Origin: Pseudonocardia sulfidoxydans NBRC 16205
Lineage (GTDB): Bacteria > Actinomycetota > Actinomycetes > Mycobacteriales > Pseudonocardiaceae
Reading direction: 5' to 3'
Length of the DNA: 64,000 bases
NCBI RefSeq assembly: GCF_007989085.1
Contig: NZ_BJVJ01000001.1
Span: forward strand, 62,001-126,000
The stretch's first letter is position 1; each line of letters begins with the position of its first letter. The translations under genes were made by a program, and so were the position numbers. The notes under the pieces are model-generated. The model was not told where the DNA came from, searched no databases, and was given only the letters and a program-made list of their open reading frames with translations. Below, in pieces: positions 1 through 64,000 of this stretch.

Positions 1-465
1 GACGGCGGCTGGCCCGGGGCCTCGCTCGCCGAGCGGTTCGCCGGCCGCGGCGCACAGGTCCACCTGGTCTCGCCGTCGGCGCCGCTGAGCCCGAAGATCA
101 CCACCTACTCCAAGCTCGCGCTCGTCCCGCGGCTGTCGGACCTCGGCGTGCACGTCCACCTGATGTGCACGCCCGAGGCTGCCGGCCCGGACGCCGTCGA
201 CCTCGTCGAGGTCGTCGGCGGTGCCCGCACGCGGGTCGAGGGCGTCACCCTCGTCGTCGACGCGGGCTCCGGCTCCGCCGACGACGAGCTGCACCGGGCC
301 CTCGACGCGCTGGTCGACGGCGGGCCGGGACCACGGCTGCACCTCGCGGGTGACGCCAACTCCCCCCGGACGGCCCTGGAGGCCCTCTACGAGGGGCGGC
401 TCGCCGGGGCGGTGCACACCACGATCGCCGACCCGGCCCCCTTCCTGCTCGCGCTGACCCGCTGA
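1..465 (+). CDS. FMN/FAD-dependent NADH:flavin oxidoreductase, C-terminal part
   Basis: Only the last 154 codons are in the window; the gene begins upstream and stops with TGA at 463. The visible part is the second nucleotide-binding domain of the old-yellow-enzyme/2,4-dienoyl-CoA reductase/trimethylamine dehydrogenase type. It reads GWPGASLAERFAGRG (second dinucleotide-binding region), then a strand running into HLVSPSAPLSPK, and ends with LAGDANSPRTALEALYEG, the GDA...PR...A..EG tail that contacts flavin in this family. The upstream TIM barrel that would reveal the substrate is outside the window. It lies 137 bp before the methyltransferase-like gene on the same strand and may be part of the same catabolic run. 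The family assignment is firm; the substrate is unknown. Confidence 0.8.
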   Translation, partial: DGGWPGASLAERFAGRGAQVHLVSPSAPLSPKITTYSKLALVPRLSDLGVHVHLMCTPEAAGPDAVDLVEVVGGARTRVEGVTLVVDAGSGSADDELHRALDALVDGGPGPRLHLAGDANSPRTALEALYEGRLAGAVHTTIADPAPFLLALTR

Positions 466-499
466 ACCCCGGGCGGACCGGAACACCGACCGCCTCCTC

Positions 500-544
500 G
501 ACCCGAACGACACCGACCCGAACCACGCCGACCCGAACGACGCC
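500..544. repeat. Three tandem 15-bp repeats
   Basis: The units GACCCGAACGACACC, GACCCGAACCACGCC and GACCCGAACGACGCC follow each other directly, with a partial fourth copy after 545. They fill the short gap between the oxidoreductase stop and the next ribosome binding site. No function is evident; replication slippage would explain them. Confidence 0.7.
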
Positions 545-602
545 GACCACACCGAACGCACCGTGCCGGCACCCGCCGGCCAACGACCCCGGAGGTCATC
601 TC

Positions 603-1697
603 GTGCTCGACATCGAGGAACAGTTGACGCTCGACGAGCGGTCCGCCGTCGATTTCGTGCTCACCATGCGCAAGCGTTGGTCGGACACGATCTACCCCGC
701 GTTGGTCGCGGAGTTCGCGGCGACCGGGGCCGACCCGGCCACCGCCTCCGACGCGGGCTCGGCGCTGCACGACCTGCCGCTCTACCCGTGGTTCAGCCAC
801 CTCGAGCGGGTGCAGCAGAAGATGCTGTGGAAGATCGCGGGCGACGCGGTCATCAGCCGCCGCGAGGAACTGCTCGGCCAGCTGGAGGACACCCCCGCCG
901 GTCCCGACGGCAGCCTGCAGCTCGATCCCGACCTGGATCTGCCGGACTGGTACACCGACTACGACATCCACGTCCAACCCGGCGGTGTGTTCTCCGACGA
1001 TCTGTCGGCCTACGTCTACGAGTTCGGCGCGCGCATCGTCATGCTGCGCGACAACGACGGCTACAAGTTCCACCAGCTGTTCGCGACGACCGCGCTGCCC
1101 GAGCTGCCCGAGGCCACCCGTGTCGTCGACATGGGTTGCGGCTTCGGCAAGAGCACCCGTCCGCTCAAGCTGCGCTACCCGACGGCCGAGGTGATCGGCG
1201 TCGACCTGGCCGCGCCGAACCTGCGGCTGGCCCACGCGGAGAGCGCGGACGCCGACATCGACGTCCGGTACCGGCAGGCCGACGCCCGCACCACCGGCAT
1301 CGAGGACGGCACCTGCGACGTCGTCACCGGAACGATGCTGCTGCACGAGATGCCCGCCACGGTCATCGAGGAGACCATCGCCGAGGCGGCGCGCGTCGTG
1401 AAGCCCGGCGGGACGGTCGCGTTCCTGGAGTTCCAGCCCACCGGTGAGGCACTGCGCGACGCGACGGTCGTCGAGCACGCCGAGCGCAACAACGAGCCGT
1501 TCTTCCACGACCTGTTCGACAACGACCTGGTCGCGCTGTGCGCGAAGCACGGCCTCACCGATGCGCGCTGGACGCCGTTCGACGAGCGCCTGGAGGGCAT
1601 GCGCCCCCAGGGCTGGGGACCGCGTCCCGAGTGGCACTTCCCGTGGGCCGTCCTGACCGCGACCCGTCCCGCCGAGAAGACCGAGGTGGCCTCGTGA
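603..1697 (+). CDS. Class I SAM-dependent methyltransferase-like protein
   Basis: 364 aa with a GTG start 6 bp after GGAGGT (591-596). The N-terminal half (about 1-165) is mostly helical and I do not recognise it. It is rich in aromatic residues (LYPWFSHLE, LPDWYTDYDIHV). The C-terminal half is a Rossmann methyltransferase: motif I VVDMGCGFGKS near residues 175-185, acidic VIGVDLA after the next strand, then GTMLLHEMP and VVKPGGTVAFLEF. It would methylate a small substrate, or act as a SAM-binding domain. Its place at the head of a catabolic run together with a SnoaL-like protein suggests a role on the pathway substrate, which is inference. Its stop overlaps the next start (GTGA). Confidence 0.72.
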   Translation: MLDIEEQLTLDERSAVDFVLTMRKRWSDTIYPALVAEFAATGADPATASDAGSALHDLPLYPWFSHLERVQQKMLWKIAGDAVISRREELLGQLEDTPAGPDGSLQLDPDLDLPDWYTDYDIHVQPGGVFSDDLSAYVYEFGARIVMLRDNDGYKFHQLFATTALPELPEATRVVDMGCGFGKSTRPLKLRYPTAEVIGVDLAAPNLRLAHAESADADIDVRYRQADARTTGIEDGTCDVVTGTMLLHEMPATVIEETIAEAARVVKPGGTVAFLEFQPTGEALRDATVVEHAERNNEPFFHDLFDNDLVALCAKHGLTDARWTPFDERLEGMRPQGWGPRPEWHFPWAVLTATRPAEKTEVAS

Positions 1698-2005
1698 GCG
1701 AGGAGTTCGACTACCTGGGCGACCGCCGGATCTCCAAGCTGCTCGACCTGGTCCTGCAGCTCGCGACGGAGGTCCACGTCGGACGCCAGCGCACCCGTGC
1801 GCTGGAGGCGCTGCTCGTGCGCTCCGGCACCCTGACCGCCGGCGACCTGGACACCTTCCGGGCCACCGCCGACGAGGCCGCCACGCTCGATCGCGAGCGC
1901 GACGCCTACACCCGCCGGCTCGTCCGGATCATCACCGAGTCCGGCCCGGCCGAGCACCCGCTGCGCGAGCAGTGGGAGGACGCCCTCGCCACGAAGGCGG
2001 GCTGA
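1694..2005 (+). CDS. Hypothetical 103-aa helical protein
   Basis: I do not recognise this protein. It starts at GTG 1694 inside the stop of the methyltransferase-like gene and ends in TGATG shared with the next gene, so it is translationally coupled on both sides. The sequence is strongly helical and charged (RRISKLLDLVLQLATEVHVG, then repeated Asp/Glu/Arg) with no Cys, no membrane segment and no signal peptide. Sandwiched between a methyltransferase-like and a SnoaL-like protein, it may be a small partner subunit of one of them. Confidence 0.7.
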   Translation: MSEEFDYLGDRRISKLLDLVLQLATEVHVGRQRTRALEALLVRSGTLTAGDLDTFRATADEAATLDRERDAYTRRLVRIITESGPAEHPLREQWEDALATKAG

Positions 2006-2418
2006 TGTCGTCCGCGGCCGCCGTCGACAGGGTCGACGAGTACCTGACGCTGTGCGAGCAGCGCCGCCTCGACGAGGCGGCCACGCTGCTCGCTCCGGAC
2101 GCCCGGCTCGTGTTCCCCGGCGGGGTGGTCTTCACCGACCTGCCGTCGATGGTGGCCGCGGCGAAGGGTCGATATCTGCAGGTCGGCAAGCCCGAACGGC
2201 GTTACCTCGCCGGTTCGGACGGCTCGGGGGCCACCACCGTCACCTGTCTGGGCACCCTGTCCGGGAGGTGGCTCGACGGCACGTCCTTCTCCGGGATCCG
2301 TTTCGTCGACGTGTTCGTGTTCGACGGCGACCGCATCGCCGAGCAGCACGTGTTCAACGACCTCTCGATCGCCGCGGCGGACGCGGCGTCCCCCCTCCCC
2401 CTGGAGACGACCTCATGA
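2005..2418 (+). CDS. SnoaL-like/NTF2-fold protein
   Basis: 137 aa from ATG 2005, which overlaps the previous stop. The pattern is that of the cone-shaped NTF2/SnoaL fold: an N-terminal helix (VDEYLTLCEQRRLDEAATLLAPDARLVFPGG), a mid helix (MVAAAKGRY), then beta strands ending with GIRFVDVFVFDGDRIAEQHVF, typical of polyketide cyclase-like and limonene-epoxide-hydrolase-like proteins. Such domains bind small hydrophobic molecules and may isomerise or dehydrate them. It is coupled to the substrate-binding protein gene by an ATGA overlap. The exact reaction cannot be told from the sequence. Confidence 0.72.
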   Translation: MSSAAAVDRVDEYLTLCEQRRLDEAATLLAPDARLVFPGGVVFTDLPSMVAAAKGRYLQVGKPERRYLAGSDGSGATTVTCLGTLSGRWLDGTSFSGIRFVDVFVFDGDRIAEQHVFNDLSIAAADAASPLPLETTS

Positions 2419-3533
2419 AGAACGGACGACGGCTGCTCGGCGCGCTCGCCGCCGGCAGCATCCTGCTGCTCTCCGCCTGTGGCGGCGGCAGCGCCGACGG
2501 TGGCAGCAGCAGTGGCGGCGGCGAGCCGACGAAGCTCACGATGGCCATCGCCTCGGCGGTCATCGGGCCGAAGGAGGAGGTGGCCGTCTACGCCGTCGCG
2601 CAGAAGATGGGCTACTTCTCCGAGGAGGGCCTGACCGTCGACACCATCAACGCCGACGGTTCCGTCGCCGCGATCCAGGCCGTGGCCTCGGGCAGCGGCA
2701 GCATCACCGCGGCCGACGCGGGCTCCGGGCTCGCCGCCGCGCAGAAGAACGTCCCGATCACCGCGATCGGCGGCCTGGTCCAGAACTGGCCGTGGCAGAT
2801 CGCGACCAAGCCGGACTCGCCGGTCAAGGCCGCCGCGGACCTCAAGGGCAAGAAGCTCGGCGTGATCAGCCTCGCGTCCGGCTCGGCGCCCTACGCCCGG
2901 GCGTTCGTCAAGTCCGCGGGCCTCGACCCGGCGACCGACGTCGAGCTCGTCCCGGTGGGTGTCGGCGCCCAGGCCGCGGCCGCCCTCAACGGCGGACAGG
3001 TCGACGCGCTGGCCCTCTACACGCAGGCCTACACCGTGATCGAGCTGGCCGGCACCAAGCTCGCCTACCTCGACAACCCCGACATCTTCGACGGCATCCG
3101 CTCGCTGACGTTCACCGTCGCGACGGACGCCTTCAAGGACAACCCCGAGGCCTACGGGAAGTTCCTGCGTGCCGCGTACAAGGCGATGTTGTTCTCCGCC
3201 TCCAACCCCGAGGCCGCCATGCGCATCGGCTACGAGGTGTTCCCGCAGATCCTCGGCGGCGCCGACCCGGCGACGCGGCTGGCCGGCGACACCCAGACCC
3301 TCGAGGCCTGGATCAAGACCGCGACCCCGACGACCGGTGAGCCGTCGTCGTGGAAGGACTGGGGCGCGATCAGCGACGCCGAGTGGGCGAAGACCCAGAG
3401 CTACACGCAGGAGGCCGGCCAGATCACCGCGCCGATCCAGATCGACGAGCTGTGGGACCCCTCGCAGCTGGCCACCGCCAACCAGTTCGACTCGGCCGCC
3501 GTCGTCAAGCAGGCCGCCGACTACACGCCCTGA
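2415..3533 (+). CDS. ABC transporter substrate-binding lipoprotein (SsuA/TauA/NMT1 type)
   Basis: 372 aa. The signal peptide has a lipobox (LSAC, Cys22) followed by a Gly/Ser linker, so the mature protein is a lipid-anchored extracellular receptor. The body matches periplasmic-binding proteins of the nitrate/sulfonate/taurine/pyrimidine-precursor group: KMGYFSEEGLTVDTINADGS near the start, then SGSITAADAGS, GKKLGVISLASGSAPYARAF and GGQVDALALYTQAY. It should capture the pathway substrate outside the membrane for the ATPase and permease downstream. Start ATG 2415 overlaps the preceding TGA. The ligand is not deducible; an aromatic or heterocyclic compound fits the operon. Confidence 0.88.
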   Translation: MKNGRRLLGALAAGSILLLSACGGGSADGGSSSGGGEPTKLTMAIASAVIGPKEEVAVYAVAQKMGYFSEEGLTVDTINADGSVAAIQAVASGSGSITAADAGSGLAAAQKNVPITAIGGLVQNWPWQIATKPDSPVKAAADLKGKKLGVISLASGSAPYARAFVKSAGLDPATDVELVPVGVGAQAAAALNGGQVDALALYTQAYTVIELAGTKLAYLDNPDIFDGIRSLTFTVATDAFKDNPEAYGKFLRAAYKAMLFSASNPEAAMRIGYEVFPQILGGADPATRLAGDTQTLEAWIKTATPTTGEPSSWKDWGAISDAEWAKTQSYTQEAGQITAPIQIDELWDPSQLATANQFDSAAVVKQAADYTP

Positions 3534-3581
3534 TCCCGCACACCCACTGACGGGCCGACCCCCGACCATGGAGGACACGCC

Positions 3582-4412
3582 GTGAGCCTGCGCGCACCCG
3601 GCCGGCAGACCAGTCCGGCCACTGCGGCCGGGACCGACACCGACGCGTGGATCCGCGTCGCCGGTCTCGACAAGACCTACCCGGCACGCCGCTCCGACCC
3701 GACGGTCGCGTTGCAGGGCATCGACCTGTCGGTGCGCCGCGGCGAGTTCGTCTCGGTGGTCGGCCCGTCGGGGTGCGGGAAGACGACTCTGCTCAAGATC
3801 CTCGCCGGCCTCGTCGGCCGGAGCGAGGGCGAGGTCGAGATCGCCGGCACCGACGTCCGCGGGCCCCTGCCCCAGATCGGCATGGTGTTCCAGGCGGCGA
3901 CGCTGCTGCCGTGGCGCACCGTCCGCCAGAACGTGCTGGTGCCCGTCGAGGTCCAGGGCCTCGACAAGGAGAAGTTCGGCAGACGGGCCGACGAGCTGCT
4001 CGAGATGGTGGGCCTCGCCGAGTTCGCGAACAGCTACCCCTACGAGCTGTCCGGCGGCATGCAGCAGCGCGCGGGCATCTGCCGCGCGCTGGTGCACGAC
4101 CCCGCGGTGCTGCTGATGGACGAGCCGTTCGGTGCCCTCGACGCGATGACCCGCGAGTACATGAACGTCGAGCTGCTGCGCATCTGGCAGCAGAGCGGCA
4201 AGACGATCGTCCTGGTCACGCACTCCATCCCGGAGGCGGTGTTCCTGTCCGACCGGGTCGTCGTGCTCAGCGCGCGGCCCGGCCGGATCGCCGAGGTCAT
4301 CGACGTCGAGCTCGACCGGCCCCGCGAGCTGTCGGTCATGGCCAGCGACCGGGCCGGCATCTACGTCGAGCGCATCCGCCGGCACTTCAACGCGACCAGC
4401 GTCATCGACTGA
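3582..4412 (+). CDS. ABC transporter ATP-binding protein (SsuB/TauB type)
   Basis: 276 aa, GTG start after a GGAG-type site. The motifs are complete: Walker A GPSGCGKTT at 61-69, Q-loop VFQAATLLPW near 103, signature LSGGMQQRAG near 156, Walker B LLMDEPFGALDA near 177, and the switch His in LVTHSIPEAVFL. The spacing and the PFGALDA...EY sequence are those of the sulfonate/taurine/nitrate importer ATPases. It energises uptake through the permease encoded next, from which it is separated by only 30 bp. An N-terminal extension of about 25 residues precedes the core domain. Confidence 0.92.
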   Translation: MSLRAPGRQTSPATAAGTDTDAWIRVAGLDKTYPARRSDPTVALQGIDLSVRRGEFVSVVGPSGCGKTTLLKILAGLVGRSEGEVEIAGTDVRGPLPQIGMVFQAATLLPWRTVRQNVLVPVEVQGLDKEKFGRRADELLEMVGLAEFANSYPYELSGGMQQRAGICRALVHDPAVLLMDEPFGALDAMTREYMNVELLRIWQQSGKTIVLVTHSIPEAVFLSDRVVVLSARPGRIAEVIDVELDRPRELSVMASDRAGIYVERIRRHFNATSVID

Positions 4413-4442
4413 GCCCGGCGCGGCTTGGAGAGGAGGACCCGC

Positions 4443-5321
4443 ATGACCACCGCGACACCCACCGGCGCACCCGTCGCCGGCCCGCCGGGCCCGGCGGCGA
4501 AGAAGGCCGCGAAGAAGGCCGCGAAGCAGCGGCGCAGCGGTCGTTTCGACGTCCGCGAGCGCCCCGAGCTGCTGCTCGTCCCCGGCGTGTTCGTCGTCCT
4601 GATCGTGCTGTGGGAGTTCGTGATCCCACTGTTCGTCGACGACTACGTGCTCCCGGTCCCGTCCCGGATCGTCGAGTCCCTGTGGTCGCAGCTCACGGAC
4701 GCGCTGTTCTGGGGTCACCTGGAGGTGACGCTGCGCGAGTCGCTGATCGGCTTCGTCATCGGCGTCGGGACCGCGGTCCTGCTCGGCACCGCGATCTCGC
4801 AGGTGCGGCTCGTCGAGAAGACGTTGATGCCCTACGTCGTCGCGTTCCAGACCGTGCCGAAGGTGGCGCTCGCGCCGCTGTTCGTCGTGTGGTTCGGCTT
4901 CGGCCTGACCAGCAAGATCGTCATGGCCGCGGTCATCTCGTTCTTCCCGATGCTGATCAACGTCATCGAGGGTCTGAAGGCCGCCGACGCCGACCGCATC
5001 CAGATGCTGACGGTGTTCGGTGCGAGCAAGCTGCAGATCTTCCGGATGGTGCGGCTGCCGAGCGCGATGCCGTTCATCTTCGCCGGGCTCGACATCGGCA
5101 TCGTGTTCGCGATCCTCGGCGCGGTGGTCGGCGAGTTCATCGGCGCCAAGGAAGGCCTCGGGTACCTGCTCCTGCAGACGAACTACAACTTCGACATCGC
5201 CGGCATGTTCGCCGTGCTCGTCGTGCTCTCGGTGCTCGGCCTGCTCGCGCACTCGCTGATCCGCTTCACCCAGCGCAAGGTCGCGTTCTGGGCCGAGGAG
5301 AGCCGGGTGATCGCGGCGTGA
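4443..5321 (+). CDS. ABC transporter permease (SsuC/TauC type)
   Basis: 292 aa. I chose ATG 4443 because AGGAGG lies 6 bp before it; a TTG at 4425 lies upstream of that site. The N-terminus is a basic cytoplasmic stretch with a KKAAKKAAK repeat. It is followed by about six membrane helices (LLLVPGVFVVLIVLWEFVI, ESLIGFVIGVGTAVLLG, VALAPLFVVWFGFG, IVMAAVISFFPMLINVI and later ones) and the EAA-type cytoplasmic loop around GLKAADADRIQMLTVFGASK that docks on the ATPase. It forms the inner-membrane channel of the importer. Its stop overlaps the SDR start (GTGA). Confidence 0.9.
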   Translation: MTTATPTGAPVAGPPGPAAKKAAKKAAKQRRSGRFDVRERPELLLVPGVFVVLIVLWEFVIPLFVDDYVLPVPSRIVESLWSQLTDALFWGHLEVTLRESLIGFVIGVGTAVLLGTAISQVRLVEKTLMPYVVAFQTVPKVALAPLFVVWFGFGLTSKIVMAAVISFFPMLINVIEGLKAADADRIQMLTVFGASKLQIFRMVRLPSAMPFIFAGLDIGIVFAILGAVVGEFIGAKEGLGYLLLQTNYNFDIAGMFAVLVVLSVLGLLAHSLIRFTQRKVAFWAEESRVIAA

Positions 5322-6067
5322 CCAGGCAGGACCCGAACTCCTTCGCCGGCCGGGTCGCGCTCGTCACCGGCGCGGCCCGCGGCATCGGACAGACCATCGC
5401 CGAGACACTCGCCGAGCGCGGCGCGACCGTCGCGAACGCCGACGTGCTGCCTGCCGCGGACTGGACCAACGCGCTCGGCGCGCCGCACACACGGCACACC
5501 CTCGACGTGCGGTCACAGAAGTCGGCCGACGCGGTCGTCGCCGAGGTACTCGCCCGGCACGGGCGGCTCGACCACGTCGTCAACGGTGCGGGCATCGTGC
5601 GCCGCGGCCCGGCGGCGACCATGACCGACACCGACATCACCGACGTCCTCGACGTCAACCTGACCGGCACGTTCCGCGTCTGCCGGGCCGCCCGTGCCGC
5701 GCTGGCGCAGACGTCCGGCTCGATCGTCAACATCGGCTCGACCAACGGCCACATCGCCGTGCTGAACACGCTCGGCTACTGCGTCAGCAAGGCCGGCGTG
5801 ATGCACATGGCCCGGGTGCTCGCCCTGGAGTGGGCGCCCGACGGCATCCGCGTCAACGCCGTCGGACCGACGATCGTGCCGACCGACATGACGTCGGACC
5901 TGCGCGGCAACGACGCGTACATGGCCGACAAGATGGCGACGATCCCGTTGGGCCGCATGGCCGAGACGCAGGACGTCGCCGACACGGTGACCTACCTGCT
6001 CAGCCCCGCGGCCGGCATGGTCACCGGCCAGACGATCTTCGTCGACGGCGGCGTCACGATCCACTGA
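5318..6067 (+). CDS. Short-chain dehydrogenase/reductase (SDR)
   Basis: 249 aa, classical SDR. The cofactor-binding motif TGAARGIG is near residue 17, NGAGIV near 89, the catalytic Ser in SIVNIGSTNG, and the YCVSK Tyr/Lys pair near 154-158. The C-terminal segment GRMAETQDVADTVTYLLSPAAG...VTGQTIFVDGG is typical of FabG-like members. The acidic residue after strand 2 (NADVLP) suggests NAD rather than NADP, an inference. It probably oxidises or reduces an alcohol/ketone intermediate of the operon's pathway. GTG start overlapping the permease stop. Confidence 0.9.
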   Translation: MTRQDPNSFAGRVALVTGAARGIGQTIAETLAERGATVANADVLPAADWTNALGAPHTRHTLDVRSQKSADAVVAEVLARHGRLDHVVNGAGIVRRGPAATMTDTDITDVLDVNLTGTFRVCRAARAALAQTSGSIVNIGSTNGHIAVLNTLGYCVSKAGVMHMARVLALEWAPDGIRVNAVGPTIVPTDMTSDLRGNDAYMADKMATIPLGRMAETQDVADTVTYLLSPAAGMVTGQTIFVDGGVTIH

Positions 6068-6107
6068 CCCCGTTCCCCGATTCCCCGACACCTCCCGGAG
6101 GACCACC

Positions 6108-7529
6108 GTGGGCGACGCGCCCGGAAGCACCCAGGTGAGCACGGCCCCGGCACCGAGCCGTGCCGACGTCGACGCCGCACTCGCCGCGGTCGACGCACAC
6201 TTCGACGAGTTCGTCGCCGAGCTGCAGGAGCTGTGCCGGTTCCGCAGCCGCCGCCAGGAGCCCGACAAGATGGCCGCCACCGCCGAGTGGCTCGCCGGGT
6301 CGGCGCGGCGCCACGGCGCGACCGCCGACGTCATCGAATGGGAGCACTCGCACCCCTATGTGCTGGCCGAGGCCCCGGGCGGGCCGAAGCGGCTGCTGCA
6401 CTTCACCCACTACGACGTCGAGGTCGAGCCCGCCGGCGACGACTCCGAGTGGGTCAGCGGCCCCTACGAGGCCGCGATCCGCGACGGCGCCCTCTACGCC
6501 CGCGGGGTGGCCGACGACAAGGGCGCGATCATGTCGCGCCTGCACGCCGTGGCCGCGTGGCGGCTCGCGGGTCTCACCCCGCCGGTGACCAGCGTGTTCA
6601 TCATGGAGGGCAAGCAGATGCTGCACTCCCCCGGACTGGGTTCGTTCACCGCCGCGCACGCCGACCGGCTCGCCTCCGACGCCGCGCTGTGGGAGAACTC
6701 GTGGCGCGACAGCACCGGCCGCCCGCTGCTCAAGCTCGGCGAGAAGGGCGTGCTGTACCTGCGCCTGAACGTCCGCACCCTGCCCCGTGAGCTGACCAGC
6801 CAGAACACCGCGCTGCTCGCCTCGGCCACGACGCGGCTCGTCGGCGCGATCGCCGGGATGGTCGCCCCCGACGGCACCGTGCTCGTCCCCGGTTTCGCCG
6901 ACGGCGCCCGCCCACCGACCGAGGCCGAGCTCGAACTGCTCGGCGACGTCGAGTTCGACGGCGAGTTCCTGCGGCGCCGCGCGGGCGTCGACGGCTTCCT
7001 CGGCGACGTCGACGACCGCGAGGCCGCCGTCGCCATCCGCACCCGCCCGACGCTGACCGTCGCGAGCCTCTCCGGTGGCGACGACCGCCAGGACGTCACC
7101 CTCGGCATCCCCGCGACGGCGACCGCGAAGATCGAGGTCCGGCTCGTCGCCGGACAGGACCCGCAGCAGGTCGTCGACGCCATCCGCGCGCACCTGGACG
7201 CGACCGGTTTCGCCGACGTCGAGATCGACGTCATGGCGACCAGCCGGCCCAGCCTCACCGACCATCGCGACCCGTTCGTCGCGCTGGTGGCCGACGCCGC
7301 CCGCCGCACCTACGGCAGCGAGCCGGTGATCGAGCCCTACACGCAGTGGATCGGCAACCAGGGCGTGCTCGCGGACCGGCCCATCGTCGGCGTGGGGGTC
7401 TCGCGCGCCGACTCCGGCGTCGACGGCCCGAACGAGCAGATCCTGCTCGAGGACTACCGGGCCGGGATCAAGCACGTCATCGAGATCATGGCCGCGATGG
7501 CCACCGAGAACAGTGAGGAGTCGGCGTGA
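6108..7529 (+). CDS. M20-family peptidase/dipeptidase-like protein with altered active site
   Basis: 473 aa, GTG start after GGAGG. The overall fold is M20 metallopeptidase (carnosinase/ArgE/DapE type): HFTHYDVE (metal His, Asp) near residue 99, RGVADDKG (bridging Asp) near 133, and a central dimerisation domain. The family's EG.EE motif, which supplies the catalytic base and a metal ligand, reads EGKQM here (near 167). The C-terminal metal His (usual H.PNE) is replaced by Asp in VDGPNEQ near 438. Three of the key residues are therefore changed while flanking sequence (SPGL..F...H.DRL) is kept. It may be non-hydrolytic, use other metal chemistry, or bind substrate only. It overlaps the next hydrolase-like gene by 4 bp. 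Confidence 0.8.
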   Translation: MGDAPGSTQVSTAPAPSRADVDAALAAVDAHFDEFVAELQELCRFRSRRQEPDKMAATAEWLAGSARRHGATADVIEWEHSHPYVLAEAPGGPKRLLHFTHYDVEVEPAGDDSEWVSGPYEAAIRDGALYARGVADDKGAIMSRLHAVAAWRLAGLTPPVTSVFIMEGKQMLHSPGLGSFTAAHADRLASDAALWENSWRDSTGRPLLKLGEKGVLYLRLNVRTLPRELTSQNTALLASATTRLVGAIAGMVAPDGTVLVPGFADGARPPTEAELELLGDVEFDGEFLRRRAGVDGFLGDVDDREAAVAIRTRPTLTVASLSGGDDRQDVTLGIPATATAKIEVRLVAGQDPQQVVDAIRAHLDATGFADVEIDVMATSRPSLTDHRDPFVALVADAARRTYGSEPVIEPYTQWIGNQGVLADRPIVGVGVSRADSGVDGPNEQILLEDYRAGIKHVIEIMAAMATENSEESA

Positions 7530-8356
7530 GGAGCCTCGGAGGCCGGGCCCGGCGCGGGTACGTCGACCTGCCGTGGGGCCAGGTGCACTACCGCCACGGC
7601 GGCGACCCCGACGCGCCGGCCGTGCTGGTCCTGCACCAGTCGCCGCTGTCGTCGGCGACCTACGAGGCCGTCATCGAGCCGCTCGCCGAGCGCGGGCTGC
7701 GCATCGTCGCGCCCGACACGCCGGGCTTCGGCATGTCCGACCCGACGCCGACGACGTGGTCGATCCCCGAGTACGCCGAGGCCGCCTGGGCGTTCGCCGA
7801 CGCCGTCGGCCTCGGCCGGGTGCACCTGCTCGGCCAGCACACCGGCGCCGTGATCGCCGCGGAGGCCGCGTTCCAGCAGCCCGAGCGCGTCGAGGGCATC
7901 GTGCTGCAGGGCCTGCCGCTCTACGACGACGCCGAGCGCGTCCAGAAGAAGACGGTCTACGCCCCGCCCTACGAGCCGGCCGAGGACGGCAGCCACGTGC
8001 AGGTCATCCGTGACCGGGTCAAGGGCCTGTACCCACGCCTCGACGTCGCCGAGACCGACCGGCAGGTCGTCGAGTACCTGCAGACCGGCCCCGACTACGC
8101 GACGGCCTACCGCGCCGTGTTCGACCACGTCGTCGACACCGACCGGCTCGACACGTTCTCGGTGCTGCTGCTCCACGGCGGCGACGACCTCGTCGACCGG
8201 ATGACCCCACAGGTCACGGCCGCACTGCCGCACGCGCAGCTCGTCACCATCCCCGGGGGGACGGACTTCGTCGCCGACGAGCAGCCCGAGGCCTTCGCCG
8301 ACGAGCTCACCCGCTACGTGCTGCGCGAACCGGCCCACGCCGGCGGTGCCCGATGA
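7526..8356 (+). CDS. Alpha/beta-hydrolase-fold protein lacking the usual Ser and His
   Basis: 276 aa, GTG start overlapping the previous stop. The fold is clear: VLVLHQSPLSSATYE (oxyanion region), DTPGFGMSDP, then the nucleophile elbow LLGQHTGAVIAAEAA. At the elbow the expected serine is His105 (G-Q-H-T-G). The end of the domain normally reads GG.H with the catalytic His but here reads IPGGTDFVADEQPE. The usual Ser-His pair is therefore absent, although LLLHGGDDLVD supplies an acidic residue. Elbows with GxHTG occur in some bacterial members of this fold, so it is unlikely to be a random mutation. It may be a cofactor-free lyase/isomerase or a binding protein. Coupled by ATGA to the Ohr gene. 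Confidence 0.82.
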   Translation: MRSLGGRARRGYVDLPWGQVHYRHGGDPDAPAVLVLHQSPLSSATYEAVIEPLAERGLRIVAPDTPGFGMSDPTPTTWSIPEYAEAAWAFADAVGLGRVHLLGQHTGAVIAAEAAFQQPERVEGIVLQGLPLYDDAERVQKKTVYAPPYEPAEDGSHVQVIRDRVKGLYPRLDVAETDRQVVEYLQTGPDYATAYRAVFDHVVDTDRLDTFSVLLLHGGDDLVDRMTPQVTAALPHAQLVTIPGGTDFVADEQPEAFADELTRYVLREPAHAGGAR

Positions 8357-8775
8357 CGGCCCCTCTCTACACCGCCGAGGTCGCCGCGACCGGCGGCCGG
8401 GACGGGCACGCCCGCTCGGCGTCGGGGTCGCTCGACCTCGACCTGGCCCGGCCCGCCACCCGCGGCACCGGCAAGGGCACCGACCCGGAAGAGCTGTTCG
8501 CCGCCGGGTACGCGGCCTGCTTCCTGAGCTCGCTGCACGGCGCCGCGCGCACCGCCAAGGAGAAGATCGGCGACCCGACGGTGACCGCCGCGGTCTCGCT
8601 GCACGCCGGCGAGGACGGCCGGTACTCGATCAGCGCCGCGCTCACCGTCGACGCGCCCGACTGCCCGCAGGCGACACTGGCCGGCCTGGTCGAGCGCGCC
8701 CACCAGGTGTGCCCGTACTCGAACGCGCTGCGCGTCGGCGCGACCGTGACGCTGGACGTCCGGGGCGCGCCGTGA
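8353..8775 (+). CDS. Ohr/OsmC-family organic hydroperoxide resistance protein
   Basis: 140 aa, the normal length for Ohr. Both reactive cysteines are present: Cys56 in AAGYAACFLSS and Cys120 in HQVCPYSNA. The Ohr-type N-terminus has the GR.G.A.S..G.L...LARP pattern. The enzyme reduces organic hydroperoxides through a Cys-Cys relay, usually with lipoylated or low-molecular thiols. Being embedded and overlapping in a catabolic run, rather than paired with OhrR, suggests protection from peroxides formed by a flavin enzyme of the pathway (inference). Confidence 0.9.
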   Translation: MTAPLYTAEVAATGGRDGHARSASGSLDLDLARPATRGTGKGTDPEELFAAGYAACFLSSLHGAARTAKEKIGDPTVTAAVSLHAGEDGRYSISAALTVDAPDCPQATLAGLVERAHQVCPYSNALRVGATVTLDVRGAP

Positions 8776-8795
8776 CCGGGAAGGACAGGGGGGAC

Positions 8796-9632
8796 ATGCA
8801 CGTGTTGTCGACGGGAGGCGATCCGCCGCAGGACCCCGGCGCGACCGACGCCGGTTCCCGCTCGGGCCTCGCCCGGGCACTGGCCGTGATCGGCACGCTG
8901 TCCGAGCGGGCGCCCGAGGCGATGGGGGTCTCGGCGATCTCGCGCGAGCTGGGACTGTCCAAGACGGTCGCGCACCGCATCCTCAAGGAGCTCGTCGCGC
9001 TGGACTTCCTGGCCTTCGACGAGGTGACGAAGGGCTACCGGCTCGGCACGGGCGCGCTGCAGGTCGGGATGGCCGCGCTGCGCGGCCTCGACGTGCCACG
9101 CATCGCCCGGCCGCATCTGCAGCGGCTCGTGCAGGAGACCGGCGAGACCGCGACGCTGTCGGCCCGCCAGGGCGCGGCCCGCGTCTACATCGACCAGGTC
9201 CTGTCCCCGCACGAGATCCGGATGTCGGTCGCGCTCGGCACCGCACACGCACTGCACGCGGGCTCGTCGTCGAAGGCGATCCTCGCCGCGCTCTCCGACA
9301 CCGAGGTCGAGGAGTACCTGGAGGCGCACGCCCTCGCGGCCGTCACCGGGAACACCATCACCTCCGCCGACGCGCTGCGCGCCGATCTGCGCGCGATCCG
9401 CGAGTGCGGGTACGCCGCGAGCCGGGGGGAGCGCCAGCACGGCGCGGGCAGCGTCGCCGCCGCGGTGCTGCTCGCCGACGGCGGTGTGTTCGGCGCGGTG
9501 TCGCTGTGCGGGCCGGTCGACCGGTTCGGCCCCGACGTCGCAGCCGACTACGGCACCCGCGTCGTCGCCGCCGCGCACAAGATCAGCCTGGAGCTCGGCT
9601 GGCAGCCCGACGGCGTGGTGGACGCGCTGTGA
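8796..9632 (+). CDS. IclR-family transcriptional regulator
   Basis: 278 aa from ATG 8796, preceded by AGGGGGG; GTG 8772, overlapping the Ohr stop, would give 8 more residues. The N-terminal winged helix-turn-helix runs LARALAVIGTLSERAPEAMG, then VSAISRELGLSKTVAHRILK, and GYRLG closes the wing. The effector domain follows (ETATLSARQGAARVYIDQV, LHAGSSSKAILAAL, GYAASRGERQHGAGSVAAAV). It is the only regulator inside the 1-15491 run, so it is the likely controller of the operon and responds to a pathway acid or substrate. The ligand is unknown. Confidence 0.92.
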   Translation: MHVLSTGGDPPQDPGATDAGSRSGLARALAVIGTLSERAPEAMGVSAISRELGLSKTVAHRILKELVALDFLAFDEVTKGYRLGTGALQVGMAALRGLDVPRIARPHLQRLVQETGETATLSARQGAARVYIDQVLSPHEIRMSVALGTAHALHAGSSSKAILAALSDTEVEEYLEAHALAAVTGNTITSADALRADLRAIRECGYAASRGERQHGAGSVAAAVLLADGGVFGAVSLCGPVDRFGPDVAADYGTRVVAAAHKISLELGWQPDGVVDAL

Positions 9633-10858
9633 CCAGCTCCCCCACCGCCCCGGCCGGCCCGCTCGCCGGCGTCCGCGTCATCGACGCCTCGACCATCCTC
9701 GCCGGGCCGCTGTGCGCGCAGATCCTCGGCGACTACGGCGCCGACGTCGTCAAGATCGAGCACCCCGTCGCGGGCGACAGCATGCGCGGGCACGGCCGGT
9801 CCAAGGACGGCGTCCCGCTGTGGTGGAAGGAGATCTCCCGCAACAAGCGCACGATCGGGCTGAGCCTGTCCGACCCGGGCGGCGCGGCCGTGTTCAAGGA
9901 GCTGGTCCGCGGCGCCGACGTCGTCGTCGAGAACTTCCGGCCGGGCACGTTCGAACGCTGGGGCCTGGGCCCCGGCGTGCTGCACGAGCTCAACCCCGGC
10001 CTGGTCCTGGTGCGTGTCACCGGGTTCGGCCAGACCGGCCCCTACGCCTCGCGCGCCGGTTTCGGCACGCTCGCGGAGGCGATGAGCGGGTTCGCGCACC
10101 TCACCGGGCAGGCCGACGGGCCGCCGACCCTGCCGGCGTTCGGGCTGGCCGACAGCATCGCCGGGATCGCGGCGTCGTCGGCGGTGTCGATGGCGCTCTA
10201 CGCCCGCGACCACGGCTCCGGCGACGAGCGCGGCCGCGGCCAGGTGATCGACATGAGCCTGCTCGCCCCGATCCTGACCGCGGTCGGGCCCGGGCCGACG
10301 GTGTACGACCAGCTCGGCGAGATCGGCATGCGCAACGGCAACCGTTCGGCCAACAACGCGCCGCGCAACACCTACCGCACCAAGGACGACCGCTGGGTCG
10401 CGGTGTCGACGAGCGCGCAGAAGGTCGCCGAGCGCGTCATGGAGCTCGTCGGGCACCCCGAGGTGATCGACGAGCCCTGGTTCGCCACGGGTGCCCAGCG
10501 CGCCGAGCACGCCGACCTGCTCGACAGCTACGTCGGCGACTGGATCGCCGCGCGCACCCGCGACGAGGTGTCGGAGGCGTTCGCCGCCGCCGGTGCCGCC
10601 GTCGCCCCGATCTACGACGCGAGCGACATCGTCGCCGACCCGCACGTGCGGGGAACGAAGATGATCACGACCGTCGAGGACCCGGACCTCGGGCCGATCG
10701 CCATGCACGACGTGATGTGGCGGATGTCGCGCACCCCCGGGTCGATCCGGTTCACCGGGCGCCCACCGGGTGCCGACACCGACGAGCTGCTCGTCGGCGA
10801 GCTGGGCATGGACCCGGACGCCGTCGCAGAGCTGCGGGAGCGCGGCGTCGTCGCCTGA
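9629..10858 (+). CDS. Class III (CaiB/BaiF) CoA-transferase
   Basis: 409 aa, the usual family length, starting at GTG 9629 inside the IclR stop. Family features are GVRVIDASTILAGPLCAQILGDYGADVVKIEHP at the N-terminus, NKRTIGLSLSDP, VVVENFRPGTFERWGLG, the ADGPPT segment around Asp163 that lies in the active-site region, and DSIAGIAASSAVSMALYARD. It transfers CoA between an acyl-CoA and a carboxylic acid without ATP. With the MmgE/PrpD and CitE-like genes downstream this resembles dicarboxylate routes (itaconate/citramalate style): activate, hydrate, cleave. The actual acid is not identifiable. Confidence 0.93.
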   Translation: MTSSPTAPAGPLAGVRVIDASTILAGPLCAQILGDYGADVVKIEHPVAGDSMRGHGRSKDGVPLWWKEISRNKRTIGLSLSDPGGAAVFKELVRGADVVVENFRPGTFERWGLGPGVLHELNPGLVLVRVTGFGQTGPYASRAGFGTLAEAMSGFAHLTGQADGPPTLPAFGLADSIAGIAASSAVSMALYARDHGSGDERGRGQVIDMSLLAPILTAVGPGPTVYDQLGEIGMRNGNRSANNAPRNTYRTKDDRWVAVSTSAQKVAERVMELVGHPEVIDEPWFATGAQRAEHADLLDSYVGDWIAARTRDEVSEAFAAAGAAVAPIYDASDIVADPHVRGTKMITTVEDPDLGPIAMHDVMWRMSRTPGSIRFTGRPPGADTDELLVGELGMDPDAVAELRERGVVA

Positions 10859-10887
10859 CGACGCCTCCCGCGAGACGGAGAGGACGC

Positions 10888-11730
10888 ATGACCCCCACGA
10901 CGACAGAGCGGGCCGACCCGCTCCTGGCCGCCCTCGCCGGCGGCGTGACGGTCCACGACCTGGGCCGCCCGCTGACCATCGGCATGCCGCAGTCGCCGAA
11001 CCACCCGCCGTACTGGCACACGCTCCCGCGCCGCCACGGCGACCGGGTGCGCAGCGACGGCGCCTCGGCGGCCAACGACATGATCACGATGGGCACGCAC
11101 GTCGGCACCCACATCGACGCGTTCTCCCACGTCTCCCAGGACGGCCGCCTCCACGACGGGTCCGACGCGCACGAGGCCGGCATCGGCGGCCGCTACGCCG
11201 ACCTCGGAGCGCACACCATCGCGCCGATCGTGCGCCGCGGGATCCTCCTCGACGTCCCCACCACCCTCGGCGTGGCGCACTGCGCCGACGGCTACGAGAT
11301 CACCCGCGACGACCTCGACGCGACCGTGCAGCGCCAGGGCACCGTGCCCGCCGAGGGCGACGTCGTCCTGGTCCGCAGCGGCTGGGGACGGCACTTCACC
11401 GACCCCGACCCGAAGGTCTACGTCGGCCACGACTCCGGTGTCCCCGGGGTGTCGGAGGCCGGAGCGCAGTGGCTGGCCGAGCGCCGGCTGCACGCCGCGG
11501 GTGCCGACACCATCGCCTTCGAGCGGCTCGCCCCCGGCGCCGGCCACGCGGTGCTGCCGGCGCACCGGGTGCTGCTCGTCGAGGCGGGCATCTACATCAT
11601 CGAGGCGATGGCGCTCGACGACCTCGCCGCCGCCGGCGTCCACGAGTTCCTGTTCGTGCTCAGCCCGCTGGCCCTGTTCGGCGCCACCGGTTCCCCGGTC
11701 CGGCCACTGGCGGTGGTCAGCGGTGGCTGA
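10888..11730 (+). CDS. Cyclase-family (kynurenine formamidase-like) metal hydrolase
   Basis: 280 aa, ATG after GAGAGGA. The signature HVGTHIDAFSH at residues 71-81 gives the metal-binding HxGTHxDxxxH motif of the cyclase/KynB/isatin hydrolase group. DLGRPLTIGMPQSP at the N-terminus and the late PLALFGATGSPVRPLAVV are also typical. Members hydrolyse N-formyl or cyclic amide bonds with Mn or Zn. Beside the dihydropyrimidinase-like gene it supports a role in opening an N-containing ring or amide. It is separated by 29 bp from the CoA-transferase and overlaps the next gene by 8 bp. Confidence 0.87.
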   Translation: MTPTTTERADPLLAALAGGVTVHDLGRPLTIGMPQSPNHPPYWHTLPRRHGDRVRSDGASAANDMITMGTHVGTHIDAFSHVSQDGRLHDGSDAHEAGIGGRYADLGAHTIAPIVRRGILLDVPTTLGVAHCADGYEITRDDLDATVQRQGTVPAEGDVVLVRSGWGRHFTDPDPKVYVGHDSGVPGVSEAGAQWLAERRLHAAGADTIAFERLAPGAGHAVLPAHRVLLVEAGIYIIEAMALDDLAAAGVHEFLFVLSPLALFGATGSPVRPLAVVSGG

Positions 11731-13165
11731 GCGCACGCTGTCCGAACACCTCGCGGCCTTCGCCGCGAAGTCCACCCAGAGCCCGCTTCCCGACGACGTC
11801 ACCACGAGCGTCGGTCGTCGCGTGCTCGACGTCCTCGGGCTCTGCGTCGCCGCGCTCGACCTGCCGACGAGCCGCGCCGCCCTCGAGCACGTCGCCGAGC
11901 AGGGCGGTGCACCGCAGGCCCACGCCGTCGGGCTGCGCGCCGCGGTGCCCGCCGCGTGGGCGGCGTTCGCCAACGGCGTCACCGCGCACTCGCTGGACTA
12001 CGACGACACCCACCTGCCGTCGGTGCTGCACCCCAGCGCCGCCGTGGTGCCGGCCGCGCTCGCCGCGGCCGAGTACGCGGGCGCGTCCGGCGCCCGGACC
12101 GTCGAGGCCGTCGCGGTCGGGCTGGAGATCACCGTCCGGCTCGGCATGGCCGGCTACGACGAGGCGCTCGGCAACTCGGTGTTCTTCGAACACGGCCAGC
12201 ACGCGACGTCGATCTGCGGGGCGATGGGCGGGGCCGCCGCGGCCGCGCTCCTGCTCGACCTCGGCGAGGACGGTGTGCGCGACGCGCTCGGCATCACCGC
12301 GTCGATGGCGGCCGGGGTCATCGAGGCCAACCGCACGGGCGGCACCGTGAAGCGGCTGCACTGCGGCTGGGCGGCGCACTCGGCCGTCACCGCCGCGCAG
12401 CTGGTCCGCCGCGGGTTCACCGGCCCGCCCACGGTCCTGGAGGGCCGGTTCGGGTTCTTCGAGGCGTTCCTGCGCGGCGAGGCCGACCACCGCGCCATCA
12501 CCGACGGCCTCGGCGACGAGTGGGCGGTGCCGGGCATCTTCTTCAAGCCCTACCCCGCCAACCACTTCACCCACACTGCCGTCGACGCCGCCGCCCGGCT
12601 GCGCGAGCGGGGCGTCCGCCCGCAGGACGTCACGGCCGCGGTGCTCGGCGTGCCGGGTGCGGTGATCCGCACCATCGGCGAGCCGATCGAGACCAAGCGG
12701 GCGCCCGTCACCGGGTACCAGGCCCAGTTCTCCGGCCCCTACGCCGTGGCCGTCGGCCTGTTCGGCGGCGGCGGGCTCGGCGCGGCGCTCGGCGACTACA
12801 CCGACGCGCTCGCCGCCGACCCCGACCGGCGGGCGCTGATGTCGAAGGTCGACGTCATCGCCGACGAGCGGTGCGACGCCGTGTTCCCCCACCAGTTCCC
12901 GGCGGTCCTGCGCGTCACCACCGCCGACGGGACGGAGTGGACCGAGGAGGTGCTCACCAACCGCGGCGGCCCCGACCGGCCGCTGACCGACGACGAGCAC
13001 GCCCGCAAGTTCCGCGACAACCTCGCGGTGACGCTGCCCGCCGACGTGGCCTCCGCCGTCGCCGACGAGGTCACCGACACCGTGCTGGGCCTGGCCGGCT
13101 CCGACGACGCCGCGGTCGTCGGGCGCCTGCTGGCCCGGCTCACCCCCACCTCGACCGAGGAGTAG
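11723..13165 (+). CDS. MmgE/PrpD-family protein
   Basis: 480 aa, GTG start within the preceding gene. The family pattern is clear: an N-terminal helical domain with VLDVLGLCVAALD, GLRAAVPAAWAAFANGVTAHSLDYDDTH, HPSAAVVPAALAAAEYAG, GITASMAAGVIEANRTGGTVKRLHCGWAAHS, and KPYPANHFTHTAVDAA. Members include 2-methylcitrate dehydratase and cis-aconitate decarboxylase; many are annotated only by family. It probably dehydrates, hydrates or decarboxylates a branched di- or tricarboxylate intermediate between the CoA-transferase and the CitE-like lyase. That ordering is inference. Confidence 0.9.
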   Translation: MAERTLSEHLAAFAAKSTQSPLPDDVTTSVGRRVLDVLGLCVAALDLPTSRAALEHVAEQGGAPQAHAVGLRAAVPAAWAAFANGVTAHSLDYDDTHLPSVLHPSAAVVPAALAAAEYAGASGARTVEAVAVGLEITVRLGMAGYDEALGNSVFFEHGQHATSICGAMGGAAAAALLLDLGEDGVRDALGITASMAAGVIEANRTGGTVKRLHCGWAAHSAVTAAQLVRRGFTGPPTVLEGRFGFFEAFLRGEADHRAITDGLGDEWAVPGIFFKPYPANHFTHTAVDAAARLRERGVRPQDVTAAVLGVPGAVIRTIGEPIETKRAPVTGYQAQFSGPYAVAVGLFGGGGLGAALGDYTDALAADPDRRALMSKVDVIADERCDAVFPHQFPAVLRVTTADGTEWTEEVLTNRGGPDRPLTDDEHARKFRDNLAVTLPADVASAVADEVTDTVLGLAGSDDAAVVGRLLARLTPTSTEE

Positions 13166-13168
13166 CAC

Positions 13169-14635
13169 GTGGCTCTCGACCTGCTCATCACCAACGCCGC
13201 CGTCGCCGGTCACGACCGGCCCGAGCCCGACCGTCTCGACATCGGCGTGTCCGACGGGAAGATCGTCCGCCTCGAGCCGGGCATCCCGGTCGAGGACGCG
13301 ACCGTGGTCGTCGACGCCGCCGGCAAGCTGGCCTTCCCGGGCGTCGTCGACGCCCACCAGCACTGGGGCATCTACAACCCGCTGTCCGAGGACACCTCCA
13401 TCGAGAGCCGCGCGTGCGCGCAAGGCGGGGTCACCACCGCACTGAACTACATGCGCACCGGGCAGTACTACCTGAACAAGGGCGGCCCCTACCGCGACTT
13501 CTTCCCCGAGGTCCTCGACGCCTCGGCCGGGCGCGCGCTCGTCGACTACGCCTTCCATCTCGCCCCGATGATGCGCGAGCACATCGACGAGATCCCGCGC
13601 CTGATCGAGGAGTTCGGCGTCACCTCGTTCAAGATCTTCATGTTCTACGGCGGGCACGGCCTGCACGGGCGCTCGAACGACCAGAGCTCGTTCCTCATGA
13701 CCCCCGAGGGCGAGCGCTACGACATCGCCCACTTCGAGTTCGTCATGCGCGGCATCCAGGCCGCCCGCGAGCGGTTCCCGGACCTCGCCGAGGAGATCTC
13801 GCTCGGCCTGCACTGCGAGACCGCCGAGATCATGACGGCGTACCAGAAGATCGTCGAGGCCGACGACTCGCTGACCGGGCTGCGCGCCTACTCGGCGTCG
13901 CGCCCGCCGCACTCCGAGGGCCTCGCCGTCTCCATCGCCTCGTACCTGGCGCACGAGACCGGACTGCCCAAGATCAACCTGCTGCACCTGAGCTCGGCCA
14001 AGGCCGTCGACGCCGCGCTGCGCATGGCAGGGGCCTTCCCGCACATCGACTTCCGCCGCGAGGTGACGATCGGGCACCTGCTCGCCGACGTCGACACCGC
14101 GTCGGGCCTGGGCGCCAAGGTGAACCCGCCGATCCGCCCCCGCGAGGACGTCGAGGCGCTGTGGACGCACCTGCTCGCCGGTGAGCTCGACTGGGTCGTC
14201 TCCGACCACGCCTGCTGCCGCGACGAGATGAAGTTCGGCGACCCGCGCGACGACGTGTTCGTCGCCAAGTCCGGGTTCGGCGGCGCCGAGTACCTGCTCG
14301 CCGGCCTGTACTCCGAGGGCACGAAGCGCGGGCTGTCGACCCAGCGGATGGCCGAGCTGACCGCGTGGAACCCCGCGCAGCGATTCGGGCTGCGCACCAA
14401 GGGCGCCATCGCCGTCGGCTTCGACGCCGACGTCGCCCTGCTCGACCCGGACGTCCACTGGACCGTCCGCGCCGCCGACTCCGAGTCCGCGCAGGAGTAC
14501 ACGCCGTTCGAGGGTTTCGAGCTCGACGCCGTCGTCACCGACACGTTCGTGCGCGGGCACCAGGTGCTCGCCGACCGCAAGGTCGTCGGCGAACCCGTCG
14601 GCGGCTACCTGCACCGTCCGACCGGCCGGAGCTGA
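13169..14635 (+). CDS. Dihydropyrimidinase/hydantoinase-like amidohydrolase
   Basis: 488 aa, GTG start. All metal ligands of the dihydropyrimidinase/dihydroorotase branch are visible: DAHQH (His63, His65), the Lys expected to be carbamylated in SFKIFM (Lys155), His215 in LHCET, His273 in HLSS, and Asp346 in SDHA. The start LLITNAAV and the end AVGFDADVALLDP are family-typical. It should hydrolyse a cyclic amide, imide or ureide using a binuclear metal centre. This is the strongest evidence that the operon's substrate contains a cyclic amide or a similar C-N ring bond. Intergenic spacing is 3-4 bp on both sides. Confidence 0.9.
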   Translation: MALDLLITNAAVAGHDRPEPDRLDIGVSDGKIVRLEPGIPVEDATVVVDAAGKLAFPGVVDAHQHWGIYNPLSEDTSIESRACAQGGVTTALNYMRTGQYYLNKGGPYRDFFPEVLDASAGRALVDYAFHLAPMMREHIDEIPRLIEEFGVTSFKIFMFYGGHGLHGRSNDQSSFLMTPEGERYDIAHFEFVMRGIQAARERFPDLAEEISLGLHCETAEIMTAYQKIVEADDSLTGLRAYSASRPPHSEGLAVSIASYLAHETGLPKINLLHLSSAKAVDAALRMAGAFPHIDFRREVTIGHLLADVDTASGLGAKVNPPIRPREDVEALWTHLLAGELDWVVSDHACCRDEMKFGDPRDDVFVAKSGFGGAEYLLAGLYSEGTKRGLSTQRMAELTAWNPAQRFGLRTKGAIAVGFDADVALLDPDVHWTVRAADSESAQEYTPFEGFELDAVVTDTFVRGHQVLADRKVVGEPVGGYLHRPTGRS

Positions 14636-14639
14636 GCCG

Positions 14640-15491
14640 GTGCGTCCGCGCAGCTACCTCTACGTGCCGGGCGACCGCGGCGAGCGCTTCGCCCGCGCCG
14701 GCGAGCGCGGCGCGGACGCACTGGTGTTCGACCTGGAGGACGCCGTCGCCCCGCCGGCCAAGGACGCCGCCCGGGCCGCCGTCGCCGCGCACCTGCGGGC
14801 GGCACCGGCCGGCGACGGCCCCGAGCGCTGGGTGCGGGTGAACGCCGACCGGCTCGCCGACGACGTCGCCGCTGTCACCGGCGTCGCACTGGCGGGCATC
14901 CTGCTCCCCAAGGCGACGCCGGAGTCGTTGCGCCGCACCGACTCCCTGCTCCTCGACGCGGAACGGGCCGCCGGCGTGCAGTCCGGGTCCGTGGCGGTCG
15001 TGCCGGTCGTCGAGACGGCGGCCGGGCTCCTCGAGGTCGCCGCGCTGTCCCGCGGGCCCCGCGTGCAGCGGCTCGCGATCGGCGAGGCCGACCTGGCCGC
15101 CGACCTCGGGCTGGTGCCCGGGCCCGACCGCGCCGAGCTGGCGCCGCACCGGGCGGCGATCGTCGTCGCCTCGGCGGCGGCAGGGCTCGTCGCGCCCGTC
15201 GCGCCCGTCGAGACCGACCTGACCGCCACCGACGACGACCTCGCGGCGAGCACCGCCGCGCTGCTGCGGCAGGGGTTCCGGGCCCGGACCGCCGTGCACC
15301 CCAAGCAGGTCCCGGTGATCAACGCCGCGTTCACGCCGACCGCCGACGAGCTCGACCGGGCGCGGGCGGTCGTGGACACCCTCGACGCCGCCGGGTCCGG
15401 CATCGCGATCGACCCGCGGACCGGCCGCATGCTCGACGAGGCCGTCGTGCGCTCCGCGCGCGACGTGCTCGCGCGCGCCGGATCCGGGTAG
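14640..15491 (+). CDS. HpcH/HpaI aldolase, CitE-like acyl-CoA lyase
   Basis: 283 aa, GTG start 4 bp after the amidohydrolase stop. N-terminus RSYLYVPGDRGERFARA, DALVFDLEDAVAPPAKDAAR with the metal-binding acidic residues, VVETAAGLLEVAAL and LAIGEADLAADLG are characteristic of CitE-type lyases (citramalyl-CoA, malyl-CoA, methylmalyl-CoA lyases). It would cleave a beta-hydroxyacyl-CoA to acetyl- or propionyl-CoA plus a 2-oxo acid, closing the pathway. It is the last gene of the run; a short hairpin follows. Confidence 0.9.
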   Translation: MRPRSYLYVPGDRGERFARAGERGADALVFDLEDAVAPPAKDAARAAVAAHLRAAPAGDGPERWVRVNADRLADDVAAVTGVALAGILLPKATPESLRRTDSLLLDAERAAGVQSGSVAVVPVVETAAGLLEVAALSRGPRVQRLAIGEADLAADLGLVPGPDRAELAPHRAAIVVASAAAGLVAPVAPVETDLTATDDDLAASTAALLRQGFRARTAVHPKQVPVINAAFTPTADELDRARAVVDTLDAAGSGIAIDPRTGRMLDEAVVRSARDVLARAGSG

Positions 15492-15502
15492 CCTGCGTCA
15501 CA

Positions 15503-15521
15503 GGGCGTCCTGCCGACGCCC
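15503..15521 (+). terminator. Short GC hairpin after the long operon
   Basis: GGGCGTC (15503-15509) and GACGCCC (15515-15521) form a 7-bp stem with a 5-nt loop, 11 bp after the CitE-like stop. There is no U tract, so termination strength is uncertain. Confidence 0.45.
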
Positions 15522-15541
15522 GCTCCCCGGGGTGAAGAAGC

Positions 15542-15563
15542 CGCCTCCTCTCCCACGGAGGCG
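15542..15563 (+). promoter_or_regulatory. Hairpin covering the ribosome binding site of the STAS gene
   Basis: CGCCTCC (15542-15548) pairs perfectly with GGAGGCG (15557-15563) across an 8-nt loop. The 3' arm contains the GGAGG Shine-Dalgarno sequence 4 bp before ATG 15568. If it forms in the mRNA it would hide the ribosome binding site and lower or gate translation. Confidence 0.5.
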
Positions 15564-15567
15564 CTGA

Positions 15568-15942
15568 ATGACGCTCGCGCACAACGCGTTCCTGGCAATC
15601 GAGTCGCCCGCCCCGGCGGTGCACCTCGTCCGCGTGACCGGCGACCTCGACACCGCCACCGCGAACCGGGTGCTGCGCCTCGTCGACGCCCGGTGCCGGC
15701 TCGTCGCCGCCGGCAGCTGCGTGACACGGCACGTGCTCGTCGACCTGTCCGGTGTGACGTCGGTGGCCCCCGGCTCGGTCACGGTCCTCGACCGGGCCCG
15801 GGAGGTCGCGCAGGCGCACGGTCTGACGGTCGACCTCGTCGGCACGTCCAAGCACACAGTCGCCCTCAGCGGCCGCGACCGGCACCTGCTGCTGCGGTTC
15901 CGCACGTTCCCGGCGGTCGGCGTGGCGCTCGACTCCCTGTGA
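15568..15942 (+). CDS. STAS-domain protein (anti-sigma factor antagonist-like)
   Basis: 124 aa, ATG after GGAGG. A single STAS fold: VHLVRVTGDLDTATANRVL (strand-helix), VLVDLSGVTSVAPGSVTVLDRARE and LTVDLVGTSKHTVALSGRD. In SpoIIAA-type antagonists the phosphorylated serine sits in a D-S-S-G-L context. Here the corresponding loop reads VAPGSV, so only one Ser remains and the motif is atypical. It may bind an anti-sigma kinase of the RsbW type encoded elsewhere. It stands alone, with no kinase beside it. Confidence 0.8.
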   Translation: MTLAHNAFLAIESPAPAVHLVRVTGDLDTATANRVLRLVDARCRLVAAGSCVTRHVLVDLSGVTSVAPGSVTVLDRAREVAQAHGLTVDLVGTSKHTVALSGRDRHLLLRFRTFPAVGVALDSL

Positions 15943-15969
15943 GGTTCGGGTGGCGGGTCCCCTGACCCG

Positions 15970-16509
15970 TCACGCGCGGGGCGCCCACACCGTCAGGTCC
16001 TGCCAGGTCACCCGGGTGCCCCGCCGCATCTCCCCCGGCCCGCCCTGGGCCGGGTGGCCGAGGCAGACGAGGAACTCCGGCGTCCAGCCCGCGGGGACGT
16101 CGAGCACCACGCCGGCCGCGGCCCGGCTGAACGACGTGACCGGTCCGCCACCGACGCCCAGCGCGTGGGCGGCGAGCAGCACCGTCGCGGCCGCGGTACC
16201 GACGTCGACCGACAGGCTGTGCGCGTCGCGGGCGAACCCGTAGTCGACGGCCAGGTCGCGGTCGACGCAGATCGCGACGACGGCCACCGGCCGCTGCAGC
16301 ATGCCCGGCGACACCATGCGCAGCGCCCGCAACGTGCCCGGATCGTCGCTGGCGACGAACCGTTGCAGGTGCCGGTTGCCGGCCGTCGGCGCCCACCGGG
16401 CGGCGTCGAGGATCTCCTCGAGCGTCGCGCGCGGCAACGGTTCGTCGGTCATCGCGCGGACGACGCGGCGGCTGCGGATCGCCGCGAGCACCGGGTTCGC
16501 GTCGTTCAC
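15970..16509 (-). CDS. Nitroreductase-family FMN oxidoreductase
   Basis: 179 aa, GTG start at 16509 overlapping the DUF6092-like stop. The N-terminus IRSRRVVRAMTDEPLPRATLEEILDAARWAPTAGN is the FMN-phosphate-binding start of nitroreductase-fold enzymes (R-R-S/V..F/A pattern). LGVGGGPVTSF and the late FLVCLGHPAQGGPG are also typical. It likely uses NAD(P)H to reduce nitro, quinone or unsaturated compounds. It forms a two-gene unit with the gene upstream. The substrate cannot be told. Confidence 0.85.
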   Translation of the reverse strand: MNDANPVLAAIRSRRVVRAMTDEPLPRATLEEILDAARWAPTAGNRHLQRFVASDDPGTLRALRMVSPGMLQRPVAVVAICVDRDLAVDYGFARDAHSLSVDVGTAAATVLLAAHALGVGGGPVTSFSRAAAGVVLDVPAGWTPEFLVCLGHPAQGGPGEMRRGTRVTWQDLTVWAPRA

Positions 16510-16871
16510 GACGAGCGGCCCGGCACGTAGCGGGCCGCGAGCACCGAACCCAGCTCGGCGCAGAGGGCGTCGAGACGGGCGAGGTACTCCTCGCGACCCT
16601 CCCGCGGGACGGCGAGCTCGGGCATCGGGTCGACGTGGTCGCGGGCGAACGCCGCCGTCGGCTCCGAGGCCCTCGACGCGAGCCGGTCCGCGACCTTGCG
16701 GGCGGCCGTGAGCAGCCGCATCGGGCCGTACTCGGCGGCCTCGTCGACCTGGGTGCGGGCAGCGGTGACCAGGTAGGCGAGGACCTCCAGCGCGTCGTCC
16801 TCGTCGAGCACCCACACGGGTCCGGTCACCGGTCCACCCTGCCCCACCCCGACCGCCGGGACATCCACCAT
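16506..16871 (-). CDS. DUF6092-like small protein
   Basis: 121 aa from ATG 16871; an internal GTG would remove about the first 14 residues and is equally possible. The core DDALEVLAYLVTAARTQVDEAAEYGPMRLLTAARKVADRL is the pattern I associate with actinobacterial DUF6092 proteins (AYLV.SAR...E...YGP.RL...A). It has no membrane segment and no known catalytic motif. It overlaps the nitroreductase gene by 4 bp, suggesting a functional partnership, but no role is established. Confidence 0.7.
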   Translation of the reverse strand: MVDVPAVGVGQGGPVTGPVWVLDEDDALEVLAYLVTAARTQVDEAAEYGPMRLLTAARKVADRLASRASEPTAAFARDHVDPMPELAVPREGREEYLARLDALCAELGSVLAARYVPGRSS

Positions 16872-17046
16872 TCGACGTGCGGTGAATCCGGACCGGGCCC
16901 GGACCTGGGGTGATCGTCAGCGGACCGTCCGATCATCACTCGGCGAGAAACACGGTGATGGTGGACACACTTGCGCGGTGCGATCATGCGAGTCGTCGCA
17001 ACGACGCGGCAGCACGACGAGCGGCACTGGAACGAGCGGAGCAGCG

Positions 17047-18060
17047 ATGTCGAGTTCGGACACACCGTCAGGCGCCGACGCGCCCGGGGGCGCGTCCCGG
17101 CTGACGACCTGGCACCGCGACCTGTTCGCCGCGATCACCTCATGGCCCTGGCTGCGCGACGCCGACGAGAAGGTCGCCGCCGCCGTCCTGCCCGTCTACG
17201 ACCGGCACCGCTCCAACCCCGTCGTCGAGCTCATGCACGGCGGCCGGTGGGCCGGGCACTCGCTGCACGCCGCGCTGAGCGACCTGCCGATCGGGTTCTG
17301 GGCCGGGTCGGTCGTGCTCGACGTCCTCGGCAAGGACGTCGGCGCCGCAGGCAAGGGACTCGACCCCGCCGGGGCGCTCAGCGCCGCCGGGATCGCCGCG
17401 GCCGCCGCCACCGTCGCGACCGGCGCCACGGACTGGACCGTCAGCGACGGCGAGGACCGCCGCGTCGGTCTGCTGCACGGGATGATGAACCTCGCCGGGA
17501 CCACCCTGGCCGCGGCGTCGCTGGCCGCCCGCGTCGCCGGGAGACGCCGTCCCGCGCAGGCACTCGGCATGGCCGGTATGGCCGTCACCGCCGCGGCGGG
17601 TTACGTCGGCGGGCACCTCGTGCAGGGTCGCGGCCTCATGGTCAACCGGGTCGCGAACACCGCCGGTCCCAACCGGTGGGTCAAGGCGGTCGAGGAGACC
17701 GACCTGCCCGACGGCGCCACCACCGGCGTCACCGTCGAAGGACGGCAGGTCGTGCTCCACCGCTCCGGCGACACCGTCCACGCCCTCGACGACCTGTGCA
17801 GCCACGCCGGTGGCCTGCTCAGCCGCGGCGAGGTCGTCGGCTGCGTCATCTCCTGCCCGCTGCACGAGTCGCTGTTCGACCTGCGCGACGGACACATCGT
17901 CCGCGGCCCCGCCCACCACCCCCAGCCCGTGCTGCCCACCCGGATCCGCAACGGCTGGGTCGAGGTGCGGGGCTCGCAGCCGCGGGCGCGCGGGACCCGG
18001 TCGGGCGCCGCGCCCGCGGAGGGCCGCACCCGGACCCGTAGTGCCCCCACCACCACCTAG
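17047..18060 (+). CDS. DUF2231 membrane domain fused to Rieske [2Fe-2S] domain
   Basis: 337 aa; I chose ATG 17047, where homology begins. An upstream in-frame ATG at 16882 adds only low-complexity sequence. Residues about 60-205 form a DUF2231 membrane module (HSLHAALSDLPIGFWAGSVVLDVLG, several Ala/Gly-rich helices, GYVGGHLV). After a linker, residues about 215-310 are a Rieske domain with C-S-H (251-253) and C-P-L-H (270-273), the four cluster ligands. It probably passes electrons at the inner face of the membrane. A second, soluble Rieske protein follows 9 bp downstream, so the two are likely redox partners. Confidence 0.88.
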   Translation: MSSSDTPSGADAPGGASRLTTWHRDLFAAITSWPWLRDADEKVAAAVLPVYDRHRSNPVVELMHGGRWAGHSLHAALSDLPIGFWAGSVVLDVLGKDVGAAGKGLDPAGALSAAGIAAAAATVATGATDWTVSDGEDRRVGLLHGMMNLAGTTLAAASLAARVAGRRRPAQALGMAGMAVTAAAGYVGGHLVQGRGLMVNRVANTAGPNRWVKAVEETDLPDGATTGVTVEGRQVVLHRSGDTVHALDDLCSHAGGLLSRGEVVGCVISCPLHESLFDLRDGHIVRGPAHHPQPVLPTRIRNGWVEVRGSQPRARGTRSGAAPAEGRTRTRSAPTTT

Positions 18061-18069
18061 GAGGCAGCC

Positions 18070-18426
18070 ATGGCATGGGAAGCGGTCGCGGACCTCGACC
18101 AGCTCGAAGAGGGCGACATGATGGTCGTCGAGATGAAGGGCGAGCCCATCTGCGTGGTGCGGCTCTACGAGGACGAGGCCGTCGCCGTCCACAACACCTG
18201 CACCCACCAGCAGCAGCCCCTCAACGAGGGGTACCTGCAGGAGGACGACACCCTCATCTGCCCGGCGCACAACTCCTGCTTCGACCTGCGGACCGGTGAG
18301 CCCCGCGGGGTGCCCGCGGTCAGCCCGATCCCGGTGTACGCGTGCAAGATCGAGGACGACGCGATCTGGGTCGACGCCGACCAACAGCTCAACGAGGCCG
18401 AGATCCCGCACAAACCGTTCCACTGA
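18070..18426 (+). CDS. Rieske [2Fe-2S] ferredoxin
   Basis: 118 aa, strong GGAGG site before ATG. Cluster ligands are C44-T-H46 and C64-P-A-H67, with the usual proline-loop region after them (LRTGEPRGVPAVSPIPVY). It resembles Rieske ferredoxins of aromatic ring dioxygenases and nitrite reductase small subunits. No oxygenase component is adjacent, so its partner may be the DUF2231-Rieske protein just upstream or the P450 encoded at 19155-20339. The P450 link is weak inference. Confidence 0.9.
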   Translation: MAWEAVADLDQLEEGDMMVVEMKGEPICVVRLYEDEAVAVHNTCTHQQQPLNEGYLQEDDTLICPAHNSCFDLRTGEPRGVPAVSPIPVYACKIEDDAIWVDADQQLNEAEIPHKPFH

Positions 18427-18466
18427 ACCGCGGAATTCCGACCTCGCGGGCGGGGTTGGCACGGGC

Positions 18467-18894
<428 letters not shown>

Positions 18895-19154
18895 CCCACG
18901 GCGGGGGGTTCGCGGTCCCCGCGCGGTGTGGCGTCATCGAGCCCATCAGCCGCCGCGACTGCCGGCCGAACGCTGCTGCATCTTCGGTGGTCAGCTCGGC
19001 CCGGACCTGCGCGGGCGCGGCGTCGCCGAACGGCAGCCTGCTCTCCCCGTCGGCCGATACAGCGGTCATGTCGCCGACTCCGACGTCGACCTACGACAAT
19101 CCGGGGCACGCACAGACCGATGACGTGGACCCGTTGTCGGGCCACAGCGCGGGG

Positions 19155-20339
19155 TCACCACACGACGTCGACGCGCTGGGGACCGCAGAACATCGGGCTC
19201 GCGACGTCGACACGGGTCGCGTCGGGGGCCAGGCGCAGCCCCGGCATGCGGTCGAGCAGGGCGCCCAGTGCCGTGGAGATCTCGATGCGGGACAGCTCGG
19301 CGCCGAGGCACAGGTGGATGCCGTGGCCGAACGAGAGGTGGCGGCGCGCGGTCGAGCGGTGCAGGTCGAAGTCGGCGGCGTCCGGTCCGAAGACCTCCTC
19401 GTCCATGTTGGCCGACTCCAGACCGACGATCAGCCGGTCGCCGGCGGCCACGGAATCGCCGTCGACGTGGGCGGGGCCGGTGACGGTGCGCAGCACCCAG
19501 CGGATCGCGGAGCCGTGGCGAAGGCCTTCCTCGCGGGCGTTGTCGAGCAACGATCGGTCGGCGAGCAGCGCCTCCCACCGGCTGCGGTCGGCCAGCAGCT
19601 CCCAGACGGTGGAGCCGATCGTGTAGGCGGTGCTCTCCAGCCCCGCGACGAACAGCTGCCAGGCGTGGAAGGCGACCTCCCGGTCGGTGAGGGGCCTGCC
19701 GTCGATCTCACCGAGGGCGAGCAGGGTGACGAGGTCGTCGGGCGGGGTGTCGGCGGTGCGTCGTTGCCGGGCGGCGGCAGTGAAGTACTCCTCCAGCCGC
19801 GCCCACATCCGGGTACCGACGAAGCTCGCGGGCAGGATCGCGGTGATGTCGAGGGAGAGCTGCGCGAGCTCTGCGGCGTCGTCGGCGGGGACCCCGACGA
19901 GGCGGCCGATGACGCGCGCGGTCAGTGGGAGCGCGAGGTCGCCGACGATGTCGGCGGGCCCGCCGTCGGGCAGGCCGTCGATGAGCTCGTCGACGTACTC
20001 GGCGATCCAGGGGGCGGCGTCGGTGATGGCGGCGCGGGCGAACCCGGGGCGCAGGAGGGCGCGCAGCCGGGTGTGCTCGGGCGGGTCGCTCTGGGTGATG
20101 AGGTCGGGCGGGGCCGGGCCGTCGCCGTCGCTCTCCAGGACGAAGTTGCCGTGGTTGCTGAAGCTGCCGTGGTCGAGCAGGGCCTCGCGGGCGTGCCGGT
20201 GGTGGGAGACGAACCCGAGGCCGGGCGCGACCCCGGTGACCGGGCAGCCGCCCCCGCGGGCGTCGGCGAGACCACGGCGCACCTCGTCGCGACCGGCCGG
20301 GGCGAGGGGGTTGAAAGCGGTCCGTTCACTGGCGACCAT
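19155..20339 (-). CDS. Cytochrome P450
   Basis: 394 aa, ATG at 20339 after AAAGGAGCG. Haem-binding motif FGHGIHLCLGAELSR with Cys344, K-helix E-x-x-R in EEGLRHG, I-helix AGLESTAYT, and the HTRLRALLRPGF segment that contacts haem are all present. It is a soluble class I bacterial P450 that hydroxylates an organic substrate with electrons from a ferredoxin. No ferredoxin or reductase gene is adjacent; the closest iron-sulfur proteins are the Rieske pair at 17047-18426. A GC hairpin separates it from the hydrolase operon upstream, so it probably has its own promoter in 20340-20460. Confidence 0.95.
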   Translation of the reverse strand: MVASERTAFNPLAPAGRDEVRRGLADARGGGCPVTGVAPGLGFVSHHRHAREALLDHGSFSNHGNFVLESDGDGPAPPDLITQSDPPEHTRLRALLRPGFARAAITDAAPWIAEYVDELIDGLPDGGPADIVGDLALPLTARVIGRLVGVPADDAAELAQLSLDITAILPASFVGTRMWARLEEYFTAAARQRRTADTPPDDLVTLLALGEIDGRPLTDREVAFHAWQLFVAGLESTAYTIGSTVWELLADRSRWEALLADRSLLDNAREEGLRHGSAIRWVLRTVTGPAHVDGDSVAAGDRLIVGLESANMDEEVFGPDAADFDLHRSTARRHLSFGHGIHLCLGAELSRIEISTALGALLDRMPGLRLAPDATRVDVASPMFCGPQRVDVVW

Positions 20340-20466
20340 CGCACGCTCCTTTGCGCGTCGAGACCTTGCGACTCATTCGTAGGTTATTCGACGAACCCGC
20401 TGAAAAGCCAGCGCTCGTGCGGCCCAATTCCGTTGTCGCGCAATGCTTTTTCGCGCACACGGACGC

Positions 20467-20492
20467 GCCGGGCCCACCGTGGCGGGCCCGGC
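20467..20492 (-). terminator. Terminator hairpin of the VOC-hydrolase operon
   Basis: GCCGGGCCC (20467-20475) and GGGCCCGGC (20484-20492) form a perfect 9-bp stem with an 8-nt loop, 15 bp beyond the hydrolase stop on the minus strand. It lacks a following U tract. Confidence 0.55.
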
Positions 20493-20507
20493 TCCGAGGG
20501 ACACTGC

Positions 20508-21749
20508 TCAGCCCGGCGGCGCCAGCCCGTAGCGCTCGCCCAGCCAGTCGGCGATGCGAGCGGCCGCGAGCTCGTTGCCGGTCGGTTCACCCTCGGCGAG
20601 GGCACCGCCGAAGTGCAACCCGCGCACGGTCTCGACGGTGAGGTCGGCGGCACCGAGGGCGGCGGTCATGCGGCGCGAGTCGGCCGGGAAGGCGGCCTGG
20701 TCACCGGTGAGCTCGACGAACAGCGTGGGCACGGTGACCCCGGGGGCGCACCGGGCGAAGTCCGCGTTCGAGCTCAGGCCCGACCACGTCGAGAGCCACG
20801 CCTCGGGCGTGGTGAGCCGGCCGAACCCGACCTGGCCGTAGTTGATCAGGTCGGGACGCGTGCCGAAGAGCGACCCGTACGGCCGGTCGCTGGGGTCGAT
20901 CGAGAGGTCGACGGTGCGCGGGTCGGCGTCGGTTCGGAAGACCGTGAGGATCCGCGGCGCGAGGGCACGCCGCCGGTCGGCGGCATCACCGGTGCTCCTG
21001 AACGCCGCGCGGGCCGAGGCCGTGCGGGCGAGCGACGCGCGGGCGACGGCGTCGATGCGCGCGACCCGGTCGCGCTGGGCCGCGCGGTACCGGTCGAGGA
21101 ACTCCGCGGAGTACGACGAGCTGCGCGGCGGCGCGGCGAACCCGTTGTCCGGGGAGAACGGGTCGAGCGAGGGAACGACCGAGAGCGGATCGGCCTCGTC
21201 GGCCACCGACGGGTCGATGCAGCCCAGCAGCAGCGCCCCCTGCCCGGGGTGGGGGGCGAGGAAGACGGCGCCGTCGGCGACGGGCATGTCGGCGTCGGCC
21301 AACGGGACGGGACGACCCCCCGGGGTGCGCGTGAGCCGTTGCGCCGCAGGCAGCGAGGCCTGGGACAGGTAGAAGGCGTAGAGGGTGCCGCCGCCGGAGT
21401 GCCCGAGCGTGACCACCGAGTCGAATCCCTCGTCGCGCAGGAAGACCATGCCGGCGGCGACGTCGAGCAGCGCCTGCTCGTGGACGAGGGTGAGGTCGTT
21501 GTTGACCGACCGGGTGTGCTGGGTCCACACCGCGGCACCGGCCTGCAGCAGCAGGGGCACGAGGGGGTGATGGGTGAGGTCCTGGCGCGGGTGCATGAGG
21601 CCGACGACGGTCCGCGCGCCCGGCACGGTGGCCAGCACGCCGCGGACGGTCGCGCCGTCGGCCGTGGTCAGCTCGTGGACCGTGGTCGTCGTCGAGGCCG
21701 GCCGTCGGCCCGCGGCCAGGTAGCGCCCGGCGCCCAGGCCGGTGCTCAC
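20508..21749 (-). CDS. Alpha/beta hydrolase
   Basis: 413 aa, GTG at 21749 overlapping the previous stop. A conventional nucleophile elbow LGHSGGG has Ser118. VVGLMHPRQDLTHHPLVPLLLQAG gives the oxyanion region, and the late VPTLFVELTGDQAAFPADSRR and LHFGG supply the acid and His regions. A large insertion (about 145-300) with many Arg and Ala forms a cap. The substrate is not clear. It is the last gene of a three-gene unit with an 82-aa protein and a VOC protein, which suggests hydrolysis of the product formed by the VOC enzyme (inference). Confidence 0.85.
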   Translation of the reverse strand: MSTGLGAGRYLAAGRRPASTTTTVHELTTADGATVRGVLATVPGARTVVGLMHPRQDLTHHPLVPLLLQAGAAVWTQHTRSVNNDLTLVHEQALLDVAAGMVFLRDEGFDSVVTLGHSGGGTLYAFYLSQASLPAAQRLTRTPGGRPVPLADADMPVADGAVFLAPHPGQGALLLGCIDPSVADEADPLSVVPSLDPFSPDNGFAAPPRSSSYSAEFLDRYRAAQRDRVARIDAVARASLARTASARAAFRSTGDAADRRRALAPRILTVFRTDADPRTVDLSIDPSDRPYGSLFGTRPDLINYGQVGFGRLTTPEAWLSTWSGLSSNADFARCAPGVTVPTLFVELTGDQAAFPADSRRMTAALGAADLTVETVRGLHFGGALAEGEPTGNELAAARIADWLGERYGLAPPG

Positions 21750-21994
21750 ACCGGGTCCACGCGCAGGGCGTTCTTGTCGTGCTGGGTGATCCGGCCATCA
21801 CGGCCCACCCCGGCGACGCAGGAGTACCAGACGGCGTGGCGGCAGCCGGTCGCGCGCCGGTCGACGACGATCGAGCCTGCCGAGCTGATCTCGAAGTACC
21901 AGCCACGCCGCCCGACGGTCACCTCGGGGTCCTCATCGGCGATCTTGACGACAGCGGTGTTCTCCGGGACGTCGAGCACGTACAGGGTGGTCAC
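21746..21994 (-). CDS. Hypothetical 82-aa protein
   Basis: Not recognised. It starts at GTG 21994 inside the VOC stop and its own stop overlaps the hydrolase start, so all three are translationally coupled. Predicted content is mainly beta strands (LYVLDVPENTAVVKIAD, GWYFEISSAGSIVVD, HAVWYSCVAGVG). Two Cys residues and several His are present but form no known motif. It may be a small subunit or a specificity partner for the neighbouring enzymes. Confidence 0.65.
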   Translation of the reverse strand: MTTLYVLDVPENTAVVKIADEDPEVTVGRRGWYFEISSAGSIVVDRRATGCRHAVWYSCVAGVGRDGRITQHDKNALRVDPV

Positions 21995-22605
21995 ACCGGC
22001 ACCCGCTCGACGATGAGTTCGGCCTTGCGCGCCAACAGCTTCCCGAATGTCGGTTCGGGGCCGGCGACGACGTCGAGCAGCGCGTCGATCGTCAGGGCGG
22101 CGTCGTCGTCCTCCTGCGGCGTCACGGGCCGCATGGCGCGGGTGATCTCGAACATGTAGCCGTTCGGGTCGTGGGTGTAGATCGACTCGATGGTCTCGTG
22201 CTGGATCTGCATCTCGACGGGCCAGGAGCTGGCGTCGAGGCGGCGCCGGTACTCCAGCAGGTCGTCCTCGGAGTCGACATGGATGGCGAGGTGCCGGGAA
22301 CGGACGAAGTACTCCGGCACGTCGGCGCCGAAGCGGGCGTAGACGTCGCCCTTCTCCCCCACCGGGCCGCCGACCTGCGGCGTCGCACCGAAGTAGTAGA
22401 AGAACGCGATCCGGTCGTCGTTGCCGATGTCGAAGAAGAAGTGGATGAAGTCCGGGTGGTTCTCCGGGCCCCAGCCCGCGGCACAGATCGAGTGCACGAC
22501 CGGGAAGCCCAGGACGTCGCGGTAGAAGCGCACCGTCGCCGCGGGATCAAAGGTCGGGAAGGCGACGTGGTCGACGCCGCGGACCCGATGGTCCTGTTCC
22601 GTCAT
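21991..22605 (-). CDS. VOC-superfamily (glyoxalase/extradiol dioxygenase-like) protein
   Basis: 204 aa, ATG 22605. The vicinal oxygen chelate fold is clear: VDHVAFPTFDPAATVRFYRDVLGFPVV (first metal His), then RHLAIHVDSEDDLLEYRRRLD with the second metal His, and DPNGYMFEIT with the metal Glu. The three ligands are those of Fe- or Mn-dependent dioxygenases and glyoxalases. A C-terminal tail of about 45 residues follows the domain. As the first gene of the operon it may open a ring or act on an aromatic intermediate whose product is handled by the hydrolase. Confidence 0.82.
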   Translation of the reverse strand: MTEQDHRVRGVDHVAFPTFDPAATVRFYRDVLGFPVVHSICAAGWGPENHPDFIHFFFDIGNDDRIAFFYYFGATPQVGGPVGEKGDVYARFGADVPEYFVRSRHLAIHVDSEDDLLEYRRRLDASSWPVEMQIQHETIESIYTHDPNGYMFEITRAMRPVTPQEDDDAALTIDALLDVVAGPEPTFGKLLARKAELIVERVPV

Positions 22606-22688
22606 GAGCCCGACGGTACGCGCGCGCTTACGGTTGCGTCAACAGTTCTACGCATGCGCTGAATCATCCGCCGTCGCGGCACGCGAAA

Positions 22689-22717
22689 AGGGCCCTCCAC
22701 CAGCGGTGGAGAGCCCT
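22689..22717 (-). terminator. Rho-independent-like terminator after the TetR operon
   Basis: AGGGCCCTCCACC (22689-22701) pairs with GGTGGAGAGCCCT (22705-22717) with one mismatch and a 3-nt loop. On the minus strand the stem is followed by CTTTTC, a short U tract. It lies 47 bp after the TetR stop. Confidence 0.75.
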
Positions 22718-22763
22718 CTGGACACCTCGCCTCAGAGACCTCGGGCCTTGGGGCCTCGGGGCC

Positions 22764-23477
22764 TCAGAGATCGAGCACGCGCTCGAGATGGTCGAGGTCC
22801 TGGCGCAGCATCTTCAGCGCCGCCGCCGGACCCTCACCGTCGAGCGTCTGCGCGTCCGGCCTCGCCAGCGCCCCGACGGCCATGTCGGCCAGCTGCGAGA
22901 CCACCGACCACCCGGAGTCACGCCCACCCGGGTGGAACCACCACGCCACCCAGTTGCACATCCCCAGGACCCCGAGGGCCGCGACCCGGGCGTCGACGGG
23001 ACGGAACAGGCCCGCGCGCACCCCCTCCTCGACGACACCGGCGATGGTGCGCAGCACGTCGCGGCGCGATGCGGCGTACGCCTCGGTGAGCTCCGCCGGC
23101 AGCTCCGCCTCCGACCGGATGAGCAGCCGGAACTGCTCGGGCTGGGTGACCCTGCGGCCCGCGATGATCTCGACGACACCGCGCAGCTTGGCCACCGCGT
23201 CGACGTCCGCGCGGGCGGCCAGCGCGTCGAGCTCGTCGAGTGGACCGTTGGTGACCTCGGTGACGAGCTTCGCGAGCAGCTCGTCCTTGCTCTTCACGTA
23301 GTAGTACAGGGCGGGCCGGGTGATACCGAGGGCGTCGGCGATGTCCTGCAGGCTCGTCCCGGCGAAACCACGTTCGGCGAACAGCCGGGTGGCGTGCTCG
23401 AGGAGCTCGTTCTCGACGAGCTCGCGCCGCGTCGTCACACCGGCCGCACGCCGTCCCCGGAACTCCGCACCGCTCAT
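22764..23477 (-). CDS. TetR-family transcriptional regulator
   Basis: 237 aa, ATG at 23477 overlapping the upstream stop. The N-terminal HTH domain includes LLEHATRLFAERGFAGTSLQ, DIADALGITRPALYYYVKSK and DELLAKLV. The C-terminal ligand domain includes NWVAWWFHPGG. It is the last gene of the hydroxylase-ligase-isomerase operon (all 4-bp overlaps), so it probably autoregulates this operon and perhaps the divergent hyuAB, binding near 27400-27490. The ligand may be an aryl acid or aryl-CoA. Confidence 0.92.
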   Translation of the reverse strand: MSGAEFRGRRAAGVTTRRELVENELLEHATRLFAERGFAGTSLQDIADALGITRPALYYYVKSKDELLAKLVTEVTNGPLDELDALAARADVDAVAKLRGVVEIIAGRRVTQPEQFRLLIRSEAELPAELTEAYAASRRDVLRTIAGVVEEGVRAGLFRPVDARVAALGVLGMCNWVAWWFHPGGRDSGWSVVSQLADMAVGALARPDAQTLDGEGPAAALKMLRQDLDHLERVLDL

Positions 23478-24232
23478 GACGCGATCGTAGAGGCCCCGAC
23501 CGACGAGCCGGCCCCGGCGAGCAGCGTGCCCGCGCCGGGCAGCCGGGGATCCAGGTCCAGCGCCCGCAGCAGCGAGAAGGCACCCGCCGTCGCGGCCGAC
23601 AGCACCGGAAGGCCGAACTCCGCCTCGGCGGGGGCCACGAGGTCGAGCGAGGGCATCTGCACGCACGCCGAGATGACGAGCGCGTCGGCTCCCGCCATGG
23701 ACAGCCCGCGGGCGGCGGTCATGACCCGCTCGCCCGGGATGCAGCCGACCTCCGCGTTGTCGCCCACCTCGAGTGCCGCCCAGTCGACGACCTCGAAGCC
23801 CTCGGCCTCCAGGTAGCCGACGACCTGCTCGGCGAGCGGCCGCAGGTACGGCGTGACCAGCGCGATCCGCCGCGCGCCCAGCGCCTGCAGCCCCTCGACC
23901 AGCGCGCCGGCGCTGGACCGGACGACGGTGTCGGGCAGCTGGTCACCCACCAGGGCCTCCACGCGCTGGTGCTCCCCCGGCCCCTGCGCCATCAGCGCCA
24001 CCAGGCACGCGTAGAGCAGGGCATCGACGCCGGCGTCGGCCAGCTCGTCGACACACCGTTCACGCTGGGCGTTCATGGCACGCAGCTCCTCCGGCGAGAC
24101 GCGGTGCATCCGCATCCGGCTGCCGTGGAAGGAGAACGTCGCGTCGGCGTGCCTGGCGAGCAGCGCCGGGATCTCCGTCTCGACGGTGACGTTCGAGCTG
24201 GGGACGACCAGCCCGATGCGGTGCGGCGTCAT
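23474..24232 (-). CDS. Maleate cis-trans isomerase-like (Asp/Glu racemase superfamily)
   Basis: 252 aa, ATG 24232. The Asp/Glu racemase fold of the maleate isomerase/arylmalonate decarboxylase branch is clear: GLVVPSSNVTVETEIPALL at the start, Cys76 in LLYACLVALM and Cys190 in VISACVQMPSLD. These occupy the two catalytic-Cys positions of maleate isomerase (Cys76 matches the published numbering). It should interconvert maleate and fumarate, or a related cis-enoate, without cofactor. It is coupled to the ligase by 4 bp and has a paralogue at 45286-46071 that sits beside gentisate dioxygenase. Confidence 0.87.
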   Translation of the reverse strand: MTPHRIGLVVPSSNVTVETEIPALLARHADATFSFHGSRMRMHRVSPEELRAMNAQRERCVDELADAGVDALLYACLVALMAQGPGEHQRVEALVGDQLPDTVVRSSAGALVEGLQALGARRIALVTPYLRPLAEQVVGYLEAEGFEVVDWAALEVGDNAEVGCIPGERVMTAARGLSMAGADALVISACVQMPSLDLVAPAEAEFGLPVLSAATAGAFSLLRALDLDPRLPGAGTLLAGAGSSVGASTIAS

Positions 24233-25878
24233 GGGTTCTCCTCGGTCAGCGTGGCGGTGATCGCGGCCTGCAGCCGTTTCTTGTCGGTCTTGCCGACGAG
24301 CGTGCGGGGGATCTCGTCGAGGTGCTCGATGCGTTCGGGCCACTTGAACTTGGCGACGTCGAGCGCTGCGAAGTGGGCCTGCACCTCGGGCAGGTCCAGC
24401 GGCTCGCCGCGGACGACGACGTAGGCGCAGGTCCGCTCCCCCAGCCGCGGGTCGGGCATGGCGACGACCGCCGCGGCGGCGACGCGGGGGTGGCGCAGCA
24501 GGAGCAGCTCGACCTCCTCGGCGTTGATCTTCTCCCCGCCACGGTTGATCAGGTCCTTGATCCGCCCCTCGACGGACACGCACCGGTCGCCGCCGATGCT
24601 GCGCACCGCGGCGAGGTCGCCGGTGCGGTAGAAGCCGTCGGAGGTGAAGGCGCGGGCGTTGTGGTCGGGGGCGTCGAAGTAGCCGCGCAGCGTGTACGGG
24701 CCGCGGCAGGCGAGCTCGCCGACCTCCCCGTCGGGCACCTCGTCCTCGCTGCCCGGCACGAGGATGCGGATCTCGTCGTGCGGCGACAGCGGGGTGCCCA
24801 CCGTCGTCGCGCGGGCCTCGCGCGCCGCGCCGGGACGCGTCGTCAGGAACAGGCCCTCCCCCATCCCGAACAGCTGTCCCGACCAGATGCCGCGTGCCTC
24901 GATCGCGTCGAACAGCGCGGGTGGGACCTTGGCCCCGGAGAGCACGACCTGGGTGAGCGCGGCGGCCGCGGCGGCGAACCCGGGATGGTCGGCGGCGCGG
25001 AAGTGGCCGTGGCCGAGCAGGACGTGCGTCGCGCCCTCGCGGGCCATGAGCGGCAACGACTCGTCGAGGTCCGCGGTGCCCAGGACCAGGGCCGCCCCGA
25101 CGCTGTGCGGGGCGTGCACGGCACACACGATCCCGGCGTTGTGGATGATCGGGATGAGGTGGGCGACGCGGGTCGTGGAGTCCCAGCCCCAGGAGCGGGC
25201 GTACTCGGCGGCGTTGTACCAGTACTCGGCGTGCAGCCGCGGGATCACCTTGGGCACGCCCGTCGTGCCGCCGGAGAGCTGGAAGACGGCGACGTCGTCG
25301 GGGTCGATCGCGGCCTGCACCTTCTCGACGGCGACGCGCGCGGCGGCGGGGTCGGTCCCCGCGCCGAGGGACGTGACCGGGACGCCGCGGTCGTCGTCGC
25401 CGACGACCAGTACCTGGCGCAGCGTCGGGTGGTCGCGCTGCTGGTCGAGGGCGAACCCGACGAGGTCGAACCCGCGCGTGCCGGCCTCGACGAGGTGCGC
25501 GACGGCACCGACCCGGCGGCTGATCTCGCCGATCTCGTGGCCGCGGTGCGCGGCGAGCGTGCAGACGGGCACGAGCCCAGCCTTGAGCACCCCGTACCAG
25601 GCGACGACGGCATCGAGCCGGTTGGTGAGCTGGAACAGCACGGGGTCGCCGGGGCGCAGCCCGAGGTCGAGGAGCCCGGCGGCGAGCAGGTCGGTGCGGG
25701 TGTCGAGCTCGCCGAAGGTGACCCGGCCGTCGAGGGCGACGACGGCGTCGCGGTCCGGGTGCGCGGCGGCGACGCGGGTCAGCTCGTTCGCGATCGTGGC
25801 AGTGCCCCACAGCCCGGCGGCGCGGTAGGCGGCGGCGTCGTCGGCGGGGTAGCGGACCAGGCGGGGGTCGGTGGTCAT
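24229..25878 (-). CDS. Aryl-acid AMP ligase (DHB/salicylate-AMP ligase-like)
   Basis: 549 aa, ATG 25878. An adenylate-forming enzyme of the EntE/DhbE type: QLSGGTTGVPKVIPRLHAEY (P-loop A3 with the LSGGTTG..K.IPR wording typical of this branch), FGMGEGLF, GRIKDLINRGGEKINAEEVE (A8, where EntE-type enzymes read RGGEKI), and Lys in GKTDKKRL (A10). It should activate salicylate-like acids to the acyl-AMP and possibly on to CoA. No aryl carrier protein is nearby. Next to a CoA-ester hydroxylase this suggests a catabolic salicylate-type ligase as in the salicylyl-CoA route, rather than siderophore synthesis. Confidence 0.87.
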   Translation of the reverse strand: MTTDPRLVRYPADDAAAYRAAGLWGTATIANELTRVAAAHPDRDAVVALDGRVTFGELDTRTDLLAAGLLDLGLRPGDPVLFQLTNRLDAVVAWYGVLKAGLVPVCTLAAHRGHEIGEISRRVGAVAHLVEAGTRGFDLVGFALDQQRDHPTLRQVLVVGDDDRGVPVTSLGAGTDPAAARVAVEKVQAAIDPDDVAVFQLSGGTTGVPKVIPRLHAEYWYNAAEYARSWGWDSTTRVAHLIPIIHNAGIVCAVHAPHSVGAALVLGTADLDESLPLMAREGATHVLLGHGHFRAADHPGFAAAAAALTQVVLSGAKVPPALFDAIEARGIWSGQLFGMGEGLFLTTRPGAAREARATTVGTPLSPHDEIRILVPGSEDEVPDGEVGELACRGPYTLRGYFDAPDHNARAFTSDGFYRTGDLAAVRSIGGDRCVSVEGRIKDLINRGGEKINAEEVELLLLRHPRVAAAAVVAMPDPRLGERTCAYVVVRGEPLDLPEVQAHFAALDVAKFKWPERIEHLDEIPRTLVGKTDKKRLQAAITATLTEENP

Positions 25879-27362
25879 CGCTCCTCCGTGAGCACGATGT
25901 GGTCCATCCTGCCGCTGACCAGCGCGGCGGCCAGGTCGTCACGCAGGGCGGCGGGCGCGGCGACGGCCACCTGCACCCCTGCCTCACGCCGTACCCGCTC
26001 GGCGAGATCGGTACGGGTGAGGACGGCGGGCCGGTCCGCGGCCCCGGTGAGGACGACGGCCCCGGTGCCGGCGGCGGCGCGGGCGACGATCGCGTCCCCC
26101 TCGGGAGACCAGGGGTCGTCGAGGTCGGCGTGGAGCTCCCGCATCGCGGCGGGGGCCGGGCGGGTGCGGTCGAGCACCCAGTCGGTGATCGCGCCCGCGG
26201 GTGGGGGGCCGTCGCCGCCGTACTGCGTGAGCGCTGCGGCGACGACGTCCGGTGCGGTGCTCGCGAACCGTTCGAGGGGCACGTTCCCCGCCCGGGACAT
26301 GTAGGCGACCATGAGCCGCTCGACGGGCAGGTCGAGCCGGTCGGGGAACGACTCCCACCACAGCCGGCTGCGCCGCGCGAGCTCCTGCAGCCGCTCGACC
26401 GACGGTCTGCGGACGCGTTCGTAGCGGGCGAACGCCGCGGCGCGGTCGGGCTCCTCGCGCAGCGCGTCGACGAGCCCGATCGCGTCCTCCATGGCGAGCT
26501 TGGTGCCCGAGCCGATGGAGAAGTGCGCGGTGTGGGCGGCGTCGCCGAGCAGCACGGTGCGCCCGTCGGACCAGCGGTCACAGCGGACCGTGCGGAACCG
26601 CAACCAGCGGGTGCGGTTGCCGATCAGCCGGTGCCCGCGCAGCGTGCCGGCGAACGCGTCCTGCAGGTACCGCAACGAGGTGTCGTCGGAGGCGTCGGTC
26701 GCGTCCGTGGTGGCGTCGAAGCCTGCGCGCCGCCACGTCGCCTCGTCGGTCTCGATGAGGAAGGTGCTCGTGCCCGTCGCACCGGCGCCGGAGTACGGGT
26801 ATGCGTGGGTGACGAACACGCCGTGCTCGGTGCGGACCGGGGCGAACACGGCGTCGTCGAGGGCGAAGTCGGTGCCGCACCACAGGTAGAGCCCGCGGCC
26901 GACGTCGATCGACGCGCCGAAGTCGCCCGCCTCGCGGGTGGCGCTGCCGACCCCGTCCGCGGCGACGACGACCTCGGCGTCCAGGTCCGCGGCCGCACGA
27001 CGGTCACCGAAGCGGAGGTCGACCCCGGCCTTCTCGGCGTGCCGCTGCAGGACGGCCAGCAGCTCGGTGCGGGCGATCCCGACGAGCCGGTCGTTGCGCA
27101 CGCGCGCGATGCCCCCGTCGACGGTCATCGTCATGTCGTGGCGCAGCCCGGCGGCGACGATCTCGCGCAGGGTGTCGGGGTCGGCGGCCTCCAGCTTGCG
27201 CTGCGTCCCCGCGGCGAGTCCGACCCCGAAGCCGAACGTCGTGTCGGGCTCACCCTGCTCGTGCAGGACCACCTCGCACCCGGGGTTCGCGAGCTTCAGC
27301 AGTCGTGCGGCGTAGAGCCCGCCCGGTCCACCGCCGAGCACCGCGACGCGATGCAGATCCAT
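25875..27362 (-). CDS. FAD monooxygenase, salicylyl-CoA 5-hydroxylase-like, lacking a full reductase domain
   Basis: 495 aa, ATG 27362 after GGAGGT. FAD-binding motif GGGPGGLY is at residues 10-17, and LLGDAAHTAHFSIGSGTK is the second flavin motif. These and the flanking sequence match the monooxygenase domain of the two-domain salicylyl-CoA/2-aminobenzoyl-CoA hydroxylases, including the 748-aa protein at 40977-43223. Here the old-yellow-enzyme barrel is missing. The last 43 residues (LAERVRREAGVQVAV...GRMDHIVLTEER) still align with the end of that barrel (LAERIRHDAGVPVIA...GRADLVAVGRAM). It probably hydroxylates an aryl-CoA made by the adjacent ligase. Confidence 0.87.
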   Translation of the reverse strand: MDLHRVAVLGGGPGGLYAARLLKLANPGCEVVLHEQGEPDTTFGFGVGLAAGTQRKLEAADPDTLREIVAAGLRHDMTMTVDGGIARVRNDRLVGIARTELLAVLQRHAEKAGVDLRFGDRRAAADLDAEVVVAADGVGSATREAGDFGASIDVGRGLYLWCGTDFALDDAVFAPVRTEHGVFVTHAYPYSGAGATGTSTFLIETDEATWRRAGFDATTDATDASDDTSLRYLQDAFAGTLRGHRLIGNRTRWLRFRTVRCDRWSDGRTVLLGDAAHTAHFSIGSGTKLAMEDAIGLVDALREEPDRAAAFARYERVRRPSVERLQELARRSRLWWESFPDRLDLPVERLMVAYMSRAGNVPLERFASTAPDVVAAALTQYGGDGPPPAGAITDWVLDRTRPAPAAMRELHADLDDPWSPEGDAIVARAAAGTGAVVLTGAADRPAVLTRTDLAERVRREAGVQVAVAAPAALRDDLAAALVSGRMDHIVLTEER

Positions 27363-27568
27363 CCCGACCTCCCCCGCCGGCAGCGGCACAGCCACCGACT
27401 TTGACTATTACGTCGACTATTCGACGATATGGATGGTGCGGTCGTCAAGCGCCTCGGCCGCTTGACTGTTAGCGAATGTGTTGAATAGTCTACGCAACCG
27501 TCAGATGCCGCGGTCCGGGGTCTCCCGGCGCCGACGCGGCTCTCTCGTCGCGCGAAGGAGCGTGAGTC
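27363..27568. promoter_or_regulatory. Divergent promoter/operator region with GACTATT repeats
   Basis: The region separates the hydroxylase operon (minus) from hyuA (plus). It contains GACTATTA at 27403, GACTATTCGAC at 27415-27425 and its near inverted copy GTTGAATAGTC at 27480-27490, plus a direct repeat TTGACTRTTA at 27401 and 27462. TTGACT (27462-27467) followed after 19 bp by TAGTCT (27487-27492) is a candidate plus-strand promoter. TAATAGT read on the minus strand at 27404-27410 could be the -10 of the hydroxylase operon. The arrangement suggests one regulator, perhaps the TetR of the operon, controlling both directions. Confidence 0.55.
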
Positions 27569-29665
27569 ATGGCCTATGTCATCGGCGTGGACGTGGGCGG
27601 CACGTTCACCGATGCCGTGCTCGACGACGACGCCGGCACCGTGCTCGCCGCGAAGTCCCCCTCGACCCCGCCCGACTACTCCCGCGGCGTCCTCGACGTG
27701 CTCGGGCTGCTCGCCGAGCAGCTCGGCCGGACGCTGCCGGAGATGCTGGCCGACACCCACCACATCGCGCACGGCACGACCTCGTCGCTCAATGCGCTCG
27801 TGACCGGTGACGTACCGCCCGTCGGGTTCCTCACCACCAAGGGCCACCGCGACTCGATCTACATCATGAACGTCGAGGGCCGCTACCTGGGCCGCTCACC
27901 GCACGAGCTGCAGCACGTCCTCGGCCAGGCCAAGGACCACTCCCTCCTGCCCAAGCGGCACGCCCTGGAGGTCACCGAGCGCATCGACCGCGACGGGACC
28001 GTCGTCGTCGCCCTCGACGAGGACGAGGCCCGGGCGGCGATCCGCGCCCTGCTCGCCGACGGCGTGAAGGCGATCGCGGTCTCGCTGCTGTGGTCGTTCC
28101 GCAACCCGGTGCACGAGCGCCGGCTGCGCGAGCTCATCGCCGAGGAGGCACCCGACCTGTTCGTGGCGCTGTCGTCGGAGGTCAGCCCCCGCATCCGGGA
28201 GTTCGCCCGCAACGCCACCACGATCATGAGCACCCAGATCGGGCCCGGCCTGCGCGACTACCTCGGCACGCTCGAGTCGTCGTTGCGCGACAACGGCCTC
28301 ACCGGCCCGCTGCTCGTCATGCAGTCCAACGGTGGCGCCGTCGCGGCCGCCCAGGCCCCGGCGACCGCGATCAGCACGGTCGGGTCGGTCCTGACCGGCG
28401 GCGTCGTGGGATCGGTCGCGCTCGGCCGACAGCTCGGGCACCGCGACATCATCTCCACCGACGTCGGCGGCACGACGTTCCTGGCCGGGCTGATCGTCGA
28501 CGGCGAACCGGTGCGCGACACCACCACGGTGATCAACCACCACCCCATCAACGTGCCCACCCTGCACGTCGACGCCATCGGTTCCGGCGGCGGCGCCATC
28601 GCCTGGCTCGACGCGGGCGGCAACCTGCGGATCGGCCCGCGCAGCGCGCAGGCCGTCCCCGGCCCCGCCTGCTACGGCAACGGCGGCACCGAGCCCACCA
28701 ACACCGACGCCAACCTCGTCCTCGGCATCCTGCCCGAGCGGGGCCTGCTCGGCGGGCGCAAACCGCTGTCGCTGGACCTGGCGCGCCAGGCCATCGACAC
28801 CCAGATCGCCAAACCGCTGGGCCTCACCGTCGAGGAGGCCGCCGCGGCCATCTACACGGTGCAGAACGCGCAGACCGGTGACCTGCTGCGCAAGACCGTC
28901 GTCGAGGCGGGCCACGACCCGCGCGACTTCGTGCTCTACGCCTTCGGCGGTGCCGGCCCCGCGCACTGCGCCGGGTACGCGGCCGAGGTGGGCTGCGACG
29001 AGGTCGTCGTCCCGCTCGGGCCGGTGGCGTCGGCGTTCTCCGCCTTCGGGCTGGCGTCGAGCGACATCGTGCTGGCCGCCGAGCTGTCCGACCCCACCGT
29101 CGTCCCGTTCGATCCGCAGCGCGCGGAACGCAACTTCGCCGACCTCGAGAAGCGCGTCCGCGACGGCCTGGAACGCCAGGGCGTCACGTTCGAGACCGTC
29201 GAGCTGTTCCGCGAGGTCGACATGCGGTACTCGATGCAGCTGGCCGAGGTCACCGCGCCGGTGGCCGACGGCCCGCTGGACGTGGCGGCGATCGAGGACG
29301 CGGCGGCCGCGTTCGAGGCCCGTTACGCCGAGCTGTTCGGCAAGGACGCCGGGTTCCGCGAGGCCGGCATCCAGGCCATCACCTTCCGCGTCCGCGGCGT
29401 CGGGGTGCTGCCGTTCAGCCCGAAACTTCCCGAGATCCCGCCCGCGGAGTCCGACGCGACCCCGACGACCACGCGCCCGGTCCAGCTCGACGCCCGCCTC
29501 GGCTACGTCGACACGCCGATCTACGACTACCGCGAGCTGCGCGCGGGCCACGTCCTCACCGGTCCGGCGATCGTCGAGGTGCCCACCACGACCGTCGTCG
29601 TCCCCGGCGGCACCACCGGGACCGTCGACCACCTCGGCAACCTCACGATCCGCAGGAGTGCTTGA
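27569..29665 (+). CDS. Hydantoinase A/oxoprolinase-type ATPase subunit (HyuA/acetone carboxylase beta-like)
   Basis: 698 aa, ATG after GAAGGAG. The N-terminal Hydant_A_N domain begins VIGVDVGGTFTDAVLDDDAG (ASKHA phosphate loop). HIAHGTTSSLNAL, RIREFARNATTIMST, then STDVGGTTFLAGL (second phosphate motif) and AFGGAGPAHCAGYAAEVG follow. This is the ATP-using subunit of N-methylhydantoinase, 5-oxoprolinase and acetone/acetophenone carboxylases. It phosphorylates a carbonyl or amide to drive ring opening or carboxylation. The gene one base downstream is the partner subunit, whose zinc-ribbon tail favours a carboxylase (inference). Divergent from the hydroxylase operon. Confidence 0.9.
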   Translation: MAYVIGVDVGGTFTDAVLDDDAGTVLAAKSPSTPPDYSRGVLDVLGLLAEQLGRTLPEMLADTHHIAHGTTSSLNALVTGDVPPVGFLTTKGHRDSIYIMNVEGRYLGRSPHELQHVLGQAKDHSLLPKRHALEVTERIDRDGTVVVALDEDEARAAIRALLADGVKAIAVSLLWSFRNPVHERRLRELIAEEAPDLFVALSSEVSPRIREFARNATTIMSTQIGPGLRDYLGTLESSLRDNGLTGPLLVMQSNGGAVAAAQAPATAISTVGSVLTGGVVGSVALGRQLGHRDIISTDVGGTTFLAGLIVDGEPVRDTTTVINHHPINVPTLHVDAIGSGGGAIAWLDAGGNLRIGPRSAQAVPGPACYGNGGTEPTNTDANLVLGILPERGLLGGRKPLSLDLARQAIDTQIAKPLGLTVEEAAAAIYTVQNAQTGDLLRKTVVEAGHDPRDFVLYAFGGAGPAHCAGYAAEVGCDEVVVPLGPVASAFSAFGLASSDIVLAAELSDPTVVPFDPQRAERNFADLEKRVRDGLERQGVTFETVELFREVDMRYSMQLAEVTAPVADGPLDVAAIEDAAAAFEARYAELFGKDAGFREAGIQAITFRVRGVGVLPFSPKLPEIPPAESDATPTTTRPVQLDARLGYVDTPIYDYRELRAGHVLTGPAIVEVPTTTVVVPGGTTGTVDHLGNLTIRRSA

Positions 29666-29666
29666 G

Positions 29667-31964
29667 ATGACCATGCCGATCCCCGGCTCGGAGGCCTTCT
29701 CCAGCCGTCCAGTCGACCCTTCCGAGTTGGCGAGGAGTCTCCCGTCGTCGCTCCCGGTGCACTCGGTGACCCAGGAACAGGTCGACGCCCTCGACCCGCT
29801 CACCTACGAGGTCGTCCGGCACCGCCTCTGGTCGGTGACCGACGAGATGGGCGAGGCGCTCAAGCGCATGTCCGGCTCGCCGATCGTCACCGACGCCAAC
29901 GACTTCGACTTCGCCATCTCCGACGAGCTCGGCCAGGAGGTCCAGGTCGGGCTCTACAACACCATGCTCGTCGGCGCCGTCGACCTGGCCATCTACTGGA
30001 CGCTGCGCAACCGCGCGGTCAACCCCGGCATCGAGGCCGGCGACATGTTCCTCACCAACGACCCCTGGGTCGGCGGCGGGCTGCACCAGAACGACGTCAT
30101 GGTCTACCAGCCGGTGTTCCACGACGGGAAGCTGTTCGCCTGGACCAGCGCCATCGCCCACCAGCCCGACCTGGGCGGCGTCGGCCTCGGCTCCTTCTCC
30201 CCCGCAGCGCAGGACGTGTTTTCCGAGTCCCTGCCCACCCCACCGGTCAAGGTCGTGCGCGGCGGGCAGCTCCAGCGCGACGTCGCCGACCTGTGGGTCC
30301 GCCGCTCCCGCGTCCCCATGCTCATCGGGCTCGACCTGCGCGCCAAGATCGGCGCCAACAACGTCGGCGCCGAGCGCCTGCACGCCCTCATCGCGCAGTA
30401 CGGGCCCGACACCGTCAAGGCCGTCATGAAGCGCATGATGTCCGACGCCGAGTCCCGGCTGCGGGCCAAGCTGACCGCGCTGCCCGACGGCTCGTGGTCG
30501 GCCACCGGCTACCAGGACCAGTCCCACGAGGGCGACCGCAACCTGCACAAGATCACGGTGACGACGACGAAGTCCGGCGACCACCTGAGCTTCGACTTCA
30601 CCGGGACCGACCCGCAGGCCGGCGTCATCAACTGCACCTACGCCGGCATGCGCGGCGGCGTCATGCTCGCGCTGCTGCCGATCCTCGCCGGCGACATCCC
30701 GTGGTCGGCCGGCGGGCTCATGCGCTGCTTCGACCTCGTCACCGAGGAAGGCACGATCAACAACGCGACCTTCCCCGCCGCCGTCGGCCGCGGCCCCATC
30801 GGCCCCGCCTGGCTGACCGGCAGCCTCGTCGCCGAGTGCCTGGCCCAGATGCTCGACCGCGACCTGGAGCTCGGCAGGAACGTCCAGGCCACCTGCTGCG
30901 GCACCTGGGACACCGCCGTCATCGCGGGCCTCGACGAACGGGGCGAGCAACCGGCGCCGTTCCTCAACATCATCATGGAGCCCATGGCCGGCGGCTACGG
31001 CGCCCGCCCCCACGCCGACGGCATCGACACCGGCGGGCTCTTCTGCATCCCGATGGGCCGGGTGCCCGACGTCGAGATGACCGAGTTCCTCTACCCCGTG
31101 CTGACGTTGTGGCGGCGCGAGGAGCCCGACTCCGGCGGGCCGGGGCGGCACCGCGGCGGGCTCGGCGCATCGGTGGCGATCACCCCCCACGGCACCAGCG
31201 TCCCCATGGGGCTCGTGCTGGCGTCGGCGGGCAAGGCCGTCGCGCAGAACGCCGGCCTGTCCGGCGGGCACCCGGGCAACAGCGGCCTCGACGTCGTCGC
31301 CCGGCGCAGCCGCGTCGCCGAGCTGCTGGCCGCGGGCCGGATGCCGTCGGACCTCGCCGAGATCAGCGACACGCTCGAACCCGGCCAGAACTACGCGTCG
31401 AGCTACCTCGCGCCCGGCGAGGTGTTCGCGATGACCTGGCAGGGTGGCGGCGGGTACGGCGACCCGCTCACCCGCGACCCCGCCGCCGTGGCCCGCGACC
31501 TGCGGGAGCAGAAGATCACCGCCGCGGGCGCACGCGCGGTCTACGGGGTCGTCGCGAACGGCACGGAGATCGACGACGCCGCCACCGCGGCCGAACGCGA
31601 CAGCCGGCGGACGCAGCGCCGGGACCGTTCCCGTCTGCTGGGCGAGACCCGCGGCCGGGCCGACCTCGCCGCCGCGCGGCGCCTCGACGACAACCTCGTC
31701 GAGGTGGGCGACGGCACCGTCGCCTGCCGGCACTGCTCGGAGACGTTGGGCGACAACGAGGAGCCGCTCGCCCTGGCGTTGTACGAGGGCCCGCCCACCG
31801 AGGCGGGGCCGCAGATCATCGCGACGGCCGCCGACTACGTCGACGCGCCCGTGGTGTTCCGCCAGTACTGCTGCCCGTCGTGCTGGACGGCGCTCTACTC
31901 GGCGGTGGTCCCGGCCGACCACCAGGACACCGTCGCGACACTGGGCCGCCTCACCGCGGTGTGA
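29667..31964 (+). CDS. Hydantoinase B subunit fused to acetone-carboxylase-gamma-like zinc ribbon
   Basis: 765 aa, ATG one base after the HyuA stop, with AGGAG inside the end of hyuA. Residues about 45-610 are the HyuB domain: DPLTYEVVRHRLWSVTDEMGEA, FLTNDPWVGGGLHQNDV, FDFTGTDPQAGVINCTYAGM, GGPGRHRGGLG, WQGGGGYGDP. The last 100 or so residues hold C-R-H-C, then about 40 residues later FRQYCCPSCWTALYSAVV. This C..C...CCPxC pattern with the basic-aromatic lead-in resembles the small gamma subunit of acetone/acetophenone carboxylases. Together with HyuA this looks like a two-protein ATP-dependent carboxylase or amidohydrolase. The substrate is unknown. Confidence 0.88.
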   Translation: MTMPIPGSEAFSSRPVDPSELARSLPSSLPVHSVTQEQVDALDPLTYEVVRHRLWSVTDEMGEALKRMSGSPIVTDANDFDFAISDELGQEVQVGLYNTMLVGAVDLAIYWTLRNRAVNPGIEAGDMFLTNDPWVGGGLHQNDVMVYQPVFHDGKLFAWTSAIAHQPDLGGVGLGSFSPAAQDVFSESLPTPPVKVVRGGQLQRDVADLWVRRSRVPMLIGLDLRAKIGANNVGAERLHALIAQYGPDTVKAVMKRMMSDAESRLRAKLTALPDGSWSATGYQDQSHEGDRNLHKITVTTTKSGDHLSFDFTGTDPQAGVINCTYAGMRGGVMLALLPILAGDIPWSAGGLMRCFDLVTEEGTINNATFPAAVGRGPIGPAWLTGSLVAECLAQMLDRDLELGRNVQATCCGTWDTAVIAGLDERGEQPAPFLNIIMEPMAGGYGARPHADGIDTGGLFCIPMGRVPDVEMTEFLYPVLTLWRREEPDSGGPGRHRGGLGASVAITPHGTSVPMGLVLASAGKAVAQNAGLSGGHPGNSGLDVVARRSRVAELLAAGRMPSDLAEISDTLEPGQNYASSYLAPGEVFAMTWQGGGGYGDPLTRDPAAVARDLREQKITAAGARAVYGVVANGTEIDDAATAAERDSRRTQRRDRSRLLGETRGRADLAAARRLDDNLVEVGDGTVACRHCSETLGDNEEPLALALYEGPPTEAGPQIIATAADYVDAPVVFRQYCCPSCWTALYSAVVPADHQDTVATLGRLTAV

Positions 31965-31968
31965 CGCT

Positions 31969-32008
31969 GTGAGTGGCGATGGTCGCCATGGCGACCATCG
32001 CCACTCAC
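31969..32008. repeat. 40-bp perfect palindrome (copy 1), candidate terminator
   Basis: The left arm GTGAGTGGCGATGGTCGCCA is followed directly by its exact reverse complement, with no loop. It starts 5 bp after the HyuB stop. It is related to the palindrome at 38294: 15 of 20 arm positions are identical and all five differences are compensated on the opposite arm. A bidirectional terminator or a protein-binding palindrome are the main readings. Confidence 0.8.
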
Positions 32009-32027
32009 GACCGTTGTGCCCGGGACC

Positions 32028-32038
32028 GATGAGTTCCG
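32028..32038 (+). promoter_or_regulatory. GATGAGTTCCG element before the hydrolase gene
   Basis: The 11-mer GATGAGTTCCG ends 24 bp before ATG 32063. The same 11-mer occurs at 33600-33610, 23 bp before the start at 33634, followed in both cases by GCGC within 1-2 bases. This may be a shared promoter core or a leader element. Confidence 0.4.
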
Positions 32039-32062
32039 TGCGCGGGCGGCGTCTGAGCTGAC

Positions 32063-32929
32063 ATGACGACTCACACCCTCGCGACCCCCGACGTCGACCT
32101 CGCCTACGACGTGATCGGCCCGCTGCCCACCGCCGACGGCCGGCCACCGCTGCTGATGATCGGCCAGCCGATGACCGCCGAGGGTTTCACGACCCTGGCC
32201 GCGCACTTCACCGACCGCACCGTCGTCACCTACGACCCTCGCGGGCTGGGCCGCAGCGTCCGCAAGGACGGCCGCACCGACCACCGGCCCGAAGTGCAGG
32301 CCGAGGACCTGCACCGGCTCATCCAGGAGCTGGGCGCCGGACCGGTCGACCTCTTCGGCAGCAGCGGCGGTGCCGTGGTGGGGCTCGCCCTCGTCACCGC
32401 CCACCCCGGCGACGTACGGACCCTCGTCGCCCACGAGCCGCCCGCCATCCCCCTGCTGCCCGACGCCGCGGCCGCCGAACGCGCCCGCACCGGGTTCTTC
32501 GACGTCTACAACGCCAAGGGCGGCAACGCCGGAATGGCCGCGTTCATCGCGATGACGAGCTGGAAGGGCGAGTTCACCGACGAGTACTTCGCCGCGCCCG
32601 CGCCCGACCCGGCGATGTTCGGCATGCCGACGGAGGACGACGGCCGGCGCGACGACCCGTTGCTCTCCGACATCTCGTGGGCCGTGAGCAGCTACAGTCC
32701 CGACATCGAGGCCCTGCTGGCGGCGCCGACGCGGGTGGTGGCCGCGGTCGGCGAGGAGTCCGAGGGCGTGTTCGCCGGCCGGACCGCCACCGCGCTCGCC
32801 GAGAAGCTGGGGCAGGAGGTCACCGTGTTCCCCAGCCACCACGGCGGGTTCGCAGGCGGGGAGTTCGGCTACCCCGGCAAGCCCGAGGAGTTCGCGGCGA
32901 CCCTGCGCAGGGTCCTCGACGGCTCCTGA
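32063..32929 (+). CDS. Alpha/beta hydrolase
   Basis: 288 aa, ATG 32063. The catalytic elements are intact: PLLMIGQPMTAEGF (oxyanion region), VVTYDPRGLGRSVRKDG, nucleophile elbow LFGSSGGAV with Ser, and the C-terminal HHGGF with the likely catalytic His. It belongs to a common actinobacterial group of soluble hydrolases with unassigned substrates. It lies just after the palindrome that closes hyuAB and has its own upstream element, so it is probably transcribed separately. Confidence 0.88.
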   Translation: MTTHTLATPDVDLAYDVIGPLPTADGRPPLLMIGQPMTAEGFTTLAAHFTDRTVVTYDPRGLGRSVRKDGRTDHRPEVQAEDLHRLIQELGAGPVDLFGSSGGAVVGLALVTAHPGDVRTLVAHEPPAIPLLPDAAAAERARTGFFDVYNAKGGNAGMAAFIAMTSWKGEFTDEYFAAPAPDPAMFGMPTEDDGRRDDPLLSDISWAVSSYSPDIEALLAAPTRVVAAVGEESEGVFAGRTATALAEKLGQEVTVFPSHHGGFAGGEFGYPGKPEEFAATLRRVLDGS

Positions 32930-33050
32930 TCGGCGCCCCGGGCCGGGAATCAGGTCACCGCGCGGCGACGTCCTCGACGAACGTCGTCCGGGACAACACG
33001 TCGGCGTGCGGGTGCCCTCGTCCGCCCCGGCACTGCGGCACAACGCGTCC

Positions 33051-33250
33051 ATGGAGATCCGACAGGGCGTCGTCGTCGACGATGACGTCGTCGACGACTT
33101 CGCCGTGCGGCACGGCATCAGCCGGCTCGCGCTCTACGGCTCCGCGCTGGCCACGGCCTTCGGCCCCACCAGCGACGTCGACCTGCTCGTCGAGTTCCTC
33201 CCGGGCCGTACCCCCGGCCTACTGCTGCACGCCCCTTCTATGCGGCCTGA
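33051..33250 (+). pseudogene. MntA-type nucleotidyltransferase (antitoxin) remnant
   Basis: ATG 33051 opens a minimal nucleotidyltransferase: RLALYGSALATAFGPTSDVDLLVEF has the G-S and the D-x-D pair (Asp42, Asp44), then LPGRTPGLL. The middle of the protein (normally about 40 residues with the GR.VDL segment) is missing. A different frame then gives ARPFYAA followed by TGA at 33248, the usual end of these proteins. An internal deletion with a frame change has therefore joined the two ends. It is the first half of a MntA-HepT toxin-antitoxin pair. Confidence 0.75.
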
Positions 33251-33568
33251 GGACGGGGTCCGGCTGCGGCATCTCCGCGATGCCGGACGAAGGCCGTCGC
33301 GGACAGCACGGGTCGAGCCCGCACCGACCTCGACGAGGACGAGCCGCTCCGGCTCGCGTCGGCGAAGCTGGTCGAGATCGTCGGTGGAGCCGCGGAGCAC
33401 GTCGGCCCCGATGTCCGCACCGACCACCCCGAGGTGCCGTGGCCGCTGCCGCCCGGATGCCGGGACCGACCTGTCCATCACCACTTCGACATCAATCTCG
33501 ACGTCCCCTGGCAGACGCTGACGGAGGACCTGCTCGCGACGCCGCCGGACGCGGAACGTCTCCGCTGA
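33240..33568 (+). pseudogene. HepT-type HEPN/DUF86 toxin remnant
   Basis: ATG 33240, overlapping the MntA tail as in intact pairs, begins MRPEDGVRLRHLRDA, typical of DUF86 proteins. Near 33280 the frame changes. The continuing frame reads GRARTDLDEDEPLRLASAKL, VEIVGGAAEHVGPDVR, HPEVPW, then CRDRPVHHHFDINLDV (normally MRNRLVHGYFDVDLD) and stops at 33568. The R-x4-H catalytic pair of HEPN RNases is still visible (R..VH), but neighbouring residues are altered and the frame is broken, so the toxin is probably dead. Confidence 0.75.
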
Positions 33569-33599
33569 CGGCCGCCGTCGAGCCGCTGCGGCCCGCACA

Positions 33600-33610
33600 G
33601 ATGAGTTCCG
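33600..33610 (+). promoter_or_regulatory. GATGAGTTCCG element, second copy
   Basis: Identical 11-mer to that at 32028, ending 23 bp before ATG 33634. See the first copy for the comparison. Confidence 0.4.
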
Positions 33611-33633
33611 GCGCTCACCGCGGTCCTCATGTC

Positions 33634-34164
33634 ATGGACACCACGAACCTCGCAGACCTGTACGACGTCCCCGCGCTCGACTGGGAGACGATCCGGACCG
33701 GGCTCGACGCCGGCTTCCCGCAGGCGCCGGGTGAGGGCGGCCCGGACCGGCACACCTGCTGGTTGACGACGCTGGACGCCGACGGCGGCCCGCACGTGAC
33801 GGGCATCGGTGCGCTGTGGGCCGAGGGCGCGTTCTGGTTCGAGACCGGGGAGCGCACCCGCAAGGGGCGCAACATCGCCCGCGATCCGCGGTGCGCCCTG
33901 AGCGTGGCGACGACGACGTTCGACCTCGTGGTCCGCGGCCGGGCGGAGATGGTCACCGACCGGGAGGTCGTGGCGGCGCGGGCGGCCGACTGGGCGGCCG
34001 GGGGCTGGCCGTGCGAGGTCGACGGGTCGGGTGCGGCGTTGACGGCGCCGTTCAGCGCTCCGTCGGCGGGGACACCGCCGTGGCGGGTCTACCGGATCAC
34101 GCCGGAGTCGGCGACGGCGCTGCAGACGGTCGAACCCGGCGGCGCGACGACGTGGCGGTTCTGA
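33634..34164 (+). CDS. Pyridoxamine-5'-phosphate-oxidase-family (split-barrel) protein
   Basis: 176 aa from ATG 33634; an upstream in-frame ATG would add 11 residues. The split-barrel flavin fold is shown by HTCWLTTLDADGGPHVTGIGALW, FWFETGERTRKGRNIARDPRCALSVA and DLVVRGRAEMVTD. The TRKGRNI..DPR motif binds the phosphate of FMN or F420. Such actinobacterial proteins often use F420 or act on haem or other ligands; the substrate is unknown. No operon partners. Confidence 0.85.
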   Translation: MDTTNLADLYDVPALDWETIRTGLDAGFPQAPGEGGPDRHTCWLTTLDADGGPHVTGIGALWAEGAFWFETGERTRKGRNIARDPRCALSVATTTFDLVVRGRAEMVTDREVVAARAADWAAGGWPCEVDGSGAALTAPFSAPSAGTPPWRVYRITPESATALQTVEPGGATTWRF

Positions 34165-34412
34165 CGTCACCGCGTGGTTGTCGCCCACACGGAGAGCGCC
34201 GTTCGACGACCGCTCGACCGGCCGCCGCACCGAGCTCCGGCCGAGCGCCGCGGACGAACCGCCCATGCCGCGACGAGTCGGTGCGAACCCGACGCAGCTG
34301 GGCGACGACGAGCGGTTTTCCGGTGCCGACGCGCAACCCGATCAGCCGACGATCGTCTCCACCTGTATCGGCGGTCGATGTGTTCGACGGCCGGCACGAG
34401 AGGAGAGCGGTT

Positions 34413-35063
34413 GTGAGAAGGCGGCACGCGTACGGCGCGGTCGGGCTCGGGGTCGTCACGGTCGCGACGAGCGTCCTGCTCGCCGGCACCGCGTTCGCGG
34501 CGAACACCGCACCCGACCCAGCGACGGGCGAGTCGGCGGCGACCGCGGCCGTCCGCTCCCAGGCCCTGGTGCCCGGCACCCCGTGCTCGGTGACGGCGAA
34601 GGCGTGCGTCGACCTCGACTCGCAGCGCGCCTGGCTCATCAACGACGGGGTGGTGACCCGCGGCCCGGTGAACGTCGCGTCGGGTGGGAAGACGGAGCCG
34701 ACGCCCGTCGGGCACGACCTGCACGTCTACCTCAAGGACATCGACCACGTCAGCGGCGAGTCCTTCACCAACGGCGTCGCCGACCCGATGCCGTACTCGG
34801 TGTTCTTCGAAGACGGCGGCATCGCCTTCCACGAGGGCGACCCCGAGGCCGCGTCGGGCGGGTGCATCCACCTCGCCACCGACGACGCCAAGGCCTGGTA
34901 CGACTACCTGCAGCTGGGCGACGCGGTGCAGGTCGTCAAGGCGTCCGAGGAGCTCGAAGCACGTGGCCAGAGCTACGACGGCCCGACCTACGGTTTCGGC
35001 GGCGTCCGGGCCTGGGAGGCCGAGCACAGCGGCGCCGACGACAGCGGCTCCGGGGACAGCTGA
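34413..35063 (+). CDS. Secreted L,D-transpeptidase (YkuD domain)
   Basis: 216 aa, GTG 34413 after GAGAGGAGAG. It has a basic N-terminus and a hydrophobic stretch (VVTVATSVLLAGTAFAA) with signal-peptidase cleavage near residue 30, so it is exported. The YkuD domain has AFHEGDPEAASGGCIHL with His140 and catalytic Cys151, a variant of the family's H...S.GC.R motif. It would crosslink peptidoglycan stem peptides in a 3-3 fashion or attach proteins. A second Cys pair (58 and 65) may form a disulfide. A strong hairpin ends the transcript. Confidence 0.9.
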   Translation: MRRRHAYGAVGLGVVTVATSVLLAGTAFAANTAPDPATGESAATAAVRSQALVPGTPCSVTAKACVDLDSQRAWLINDGVVTRGPVNVASGGKTEPTPVGHDLHVYLKDIDHVSGESFTNGVADPMPYSVFFEDGGIAFHEGDPEAASGGCIHLATDDAKAWYDYLQLGDAVQVVKASEELEARGQSYDGPTYGFGGVRAWEAEHSGADDSGSGDS

Positions 35064-35067
35064 GCCT

Positions 35068-35103
35068 CCGCGGGCCGGCTGCGGAGGGGCGGCCGGCCCG
35101 CGG
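35068..35103. terminator. Bidirectional terminator between convergent genes
   Basis: CCGCGGGCCGGC (35068-35079) and GCCGGCCCGCGG (35092-35103) form a perfect 12-bp stem with a 12-nt loop, between the stops of the L,D-transpeptidase (plus) and the methyltransferase (minus). Confidence 0.75.
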
Positions 35104-35104
35104 T

Positions 35105-35872
35105 TCATCCCCGTCTGCCGACCAGATGGAACACGCGGCTGAGCGTGCGGTACGGATCCTGCGCGGCCGCCCGTAGCTCGACCTCGGCGACGGCCTGCGC
35201 GTCCGCGTCGTCGGGGATCTGCGCCCAGTCGACGAACAGCCACACCCCACACCACGCCTCTTGACGTACCCCGTTGGCGCGCAACAACTCCGACAGGCCG
35301 TCGACGGTGTCGCCACGGGTCGGCGCGCCGAGCACCCCGATCTCAGTGGTGGCGTCGAACGCGGCCAGCGCGTCGTCCCACCGGCCCTCCAGCGCCGGGC
35401 GGACCGCGAGCGTCCGCGCGTTGAGCGCCGTGACCGACACCATCCCGCCGGGCGCGGCGCAGCGGCACAGCGCGTCGACCGTCGGGCGTGGGTCGTCGAG
35501 ATACATCAGGACGCCGTGGCAGAGGACCGCCGCGAACCCGGACCCCGCGGTCAGCTCGTCGGCCCGCTCGCCGGGTCCTTCCACTAGCCGGACCCGCCCG
35601 CGCACCTCGTCGGGCTCCGCCGCGACCCGCGTCGCGGCGCGCGCCAGCATCGCCGGCGACGGGTCGAGGATCGTCACGTCGTACCCGAGCCGGGCGAGCG
35701 GCAGCGACTGGTGCCCCGCTCCCCCACCGACGTCGAGCACCGCCGCGGGCGGCGGCGGAAGATGGCCGAGCAGCTGGCGGTGCAGGACGTGGGTCCGCAC
35801 CCGGCCCTTCACCGTGGCGTACGCGCCGTCGACGAACGCGTCCGCCAGCTCCGCCCATGCGTCCTCCGCCAC
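35105..35872 (-). CDS. Class I SAM-dependent methyltransferase
   Basis: 255 aa from GTG 35872, where homology starts. Motif I VLDVGGGAGHQSLPLARLG is near residue 45, with acidic VTILDPS after it, then GFAAVLCHGVLMYLDDP and APGGMVSVTALNA. It resembles SmtA/CmoA-like methyltransferases. The C-terminal part (WCGVWLFVDWAQIPDD) is typical of this group. The substrate is unknown. It is divergent from a small hypothetical gene 72 bp away. Confidence 0.82.
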   Translation of the reverse strand: MAEDAWAELADAFVDGAYATVKGRVRTHVLHRQLLGHLPPPPAAVLDVGGGAGHQSLPLARLGYDVTILDPSPAMLARAATRVAAEPDEVRGRVRLVEGPGERADELTAGSGFAAVLCHGVLMYLDDPRPTVDALCRCAAPGGMVSVTALNARTLAVRPALEGRWDDALAAFDATTEIGVLGAPTRGDTVDGLSELLRANGVRQEAWCGVWLFVDWAQIPDDADAQAVAEVELRAAAQDPYRTLSRVFHLVGRRG

Positions 35873-35944
35873 GCCGCGATCGTCGCACCCCCAGCGCTCC
35901 CGCGACCGGTGGAGCCACGGGTGCCGGACGGACGTCCGGGGTAC

Positions 35945-36202
35945 GTGACGCCCGTGGCCGTCTACCTCGCCTGGACCTCGCACCCACCGGTGGACCTCGT
36001 CGGGCCGTGGGAGGAGGCCCGGGAGGCGGCGCCGGGGCTGCTGCTGATCGAGAGCTCCGCATCGCTGTCGGCGGTCTACCACGCCGTGAAGTGGTGCCTG
36101 CCCCACGAGGCCGCGCTGCTGGTCACGCCGGTGGGGTCGACGCCGAAGTCCCGCGGGCTCGCGGCCGGCAGCACCACCTGGCTGCGCGACCGGACCCCCT
36201 GA
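35945..36202 (+). CDS. Hypothetical 85-aa protein
   Basis: Not assigned to a family. GTG 35945 (or GTG 35954) opens a protein with VAVYLAWTSHPPVDLVGPWEEAREAAPGLLLIESS, SLSAVYHAVKWCLPHEAALLVTPVGSTPKSRGLAAG and a short tail. The alternating strands and helices suggest a small compact alpha/beta fold. It ends 10 bp before the stop of the convergent Mn catalase gene. Coding-like third-position GC and an uninterrupted frame support it as real. Confidence 0.6.
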   Translation: MTPVAVYLAWTSHPPVDLVGPWEEAREAAPGLLLIESSASLSAVYHAVKWCLPHEAALLVTPVGSTPKSRGLAAGSTTWLRDRTP

Positions 36203-36212
36203 GAACCCGCCG

Positions 36213-37094
36213 CTACTCCTTGTTCAGTGCATCCTGCGCGGCCCCGGCGACCTTCTCGACCGCGTTGGGCAGCTCGGTCGTGCCGTAGAAGCGGCTGTCG
36301 GGGTGGGTGGGCGGCGGCATCGGCGCGCTCGTCGTCGGCCCGTCGTGATAGGTGAACTCACCGTTCCCGTCAGGGCTGGGCCCCTTGGCCCACCGTCCCT
36401 CCGCGGCGTGCGCACCGTCGGAGAAGTTGAGGTACTGGTAGGAGACCTCAGTGTGCTCCTTGGACTGCGGGAAGTTGCTCGGCGCCGGCAGCTTCTCCGC
36501 GCCCTCCTCCTGCAGTTCCGCGACGGCGGCCAGCCACATGTTCTGATGCATCGTGTCGCGGGCCAGCAGGAACGCCAACAGATCGCGCACACCCTTGTCG
36601 TCGATCATGTGGTACAGGCGCGCGACCTGGACGCGCCCCTGCATCTCCGCAGCGGCGTTCTGCGAGAAGTCGGCCAAGAGGTTGCCCGAACCGGTGATGT
36701 AGGAGCCCTGCCACGGGTTGCCGTTGCTGTCGACGGGACGAGCGCCCGCACCGGCCACGATCGCGTGCTGCACATCGGTTCCACCGACGATCGCGGCCAC
36801 GGTCGGGTCGTCCTGCACCGCATCGGAGGTGATGCCCAGCGGGGACTTCTCCAACAGCTGCGCGATCATCGTCGCGAGCATCTCCACGTGCCCGATCTCC
36901 TCGGACGCGATCCCGAACACCAGGTCGCGGTACTTCCCGGGCACGTGCATGTTCCAGCCCTGGAACATGTACTGCATGGCGATGGTGATCTCGCCGTACT
37001 GCCCGCCCAGCACCTCCTGCAGCTTGCGGGCGTACACGGCGTCGGGCTTGTCGGGGGTGGACGTGAACTGCAGTTCTTGACGGTGCAGGAACAC
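36213..37094 (-). CDS. Manganese catalase
   Basis: 293 aa, GTG 37094 after GGAGGA. Ferritin-like dimanganese catalase: Glu35 in GEITIAMQYMFQG, Glu66 and His69 in ASEEIGHVEM, Glu150 in AAAEMQGRVQVARLY, and His183 in ARDTMHQNMW give the full Mn2 ligand set at positions matching the known enzyme numbering. It dismutates hydrogen peroxide without haem. The C-terminal tail (PSPDGNGEFTYHDGP, PMPPPTHPDSRFYGT) is the usual wrapping segment. It is divergent from the PaaX-type regulator; no stress regulator is adjacent. Confidence 0.95.
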   Translation of the reverse strand: MFLHRQELQFTSTPDKPDAVYARKLQEVLGGQYGEITIAMQYMFQGWNMHVPGKYRDLVFGIASEEIGHVEMLATMIAQLLEKSPLGITSDAVQDDPTVAAIVGGTDVQHAIVAGAGARPVDSNGNPWQGSYITGSGNLLADFSQNAAAEMQGRVQVARLYHMIDDKGVRDLLAFLLARDTMHQNMWLAAVAELQEEGAEKLPAPSNFPQSKEHTEVSYQYLNFSDGAHAAEGRWAKGPSPDGNGEFTYHDGPTTSAPMPPPTHPDSRFYGTTELPNAVEKVAGAAQDALNKE

Positions 37095-37388
37095 GGACGG
37101 TCCTCCAATGTGTGGGGGGTGAGCCGGGGATGGCGGCGCGAGGCTGGACCGCTGCGGACCGCCGGATCGGGGGCCCGCAGTCGCCTGCCCGAGCAGTCGA
37201 CGTCCAAACCAACCGAGGCGAAACAAGTCCGACCGGGGCCGGGTCGCCGGGCGGGTCGTGTCACCTCAGGTCGTGGCGCCGTCGCAGTCCCGCGCCCCCT
37301 CACGCATCCGGTACCGCGACCGCTTCGGCGAGCTGCCGTCGGAGACGCTGCAGCGGCACCGCTGAACGTCGCCAGTAGTGTTGTCGCC

Positions 37389-38258
37389 GTGGCGATCGAG
37401 GACGAGGACGGCGGAGGTGCCGCGGGCCAGCCCGGCCGGCTGATCCTCACCGTGTACGGCCTGTACGCGCGCGAACGCGGCGGCTGGCTGCCCATCGCCG
37501 GGCTCGTCCGGCTGCTCGGCGAGGTCGGCATCAACGTGCAGGCCGTGCGGTCGGCGATCCACCGGCTCAAGCGGCGCGGCCTGGTCGACGCCGAACGCCG
37601 CGCCGACGCCGCCGGGTACGCCCTGTCCGACGACGCCCACGGCCTGCTCGCCGAGGGCGACGTCCGGATCTTCGGCCACACCCGAGGCGCCGCCGACGAC
37701 GGCTGGCTGCTCGTCGTGTTCTCAGTGCCCGACACCGAACGCGCCAAGCGCTACCAGCTGCGTTCGATGCTGACCCGGCTCGGCTTCGGCACCGTCTCCC
37801 CCGGCACCTGGATCGCGCCGCGGCATCTGGAGACCGCGACGGTCGAGACGCTGCAGCGGGCGGGGCTGGCCGGGTTCACGCAGGTCTTCGCCGGTCCGCA
37901 CGTCGCGGGCGGCGAGCTGGCCGAGCTCGTCGCGTCCTGGTGGGACCTCGACGGGCTCCAGGAGCTCTACGCCGACTTCCTCGACCGCTTCGAGCCGGTC
38001 GGCGCGCGGTGGCTCGCCGGCGGGGACGGCGCTGTCGACGACGCCCGCGCCTTCGTCGATCTCGTCGACATGCTCACGGCGTGGCGGCGGCTGCCCTACG
38101 CCGACCCGGGACTGCCGCTGGAGCTGCTGCCCGCGGGCTGGAACGGCGAACGCGCCCACGAGCTGTTCGCGACACTCTCGGCCCGGCTGCGCGAGCCCGC
38201 CGCCCGCCACGTCGAGGCCCTGCTCGGGCCCGCGGAGACCCTCCCGGCCGCCGGCTGA
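37389..38258 (+). CDS. PaaX-family transcriptional repressor
   Basis: 289 aa from GTG 37389. The N-terminal winged HTH runs LILTVYGLYARERGGWLPIA, GLVRLLGEVGINVQAVRSAI, HRLKRRGLVDAER. The central Cas2-like domain has DDGWLLVVFSVPDTERAKRYQLRSML and LGFGTVSPGTWIAP, and the C-terminal PaaX_C domain has DLDGLQELYADFLDRF and WRRLPYADPGLPLELLP. Members sense aryl-CoA thioesters such as phenylacetyl-CoA. Placed beside the aryl-CoA ligase/hydroxylase cluster (38354-46486), it is the best candidate regulator of that cluster, sensing the aryl-CoA. That link is inference. Confidence 0.92.
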   Translation: MAIEDEDGGGAAGQPGRLILTVYGLYARERGGWLPIAGLVRLLGEVGINVQAVRSAIHRLKRRGLVDAERRADAAGYALSDDAHGLLAEGDVRIFGHTRGAADDGWLLVVFSVPDTERAKRYQLRSMLTRLGFGTVSPGTWIAPRHLETATVETLQRAGLAGFTQVFAGPHVAGGELAELVASWWDLDGLQELYADFLDRFEPVGARWLAGGDGAVDDARAFVDLVDMLTAWRRLPYADPGLPLELLPAGWNGERAHELFATLSARLREPAARHVEALLGPAETLPAAG

Positions 38259-38293
38259 CCCGTCAGGCTGCCCTCGCACGGCCGACGACCCTT

Positions 38294-38333
38294 GTGAGCG
38301 GTAATAGTCGCTATAGCGACTATTACCGCTCAC
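38294..38333. repeat. 40-bp perfect palindrome (copy 2), bidirectional terminator candidate
   Basis: The left arm GTGAGCGGTAATAGTCGCTA is followed directly by its reverse complement. One further T-A pair extends it to 42 bp. It sits between the convergent stops of the PaaX gene (38258) and the aryl-CoA ligase (38354). It is related to the palindrome at 31969. Its GTAATAGTCG/CGACTATTAC core also resembles the GACTATTA motifs in the 27363-27568 promoter region. Confidence 0.82.
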
Positions 38334-38353
38334 AGGGTTCGTCAGGGCGCGCC

Positions 38354-39994
38354 TCATGCCGTGGCGGCTGCGCGAGGGGTCGGGTGGGCGGCCGGGGCCT
38401 CGGGCTCGGTGGGCGACGCGGCCGCCCGTTCGCGTAGAGCGACCCGGAGCAGCTTGCCGGAGGCGTTGCGCGGCAACGCATCCACGAACTCGACCCGACG
38501 CGGGTACTTGTACGGCGCCCCGACGGCCTTGACGTGGTCCTGCAGCGCCCGCGCGGTCGCCGGACCGGGAACAGCTCCCTCGCGGAGCACGACGAACGCC
38601 GTCACGACCGCCCCGCGCTCCGGATCCGGGGTCCCGACCACACCGGACTCGACGACGTCGGGATGGGTGGCCAGCAGCTCCTCCACCTCCGGCCCGGCGA
38701 TGTTGTACCCCGACGAGACGATCATGTCGTCGGCCCGCGCGACGTGATGGAACCAGCCCTCGGCGTCACGCACGTAGACGTCACCGGTGAGGTTCCAGCC
38801 GCCGCGCACGTAGTCGCGCTGACGTGGGTCGTCGAGGTAGCGGCACCCCGTCGGGCCCTTCACCGCCAGCAGGCCGGGCGTCCCGTCGGGCACCGGGCGG
38901 CCGTCGACGTCGTGCACCTCGGCCCGGAAACCGGGGACGACCCGGCCGGTGGCCCCAGGACGGGCGTCGTCGTCGGCCGCCGAGATGAACACGTGCAACA
39001 TCTCCGTGCCGCCGATACCGTCGATCAACGACCGCCCGACGACCTCGCGGTAACGCACCGCGACCTCCGCGGGCAGCGCCTCCCCCGCCGACACCGCGCG
39101 CCGCACCCCCGCGAGCAGATGCCCGACACCGGCATCGAGGATCGTCCGGTACGCCGTCGGCGCAGTGAACAGGACCGTCACCCCCTGCTCGGCCGCGATC
39201 GCCGCCAGCTCGGTGGGCGTCGCCCGCTCCACCAGCAGCACCGACGCCCCCGCCCGCAACGGGAACACCAACAGCCCACCCAGCCCGAAGGTGAACGCGA
39301 GCGGCGGCGTCCCGGCGAACACGTCGTCGGGCCGGGGCTTGAGCACGTGCGCGGAGAACGTGTCGGCGATCGCGAGCACGTCGCGGTGGACATGCATCGT
39401 CGCCTTCGGACGCCCCGTCGTGCCGGAGGTGAACGCCAGCAGCGCGACGTCGTCGGCAGCAGTGGCGACGTCCGGGAACGTCACCGGGTGCGCGGCGCAA
39501 CGGGCCTGCAGGTCCGTCCCGAACGACACCACCGCCACCTCGGGCGGGAGCTCGTCGAGGAACCGTTCGTCGCACAACGCGACGGCGGGACGGGCCGTCG
39601 CGTTGATCTTGTCGAGCTCGTGACGGCGCAGCAGCGGCATCGTCGCGACGGCGACCGCCCCGGCCTTGAGGACGGCGAGCCAGCACGCCGCGAGCCACGG
39701 CGTGTTCGGCCCGCGGAGCAGGACCCGGTTACCGGGGACGACACCGAGGTCGGCGGTGAGGACGTGCGCGATGCGGTTCGCGCGGGCGAGGACGTCGCCG
39801 TAGGTCCAGGTCTCGCCGGGCGAGCCCAGACACGGGCGGTCGGCGCCGAACCGCGCGATCGTGTCGTCGATCAGCGCGGTCGCTGCGTTGAGCTGCTGTG
39901 GGTACTGCAGCTCGGGAAGGTCGAACACGAACTCGGGCTGCTGGTCGGCCGGTGGCAGCCCGTCGCGGCAGAACGTGTCGACATGGGCGGTCAT
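38354..39994 (-). CDS. Benzoate-CoA ligase-family aryl-CoA ligase
   Basis: 546 aa, ATG 39994 overlapping the nitrilase stop. Adenylate-forming motifs are LLAFTSGTTGRPKATMHVHRD (A3), GIGGTEMLHVFIS (A5), WNLTGDVYVRDAEGWFHHV (A7), RADDMIVSSGYNIAGPEVEE (A8) and the A10 Lys in RNASGKLLRVALR. The wording at A5 and A8 is that of benzoate/2-aminobenzoate/hydroxybenzoate-CoA ligases. It should activate the aryl acid produced by the nitrilase for the CoA-dependent hydroxylase encoded first in this operon. It is the last gene of the leftward unit. Confidence 0.9.
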   Translation of the reverse strand: MTAHVDTFCRDGLPPADQQPEFVFDLPELQYPQQLNAATALIDDTIARFGADRPCLGSPGETWTYGDVLARANRIAHVLTADLGVVPGNRVLLRGPNTPWLAACWLAVLKAGAVAVATMPLLRRHELDKINATARPAVALCDERFLDELPPEVAVVSFGTDLQARCAAHPVTFPDVATAADDVALLAFTSGTTGRPKATMHVHRDVLAIADTFSAHVLKPRPDDVFAGTPPLAFTFGLGGLLVFPLRAGASVLLVERATPTELAAIAAEQGVTVLFTAPTAYRTILDAGVGHLLAGVRRAVSAGEALPAEVAVRYREVVGRSLIDGIGGTEMLHVFISAADDDARPGATGRVVPGFRAEVHDVDGRPVPDGTPGLLAVKGPTGCRYLDDPRQRDYVRGGWNLTGDVYVRDAEGWFHHVARADDMIVSSGYNIAGPEVEELLATHPDVVESGVVGTPDPERGAVVTAFVVLREGAVPGPATARALQDHVKAVGAPYKYPRRVEFVDALPRNASGKLLRVALRERAAASPTEPEAPAAHPTPRAAATA

Positions 39995-40971
39995 CGGTCG
40001 GCCTCCTGACGTCCCTTCACCACGAGCGGGACCTTCGGGGTCGCGTCGAGGTGCAGCGACAACACGTCGAACCGGTTGTAGTGGCCGATGATGTCGTGCA
40101 TCTGCTTGGCCTGGATACTGCGCGCGAGGTCGATCTCGGCGTAGACGATGCCCTCGTCGTCGATCAACGGTTCGACGACCGGGCGGCCGTCGGGCCCGAA
40201 GATGCCCGACAGCGCGTTGCGGGGCCGGGACAGCTGTTTGCGGACGGTCTCGTCGTCGCCCGCGACGGCGTCGACGATCTCCTCGGACACCACCGACGTC
40301 GACACCACCGAGAAGACCTTGCCCTCGAAGGCGTGCGCGGCGGTGCGGATCGCGATGGCGTCGGCCATGTCGTAGTCCTCCGGCGCGACGGGCAGCGCGA
40401 TGTAGGACGCGACGTGGACCTGCTCGCCCTGGGCCAGCAGCGCGAACCGGGCGAGGGTGTTGGTGTTCTCCCCGCAGGCCAGCACCCCCAGCTTCCCGAC
40501 CGGCGTCTCGTGCACGACGAGCGAGCTGCCGTCGCCGCCGGTCCAGGTCAGCTTCTCCGCCCACGTCGGCACCAGCTTGCGGTGTACCCCGATCAGCTCG
40601 CCGTCCTGCGAGATCGTGAGCATCGTGTTGTAGAGGACGCCCATGCTGTGCGCGCCGCGCTCGTTCACCCCGATGACGACGGTGGCGCCGTGGCGCCGCG
40701 CCGCGTCGCGCAGGGTGTCGACCTCGGGGCCGGGGACGTCGATCGCGTTGCGGTACAGGCGTTCGAACCACGGCGAGCCCTGGACGGGGTTCATCGTCCA
40801 GTTCCAGTACGGGTAGCCGGGCACGAACGCCTCGGGGAACGCGACGAGCGTCGCACCGTTCCCGGCCGCCTCGGCGATCAGGTCGGCGGCCTTCGCGACG
40901 GTGGCCGCCGCGTCGAGGTAGACGGGTGCGGTCTGGACGGCGGCGGCGGTGAAACGCGGCAGCTCCAGCAT
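39991..40971 (-). CDS. Nitrilase
   Basis: 326 aa, ATG 40971. The carbon-nitrogen hydrolase triad is complete: Glu47 in FPEAFVPGYPYW, Lys132 in HRKLVPTWAEKL and Cys166 in LACGENTNTLARF. The size and the GYPYWNW and CGENTN wording are those of true nitrilases rather than amidases or carbamoylases. It hydrolyses a nitrile to a carboxylic acid and ammonia. Lying between the aryl-CoA ligase and the aryl-CoA hydroxylase genes (4-bp overlap and 5-bp gap), its natural substrate is probably an aromatic nitrile feeding this pathway (inference). Confidence 0.93.
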   Translation of the reverse strand: MLELPRFTAAAVQTAPVYLDAAATVAKAADLIAEAAGNGATLVAFPEAFVPGYPYWNWTMNPVQGSPWFERLYRNAIDVPGPEVDTLRDAARRHGATVVIGVNERGAHSMGVLYNTMLTISQDGELIGVHRKLVPTWAEKLTWTGGDGSSLVVHETPVGKLGVLACGENTNTLARFALLAQGEQVHVASYIALPVAPEDYDMADAIAIRTAAHAFEGKVFSVVSTSVVSEEIVDAVAGDDETVRKQLSRPRNALSGIFGPDGRPVVEPLIDDEGIVYAEIDLARSIQAKQMHDIIGHYNRFDVLSLHLDATPKVPLVVKGRQEADR

Positions 40972-40976
40972 GGCGG

Positions 40977-43223
40977 TCAGCCCTTCGCGGAGGTGAGCAG
41001 CGGACGCCAGCGCCGGTGGACCGGCGCGGGCTCGGGATCGGTGAGCGTGAGCCGCGGCGGGACGCGCCGGGCGGTGGGCGGCGGGGTGGCCCCGGCGCGC
41101 AGGTGGGCGGGCCATTCGACGTCGTCCCAGCCCAGCGCGACGGCGGCGTGCAGGGCCCAGGCGGGGTCGTGCAGCATCGCCCGGCCGACGGCGACGAGGT
41201 CGGCGCGGCCGGCGAGGACGATGGAGTTGGCGTCGTCGGCGGTGGAGATGCCGCCGACCGCGATCACCGGGACGCCGGCGTCGTGGCGGATCCGCTCGGC
41301 CAGCGGGGTCTGGTAGCTGCGGCCGTAGTTGGGCCGCTGGTGGGCGACGACCTCGCCCGACGAGACGTCGACGGCGTCGGCACCGTGCTCGGCGAGGGCC
41401 CGGCTGATCTCGACAGCATCGGTCACGGTCTGCCCGCCGGGCGCGTGGTCGACCGCGGAGATGCGGACCAGCAGCGGACCCGCCCACGCGCCGCGAACGG
41501 CGTCGAGGACCAGCAGCGGGAACCGTAGCCGGTCGGCGAGTGCGCCGGGATTGGTGAGCGGCGACAGGTACGTCGACAGCAGGTGACCGTGGCCGGCGTG
41601 CAGTTCGAGCGCGTCGAACCCGGCGTCGGCGGCGCGGCGGGCGGCGGCGGCGAACGCGGCGACGACGGCGTCCTCGTCGACCGGTCCCGGCTCCGCCTCC
41701 CCGGCCCGGTACGGGACGGGCGTCGGCGCGACGGGCGCGACACCGCGGCGGCCCGCGTGGGTGAGCTGGACCCCGATCCGGGCGTCGGACGTCGCGTGGA
41801 TGCGGTCGGTGATCGCGCGCCAGGCCGCGACATGCTCATCGGACCAGAGCCCGCTGCTCTCCTTCGCGGCACGGGCATCGGGTCCGACGGCGGTCCCGCC
41901 GGTGAGCACCAGCCCCGCCCCGCCGACGGCCGCCGCGGACAGCATCAGCATCTCGGCGTCGCCGGGCACCCCGTCGCGGGCGGCGTCGACGGTGACCGGC
42001 GCGGCGACGATCCTGTTGGGCAGCAGCATGTTCGCGAGGGTGAACGGCTGGAACAGCGGCGGCGCCCCGGGCGCGAAGTGGGTGCGCACGCGCGCGGCGT
42101 AGTCGGGGTCGCGGACCGCGAGGTTGTCGAAGGTGACGCGGCGGCTGCGGGTGAGCAGGTTGAACGCGAACTGCTCCGCGTCGAGCCCGGTCACGTGGTC
42201 GACGTCGGAGAACCATTCCAGGCTCGCCTGCGCGGCCCGCTGGGTGGACTCGACGACGGGCCGGCGCTCGGCCTCGTAGGCGGCCAGCGCCGTCGGCACG
42301 TCGTCGTGGCGACGCAGCGCCGCGGCCAGTGCCAGCGAGTCCTCCATCGCGAGCTTCGTGCCCGAGCCGATGGAGAAGTGCGCGGTGTGCGCGGCGTCGC
42401 CGAGCAGCACGAGGTTGCCGTCGTGCCAGCGCCGGTTGCGAACCGTGGTGAACCGCAGCCACTTCGAGTTGTTCGCGACGAGCGCGGCACCGGCCAGCTC
42501 CTCGCGGAACAGCTCGGCGATCGCGGCGATGCTCGCCTCGTCGTTGACCCCCGGCGGCAGCGCGTCGGCGTCGACCCCGTCGAACCCCAGTGCGCGCCAG
42601 GTGTTCTCGGAGGTCTCGACGATGAACGTCGACCGCTCGTCGGAGAACGGGTAGGCGTGCACCATCAGCGCGCCGTGCGGGGTCTGCTTGGCCACGAAGG
42701 TGAACGCGTCGAGCACCCGGTCGGTGCCGAGCCACATGTAGCGGGCGCCACGGACGTCGAGGTCGGGGCCGAACACGTCGGCGTGCGCGGTGCGGATCGC
42801 GGACCGGGCGCCGTCGGCGGCGACCACGAGGTCGTACTCCGCGCGCAGCTGCTCGACGGGCGGGGCAACGGTGCGGAACCGCAGGTCGACGCCCACCTCG
42901 GCGCAGCGCTCGGCCAGCAGCTCCAGCAGCACGCGGCGGTTGATCGCGGAGAACCCGTGCCCGCCGGAGGTGACCGTCTCGCCGCGGTGCACGACGTCGA
43001 TGTCCGACCAGCGCGCGAACCGGGCCGAGACCGCGGCGAACAGGACCGGGTCGGCCTGCTCGAGCCCGTCGAGGGTCTCGTCGGAGAAGACGACGCCGAA
43101 GCCGAACGTGTCGTCGACGGCGTTGCGCTCGAACACGACGACCTCGCGCGCCGGGTCGAGCTGCTTCGCCAGCGCGGCGAGGTAGAGGCCGCCCGGACCT
43201 CCACCCACGACGGCGATCCTCAT
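40977..43223 (-). CDS. Two-domain salicylyl-CoA 5-hydroxylase-like monooxygenase/oxidoreductase
   Basis: 748 aa, ATG 43223 after GGAGTGAGG. Residues 1-390 are an FAD monooxygenase (GGGPGGLY at 7-14; LLGDAAHTAHFSIGSGTKL). Residues about 400-720 are an old-yellow-enzyme FMN barrel (LFQPFTLANMLLPNRIVAAP, GVQLTHAGRRG, LELHAGHGHLLSTYLSPLTN, VIAVGGISTADDANSI). This two-domain layout is that of salicylyl-CoA 5-hydroxylase and 2-aminobenzoyl-CoA monooxygenase/reductase. With gentisate dioxygenase divergent next door, hydroxylation of salicylyl-CoA to gentisyl-CoA is the best reading; an anthraniloyl-CoA substrate is the main alternative. Confidence 0.9.
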   Translation of the reverse strand: MRIAVVGGGPGGLYLAALAKQLDPAREVVVFERNAVDDTFGFGVVFSDETLDGLEQADPVLFAAVSARFARWSDIDVVHRGETVTSGGHGFSAINRRVLLELLAERCAEVGVDLRFRTVAPPVEQLRAEYDLVVAADGARSAIRTAHADVFGPDLDVRGARYMWLGTDRVLDAFTFVAKQTPHGALMVHAYPFSDERSTFIVETSENTWRALGFDGVDADALPPGVNDEASIAAIAELFREELAGAALVANNSKWLRFTTVRNRRWHDGNLVLLGDAAHTAHFSIGSGTKLAMEDSLALAAALRRHDDVPTALAAYEAERRPVVESTQRAAQASLEWFSDVDHVTGLDAEQFAFNLLTRSRRVTFDNLAVRDPDYAARVRTHFAPGAPPLFQPFTLANMLLPNRIVAAPVTVDAARDGVPGDAEMLMLSAAAVGGAGLVLTGGTAVGPDARAAKESSGLWSDEHVAAWRAITDRIHATSDARIGVQLTHAGRRGVAPVAPTPVPYRAGEAEPGPVDEDAVVAAFAAAARRAADAGFDALELHAGHGHLLSTYLSPLTNPGALADRLRFPLLVLDAVRGAWAGPLLVRISAVDHAPGGQTVTDAVEISRALAEHGADAVDVSSGEVVAHQRPNYGRSYQTPLAERIRHDAGVPVIAVGGISTADDANSIVLAGRADLVAVGRAMLHDPAWALHAAVALGWDDVEWPAHLRAGATPPPTARRVPPRLTLTDPEPAPVHRRWRPLLTSAKG

Positions 43224-43326
43224 ATTCCTCACTCCTGACGCTGGTTGAGTGGACGCAACATTAGCATCTGTTGCTGTCGTCGAAAAGACGCTATGTTGAG
43301 TCGGCGACGAGAGACGAGGAGACGTG
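43224..43326. promoter_or_regulatory. Divergent promoter/operator of the gentisate cluster
   Basis: A dyad GCAACA (43255-43260)-N8-TGTTGC (43269-43274) lies midway between the two starts. TGTTGC followed after 17 bp by TATGTT (43292-43297) is a candidate plus promoter. On the minus strand TTTTCG-N17-TAATGT (43286 down to 43258) is possible. Two direct GTTGAGT copies (43244-43250 and 43295-43301) flank the dyad. Binding at the dyad would cover both promoters; PaaX (37389) is the nearest regulator candidate. Confidence 0.5.
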
Positions 43327-44439
43327 ATGACCGACCTGAGTGACGACGTCCTCGGGCGTGCCCGCGTGCGCGACACCGCGGAGCTGGAGGCCTACTACCG
43401 CCGTCTCGAGGACCTCGAGGCCGGCGCCCTGTGGAAGATCGCCAACAAGATCGAGCCCTGGTACCCGCAGCCGCGCTCACGCCCGATGCTGTGGCGCTAC
43501 GCCGACCTGCGCCCCCTCGTGCTGGAGGCACTCGGCCTGGTCAGCGGCGACGACGCCGGCCGCCGCGTCGTCGCGCTCTACAACCCCGACCTGCGCGACA
43601 TCGCCGCCACCTGCGGGCTGCTCTACACCGGACTGCAGGTCATGGCCCCCGGCGAGTCCATGACCGCGCACCGCCACCAGGCGTCGGCACTGCGGTTCGT
43701 GCTCGAAGGCGAGGGGGCCTGGACGATCGTCGACGGACAGAAGCTCAAGGTCGGCCCCCGCGACTTCGCGATCACCCCGAACTGGACGTGGCACGAGCAC
43801 GGCAACGAGGGCCTCGAGTCCGAGGGCGCCGTGATCTGGCAGGACGGACTCGACATCCCACTGGTCAACGCCCTGGACGCCCCGTTCTACGAGGTGCACC
43901 CCGACGTCTACCAGAAGCAGGACGGCGTCACGAACTCGTCGGTGCTCACCTACGGCGCCGGCCAGCTACGGCCCGTCGGCGACCCGTGGGACAAGCGGTA
44001 CTCACCGCTGACCGCCTACCCGTGGGAGCCCACCTACGAGGCGCTGCAGAACGCGGCGCAGGCGTCGGACGGCTCGCCCTACGACGGCATCATCATGGAG
44101 TACTCCAACCCGCTGACCGGCGGATCCGTCATGCCGACGATGAGCGCGCACATGCAGATGCTGCGCCCCGGCGAGCGGACGCTGGCCCACCGCCAGGTCG
44201 GCTCGCAGGTCTACACCGCAGCCAAAGGCTCGGGCCACACGATCATCAACGGGGTCCACTACGACTGGACCGAGGGCGACATCTTCGCCATCCCGTCGTG
44301 GGCCTGGCACGAGCACGCCAACGCGAGCACGTCCGACGACGCGTGCCTGTTCTCGTTCACCGACTTCCCGGTGATGCGCTCGCTCGGCTTCTACCGCGAA
44401 GAGGCCTACGCCGACAACGACGGCCACCAGACCGTCTGA
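43327..44439 (+). CDS. Gentisate 1,2-dioxygenase
   Basis: 370 aa; ATG 43327 is chosen for its spacing from GAGGAG (GTG 43324 would add one residue). A bicupin with the Fe-binding site in the N-terminal cupin: ESMTAHRHQASALRFVLEGE and the later NWTWHEHGNEG. The second cupin has RTLAHRQVGSQVYTAAKGSG and SWAWHEHAN. LYNPDLRDIAATCGLLYTGLQVMAPGE and the N-terminal LWKIANKIEPWYP are characteristic of gentisate dioxygenases. It cleaves gentisate between the carboxyl- and hydroxyl-bearing carbons to maleylpyruvate. First gene of a four-gene rightward unit. Confidence 0.94.
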   Translation: MTDLSDDVLGRARVRDTAELEAYYRRLEDLEAGALWKIANKIEPWYPQPRSRPMLWRYADLRPLVLEALGLVSGDDAGRRVVALYNPDLRDIAATCGLLYTGLQVMAPGESMTAHRHQASALRFVLEGEGAWTIVDGQKLKVGPRDFAITPNWTWHEHGNEGLESEGAVIWQDGLDIPLVNALDAPFYEVHPDVYQKQDGVTNSSVLTYGAGQLRPVGDPWDKRYSPLTAYPWEPTYEALQNAAQASDGSPYDGIIMEYSNPLTGGSVMPTMSAHMQMLRPGERTLAHRQVGSQVYTAAKGSGHTIINGVHYDWTEGDIFAIPSWAWHEHANASTSDDACLFSFTDFPVMRSLGFYREEAYADNDGHQTV

Positions 44440-44452
44440 AAGGGAACCTCCC

Positions 44453-45289
44453 ATGCTCCTGGTCACCTTCTCCGTCGACGGTGGTCCGCCCCGGCCCGGC
44501 GCCCTGGACGGCGACGAGGTCGTGGACCTGTCCGCGCACGTCACCGACCTGCGCGGGCTGTTCGGCGCGGCGCTCCCGCCCCTCGACGGCCCGCGCGTCG
44601 CACGCGACTCCGTGCAGCTGCACGCCCCGTTCCGCCCCGGGAAGATCGTCGGGGTCGGGCTCAACTACGTCGAACACGTCGACGAGTCGGCCCGCACCCT
44701 CGACACCCACAAGGAGCTGCCGACGCGCCCGGTCCTGTTCTCGAAACCCGCGACCGCGATCGTCGGGCCCGGGGAGCCGATCCTGCACGACGGCACCCTC
44801 ACCGAGCAGCTCGACTGGGAGTGCGAGCTCGCCGTCGTCATCGGGCGGGCCGCGCGGAAGGTGTCCCGCGAGGACGCGCTCACCCACGTGTTCGGATACT
44901 CGATCGTCAACGACATCTCCGCCCGCGACCAACGCCGCTCCGGGCAGTGGTTCTTCTCCAAGGGCCAGGACTCCTACGCCCCCTTCGGCCCCGCCGTCCG
45001 CACCGCCGACGAGGTCCCCGACCCGCAGGCCCTCGCCCTCGGGCTGAAGGTCAACGACGAGGTCAAGCAGAAGGGCAACACCGCCCACATGCTGTTCACC
45101 GTCGCCGAACTGATCGCCGACATCTCTTCCGGCATGACCCTCGAACCCGGCGACGTCATCGCCACCGGCTCACCCCAGGGCGTCGGCGCGGCCCAGAACC
45201 CGCCACAGTTCCTGCGCCCCGGCGACGTCGTCGAGGCGACCGTCGAGGGCATCGGGACCCTGCGCAACCCGGTGGTCGACGCCCGATGA
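44453..45289 (+). CDS. Fumarylacetoacetate hydrolase-family protein (fumaryl/maleylpyruvate hydrolase)
   Basis: 278 aa, ATG after AAGGGA. The FAH fold with KIVGVGLNYVEHVDES, PVLFSKPATAIVGPGEPI and metal acids in DWECELAVVIGRAARKVS is clear. GYSIVNDISARDQRR and GDVIATGSPQGVG are hallmarks. In gentisate clusters this enzyme splits fumarylpyruvate, or maleylpyruvate directly, into pyruvate and fumarate or maleate. The choice between the two depends on the isomerase-like gene that overlaps its end by 4 bp. Confidence 0.92.
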   Translation: MLLVTFSVDGGPPRPGALDGDEVVDLSAHVTDLRGLFGAALPPLDGPRVARDSVQLHAPFRPGKIVGVGLNYVEHVDESARTLDTHKELPTRPVLFSKPATAIVGPGEPILHDGTLTEQLDWECELAVVIGRAARKVSREDALTHVFGYSIVNDISARDQRRSGQWFFSKGQDSYAPFGPAVRTADEVPDPQALALGLKVNDEVKQKGNTAHMLFTVAELIADISSGMTLEPGDVIATGSPQGVGAAQNPPQFLRPGDVVEATVEGIGTLRNPVVDAR

Positions 45290-46071
45290 GCCGTCCCTTC
45301 CGGATCGGCCAGATCGTCCCCAGCTCCAACGTGACGATGGAGACCGAGATCCCGGCGCTGCTACGGGCGCGCGAAACCGTCGCGCCCGAGCGGTTCACGT
45401 TCCACTCCAGCCGGATGCGCATGACCCGGGTGACCGCCGACGAACTGGCTGCGATGGACGGCGAGTCCGACCGCTGCGCCGTCGAGCTCTCCGACGCCCG
45501 CGTCGACGTCCTCGGCTACGCCTGCCTCGTCGCGATCATGAGCATGGGACCGGGCTACCACCGCGAGTCGCAACGCCGGCTGCACGCGCGGACCGTCGAC
45601 AACGGCGGACCAGCACCCGTCGTGACCAGCGCCGGAGCGCTCGTCGACGGGCTGCGGGTACTCGACGCCCGGCGGATCGTGCTCATCGCGCCGTACCTGC
45701 CCGAGCTGACCCGCACCGTCGTCGACTACATCGAGGCCGAAGGCGTCGACGTGCTCGACCACCGCGCGCTCGGCGTGCCCGACAACCTCGACGTCGCCGC
45801 GCTCGACCCGCGCGGGCTGATCACGCACGCGCAGGAGCTGGACCGGTCCGACGCCGACGCCGTCGTTCTCTCGGCATGCGTCCAGATGCCCTCGCTCGAC
45901 GTGATCGACGAGGTGCAGCAGCTGCTGGGCAAACCGGTGCTGTCGGCGGCCGTCGCGACGACCCACCGCATGCTGCGGGCACTCGACCTGCCCGCGGTCG
46001 CGCCCCTCGGTGGCGCGCTGCTCGGCGGCGGGTACGCGCTGGCCGACCCGCCCGCCACGGTCGCCCTGTGA
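45286..46071 (+). CDS. Maleate isomerase-like protein (Asp/Glu racemase superfamily)
   Basis: 261 aa, ATG 45286 overlapping the FAH stop. GQIVPSSNVTMETEIPALL, Cys80 in LGYACLVAIM and Cys198 in VLSACVQMPSLD give the two-Cys architecture of cofactor-free maleate cis-trans isomerases. It is paralogous to the protein at 23474-24232. In this operon it takes the place usually held by a glutathione- or mycothiol-dependent maleylpyruvate isomerase. It could isomerise maleylpyruvate itself, or convert maleate released by direct hydrolysis of maleylpyruvate into fumarate. Both are inference. Confidence 0.87.
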   Translation: MSRPFRIGQIVPSSNVTMETEIPALLRARETVAPERFTFHSSRMRMTRVTADELAAMDGESDRCAVELSDARVDVLGYACLVAIMSMGPGYHRESQRRLHARTVDNGGPAPVVTSAGALVDGLRVLDARRIVLIAPYLPELTRTVVDYIEAEGVDVLDHRALGVPDNLDVAALDPRGLITHAQELDRSDADAVVLSACVQMPSLDVIDEVQQLLGKPVLSAAVATTHRMLRALDLPAVAPLGGALLGGGYALADPPATVAL

Positions 46072-46084
46072 CGGGGGCGCCCCC

Positions 46085-46486
46085 GTGACCGCGGCCGCGA
46101 CCCGGCCCACCGTCACGATCCGGCGGACGGTCGAGTGGTCCGACACCGACGCGTCGGGGCACTACTACAACGGTGTCGTCCTGCGCTGGGTCGAGGCGGC
46201 CGAGGCCGAACTGCTCGGCCGGCTCGGTCTCGCCGGCCTCTTCGGCCGCATCCCGCGGGTCCGCTACGAGGCCGACTTCCGCGCCCGGCTGTGGTTCGGC
46301 GACGCGGTCGACATCGACCTGACGATCGGACACGTCGGCACCACGTCGATGCGCTACGACTTCGAGGTCCGCTCCGGATCCACGATCGCCGCGGCCGGGT
46401 CGACGACGGTCGTCAACGCCACGCCCGACGCCCCGGCCGCGACCCCGTGGCCCGACGACGTACGGGCCACCCTGGCAGGCGGCTGA
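46085..46486 (+). CDS. Hotdog-fold acyl-CoA thioesterase (4HBT-like)
   Basis: 133 aa, GTG 46085. The 4-hydroxybenzoyl-CoA thioesterase-type motif RTVEWSDTDASGHYYNGVVLRWVE has the active-site Asp (around 20-22) at the head of the long helix. VRYEADFRARLWFGDAVDID forms the following strands. As last gene of the gentisate unit it is well suited to hydrolyse gentisyl-CoA to gentisate plus CoA. That is exactly the step needed between the CoA-ester hydroxylase and gentisate dioxygenase. The motif is seen in the sequence; the substrate is inferred from context. Confidence 0.87.
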   Translation: MTAAATRPTVTIRRTVEWSDTDASGHYYNGVVLRWVEAAEAELLGRLGLAGLFGRIPRVRYEADFRARLWFGDAVDIDLTIGHVGTTSMRYDFEVRSGSTIAAAGSTTVVNATPDAPAATPWPDDVRATLAGG

Positions 46487-47275
46487 CGCGCTCGCCGGGC
46501 GTCCGACCGACCCGGGGGCCCGGCGACGTGCGCGCCGGACCGTGCCCCGGCGACACGGAACATCCGCCATGTCACCGAGACGGCCGGGCGCGCGAACGGG
46601 CGACATGGGGGATGTTCCGCAGGTCCGGGCACGCGACCGTCGACATCAGGAAGGGAGCCGCCCCGGCCCCGCCGCCCGGCCCCGCCGCCCGAGAAGAAAC
46701 GGAGAAGCCATGTCGGCCAAGGGCATCCTCATCGGTTTCCTGATCGCGGGCGCACCGGCGCAGAACGCGGCGAGTACGGCGACTTCCTGACGAGCCGCCC
46801 CGGCGACCCTCCGCTACACCCGCCGCGTCACCGGTGCCGACGCCCCCGCACCGGTCACCCGGAGACGACACGACTCACTCGTCGAAGGGGGCTCCCACCC
46901 TTCGGCGCCGTCGCGTGTGCCGACCCGCGCCGCGAGATGCCGGACCTGCACGTCGCCGATCCGAGACTGGCCGAGGCCGGTGACCGCGGCACCCGTGGCC
47001 CCGGCAGAGGTGCCCGGCGTCGGCCGGGGCGAGCCCGCCGACTGCCTGCACCATCGCCGGAGTGAGGTGCGGCCGCAGCCCCGGGGGCGGAAGGCCGTTC
47101 TCGGCGCGGAAGAACACGCACGTCAGCCCGGACTCGCCCAACGCAGACGGCCGGGCGTGCGGACCGCCGGACACGGTAGCTCCTCCTCCATGCAGCCGAC
47201 CCCGACGATTCTTCGTCCCCGTCAGCCATTCCCACCGTCTGAACGACGCCGGGCGACACAGTCGACCCGGCCGGG
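46487..47275. other. Intergenic region without a convincing gene
   Basis: About 790 bp between the thioesterase and the convergent DUF222-HNH gene. It holds the long hairpin at 46556-46619. A possible 26-codon frame (ATG 46710, site GGAGAAG) begins MSAKGILIGFLIAGA but stops at once; it may be a truncated remnant. From 46790 to 47275 I see only short frames without recognisable motifs or ribosome sites. The region looks like decayed sequence. Confidence 0.5.
46556..46619. other. Long imperfect inverted repeat after the gentisate operon
   Basis: CGGAACATCCGCCATGTCACC (46556 on) pairs with the segment ending GATGTTCCG at 46619: 19 of 21 positions match, with a 22-nt loop. It begins 70 bp after the thioesterase stop. 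It may terminate the operon transcript or bind a protein; there is no U tract. Confidence 0.55.
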
Positions 47276-48460
47276 CTACAGGCGTAGCGCGTACCTGCGC
47301 CCGCTGGGTGTGGTGGTCGTGCGGGTGCCGCCTCGGCTCTCGACTCTCCAGCCCGGCTGTTCGCGGACGAGGTTGTGGAACACACAGACGCCACGCCCGT
47401 TGCCGAGCGACGTCGGGCCGCCGTCGCTCCAGCGGGCGACATGGTCGAGATGCCGGATCGGGGCGTCGCATCCGACCTCGCCACATCGTCCACGGTCCCG
47501 GATGCGGACGAGGTCGGCGAGAACCCCCGTGAAGGCGCGCCGACGCGAGTCTCCGCCGACGACGATGCCGTCCTGGGTGACCAACCGCCGCCAGCCGGCC
47601 ACGACGGCGCGGTCGAGGAGGTCGGTGGGGCCGTAGCCGGGGATCTCTGCGGGTAGCGGGGCCTGCGGATCGAGGAGGGCCTCCACCGGGACCAGCACCT
47701 GTATCTCGACCGCGACCGGGGCAGCGGCATCCAGACCCGTCAGCCGCTCGACGAGGGTGTCGGCCATGACCTGCCCGCGGGTGCGGGTCACCGGGTCGGG
47801 GTCGACCCAGTGCTCGACGACGGCTCTGCGCAGCGCCGCATAGCAGGCGACCCCCTGCTCCACCGGGAGGACGGCGCTGAGCCGGACCATGCCGTCCTCG
47901 AGAGGCCGGATGGACACGTGCCGGTCGGCGCGGGCGGCCCGAGCACGTTCGGCGAAGCGTTCCGGCGCAACGGCCGCGACGATCGATCGGGCCAGATCGG
48001 CGACCCGGCGATGGCCGAACGCGGACAGGTCCCGCTCGGACAACCGTCGGTCCACCTCGGCACGTTGGTCCGGGCCGAGATGCGCTGCGGCGGCGACGAT
48101 GGCAGCCACCTTCCGCTCGTCGAGGTCCCCGGCGGCGAAGGCATCCCGCACCCGATCCAGACCCGCACGCAGGTCCCGGGCCAACCGCAGCTGGACACGA
48201 GCGCGCGTGGGCGAGACCCTCAGCGCCAACCCGAGCTGCGCGACGATCCCGGCCTCCACCCGTTCCGGCGCGACCACGACTTCCTCGAGGCGAGCTTCGA
48301 CCTCCTCGAGCGCGAACTCCCGCACCTCCGCCGCGATCTCCGCGTCGAGCGAGTTGCGCAGCCGGACGAGCTGCTCGATCCGGGCGACCCGCTCAGCCCG
48401 CCGCGCTCGCGAAAGTCCCCCGGACTCTGCCGGGGAGAGATCGTCGACGATTGCGGTCAT
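47276..48460 (-). CDS. DUF222/HNH endonuclease-like protein (13E12-repeat type)
   Basis: 394 aa, ATG 48460. The N-terminal DUF222 helical domain has RRAERVARIEQLVRLRNSLD, RVSPTRARVQLRLARDL and DERKVAAIVAAAAHL. The C-terminal HNH domain has RDRGRCGEVGCDAPIRHLDH, VARWSDGGPTSLGNGRGVCVFHN with Cys pairs and the H-N-H residues. These multicopy actinobacterial proteins are probable endonucleases that often travel with mobile DNA. An IS481-like element lies directly upstream, consistent with an accessory region. Confidence 0.88.
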   Translation of the reverse strand: MTAIVDDLSPAESGGLSRARRAERVARIEQLVRLRNSLDAEIAAEVREFALEEVEARLEEVVVAPERVEAGIVAQLGLALRVSPTRARVQLRLARDLRAGLDRVRDAFAAGDLDERKVAAIVAAAAHLGPDQRAEVDRRLSERDLSAFGHRRVADLARSIVAAVAPERFAERARAARADRHVSIRPLEDGMVRLSAVLPVEQGVACYAALRRAVVEHWVDPDPVTRTRGQVMADTLVERLTGLDAAAPVAVEIQVLVPVEALLDPQAPLPAEIPGYGPTDLLDRAVVAGWRRLVTQDGIVVGGDSRRRAFTGVLADLVRIRDRGRCGEVGCDAPIRHLDHVARWSDGGPTSLGNGRGVCVFHNLVREQPGWRVESRGGTRTTTTPSGRRYALRL

Positions 48461-48533
48461 GAGCCGATCTTACCAGCTCAACCGCCATCTTTCGAACACA
48501 CGTTCGATATTTTTCCGCGCAGGCGGGCGAGCC

Positions 48534-49800
48534 TGTCATGTCGCAGTACATCGGTGACACTGTGGGTCTACGTGGTGGTGACACTTCGGTGGCAAGGCTG
48601 CGGCGGTGCCTGACGACGCGCCGCGCGGGGCGGTCTCGACGTTCTGCACCGAGCACGCCATCTCGCGTAGGTCGTTCTACGAGCTGCGTAAACCCGCTCG
48701 GGACGAAGGGCCTGCGGCGGTGCTCGAGCCCAGGTCCAGACGGCTGCGCTCGAGCCCGTCGAAGCTGACCGAGCAGGTCAAGGCCCAGGCTGTCGCGGTG
48801 CGGGCCGCGCTCGAGGCATCCGGTCTGGACCACGGCCCGATCAGCGTTCACGACAAGATGCGCGCGATGGGTCTGAGCCCGGTGCCCTCGACGGCGTCGC
48901 TGGCACGGATCTTCCGCGAGGCCGGTGTCGCCCGGCGCGAACCGCGCAAGAAGCCCCGCTCGGCGTGGCGGCGGTTCGTCTATCCGGCGCCGAACGCCTG
49001 TTGGCAACTCGACGCCACCGAGTACGTGCTGACCGGCGGACGCAAATGCGTGATCTTCCAACTCATCGACGACCACCCCCGCTACGCGCTCGCCTCCCAC
49101 GCCGCGGCCGGTGAGACCGCCCAGGATGCGATCGCGGTCTCCGACCAGGGCCGTGACCGCCCACGGCGTCCCACAACGGCTGCTGACCGACAACGGGCTC
49201 GCGCTCAACCCAACCCCTCACGTCGTGGTCTGGTCGGGCGGCTCGTCGGGCATGTCGCTGCGCTGGGCGTCGAGGCGATCACCGGCAAGCCGGACAAGCT
49301 TCCACCAGACCCTGTTCCGCTACCTCGACAAGCAACCCTCGGCGGCCACACGCCCAGCCTCCAGGCCCGATCGACGCGTTCGACCACATCGACAACACCG
49401 GGCGCCCCCACCAAGGGCCGCCCGGGCGGATCACACCGCTGGCCGCGTGGGAGACGCCCCCGAAAGCCGATCCATCACGCCCGAAACCCGACCGGCCCGT
49501 CTACAGGCCGCCGGCCCCCACCATGGTGCCCCGGCCGAGCACGCCCGCAGGCCTACCCGCCGGCACACACCCACGAACGGTGAGCTCCACCGGCACCATC
49601 GGCCTCGACAGGGCGACCTACAAGGTCGGTGGCGCCCACGCGTTCACACAGGTCCTCGTCGTCAGCGACGGAAACCGGCCCGGCGACACGATCATCGTCA
49701 CCGACCTCGACGGCGAGGTCCTCGCCGAGCACACCAGGCCCCGAGCCCGGCACGTCGTCGTCGGCCACGCTCGACCACAATCCCCGACACCGCGTAGTCG
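48534..49800 (+). mobile_element. Decayed IS481-like insertion sequence
   Basis: The element contains the broken transposase described below. The left end may be near TGTCATGTCGCAG (48534); two GGTGACAC copies follow within 50 bp and could be transposase sites. I could not find a matching inverted repeat on the right, so the right boundary (about 49800) is only where transposase-like coding ends. Confidence 0.55.
48606..49796 (+). pseudogene. IS481-family DDE transposase, multiply frameshifted
   Basis: From GTG 48606 one frame encodes an HTH region (CTEHAISRRSFYELRK) and the start of the integrase core (YPAPNACWQLDATEY with the first catalytic Asp, then LIDDHPRYALASHAAAG). Near 49145 the frame changes to VTAHGVPQRLLTDNGLAL (second Asp). 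It returns near 49225 (GHVAALGVEAITGKPDK) and shifts again to FHQTLFRYLDKQP, where the catalytic Glu of the usual NERFHQT motif is lost. It ends in a third frame with TGTIGLDRATYKVGG and DTIIVTDLDGEVLAEHTRP. At least four frame changes make it non-functional. Confidence 0.82.
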
Positions 49801-49828
49801 TGATGGCCGAAGCCGGACATCGGCGCCG

Positions 49829-49878
49829 GCGACGTGTCGACGGCAGCGACGTGTGACGGCAGCGACGTGTCGACGGCA
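49829..49878. repeat. Three tandem 16-17-bp repeats
   Basis: GCGACGTGTCGACGGCA occurs at 49829 and again at 49862, with a copy lacking one C at 49846. They lie just after the transposase remnant and before the hypothetical gene at 49942. Confidence 0.6.
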
Positions 49879-49941
49879 GACGCAGGACCGTCCGGGGTCG
49901 TCGTGTTTGCCGTCACCGCGTTCCGGCGTCATCCTGGACGC

Positions 49942-50286
49942 GTGAGTGAGAACTCTGTCGCCCTGGACCTCGACGACGCCGGTCTGGCCCGGGGCCTTCC
50001 CCGCCCGCTGCACCGCCACGACGCGATCCAGGACGTTCCGTTCCGACCCGTCGGTTTCCGCGACGACGACCTGCCCTCGGCACTGGAGCGGTCGGCCCGC
50101 TGGCTGCGCGAGGTGCAGGAGTGGCTCGGCGAGCCTGTCGACGTCATCGGTGTCCACCTCGACTACGACGACAGCCCCGACGGGGTCTACTACGAGGTCA
50201 AACTGCTGTGCAACGACGAGGACCTCGCCGGTGCACCCATCGCGGTCCGCGCCCAGGAGGCGACCGACCCGGCCGCGGCGCAGTAG
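49942..50286 (+). CDS. Hypothetical 114-aa protein
   Basis: Not recognised. From GTG 49942 it reads NSVALDLDDAGLARGLPRPLHRHDAIQ, then DVPFRPVGFRDDDLPSALERSARWLREVQEWLGEPVDVIGV (a strong amphipathic helix) and YYEVKLLCNDEDLAGAPIAVRAQE (two or three strands). It is acidic, soluble and has no Cys motif. It is convergent with pntB, with a terminator between them. The unbroken coding pattern suggests a real gene. Confidence 0.62.
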   Translation: MSENSVALDLDDAGLARGLPRPLHRHDAIQDVPFRPVGFRDDDLPSALERSARWLREVQEWLGEPVDVIGVHLDYDDSPDGVYYEVKLLCNDEDLAGAPIAVRAQEATDPAAAQ

Positions 50287-50309
50287 GACGGGGCCGGACC
50301 GGCCGCCCG

Positions 50310-50341
50310 CGCCGAGCCCCGACCTGGGTGGGGGCTCGGCG
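50310..50341. terminator. Bidirectional terminator before pntB
   Basis: CGCCGAGCCCC (50310-50320) and GGGGCTCGGCG (50331-50341) form a perfect 11-bp stem with a 10-nt loop between the convergent stops at 50286 and 50353. Confidence 0.75.
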
Positions 50342-50352
50342 GGGCGGTGGCG

Positions 50353-51789
50353 TCAGCCGGTGCGGACGTGCGCCCCGAGCTCGGCGAGGATGTCCTCGAC
50401 GCGGGCCTTGGCGTCGCCGAAGAGCATCTGGGTGTTGTCCCGGAAGAACAGCGGGTTCTGCACGCCCGCGTAGCCGGTGGCCATGGACCGCTTGAACACG
50501 ATCACGTCCTTGGCCTCCCACACCGTCAGCACGGGCATCCCCGCGATCGGGCTGCCCGGGTCCTCCGACGCGGCCGGGTTGACCGTGTCGTTGGCCCCGA
50601 TCACCAGCACCACGTCCGTCGACGCGAGATCGTCGTTGATCTCGTCCATCTCCAGCACGATGTCGTAGGGAACCTGGGCCTCGGCCAGCAGCACGTTCAT
50701 GTGCCCCGGCAGCCGCCCCGCGACCGGGTGCACCCCGAAGCGCACCTCGACACCGGCATCACGCAGCTTGCGGGTCAGCTCGGCGACCGGGTACTGCGCC
50801 TGCGCCACGGCCATGCCGTAGCCCGGCGTGATCACCACGGAGCGGGCGTCGGCCAGCAGCTCGGCCACCCCGGCGGCGTTGACCTCGCGGTGCTCGCCCT
50901 CGACCGCGGCGGCCGACGTGGCCGTCGCCCCGAACCCGCCGGCGATGACGGAGACGAACGACCGGTTCATCGCCTTGCACATGATGTAGGACAGGTACGC
51001 ACCCGAGGAGCCGACGAGCGCACCGGTGATGATCAGCAGGTCGTTGCCCAGCAGGAAGCCCGACGCCGCGGCGGCCCAGCCCGAGTAGCTGTTGAGCATC
51101 GACACCACGACGGGCATGTCACCGCCGCCGATCGAGGCCACCAGGTGCACCCCGAGCAGCAGCGCCAGCACCGTGAGCACGGCGAGGATCCACAGCTGCG
51201 GGGTGATCACGAACCACACGGTGAACGCCGCGAACACGACGAGCGCGCCCAGGTTCAGCACGTTCTTGCCCGGCAGCATCAGCGGCGCAGACTTCATCTT
51301 CGCCGACAGCTTCAGGTAGGCGATGATCGAACCGGTGAACGTGACCGCGCCGATGAACACGCCGATGGCGACCTCGGCGTGGTGGATACCCAGCAGCGAC
51401 CCGCTCAACTCGGTGGCCTCGCCACCGGCGCCGCCTTCCGCTGCGCCGCCTTCTACTTCGAGGTAGCCGTTCCAGCCCACCAGCACCGCGGCGAGACCGA
51501 CGAAGCTGTGCATCAGCGCGATCAGCTCGGGCATGCCGGTCATCTCGACGACCCGGGCCCGCCACAGCCCGATCGCCGCACCGATGACCAGCGCGACCAG
51601 CAGCAGCGTGATGCCCAGCCCGGAGGCCGAGCCGAACGCGACGATCGCGGTGGCGACCAGCGCGATCGTCATCCCGGCGATACCGAACACCACACCGGAG
51701 CGCGACGTCTCGTGCCGCGACAGCCCGGCGAGGCTGACCACGAACAGCAGGGCGGCGATCAGGTACGCCGCCGTCGTCCACGTCTGCAT
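50353..51789 (-). CDS. pntB: NAD(P) transhydrogenase subunit beta
   Basis: 478 aa, ATG 51789, the normal size for PntB. The first 270 residues carry about nine membrane helices ([31 protein letters not shown] and so on). The C-terminal NADP-binding domain III has [54 protein letters not shown] and [17 protein letters not shown], all family landmarks. It couples proton entry to hydride transfer from NADH to NADP. It lies 3 bp downstream of pntA. A Gly/Ala/Glu-rich stretch ([14 protein letters not shown]) inserted in a membrane loop is somewhat unusual. Confidence 0.96.
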
Positions 51790-51792
51790 GGT

Positions 51793-53388
51793 TCAGCTCC
51801 TCCCGGGGCTGCGCGAGAACATCGACAGCATCCGGCGGGTCACCGCGAAGCCACCGACGATGTTGATGAACGCCAGCAGCGTCGCCGCCGCGGCCAGACC
51901 CAGCACCAGCCCGCTGCCGCCGGTACCGATCTGCAGGATCGCGCCGACGACGATGATCCCGGAGATCGCGTTGGTCACCGACATCAGCGGCGTGTGCAGG
52001 GCGTGGTGCACGTTCCCGATCACGTAGAAGCCGATCACGATGGCCAGCACGAACACCGTGAGGTGCCCGGCCAGCTCCGCCGGCGCGAACGCCGTGACCA
52101 GGAACAGCGCGACCGCACCGATGACCGGCGGCAACGCCTTGGCCAGCGGCGAACGCTCCTTCTCCTCCTTGACCGGAGCCGGCGCCGCTGCGGGCTGTGC
52201 GGCGGGGGCCGCGCTCACCGACACCGCGGGCGGCGGCCAGAGCACCTCACCCCCGTGCGCGATGGTCAGCCCCCGCACGACCGTGTCGTCGAGGTCGAGC
52301 GTCAGCCGCCCGTCCTTGCCGGGGGTCATCAGCTTGAGCAGGTTCAGCACGTTCGTGCCGTAGAGCTGCGAGGCCTGCGCGGGCAGCCGGGCCGCGAGGT
52401 CGGTGTAACCGATGATCGTCACACCATGCTCGGTGGTGACGACCTCCCCGGCCACCGAACCCTCGACGTTGCCGCCCTGCGCGGCGGCCATGTCCACGAG
52501 CACCGAGCCGGGACGCATCGACGCCACGTCGGCCGCGGTGATCAGCCTCGGCGCCGGACGGCCCGGGATCAGCGCGGTCGTCACGATGATGTCGACGTCG
52601 GCGGCCTGCTCGGAGTAGATCTCCGCCGCCCGCTTGTCGTAGGCCTCCGACGTGGCCTTGGCGTAGCCGTCGGTGGACGCCTCCTGCTCCACCTCCACCG
52701 CCAGGTACTCACCACCCAGCGACTTGACCTGGTCGGCGACCTCGGCGCGCGGGTCGGTGGCGCGCACGATCGCGCCCAGGCTGTTGGCCGCGGCGATCGC
52801 CGCCAGCCCGGCCACACCGGCACCGGCGACCAGCACCTTGGCCGGCGGAACCTTGCCGGCCGCGGTGACCTGACCGGTGAAGAACCGCCCGAACGCGTGG
52901 GCCGCCTCGATGACCGCCCGGTAGCCCGCGATGTTGGCCATCGACGACAGCACGTCCATCGACTGGGCGCGCGAGATGCGCGGCACCGCGTCCATCGACA
53001 GCGCGGTCACGCCCTGGGCCGCGAGGGCGGCGGTGCGCTCCTCGGAGAACCGCGGCGCCAGCATCGCGATCAGCGCCGACCCCGACCGGAACTTGCCGAT
53101 CTCCTCCGGGCCGGGCGCGTTGATCATCACGACGACGTCGGCATCCCAGACCGGACCGTCGACCACCTCCGCGCCCGCCTCGGCGTACGCGGCGTCGTCG
53201 AACCCGGCCGGCGCACCCGCCCCGGACTGGACGGTCACGTCGTAGCCGAGCGCCACGACCTTGCCGACCGTCTCCGGGGACATCGCCACCCGGGTCTCGG
53301 ACTTGGCGGACTCGGACGCCACCGCGATCCGCATCGGTACAGTGGCGGCGGACGGTGGGGATTCGGCGTCCTGGATGGTGTCGCGCAT
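51793..53388 (-). CDS. pntA: NAD(P) transhydrogenase subunit alpha
   Basis: 531 aa, ATG 53388 after AGGAGAG. Residues about 20-390 are the NAD-binding domain [70 protein letters not shown]. The C-terminal part has four membrane helices ([20 protein letters not shown] and following) before ending in MLSMFSRS. The fused alpha form matches the two-subunit bacterial enzyme with PntB. A Pro/Ala linker ([13 protein letters not shown]) joins the soluble and membrane parts. It supplies NADPH, for example to the many flavin enzymes here. Confidence 0.96.
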
Positions 53389-53746
53389 TCACTCTCCTGT
53401 GTGTGGGCCGGCCCGCAAGCATGGGGCCCGTGGGGCGTGGTCCGTCGCCGACGAAGGTCAACAGCCGGAGCGCTCGGGCGATGGACTTCGCAGCGTCGAC
53501 GTCGTCGACGAGTCTGTTCCCGGCGTCACTGCCACGAGCAGAGTAATCGGTGCGGGTCCTCGAAAGGTCACGAACCCGACGTGATGTCGGCGCGCCGCCC
53601 GGGCGGGTGGTCGGCGTCGGCGCAGGTCGGCGCCGCGTGTCGCGACGCGTCGAATACCGCTTCCCACCCCGCCCCGCCCGTTCGGGTGTGCCGCCGACGT
53701 GCCCGAACGCGGTCTGCTTGTCCCACTTCGACGGAGAGGACGGCCC
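53389..53746. other. Divergent intergenic region pntA/acyl-CoA synthetase
   Basis: 358 bp between the divergent starts. The minus strand has the pntA ribosome site at once upstream of the start and a TTGACC hexamer (53456-53461 complement) as a possible -35, without a good -10. The plus side has GGAGAGGA before GTG 53747. I see no gene, repeat or clear operator. Confidence 0.5.
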
Positions 53747-55258
53747 GTGAACGGTCCCGGTGAGATCCTGCGCGCCTCGGCGGCGCGGTTCGGCGACAAG
53801 CCGGCGCTCGTGACGGCGGCCCGCACGCTGAGCTTCACCGAGCTGGACGCGACGAGCGACCGGGTCGCGGCCTGGCTCGCGGGCCGCGGCGTCGAGCCCG
53901 GCCGGCCGGTGTCGCTCTACGCCCAGAACCGGTGGGAGTGGGTCGTCGCCTACCACGGGGCGCTGAAGGCGGGCGCGGTCGTGAACCCCGTCAACGTGAT
54001 GCTGACGCCCGAGGAGCTGGCGTTCGTGCTGCGCGACTGCGGCACCGCCGTCGTCCTCACCAGCGGCGAACAGGCCGCCACCGTCGTCGGGCTGACCCGC
54101 GACCTCGCCGACCTCGACACGGTGGTGACGTTCGGCGAGGCGATCGAGGGCGCCGTGCCCTTCGCCGAGCTGCTGGCCTGCGACGGGCCAGTTCCCCAGG
54201 TCGAGACCGACCCGGACTCACCGTCGACGATCGGCTACACCTCCGGCACCACCGGTCACCCCAAGGGCGCGGTGCAGAGCCACCGGGCCGTGCTGTGGAA
54301 CTGCGCGGCCACCGCGACCATGCACGGCCGCACCGCCGACGACGTCGTCGTCACCGCGCTGCCCGCCCCGCACGTCTACGGCAACGTCGTGATCAACGGG
54401 ACCTTCCTGGCCGGCGGCACCGTCGTGCTGATGGAACGGTTCCACCCCGGCGAGACGCTGCGGCTGATCACCGAGCACCGTGCGACGCTGTTCGAGGGCG
54501 TGCCCGCGATGTACTCGATGCTGCTGGCCGACGCGGCGCTGGAGCAGGCCGACCTGTCGTCGCTGACGCGGTCGACGGTGGGCGGGCAGACGATCGCCAC
54601 GGCCACGATCGAACGCTGGGAGGAGCGCTCGGGTGCCCCGCTGATCGAGCTGTGGGGCATGACCGAGATCGCCGGCCTCGGCACCACGCATCCCGTGCAC
54701 GCGCCGCGGGTCCCGGGATCGATCGGGGTGTCGCTGCCCGGGGTGCAGGTGCGGATCGCCGACCTTGAGGACGTCACCCGGGACGCGGAGCCCGGGCAGC
54801 CGGGCGAGCTGATGGTGCGCGGCCCCGTCGTGATGCTCGGCTACCACGGCAACCCCGAGGCCACCGCCGAGACGATCGAGCCCGACGGCTGGATGCACAC
54901 CGGCGACATCGCCACCATGACCGCGGCCGGGCACGTGTTCGTCGTCGACCGGCGCAAGGACATGATCATCACCAGCGGCTACAACGTGTACCCGGCCGAG
55001 GTCGAGCGTGTCCTCGCCGCGCACCCCGGCGTCGCGCTCGTCGCCGTCGGCCCGGTCCCGGACGCGGTGCGGGGTGAGCTGGCCTGCGCCTACGTCGTGC
55101 GCGCCGCCGGGACGGAGACGACCGAGGAGGAGCTGATCGCCTACGCGGGCAGCCGGCTCGCCGCCTACAAGCGGCCGCGGCTGGTCCGGTTCGTCGACAC
55201 CCTGCCCGCGACGTCGACCGGGAAGATCATGCGCCGCGAGCTCATCAAGCAGTTCTGA
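53747..55258 (+). CDS. Class I adenylate-forming acyl-CoA synthetase
   Basis: 503 aa, GTG 53747 after GGAGAGGA. Motifs IGYTSGTTGHPKGAVQSHRA (A3), ELWGMTEIAGLG (A5), WMHTGDIATMTAAGHVFVVDRRKDMIITSGYNVYPAEVE (A7-A8, here in two blocks) and the A10 Lys in PATSTGKIMRREL are intact. The wording is that of medium/long-chain fatty-acid or related acyl-CoA ligases rather than aryl-CoA ligases. It activates a carboxylic acid to the acyl-CoA. It stands before a two-component pair but is separated from it by 42 bp, so co-transcription is possible. Confidence 0.92.
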   Translation: MNGPGEILRASAARFGDKPALVTAARTLSFTELDATSDRVAAWLAGRGVEPGRPVSLYAQNRWEWVVAYHGALKAGAVVNPVNVMLTPEELAFVLRDCGTAVVLTSGEQAATVVGLTRDLADLDTVVTFGEAIEGAVPFAELLACDGPVPQVETDPDSPSTIGYTSGTTGHPKGAVQSHRAVLWNCAATATMHGRTADDVVVTALPAPHVYGNVVINGTFLAGGTVVLMERFHPGETLRLITEHRATLFEGVPAMYSMLLADAALEQADLSSLTRSTVGGQTIATATIERWEERSGAPLIELWGMTEIAGLGTTHPVHAPRVPGSIGVSLPGVQVRIADLEDVTRDAEPGQPGELMVRGPVVMLGYHGNPEATAETIEPDGWMHTGDIATMTAAGHVFVVDRRKDMIITSGYNVYPAEVERVLAAHPGVALVAVGPVPDAVRGELACAYVVRAAGTETTEEELIAYAGSRLAAYKRPRLVRFVDTLPATSTGKIMRRELIKQF

Positions 55259-55300
55259 GGAGGACGTGACGGTTCGGGGTGGCCAGGGTTGAATCGGGAC

Positions 55301-56407
55301 ATGGACCCGCTCGGCCCCGTCGCGCGCGAGCACGCCGAGCTCGTGGAGCTGCTCGACCGGCGGGCGGCGCTGCGCGCGGCGCTCGACCTGCTCGCCGCCG
55401 ACGGGGACGTCGCGTGGATCGCGGAGGCACCCGGTGACGCGGGTGACCTGGTGCTGGGGCAGGTCCGCGGCGACCGGACCGGGCTGCTGCGCGGGCTGAC
55501 GGTGCCGACCGGGCTGGGGCTGACCGGCAAGGTGCACGACAGCGGCGCTCCCGCCTGGGTCGACGACTACTTCGGCGCCACCGACATCACCCACACCTTC
55601 GACCGCCACATCGAGGCCGAGGCGGTGCGCCGGCTGCTCGCCGTCCCCGTCCACCGCCACGGCCGGGTCCTCGGGGTGCTGGCCGTGGGCGCCCGCGAGG
55701 ACGGCGCCTTCGGCGACCGGGCCGTCACCCACGCCCGCGAGGTGGCCGACGAGGCGGCGCTCGCCGTCGCCGTCGCCGAACGGGCCCGGCTGGCCCGCGA
55801 GGTCGCGGTCCACGAGGAACGCCGCCGGCTCGCCGCGGAACTGCACGACAGCGTCGGCGCGCTGCTGTTCGCGATCGGGTCCGGGGTCGCCGGCCTGGCT
55901 TCGTCGGCCGGCTCCGCGGACCCGGAGCTGGCGGACCGGCTGGAGCGGCTGCGCGACCAGGCCGCCGAGGCGTCGTCGGCGCTGCGGGACTCGCTGCGGA
56001 CGCTGCGCGCGTCGCCCGCGGCGCTCGCGCTGTCGGTCGCGCTGCGCGGGGACTGCACCGCGTTCACCGAGCGCACCGGCGTCCCCGCCGAGCTGGTCGT
56101 CCTCGACGACGACCCCGCCGAGCTCTCCCCCGCCCGCACCCAGGTCCTGGTCGCCGCGGTGCGCGAGGCGCTGCTCAACGTCGAGAAGCATGCCGACGCC
56201 ACCGCCGTCGTCGTCACCGCGGGGCGGCGGCGTGCAGGCGGGATCGTCGTCGCCGTCACCGACGACGGGACCGGCCTCGCCCCCGGCCACACCCCCGGCC
56301 TCGGGCTGTCCCACACCGCCGACGCCGTCGGCCGCCTCGGCGGTGCCGTCCACGTCGCCACCGACCCCGACGGCGGAACCACCTGGCGGATCGAGCTGCC
56401 GTGCTGA
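55301..56407 (+). CDS. GAF-domain sensor histidine kinase (NarL-type partner)
   Basis: 368 aa from ATG 55301 (a TTG 12 bp upstream is possible). Residues about 30-165 form a GAF domain (GLRGLTVPTGLGLTGKVHDS, AVRRLLAVPVHRHGRVLGVLAVGA). The HisKA_3 helix EERRRLAAELHDSVGALLFA carries the phospho-acceptor His182. The ATPase domain has AVREALLNVEKHADA (N-box), DDGTGL and GLGLSH (G-boxes). No membrane segment, so it senses an intracellular ligand. Its stop overlaps the response regulator start by 7 bp, marking a cognate pair. Confidence 0.9.
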   Translation: MDPLGPVAREHAELVELLDRRAALRAALDLLAADGDVAWIAEAPGDAGDLVLGQVRGDRTGLLRGLTVPTGLGLTGKVHDSGAPAWVDDYFGATDITHTFDRHIEAEAVRRLLAVPVHRHGRVLGVLAVGAREDGAFGDRAVTHAREVADEAALAVAVAERARLAREVAVHEERRRLAAELHDSVGALLFAIGSGVAGLASSAGSADPELADRLERLRDQAAEASSALRDSLRTLRASPAALALSVALRGDCTAFTERTGVPAELVVLDDDPAELSPARTQVLVAAVREALLNVEKHADATAVVVTAGRRRAGGIVVAVTDDGTGLAPGHTPGLGLSHTADAVGRLGGAVHVATDPDGGTTWRIELPC

Positions 56408-57027
56408 CCCCCGACATCCGCGTCGCGATCGTCGACGACCACCCCGTCGTCCGCGACGGGGTCGTGACCCAGCTCGCCGGCCGCTCCGGCATCACCGTCG
56501 TCGGGCACGCCGCCGACGCCGCCGAGGCCGTCCGGCTCTGCGGCCGGGAACGGCCCGACGTCGTGCTCCTCGACGTCCGGCTGCCCGACGCGCTGGCCGC
56601 CGAGGTCGTGCCCCGGCTGCGCGCGGTCTCCCCCACCAGCCGGGTGCTGCTGTTCACGGCGTTCCCCGAGCACGCCGCCGTCGGCCCGTCGCTCGCCGCC
56701 GGGGCCTGCGGGCTGCTGGTCAAGGACGCCTCCGGCACGACCCTGCGCGACGCGCTGCGCCAGGTCTCGCGCACCGGCGCCTACCGCGGCTCCCCCACCG
56801 GTTCTCCCTACGGCTCCGCCTCCGGATCTCCCGACGCACCCGTCACCCCACGTGAGTACGACGTCCTGCGGCTCGTCGCGTCCGGGCACACCAATGGCGA
56901 GATCGGCGACGAGCTCGGGCTCTCGCTCAACACGGTCAAGAGCTACCTGCACAACGTCATGCGCAAGCTCGACGCCCGCAACCGCGCCCAGGTCATCACC
57001 AACGCCCGCGCGCACGGGCTGCTGTAG
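56401..57027 (+). CDS. NarL/LuxR-type response regulator
   Basis: 208 aa, GTG 56401. Receiver domain with the acidic pair in AIVDDHPVVRDGV, phospho-acceptor Asp58 in VVLLDVRLPD and Lys in GLLVKDASG. The C-terminal LuxR HTH has VTPREYDVLRLVASGHTNGEIGDELGLSLNTVKSYLHNVMRKL. A Gly/Ser/Pro-rich linker (RGSPTGSPYGSASGSP) between the domains is a repeat-like oddity. It is presumably phosphorylated by the adjacent kinase. Its targets may include the acyl-CoA synthetase gene upstream, which is inference. Confidence 0.93.
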   Translation: MLTPDIRVAIVDDHPVVRDGVVTQLAGRSGITVVGHAADAAEAVRLCGRERPDVVLLDVRLPDALAAEVVPRLRAVSPTSRVLLFTAFPEHAAVGPSLAAGACGLLVKDASGTTLRDALRQVSRTGAYRGSPTGSPYGSASGSPDAPVTPREYDVLRLVASGHTNGEIGDELGLSLNTVKSYLHNVMRKLDARNRAQVITNARAHGLL

Positions 57028-57082
57028 CGGTGCCGAGAGGCCCAGACCCGTCGACGCGTGCATCGGGCGCGCGGGTGAGATC

Positions 57083-57116
57083 GCCGCGACCCGGTCCGCG
57101 CCGGCCGGGTCGCGGC
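57083..57116. terminator. Bidirectional terminator between response regulator and DUF3040 gene
   Basis: GCCGCGACCCG (57083-57093) and CGGGTCGCGGC (57106-57116) form a perfect 11-bp stem with a 12-nt loop, between the convergent stops at 57027 and 57150. Confidence 0.72.
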
Positions 57117-57149
57117 TCGTCACCCTGGCCGGCCCGGCCGGTGCCGGTG

Positions 57150-57455
57150 TCATTCGTGGGGTCCGCGGTGGGTGCTGATCCTCCGTCCGACCCACACCGA
57201 CACCATCAGGAACACGACCCCGGTCAGGGTCAGTGGCAGTGCCGAGGCCACGAGGCCGACGACGAGGACGACGAGGCCGGTCAGCACCCCCACCCACACC
57301 ATCCGCGACGCCCCGCCGGCGTGCAGCGACGGGAACCGGTCGGTCCGGCGCACCGCGGCGCCCCGGCGGCGGAGCCGGCGGACGAAGTCCGGGTCCTCCT
57401 GGGCGAGGTGGCGCTCGATGGCGTCGAGCCTGCGTCGATCTTCCCGGCTCATCAT
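57150..57455 (-). CDS. DUF3040-family small membrane protein
   Basis: 101 aa; two adjacent ATGs (57455 and 57452) follow GGGAGG. The soluble N-terminus SREDRRRLDAIERHLAQEDPDFVRRLRRR is the DUF3040 signature (R.L..IE..L...DP.F). It is followed by two membrane helices (VWVGVLTGLVVLVVGLVASA and LTLTGVVFLMVSVWVG). Function unknown. It is 19 bp downstream of the small protein at 57475-57699. Confidence 0.82.
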   Translation of the reverse strand: MMSREDRRRLDAIERHLAQEDPDFVRRLRRRGAAVRRTDRFPSLHAGGASRMVWVGVLTGLVVLVVGLVASALPLTLTGVVFLMVSVWVGRRISTHRGPHE

Positions 57456-57474
57456 CGCGCCGGCCTCCCCTCGC

Positions 57475-57699
57475 TCAGGTGGCTCTCCGTACCGACACGA
57501 CCTCCAGACCGAGTGACTGCATGAGCGACAGCACGTCCTGGAGGCCGCCGTCGTCGGCGACGTCGCCGGAGATGATCGTCTCGGCGGGCACCTCGCGGAC
57601 GTCCATGCCGGGGAACGCGGCGCGGGCCCGGTCCGACAACCGGCCGATGATCCGGAACTCGTAGTGGCCGTCCGGCGGGCCGCTGGTCCCGAACCCCAT
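57475..57699 (-). CDS. Small ACT-like protein, paralogue of 63168-63419
   Basis: 74 aa, ATG 57699 after GGGAGG. YEFRIIGRLSDRARAAFPG, MDVREVPAETIISGDV, GGLQDVLSLMQSLGLEVVSV show a beta-alpha-beta plan of about 70 residues. The protein at 63168 has the same plan (YEFRVDGRVPE, DVEEVPPGLILRGEV, HLHAIMALFRTHGLRLVWAE). Small proteins of this sort are common beside LuxR regulators in actinomycetes; function is not known to me. The plan suggests a ligand-binding or protein-docking partner. Confidence 0.75.
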   Translation of the reverse strand: MGFGTSGPPDGHYEFRIIGRLSDRARAAFPGMDVREVPAETIISGDVADDGGLQDVLSLMQSLGLEVVSVRRAT

Positions 57700-57806
57700 T
57701 CGATCGGCCTCCCCGCCTCGCTGCTCGATCCGTCCCCACGGTGGCGCGGCGGGCCCGTCGTCACGTCACCCGGAGGAGGTGAACAGGCCCGGACGGGCGC
57801 GGGCGG

Positions 57807-60380
57807 TCAGGGCAGCAGGTCGAGCTCGCGGGCCCGTAGGACCGCGTCGCGCCGGTTCCCCACTCCGAGCTTGGTGTAGATCGACCGGATGTGCGTCTTG
57901 ACGGTGTTGACCGACACCGTGAGCTCGTCGGCGACCTCGGCGGCGCTGAGCAGTGACGGGAGCAGGGCGAGGACGGCCAGCTCGCGTTCGCTGAGCGCGG
58001 TGCGGGAACCGCCGTGCACCATCGCGCGGGCCGCGAGGAGCCGGGCGTGCCACACCAGGTCCGCGACCTCCGCGCCGACCTCCTCGACCATGTCCCCGAG
58101 GGGTCCGTGAGCCAGCGCCAGCGTCCCGACGACGTCGAGGTGCGACGCGCCGTGCACCGCGTCGACGAGCTCGGCGCGGGCGCGGGCGGGCTCCCCGTCG
58201 TGCAGCGCGCACTCCGCCAGGACGAGGTGCGCCTCGGCGGTGGTGTGGGCGAGCAGCGGGGGCGCGACCTGCGCGACGACGGACTCGGCGGCGGCGCGCG
58301 CGATGTCGTGGCGGCCGGTGGCCTGGCCGGCGCGGGCGTTCATGAGCAGGATCTCGGCGACGTCGCCGGTGTGTTCCTCGAGCCACTCCGTGGTGCGGCG
58401 GGCACTGTCCACGCCGGCGTGGACCAGTTCGACGCGGTGCTCGAGGACGGCGAGGCCCGCGAGCACCACCGCGGGTGCGGCGAGCTCGAACAGCGCGGAC
58501 CGGCACCGCGCCAGCCCGATCGCCGTCTCACCGAGGTCGCTGCAGGCGACCGTGTGGACGACGCGCAGGGCCCGCTCCGGCTCCCCGCGGGTCTCGTCGG
58601 CGAGGACGGCCGCCGCCCGGTCCCGGGCCGCGACCGGATCACCGCCGAGCACGTCGGCGAAGGCGAGCGCCGCGACCGACGAGGCGGCGGACGAGATCGG
58701 GCGTCCCTGCATCGTGGCGACCGTGATGGCGGAGCGGGCCGCGCCCGACATCTCGCGGTAGCGGCCGGCGGCGAGCTCGACGACCGCCAGCAGGTACCAC
58801 GCCCACTCCTCGAACCAGCCGAACCCGTGTTCGCGCGCGCCGAGGACCAGCTCCTCCAGACCTTGACGGGTCCGGACGGGGTCGACGTCGGGGGACGCGA
58901 CCTCCAGCGTCGTGCGGGCCAGCCGCTCCAGCATCTCCTGCTCGGGCGTCCCGGCGGCCGACGGCCGCGGCTCGGCCCGGACCCGCCCGGTGAGCAGGAG
59001 CTCGACGGATCCGCGCAGCTGCGCCAGCGCCGGCTCGGGGGCGGCCGGCCACGCCCGCACGGCCTGTTCGAGGGCGGCGAGCGCGGCCCGGTCCGTGCCC
59101 GAGCCGAGGCGGTACTCGAGGTAGGCCTCGAGCAGCAGCGCCCAGGGATCGTCGGGTCCGCCCGCGCCGCGCGCCTCGTCGAGCAGTCTGCGCAGCGCGG
59201 CGAACCCGCCGGTCGCGACGAGCCGCAGCCCCATGGCGGGCAGCAGGCTGCGCAGCAGATCCGGGTCCTCGGCGCGTTCGGCGTGCAACAGGGCGTGGAC
59301 CGCGTCCCCGGCGGCGAGCCACCACCGGGCCGCGGTGGCGTGCGAGCTGCGGTAGCGCGCGGGCAGGTGCCGTTCCAGCTCGGCGCCGAGGTAGGTCCGC
59401 AGGAGCGGGTGGATCCGGTAGGTCGACTCGTCGAGCCGGTCGACGAGCCCGGTGATCTCGGCCAGCTCGCCGAGCACCCGGTCGGCATCGGGCTGCCCGG
59501 ACAGCGCCGACGCCAGACCCACCGGCAGGAGGTCGCAGACCGACTCGAGCAGCAGCAGGTCCCGCGACCACGCCGGCAGGCTCGCCATGACCTCGCCCGC
59601 GAGGTAGTCGGCCATCGAGTGCTCGCTGCCGGAGAACTGGTCGATGAAGCCCTGGTGGTCGTCGGTGGACAGCAGGGCGATGGCGGCGAAGCGCAGCCCG
59701 GCGGCCCATCCCCCGGTCCGGGAGCGCAGCGCCGCGACCTGGCGCGGGGTGAGCTCGAGGCCGGACAGCTCCATCAGCGTGGCGGTCTCGGCGAGGCTGA
59801 ACCGCAGGTGCTCGGCCCGCAGCTCGTGGGTCCGGCCCTCCCCGCGCAGCCGCGGCAGCAGCAGTGGCGGGTCCTGTCTGCTGGCGAGGACGAGCTGCAG
59901 CCCACGCGCCCGGCTACGGACCAGCCGGGCGAGGTCACGCAGCGCATCGGGGTCGGTGAGCTCGTGGACGTCGTCGAGAACCAGCCGGACCGGGGGCGCG
60001 ACGTCGTCGAGCGCAGCGAGCAGCTCGTCGACGACGTCGGATCCCGGGCGAGCGCCGGCCGCGCCAGCGAGGTGGTGCAGGAGGCGGCCGGGGGGAAGGC
60101 CCGCGCCGGCGAGTGCCGCGGTGACGGCCGCCCGGAACCGGTTCGCGTCCAGGGTCCGGTCGAGCGACACCCAGGCCGTCCGTGGTTCGCGGCTCGACCG
60201 GATCCACTGGACGAGCACGACGGTCTTGCCGTAGCCGGGCGGTGCGACCACCGTCACCAGCTGCCCCGGCCCGGCCTGGTCGAGCAGCTCCATCAGGTGC
60301 GGCCGCGGCGCCGATCTCGCGGGCAGCCCCGGCAGGGCGATCGTGCTAGCCGGGATCTCAGGCGTGTGGGCGGGCCTCAT
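57807..60380 (-). CDS. MalT-like LuxR-family STAND ATPase regulator
   Basis: 857 aa, ATG 60380 overlapping the upstream regulator's stop. P-loop APPGYGKT is at 46-53, and VRLVLDDVHELTDPDAL is the Walker B region. LRFSLAETATLMELSGLELTPRQV and TGGWAAGLRFAAIALL are typical MalT/AlkS-type segments. A long TPR-like helical region follows. The C-terminal HTH reads LSERELAVLALLPSLLSAAE, VADELTVSVNTVKTHIRSIY. It is an ATP-driven activator whose inducer is unknown. Confidence 0.92.
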   Translation of the reverse strand: MRPAHTPEIPASTIALPGLPARSAPRPHLMELLDQAGPGQLVTVVAPPGYGKTVVLVQWIRSSREPRTAWVSLDRTLDANRFRAAVTAALAGAGLPPGRLLHHLAGAAGARPGSDVVDELLAALDDVAPPVRLVLDDVHELTDPDALRDLARLVRSRARGLQLVLASRQDPPLLLPRLRGEGRTHELRAEHLRFSLAETATLMELSGLELTPRQVAALRSRTGGWAAGLRFAAIALLSTDDHQGFIDQFSGSEHSMADYLAGEVMASLPAWSRDLLLLESVCDLLPVGLASALSGQPDADRVLGELAEITGLVDRLDESTYRIHPLLRTYLGAELERHLPARYRSSHATAARWWLAAGDAVHALLHAERAEDPDLLRSLLPAMGLRLVATGGFAALRRLLDEARGAGGPDDPWALLLEAYLEYRLGSGTDRAALAALEQAVRAWPAAPEPALAQLRGSVELLLTGRVRAEPRPSAAGTPEQEMLERLARTTLEVASPDVDPVRTRQGLEELVLGAREHGFGWFEEWAWYLLAVVELAAGRYREMSGAARSAITVATMQGRPISSAASSVAALAFADVLGGDPVAARDRAAAVLADETRGEPERALRVVHTVACSDLGETAIGLARCRSALFELAAPAVVLAGLAVLEHRVELVHAGVDSARRTTEWLEEHTGDVAEILLMNARAGQATGRHDIARAAAESVVAQVAPPLLAHTTAEAHLVLAECALHDGEPARARAELVDAVHGASHLDVVGTLALAHGPLGDMVEEVGAEVADLVWHARLLAARAMVHGGSRTALSERELAVLALLPSLLSAAEVADELTVSVNTVKTHIRSIYTKLGVGNRRDAVLRARELDLLP

Positions 60381-63007
60381 CCCGGCCGGGTGACGTGCGG
60401 GTTCCGGGTGCGGCGCGAGTGTGTCGGCGACGGTGTGCGCCGCAGCAGCCCGCGTTCGTGCGCGGCCAGCACGGCCCGGCGACGCGAGCAGGCCCCGAGC
60501 TTGTCGTAGATCGACCGCACGTGGCTCTTGACGGTGTTGACCGACACCGTGAGCTCGGCGGCGATCTCGTCGAGGTTGAGCAGCGACGGCAGCAGCGCGA
60601 GGACGTCCTGCTCGCGCTCGGTGAGCGTCGTCGCGACGGGCCGGCTGCCGCCGCGGGGCACCGCCAGCACCCGGGCCGCGAACCGGGCGCGGACGCCCTC
60701 CCCCATCAGCTCGTCGACGAGCAGCGCACGCACCGACGACGACGTCACGACGAACGGGCGCACCAGGTCCATCGTGGCCGCGCGGTCGAGCGCGTCGCGC
60801 ACGGCGGACCGCGCGGCGGGGCGGTCGCCGCGGCGAACGGCGACGTTCGCGACGACGAGCGACGCCTCGACCAGTGTGGCCGGCCGCGCCCGCGGCACGC
60901 CGGGGTCGAGGATCTTCTCGGCGCAGCGCTGCGCGGAACCGAACGACCCCGCCGCCGTCTCGGCCCAGGCGCGCAGCAGCAGCCGCTCGCCGCGGGCGCC
61001 CGGGGTCCCCTCGATACGGCCGGCCGCGGTGGCCGCCGCGCGGGTGTAGCCCAGTCGCAGCGCGACGTGGTTCTCGATCAGGGCCGAGGTGGTGGCGAGG
61101 GCGGCGGGAACGTCGTGCCCGGCCCCGTCGGAGCGGGCCTGCTGCAGTGCGAGCAGACCCGCGGCACGCTCGCCGGAGTCGAACAGCGCCGCGCCCCGGG
61201 AGACACCGAGCGCGAGGCTCAGCACCGGGTCGAGGTCGCCGGGTTCGCAGGTGGCGACCCCGTCGAGGGCGGCGAGCGCGGCCTCGGGGCGCCCCCGTTC
61301 CACCGCGGTGAGCGCGGCCACCGCCGTGGCGCCGACGGCGAGTCCGGAGCCGGCCCAGCCGCCGTCGGCGACCGCGTGCAGCGCGGCGGCGGACGTGGCC
61401 GCGGCCTCGCGCAGGTCGCCGACCGCCCAGGCGGCCCCTCCCAGCAGGAGCAGGCACTGGGCCTCCAGCAGCTGGAGGTGCCAGCGCCGGGCCGTGTCCA
61501 GCGCGGTGGCCAGGTCGGCGCGCCCCGCGTCGAACGTGCCGGTGAGACACTCGACGGCGCCGCGCCCGGCGAGGGCCAGCGCTGCGAGGGACGGGTCGTC
61601 GGGCAGCGGTTCGGGGGTGGTGGGCACCGACCCGGCCAGCCCGGCGAGCCGCGCGGTGGCCGTCAGCAGCACCGCCAGCTCGGAGCCCGCTGCGGGGTGC
61701 CCCTCCCGGAGTGCTCGCTCGACGTCGGCGGCCACGGCGTCGCGGTCACCGCGCACGAGGTTGTCCTGGGCCGACAGCGCCGCGGCCCACGTCCGCGCCA
61801 CGGTCGTGGTGCCCGACAGCCGCAGCGCGTCGCGCAGCGCCGCCCGGTCGCCGATCGCGACGAGCCGGGCGCCACGGCGGACGAGCATCCCGCCCGCGAA
61901 CGTCGGGTCCCCGGTGCGCCCGACGTGGCGCATGGCCTCGGCGGGCCTGCCCCGGCCGTCCCACCACAGGGCGGCCCGGCGGTGCAGGGCCGACACCGAT
62001 CCGGCGGAGCGCCGGTGCAGGTCGGCCTCCAGGTAGGAACGCAGGAGCTCCTGGACGCGGAAGTCGGCCCGGTCGGGAGCGACGCTGATCAGCCCGATCT
62101 CGCGGCCCAGCTCGTCGAGAACGTCCGCGGCGTCCTCGCGGTCGCATAGCTCGACGGCGAGCGCCGCCGGGACCGGGTCGGTGATGCTGACGCGGCGCAG
62201 CACCTCGCGACGGTCCTCGCCGATCCCGGCGAGGACCTCCCCCACCAGGTAGTCGGCGACGGAGTGGTCGTCGCCGGAGAAGTCGGCCAGGAAGCGGTCG
62301 GGGTCGTGGACCCGGTGCAACGAGCACGCGGCGAGCCGCAGCCCGGCGGCCCAGCCCCCGGTGCGCCGGTGCAGCGTTGCCGCCTGGTTGCGCGTCGGGT
62401 CGAGGCCGTTGCGGCGCAGGATCTGCACGGTCTCGCGCTCGCTGAACCGCAGCCGGTCGGTCCGCAGCTCGCACAGCTCGCCCGTCAGCCGCATCCGGGC
62501 CAGCGCCAGGGGCGGGTCGATGCGGCTCACCAGCACCACCTGGGCCGACGGCCCGTGGTCGCGCACGAGCAGGCGCAGGTGTTCCGCGGTCTCACGGCCA
62601 CGCAGGTGGTGGGCGTCGTCGAGGACCAGCCGGACCGGGCCGGGCAGGGCGTCGACGGCGGCGAGCACCTCGTCGAGCAGCCGGGGCCGGCCACCGGGTG
62701 GCGCCGGGGTTCGGCGCGGGTCCGTCGGTGGCGCGGCGCCGGTGGCCCGCAGCGCGGCGAGCACGGCGGCCCAGAGCGTCGACGGGTCGTCGTGCTCCGC
62801 GGTCAGCGACAGCCACACGAACGGCGTCGCGGCACCGCGGCGGACCCATTCCGCGACCGCGACGGTCTTGCCGAAACCGGGCGGCGCACAGACCAGGGTG
62901 AGGGCACGGCCGGCGCCGGAGTCGAGCTCGGCGCGCAGGTCGGGCCGGGACACGAGGTCACGCGGCAATGCCGGCGGGGACAGTGTGGACGGACATGTGT
63001 CGCGCAC
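60377..63007 (-). CDS. MalT-like LuxR-family STAND ATPase regulator
   Basis: 876 aa, GTG 63007 after GGAGGTGAG. P-loop APPGFGKT is at 41-48, VRLVLDDAHHLRGRETAEHL is Walker B, RLRFSERETVQILRRNGLDP and RRTGGWAAGLRLAACSLHR follow. The HTH reads LTEREQDVLALLPSLLNLDE, IAAELTVSVNTVKSHVRSIY. It is similar along its whole length to the regulator encoded next, so the two arose by tandem duplication. The 4-bp overlap indicates co-translation. Inducer and targets unknown; the small divergent gene at 63168 shares the upstream region. Confidence 0.92.
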   Translation of the reverse strand: MRDTCPSTLSPPALPRDLVSRPDLRAELDSGAGRALTLVCAPPGFGKTVAVAEWVRRGAATPFVWLSLTAEHDDPSTLWAAVLAALRATGAAPPTDPRRTPAPPGGRPRLLDEVLAAVDALPGPVRLVLDDAHHLRGRETAEHLRLLVRDHGPSAQVVLVSRIDPPLALARMRLTGELCELRTDRLRFSERETVQILRRNGLDPTRNQAATLHRRTGGWAAGLRLAACSLHRVHDPDRFLADFSGDDHSVADYLVGEVLAGIGEDRREVLRRVSITDPVPAALAVELCDREDAADVLDELGREIGLISVAPDRADFRVQELLRSYLEADLHRRSAGSVSALHRRAALWWDGRGRPAEAMRHVGRTGDPTFAGGMLVRRGARLVAIGDRAALRDALRLSGTTTVARTWAAALSAQDNLVRGDRDAVAADVERALREGHPAAGSELAVLLTATARLAGLAGSVPTTPEPLPDDPSLAALALAGRGAVECLTGTFDAGRADLATALDTARRWHLQLLEAQCLLLLGGAAWAVGDLREAAATSAAALHAVADGGWAGSGLAVGATAVAALTAVERGRPEAALAALDGVATCEPGDLDPVLSLALGVSRGAALFDSGERAAGLLALQQARSDGAGHDVPAALATTSALIENHVALRLGYTRAAATAAGRIEGTPGARGERLLLRAWAETAAGSFGSAQRCAEKILDPGVPRARPATLVEASLVVANVAVRRGDRPAARSAVRDALDRAATMDLVRPFVVTSSSVRALLVDELMGEGVRARFAARVLAVPRGGSRPVATTLTEREQDVLALLPSLLNLDEIAAELTVSVNTVKSHVRSIYDKLGACSRRRAVLAAHERGLLRRTPSPTHSRRTRNPHVTRPG

Positions 63008-63167
63008 GGCTCACCTCCTCCGCAAGCGGGCAATCGTGCCACTACCACAAACAGGACTGCACCGCCTGTTGGAGGTTCTCGGGTCATCCCGTTGGGGGGA
63101 GGCGGATACGGAGCGGATGCGGAGGATGTCCTGTGTCAGGGGCCGGGCAGCGGCACAGGGAGGTTCG

Positions 63168-63419
63168 ATGTCTCCGCGGATGTACGAGTTCCGGGTGGAC
63201 GGACGGGTGCCGGAGCCGGCGTTGGACGCGTTCGGCGACCTCGACGTCGAGGAGGTGCCGCCGGGGCTGATCCTGCGGGGCGAGGTCATCGACGAGTCGC
63301 ACCTGCACGCGATCATGGCGCTGTTCCGCACCCACGGCCTGCGGCTGGTGTGGGCGGAGCCGCTCGATCCGCGCGACCCCGTCGCGGGGCACGTGGTGCC
63401 GCCCAAACCGGCCTCGTGA
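63168..63419 (+). CDS. Small ACT-like protein, paralogue of 57475-57699
   Basis: 83 aa, ATG 63168 after GGGAGG. It has the same strand-helix-strand plan as the 74-aa protein downstream of the LuxR pair: YEFRVDGRVPEPALDAFGDL, DVEEVPPGLILRGEV, HLHAIMALFRTHGLRLVWAE, with a 17-residue Pro-rich tail. It is divergent from the first LuxR gene. The two small paralogues thus bracket the two regulators. Confidence 0.75.
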   Translation: MSPRMYEFRVDGRVPEPALDAFGDLDVEEVPPGLILRGEVIDESHLHAIMALFRTHGLRLVWAEPLDPRDPVAGHVVPPKPAS

Positions 63420-63497
63420 CCTGCAGCAGCCGCGCCGGCACGGGTCGGTGCGGAGTCCGATTCGGTCACGCACGAACGCTCGCATCCGGCCGCGGCT

Positions 63498-63528
63498 CTG
63501 CACGTCGCCCGCACCGGGTGACGTGCAG
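63498..63528. terminator. Bidirectional terminator between convergent genes
   Basis: CTGCACGTCGCCC (63498-63510) pairs with GGGTGACGTGCAG (63516-63528), one G-T pair, 5-nt loop. It lies between the stops at 63419 and 63546. Confidence 0.75.
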
Positions 63529-63545
63529 GAGCGCGCTCCCCGAGG

Positions 63546-63965
63546 TCAGCCGTTGCGCAGCCGGGACACCAGGGCGTAGACGATCACCACGTCGATGGCG
63601 ATGAGCAGGATCGACCACAGCGGGTAGTACGGCAGGAACAGGAAGTTCGCGATCAGGCTGAGGCTCGCCAGCGCGATGCCGACGATCGCGCCCCACGTCG
63701 CGCCCTGCACGATCGCGATCCCGGTGACGACGAGGATCGCGCCGAGGATCAGATGGGTCCAGCCCCAGGCGGTGAGGTCGAACTCGAAGGTGTAGTTCGG
63801 GGTGCTGAGGTAGACCTGGTCGCGCAGGATCGCGGCCACGCCGCTGAGCGCGTGGTATGCGCCGGCCACGATCATCATGATTCCGCCGAAGAGCACGAGG
63901 CCCTTGTGCGTCGTGCTCTCGGCGGGCGCCGCCGTCGTGTAGGTGTCCTCGGCCCGGGTGGTCAT
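63546..63965 (-). CDS. DUF7144-family membrane protein
   Basis: 139 aa, ATG 63965 after GAGGAGGAA. Four membrane helices: GLVLFGGIMMIVAGAYHALS, GWTHLILGAILVVTGIAI, WGAIVGIALASLSLIANFLF and SILLIAIDVVIVYALVS. The loop DQVYLSTPNYTFEFDLTAWGW is typical of this actinobacterial family, whose function is unknown. The N-terminal 20 residues are polar and cytoplasmic. No partners are visible before the window ends. Confidence 0.87.
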   Translation of the reverse strand: MTTRAEDTYTTAAPAESTTHKGLVLFGGIMMIVAGAYHALSGVAAILRDQVYLSTPNYTFEFDLTAWGWTHLILGAILVVTGIAIVQGATWGAIVGIALASLSLIANFLFLPYYPLWSILLIAIDVVIVYALVSRLRNG

Positions 63966-64000
63966 CGTGGTTCCTCCTCGACTCGGTCCGCAGACGGTGG

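Follow-up and report, generated by a model that had tools for sequence, protein, structure and literature searches.

In the 2-aminobenzoyl-CoA pathway described for Azoarcus evansii and Arthrobacter Rue61a, a ligase and a two-domain monooxygenase/reductase act on a CoA thioester (PMC4539516, PMC3534580), as is likewise proposed for the cluster studied here; however, the ring is reduced in that pathway, whereas our cluster has lost reductase residues and has a linked ring-cleaving dioxygenase. The sdg pathway of Streptomyces WA46 has CoA activation, 5-hydroxylation and gentisate-type cleavage in common with the cluster (PMC4600096). The cluster also encodes a nitrilase-superfamily protein (NIT) and a maleate isomerase (AMD), neither of which was found in 20 ordinary gentisate dioxygenase (GDO) loci. 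For Nocardia opaca, conversion of anthranilate via 5-hydroxyanthranilate to gentisate was reported (Cain 1968, as cited in the review PMC4539516); the 5-hydroxyanthranilate step is alike, whereas direct cleavage and an amide product are proposed below in place of gentisate. Finally, nicotine and nicotinate degradation, at its maleamate end, features a maleate isomerase of the AMD family (PDB 4fq7). In these routes, amide hydrolysis precedes the isomerase and is performed by an amidase of another family than the nitrilase branch, whereas a nitrilase-branch protein is proposed to take the amidase place here.

The cluster is located in a 64,000-nucleotide stretch of the Pseudonocardia sulfidoxydans NBRC 16205 genome (the window) and is organized in two tight divergent operons (Table 1). 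All seven genes and families listed in the first-pass annotation were recovered at the same coordinates when gene ends were recomputed, and a PaaX-type regulator, absent from that list, was added; its real start is probably located about 60 bases upstream of position 37440. NIT begins 5 bases past the HYD stop codon, and LIG overlaps NIT by 4 bases. Within the divergent region, an 11-base block (43284-43294) is identical across five Pseudonocardia sequences; inverted repeats, for which a function is a candidate only, are also present there. RNA elements were not found at the gathering threshold within 36-48 kb. Since the NCBIfam cut-offs were not reached by HYD (897 of 1078 bits), GDO (309 of 442) and NIT (242 of 503; Nit6803-family nitrilase), the family names of these three proteins do not fix a substrate. 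The cluster is one degradation unit.

Table 1. Features of the cluster, with positions counted from the first base of the window.
Feature	Position	Strand	Basis
PaaX-type transcriptional regulator	37440-38258 (homology)	+	PF07848, PF20803, PF08223
LIG, aryl-CoA ligase	38354-39994	-	PF00501/PF13193
NIT, nitrilase-superfamily protein, catalytic motif CGEN	39991-40971	-	PF00795, linkage, motif
HYD, two-domain flavoprotein with FAD monooxygenase half and degenerate OYE-type reductase half	40977-43223	-	PF01494 + PF00724
Putative divergent promoter region, 103 bases	43224-43326	none	Between HYD and GDO
GDO, member of the gentisate 1,2-dioxygenase family within the clade of PDB 3bu7	43327-44439	+	PF07883/TIGR02272
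FAH, FAH-family hydrolase	44453-45289	+	PF01557
AMD, maleate cis-trans isomerase	45286-46071	+	PF17645, solved relatives
TE, hotdog thioesterase	46085-46486	+	PF13279; GTG start chosen in this analysis

From the observed gene content, linkage, residue losses and clades, substrates were proposed for all enzymes and an amidase activity for NIT. On balance, we consider it probable, by a modest measure, that the cluster degrades anthranilate via CoA activation, 5-hydroxylation, release, C1-C2 cleavage and amide hydrolysis by NIT. LIG would convert anthranilate to anthraniloyl-CoA, and HYD would introduce the 5-hydroxyl group to give 5-hydroxyanthraniloyl-CoA, the ring staying aromatic because the reductase half of HYD is disabled. 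TE would then release 5-hydroxyanthranilate, which GDO would cut between C1 and C2; as C2 carries an amino instead of a hydroxyl group, the predicted product is an amide, maleamylpyruvate. NIT would remove the nitrogen either from maleamylpyruvate, before FAH acts, or from maleamate, after it. FAH would release pyruvate, AMD would convert maleate to fumarate, and the PaaX-type protein is probably an aryl-CoA sensor.

To evaluate the recurrence of this gene set, relatives of NIT were identified at 447 places, and the neighbours of the best 80 were examined. Among these 80, GDO was encoded at the same locus in every case, HYD in 73, LIG in 71 and AMD in 70. The neighbourhood survey, suggested as a check in the first-pass annotation, thus confirmed a recurrent set, which was found across actinobacterial genera and on proteobacterial plasmids; because of this distribution, the grouping is not attributable to chance. 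At 56 loci TE and LIG adjoin on one strand, and at 37 of these they are fused into a single open frame. A Rhodococcus opacus genome also carries the cluster, this species presumably being the former Nocardia opaca. NIT accompanies the ring-cleavage module (GDO, FAH and AMD) even at loci devoid of HYD and LIG: among seven proteobacterial or Embleya plasmid loci, taken from nine at 60-80% identity, NIT was found with GDO-FAH-AMD in all seven, HYD being present in one. Anthranilate (2-aminobenzoate) is a product of tryptophan, and two related loci without HYD and LIG encode tryptophan dioxygenase, one of them together with kynureninase (L129 and L100, respectively). That tryptophan genes were found in just these two of the 80 loci counts against the anthranilate reading. 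In its favour, besides the presence of these genes at the two loci, kynureninase and tryptophan dioxygenase genes adjoin on another contig of the P. sulfidoxydans genome.

NIT belongs to the CN_hydrolase fold family (PF00795, 152 bits), and its FPE, HRK and CGE motifs, which we take to hold the Glu-Lys-Cys catalytic residues, align with those of solved nitrilases. The tryptophan usually following the catalytic cysteine in the nitrilase branch (CWE) is absent from NIT. CGEN was found in 119 of 120 NIT loci at at least 60% identity, some genomes being counted twice, whereas four of the five solved relatives compared carry CWE and one carries CAE. Of 22 remoter relatives, 13 feature CWEN or CWEH and three CGEN, while the pattern did not read in six; no GDO was detected near the remoter CGEN relatives in the two loci read of these three. 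The occurrence of CGEN in these three, together with the naming of close solved relatives as nitrilases or cyanide-degrading enzymes, speaks against the amidase assignment.

According to the first-pass annotation, NIT would hydrolyse an aromatic nitrile such as 2-hydroxybenzonitrile; the resulting salicylate would pass through salicylyl-CoA and gentisyl-CoA to gentisate. A catabolic unit with CoA activation, 5-hydroxylation at the CoA level, thioester release, gentisate-type cleavage and the step from maleate to fumarate was upheld in outline, but the nitrile entry was not. NIT is nearest to solved nitrilases (8uxu, E 1e-68) and is arranged as if co-transcribed with LIG and HYD, and the best match of HYD, below cut-off, is the family named salicylyl-CoA 5-hydroxylase/oxidoreductase. 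However, in addition to the CGEN motif and the persistence of NIT beside GDO-FAH-AMD where HYD and LIG are missing, 20 ordinary GDO loci (a set without WA46 itself) contained neither NIT nor AMD nor RidA. Seven of them harbour an FMO, the OYE domain missing in all seven, and such a reductase-less enzyme would suit salicylyl-CoA. Nitrile entry is thus regarded as improbable. The aldoxime dehydratase profile PF13816 had no match in the genome, but it had none in the control genomes either. Removal of nitrogen from the opened anthranilate ring, with NIT as an amidase acting on the ring-cleavage product, appears the more likely role. In the open-access literature as far as it was covered, no publication was found on a nitrilase inside such a cluster or on genes for 5-hydroxyanthranilate ring cleavage. 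The iad auxin locus was considered as an instance of the GDO/NIT module and rejected: the route ends at anthranilic acid in the consulted part of PMC12633357, where, as in that of PMC10374108, a nitrilase is not mentioned.

Detailed comparison of HYD copies, with residues counted from tblastn alignments, distinguished 76 copies linked to GDO/NIT loci from 28 unlinked ones. The OYE-type catalytic residues of the reductase half are not intact: Tyr169, which we assume, as we do the His164/Tyr169 numbering, to be the catalytic tyrosine of the ring-reducing half, was lost in 75 of the 76 linked copies, including that of the window, and in none of the 28 unlinked ones. His164 was kept in all unlinked but only five linked copies (the window, L069, L070, L071 and L099), the other 71 having Gln. 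In the window HYD, Tyr169 is replaced by His, and part of the stretch after SPLTN is missing compared to most homologues. The monooxygenase motif, by contrast, is invariant at 19 of 24 positions in all 104 copies. RidA-family genes accompany 18 of 22 unlinked HYD loci versus one of 80 linked loci, and GDO, NIT and AMD were found in none of the 22. Loss of these residues arose twice on the HYD tree, both times with linkage, which favours the anthranilate reading. Against it weigh the HYD of L150, the sole linked copy with Tyr169, and the fact that a sign test on two independent pairs cannot reach significance.

A two-domain enzyme of this kind yields 5-hydroxyanthraniloyl-CoA when NADH is omitted (PMC3534580), and HYD is predicted to be an anthraniloyl-CoA 5-hydroxylase. 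Activity on anthraniloyl-CoA only had been named at the outset as an outcome that would speak against the nitrile pathway, and the comparative evidence points toward this substrate. Alternatively, the cluster could lead from salicylyl-CoA to gentisate with NIT in an unrelated or accessory role, the CoA route from salicylate being described for Streptomyces WA46 (PMC4600096). This has the slightest chance of the alternatives weighed, as the NIT-GDO linkage spans phyla and HYD is two-domain, whereas no OYE domain is present in the seven FMOs that neighbour ordinary GDOs.

GDO is a bicupin and shares the residues that bind the substrate in SDO/GDO enzymes (residue list from PMC11264262, as far as consulted): 11 positions are the same in all 89 clade members and all 22 ordinary GDOs, and position 104 is Tyr or Phe in the 3bu7-type clade versus mostly Trp in ordinary GDOs. 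Because the catalytic positions do not differ, the attempt to distinguish 5-hydroxyanthranilate from gentisate as the substrate by active-site residues was dropped. PDB 3bu7, encoded beside a NIT and belonging to the clade of the window GDO, was deposited as a gentisate dioxygenase, which, like the shared residues, counts against the anthranilate reading. Both are compatible with earlier nitrogen loss, in which NIT or another enzyme would deaminate 5-hydroxyanthranilate to gentisate before GDO acts; the order reported by Cain for Nocardia opaca, in which the review places nitrogen loss before ring cleavage (PMC4539516), favours the same. However, the maleate isomerase, present in 70 of the 80 linked loci, is missing from the 20 ordinary gentisate loci, and early deamination appears unlikely. 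To our knowledge, no member of the nitrilase superfamily hydrolyses an aromatic amine, which argues against NIT in particular.

AMD is firmly assigned by its sequence as a maleate cis-trans isomerase: its best solved relatives are such enzymes (4fq7, E 5e-96), and both catalytic cysteine motifs are present, including the cysteine of SACVQM, which is alanine in 4fq5. The solved relatives of FAH include, though not as the nearest, maleylpyruvate hydrolase 6jvv (E 1e-37), suggesting a maleylpyruvate or maleamylpyruvate hydrolase. The best solved relatives of LIG are anthranilate-CoA ligase 4wv3, at 247 bits, and benzoate-CoA ligase 2v7b, at 243 bits; with about 4 bits between them, the attempt to assign a substrate from PDB scores was given up; an aryl-CoA ligase for anthranilate is predicted. 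TE presumably frees the hydroxylated acid from CoA.

More tentatively, and with somewhat less than even confidence, we propose that GDO-linked CGEN nitrilases are maleamylpyruvate or maleamate amidases evolved within the nitrilase branch, that the linked GDOs, including 3bu7, are 5-hydroxyanthranilate 1,2-dioxygenases in vivo, and that the module acts on anthranilate in Actinomycetota but, at loci lacking a hydroxylase gene, on 5-hydroxylated products of tryptophan or indole breakdown. The three cluster kinds make opposite predictions on nitrogen removal, and the reading is therefore directly testable. If it is true, candidate genes would be available for the anthranilate route reported in 1968, which was not found tied to genes in the literature as far as covered. 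The nitrilase branch would gain an amidase, HYD would represent a bifunctional enzyme re-purposed through loss of activity in one half, and the names salicylyl-CoA hydroxylase, gentisate dioxygenase and carbon-nitrogen hydrolase would need correction in many genomes.

All seven genes proposed by the first-pass annotation were recovered at the positions it gave when gene ends were recomputed and family searches were run. On the minus strand, the two-domain hydroxylase (HYD), the nitrilase-family protein (NIT) and the aryl-CoA ligase (LIG) follow one another with a 5-base gap and then a 4-base overlap; on the plus strand, the order is gentisate-dioxygenase family gene (GDO), FAH-family hydrolase (FAH), AMD and hotdog thioesterase (TE). 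LIG is adjoined by a PaaX-type regulator (PaaX). Judged by its sequence, AMD is a maleate cis-trans isomerase. Maleylpyruvate hydrolase is among the FAH relatives, other relatives being closer, and the best named NIT relatives, from Pseudonocardia, share 92 and 94% identity. Elsewhere in the window lies another ligase gene, which resembles 2,3-dihydroxybenzoyl-AMP ligase at a score below cut-off and overlaps an OYE-less FMO resembling the HYD front half; these genes are perhaps another aryl-CoA hydroxylation unit.

Features located in the window and in compared loci
Sequence	Coordinates	Strand	Feature
Window	43284-43294		Divergent promoter; 11-base block identical across five Pseudonocardia sequences
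Window	24229-27359	-	Possible second unit (with next row): second ligase overlapping OYE-less FMO, hydantoinase A and B genes beside
Window	27569-31964	+	Possible second unit (with previous row)
L010	3774-5264		Ligase and hotdog thioesterase in a single open frame
L122	2-2677		Cluster-adjacent frame resembling indolepyruvate oxidoreductase by eye
L127	2318-4096		Cluster-adjacent frame resembling indolepyruvate oxidoreductase by eye
L149	9001-11169		3bu7 gene and NIT orthologue, Ruegeria pomeroyi DSS-3 megaplasmid
L152	8968-10044		CGEN nitrilase relative, Salinigranum (49%), without nearby GDO
L153	9001-10026		CGEN nitrilase relative, Polaromonas (56%), without nearby GDO
L217	6996-9862		NIT-less GDO adjoining a PLP-dependent decarboxylase-like gene

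Scanning of genome contigs with a two-sequence NIT alignment yielded 447 places encoding a NIT relative, the best 80 of which were taken with up to 10 kb per side, several ending early at contig ends. Among these best 80, GDO was present in 80, FAH in 78, HYD and TE in 73 each, LIG in 71, AMD in 70 and PaaX in 62, while HYD and GDO lay less than 400 bases from NIT in 69 and 60 loci, respectively. LIG and TE were adjacent on the same strand in 56 loci, and since 37 of these pairs form a single open frame, the CoA looks like a temporary handle. When 345 genomes from the class were searched, genes of the NIT clade occurred in five (at least 69% identity; next best 45%), all beside GDO by coordinates, and GDOs of the window's clade in seven (at least 58% identity). 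Two of these GDOs have no NIT: for L216 the contig ends after roughly 300 bases, and for L217 NIT was not found within 15 kb. In one genus, 24 out of 392 genomes carried NIT at 72-81% identity, G216 alone of these being read in place. Embleya scabrispora DSM 41855 (L100 and L109) and Kitasatospora sp. A2-31 (L142 and L143) each possess two NIT loci.

The first-pass annotation had NIT open the pathway by converting an aromatic nitrile, followed by salicylyl-CoA, gentisyl-CoA and gentisate. HYD was not seen in seven of the best 80 loci (L100, L129, L132, L136, L141, L144 and L148; in L129, L132 and L136 the contig stops less than 3 kb from NIT on one side), and GDO was present in all seven. Among plasmid records, nine NIT relatives fell within 60-80% identity, and a further 167 were less similar. 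All seven loci examined from the former carried NIT, GDO, FAH and AMD, with HYD in one (Caballeronia, L150); near the two examined from the latter (Polaromonas and Salinigranum), GDO was not found. Nitrile entry is thus unsupported, as NIT keeps with GDO in all HYD-less and all examined 60-80% plasmid loci. The CoA and gentisate-type chemistry proposed at first is supported in outline.

In a quick tree of 61 GDO sequences, the 36 NIT-linked GDOs fell into one starred group together with three unlinked rows (L216, L217 and L192, the last on a very long branch), apart from 22 ordinary GDOs. The sequence of PDB entry 3bu7 corresponds over its full length to Ruegeria pomeroyi SPO_RS20405, a gene directly following a NIT orthologue.

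In the gentisate dioxygenase reaction, the ring opens between C1 and C2, and C2, which carries the hydroxyl group, ends up as a carboxylate; were C2 to bear an amino group instead, the same cut should, on chemical grounds, yield a carboxamide. We consider it somewhat better than an even chance, from gene content and sequence, that the cluster degrades anthranilate, with NIT as an amidase on this ring-cleavage amide. LIG would activate anthranilate, HYD would hydroxylate it at position 5, TE would release the product and, once GDO had acted and NIT had hydrolysed the carboxamide of the ring-fission product, FAH and AMD would complete the route to pyruvate and fumarate. In one study, 5-hydroxyanthraniloyl-CoA was reported from the two-domain enzyme under NADH limitation (PMC3534580). 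A review describes a route from 1968 for anthranilate conversion in Nocardia opaca to 5-hydroxyanthranilate and then gentisate (PMC4539516); this gentisate intermediate would place nitrogen loss before ring cleavage and speaks against the anthranilate reading.

Neighbouring genes were also inspected. L100 carries kynureninase (above cut-off), tryptophan 2,3-dioxygenase (above Pfam cut-off), an amino-acid permease and an AraC regulator that matches the AndR model below cut-off; L129 likewise has tryptophan dioxygenase. By tblastn, these were the only two of the best 80 loci with either tryptophan gene, and since they are alike, the linkage counts as one observation. In the window's genome, both genes lie side by side on a different contig. 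Indolepyruvate oxidoreductase is annotated beside the proteobacterial modules L149, L150, L155 and L156, and cyclase-family genes beside the last three; two cyclases scanned matched arylformamidase far below cut-off.

Several further points weigh against the anthranilate reading. Eleven catalytic or binding positions are shared by all 89 GDOs of the clade and all 22 ordinary ones compared, with position 104 being Tyr or Phe in the clade versus mostly Trp in ordinary GDOs; GDO residues fail to separate gentisate from 5-hydroxyanthranilate. Moreover, 3bu7 was deposited as a gentisate dioxygenase, the closest solved NIT relatives are named nitrilases and cyanide-degrading enzymes, the CGEN motif extends to NIT relatives outside the linked set, and loci without HYD, LIG and kynureninase would leave the source of 5-hydroxyanthranilate unexplained.

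HYD resembles enzymes hydroxylating, then reducing, an aryl-CoA. Linked HYDs (n = 76: 73 of the best 80 loci, the window, L010 and L150) were compared with 28 unlinked ones (L011-L038) from genomes in which the NIT-clade search came up empty, at positions numbered as in YqjM. Tyr169 is present in one linked HYD (L150) versus 28/28 unlinked, the 75 replacements being His (56), Phe (10), Gln (5), Asn (3) and Arg (1). His164 is kept in five linked HYDs (window, L069, L070, L071 and L099) versus 28/28, the other 71 having Gln, and His167 is kept in every HYD compared. In the monooxygenase half, the region of the GDAAH motif was compared at 24 positions, 19 of which are invariant across all 104. 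By this alignment, linked HYD has lost reductase residues; G216 harbours both types. A quick tree built from 64 rows of the monooxygenase half requires two changes in linkage, both forced by starred branches, and the same applies to Tyr loss: once for the large linked group, whose direction of change the tree leaves unfixed, and once for L212 (8 kb between HYD and NIT) and L213, nested in the unlinked group with sister L215 keeping Tyr. With two events, no significance is claimed.

Three kinds of cluster were distinguished, the window representing kind C. Kind A, the ordinary GDO, was surveyed at 20 of 37 other GDO places (about 6 kb flank per side, including L259, identical to long-branched L192): FAH occurred in 16 and an OYE-less FMO resembling the HYD front half in seven, and NIT, AMD and RidA in none. 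Two more ordinary GDO loci in the window's genome (L261 and L262) had neither NIT nor AMD. Kind B, the unlinked HYD, was represented by 21 of the 28 genomes, taken with wide flanks, and by the second G216 copy with short flanks. Of these 22 loci, all have LIG, 19 have PaaX and 18 have a member of the RidA family, while GDO, NIT and AMD occur in none. RidA was found in one of the best 80 linked loci (L141, 35% identity, without HYD), giving a Fisher value of 3e-15 with relatedness ignored. The substrates of RidA enzymes are enamines and imines, which suits a reduced aminocyclohexene. NIT occurs where an amino-bearing ring would be cleaved, and neither was found with the ordinary GDOs surveyed; nitrogen removal would explain the distribution of the three kinds. 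The nitrilase clade is a candidate for a new function in a variation on the known aromatic CoA and gentisate pathways.
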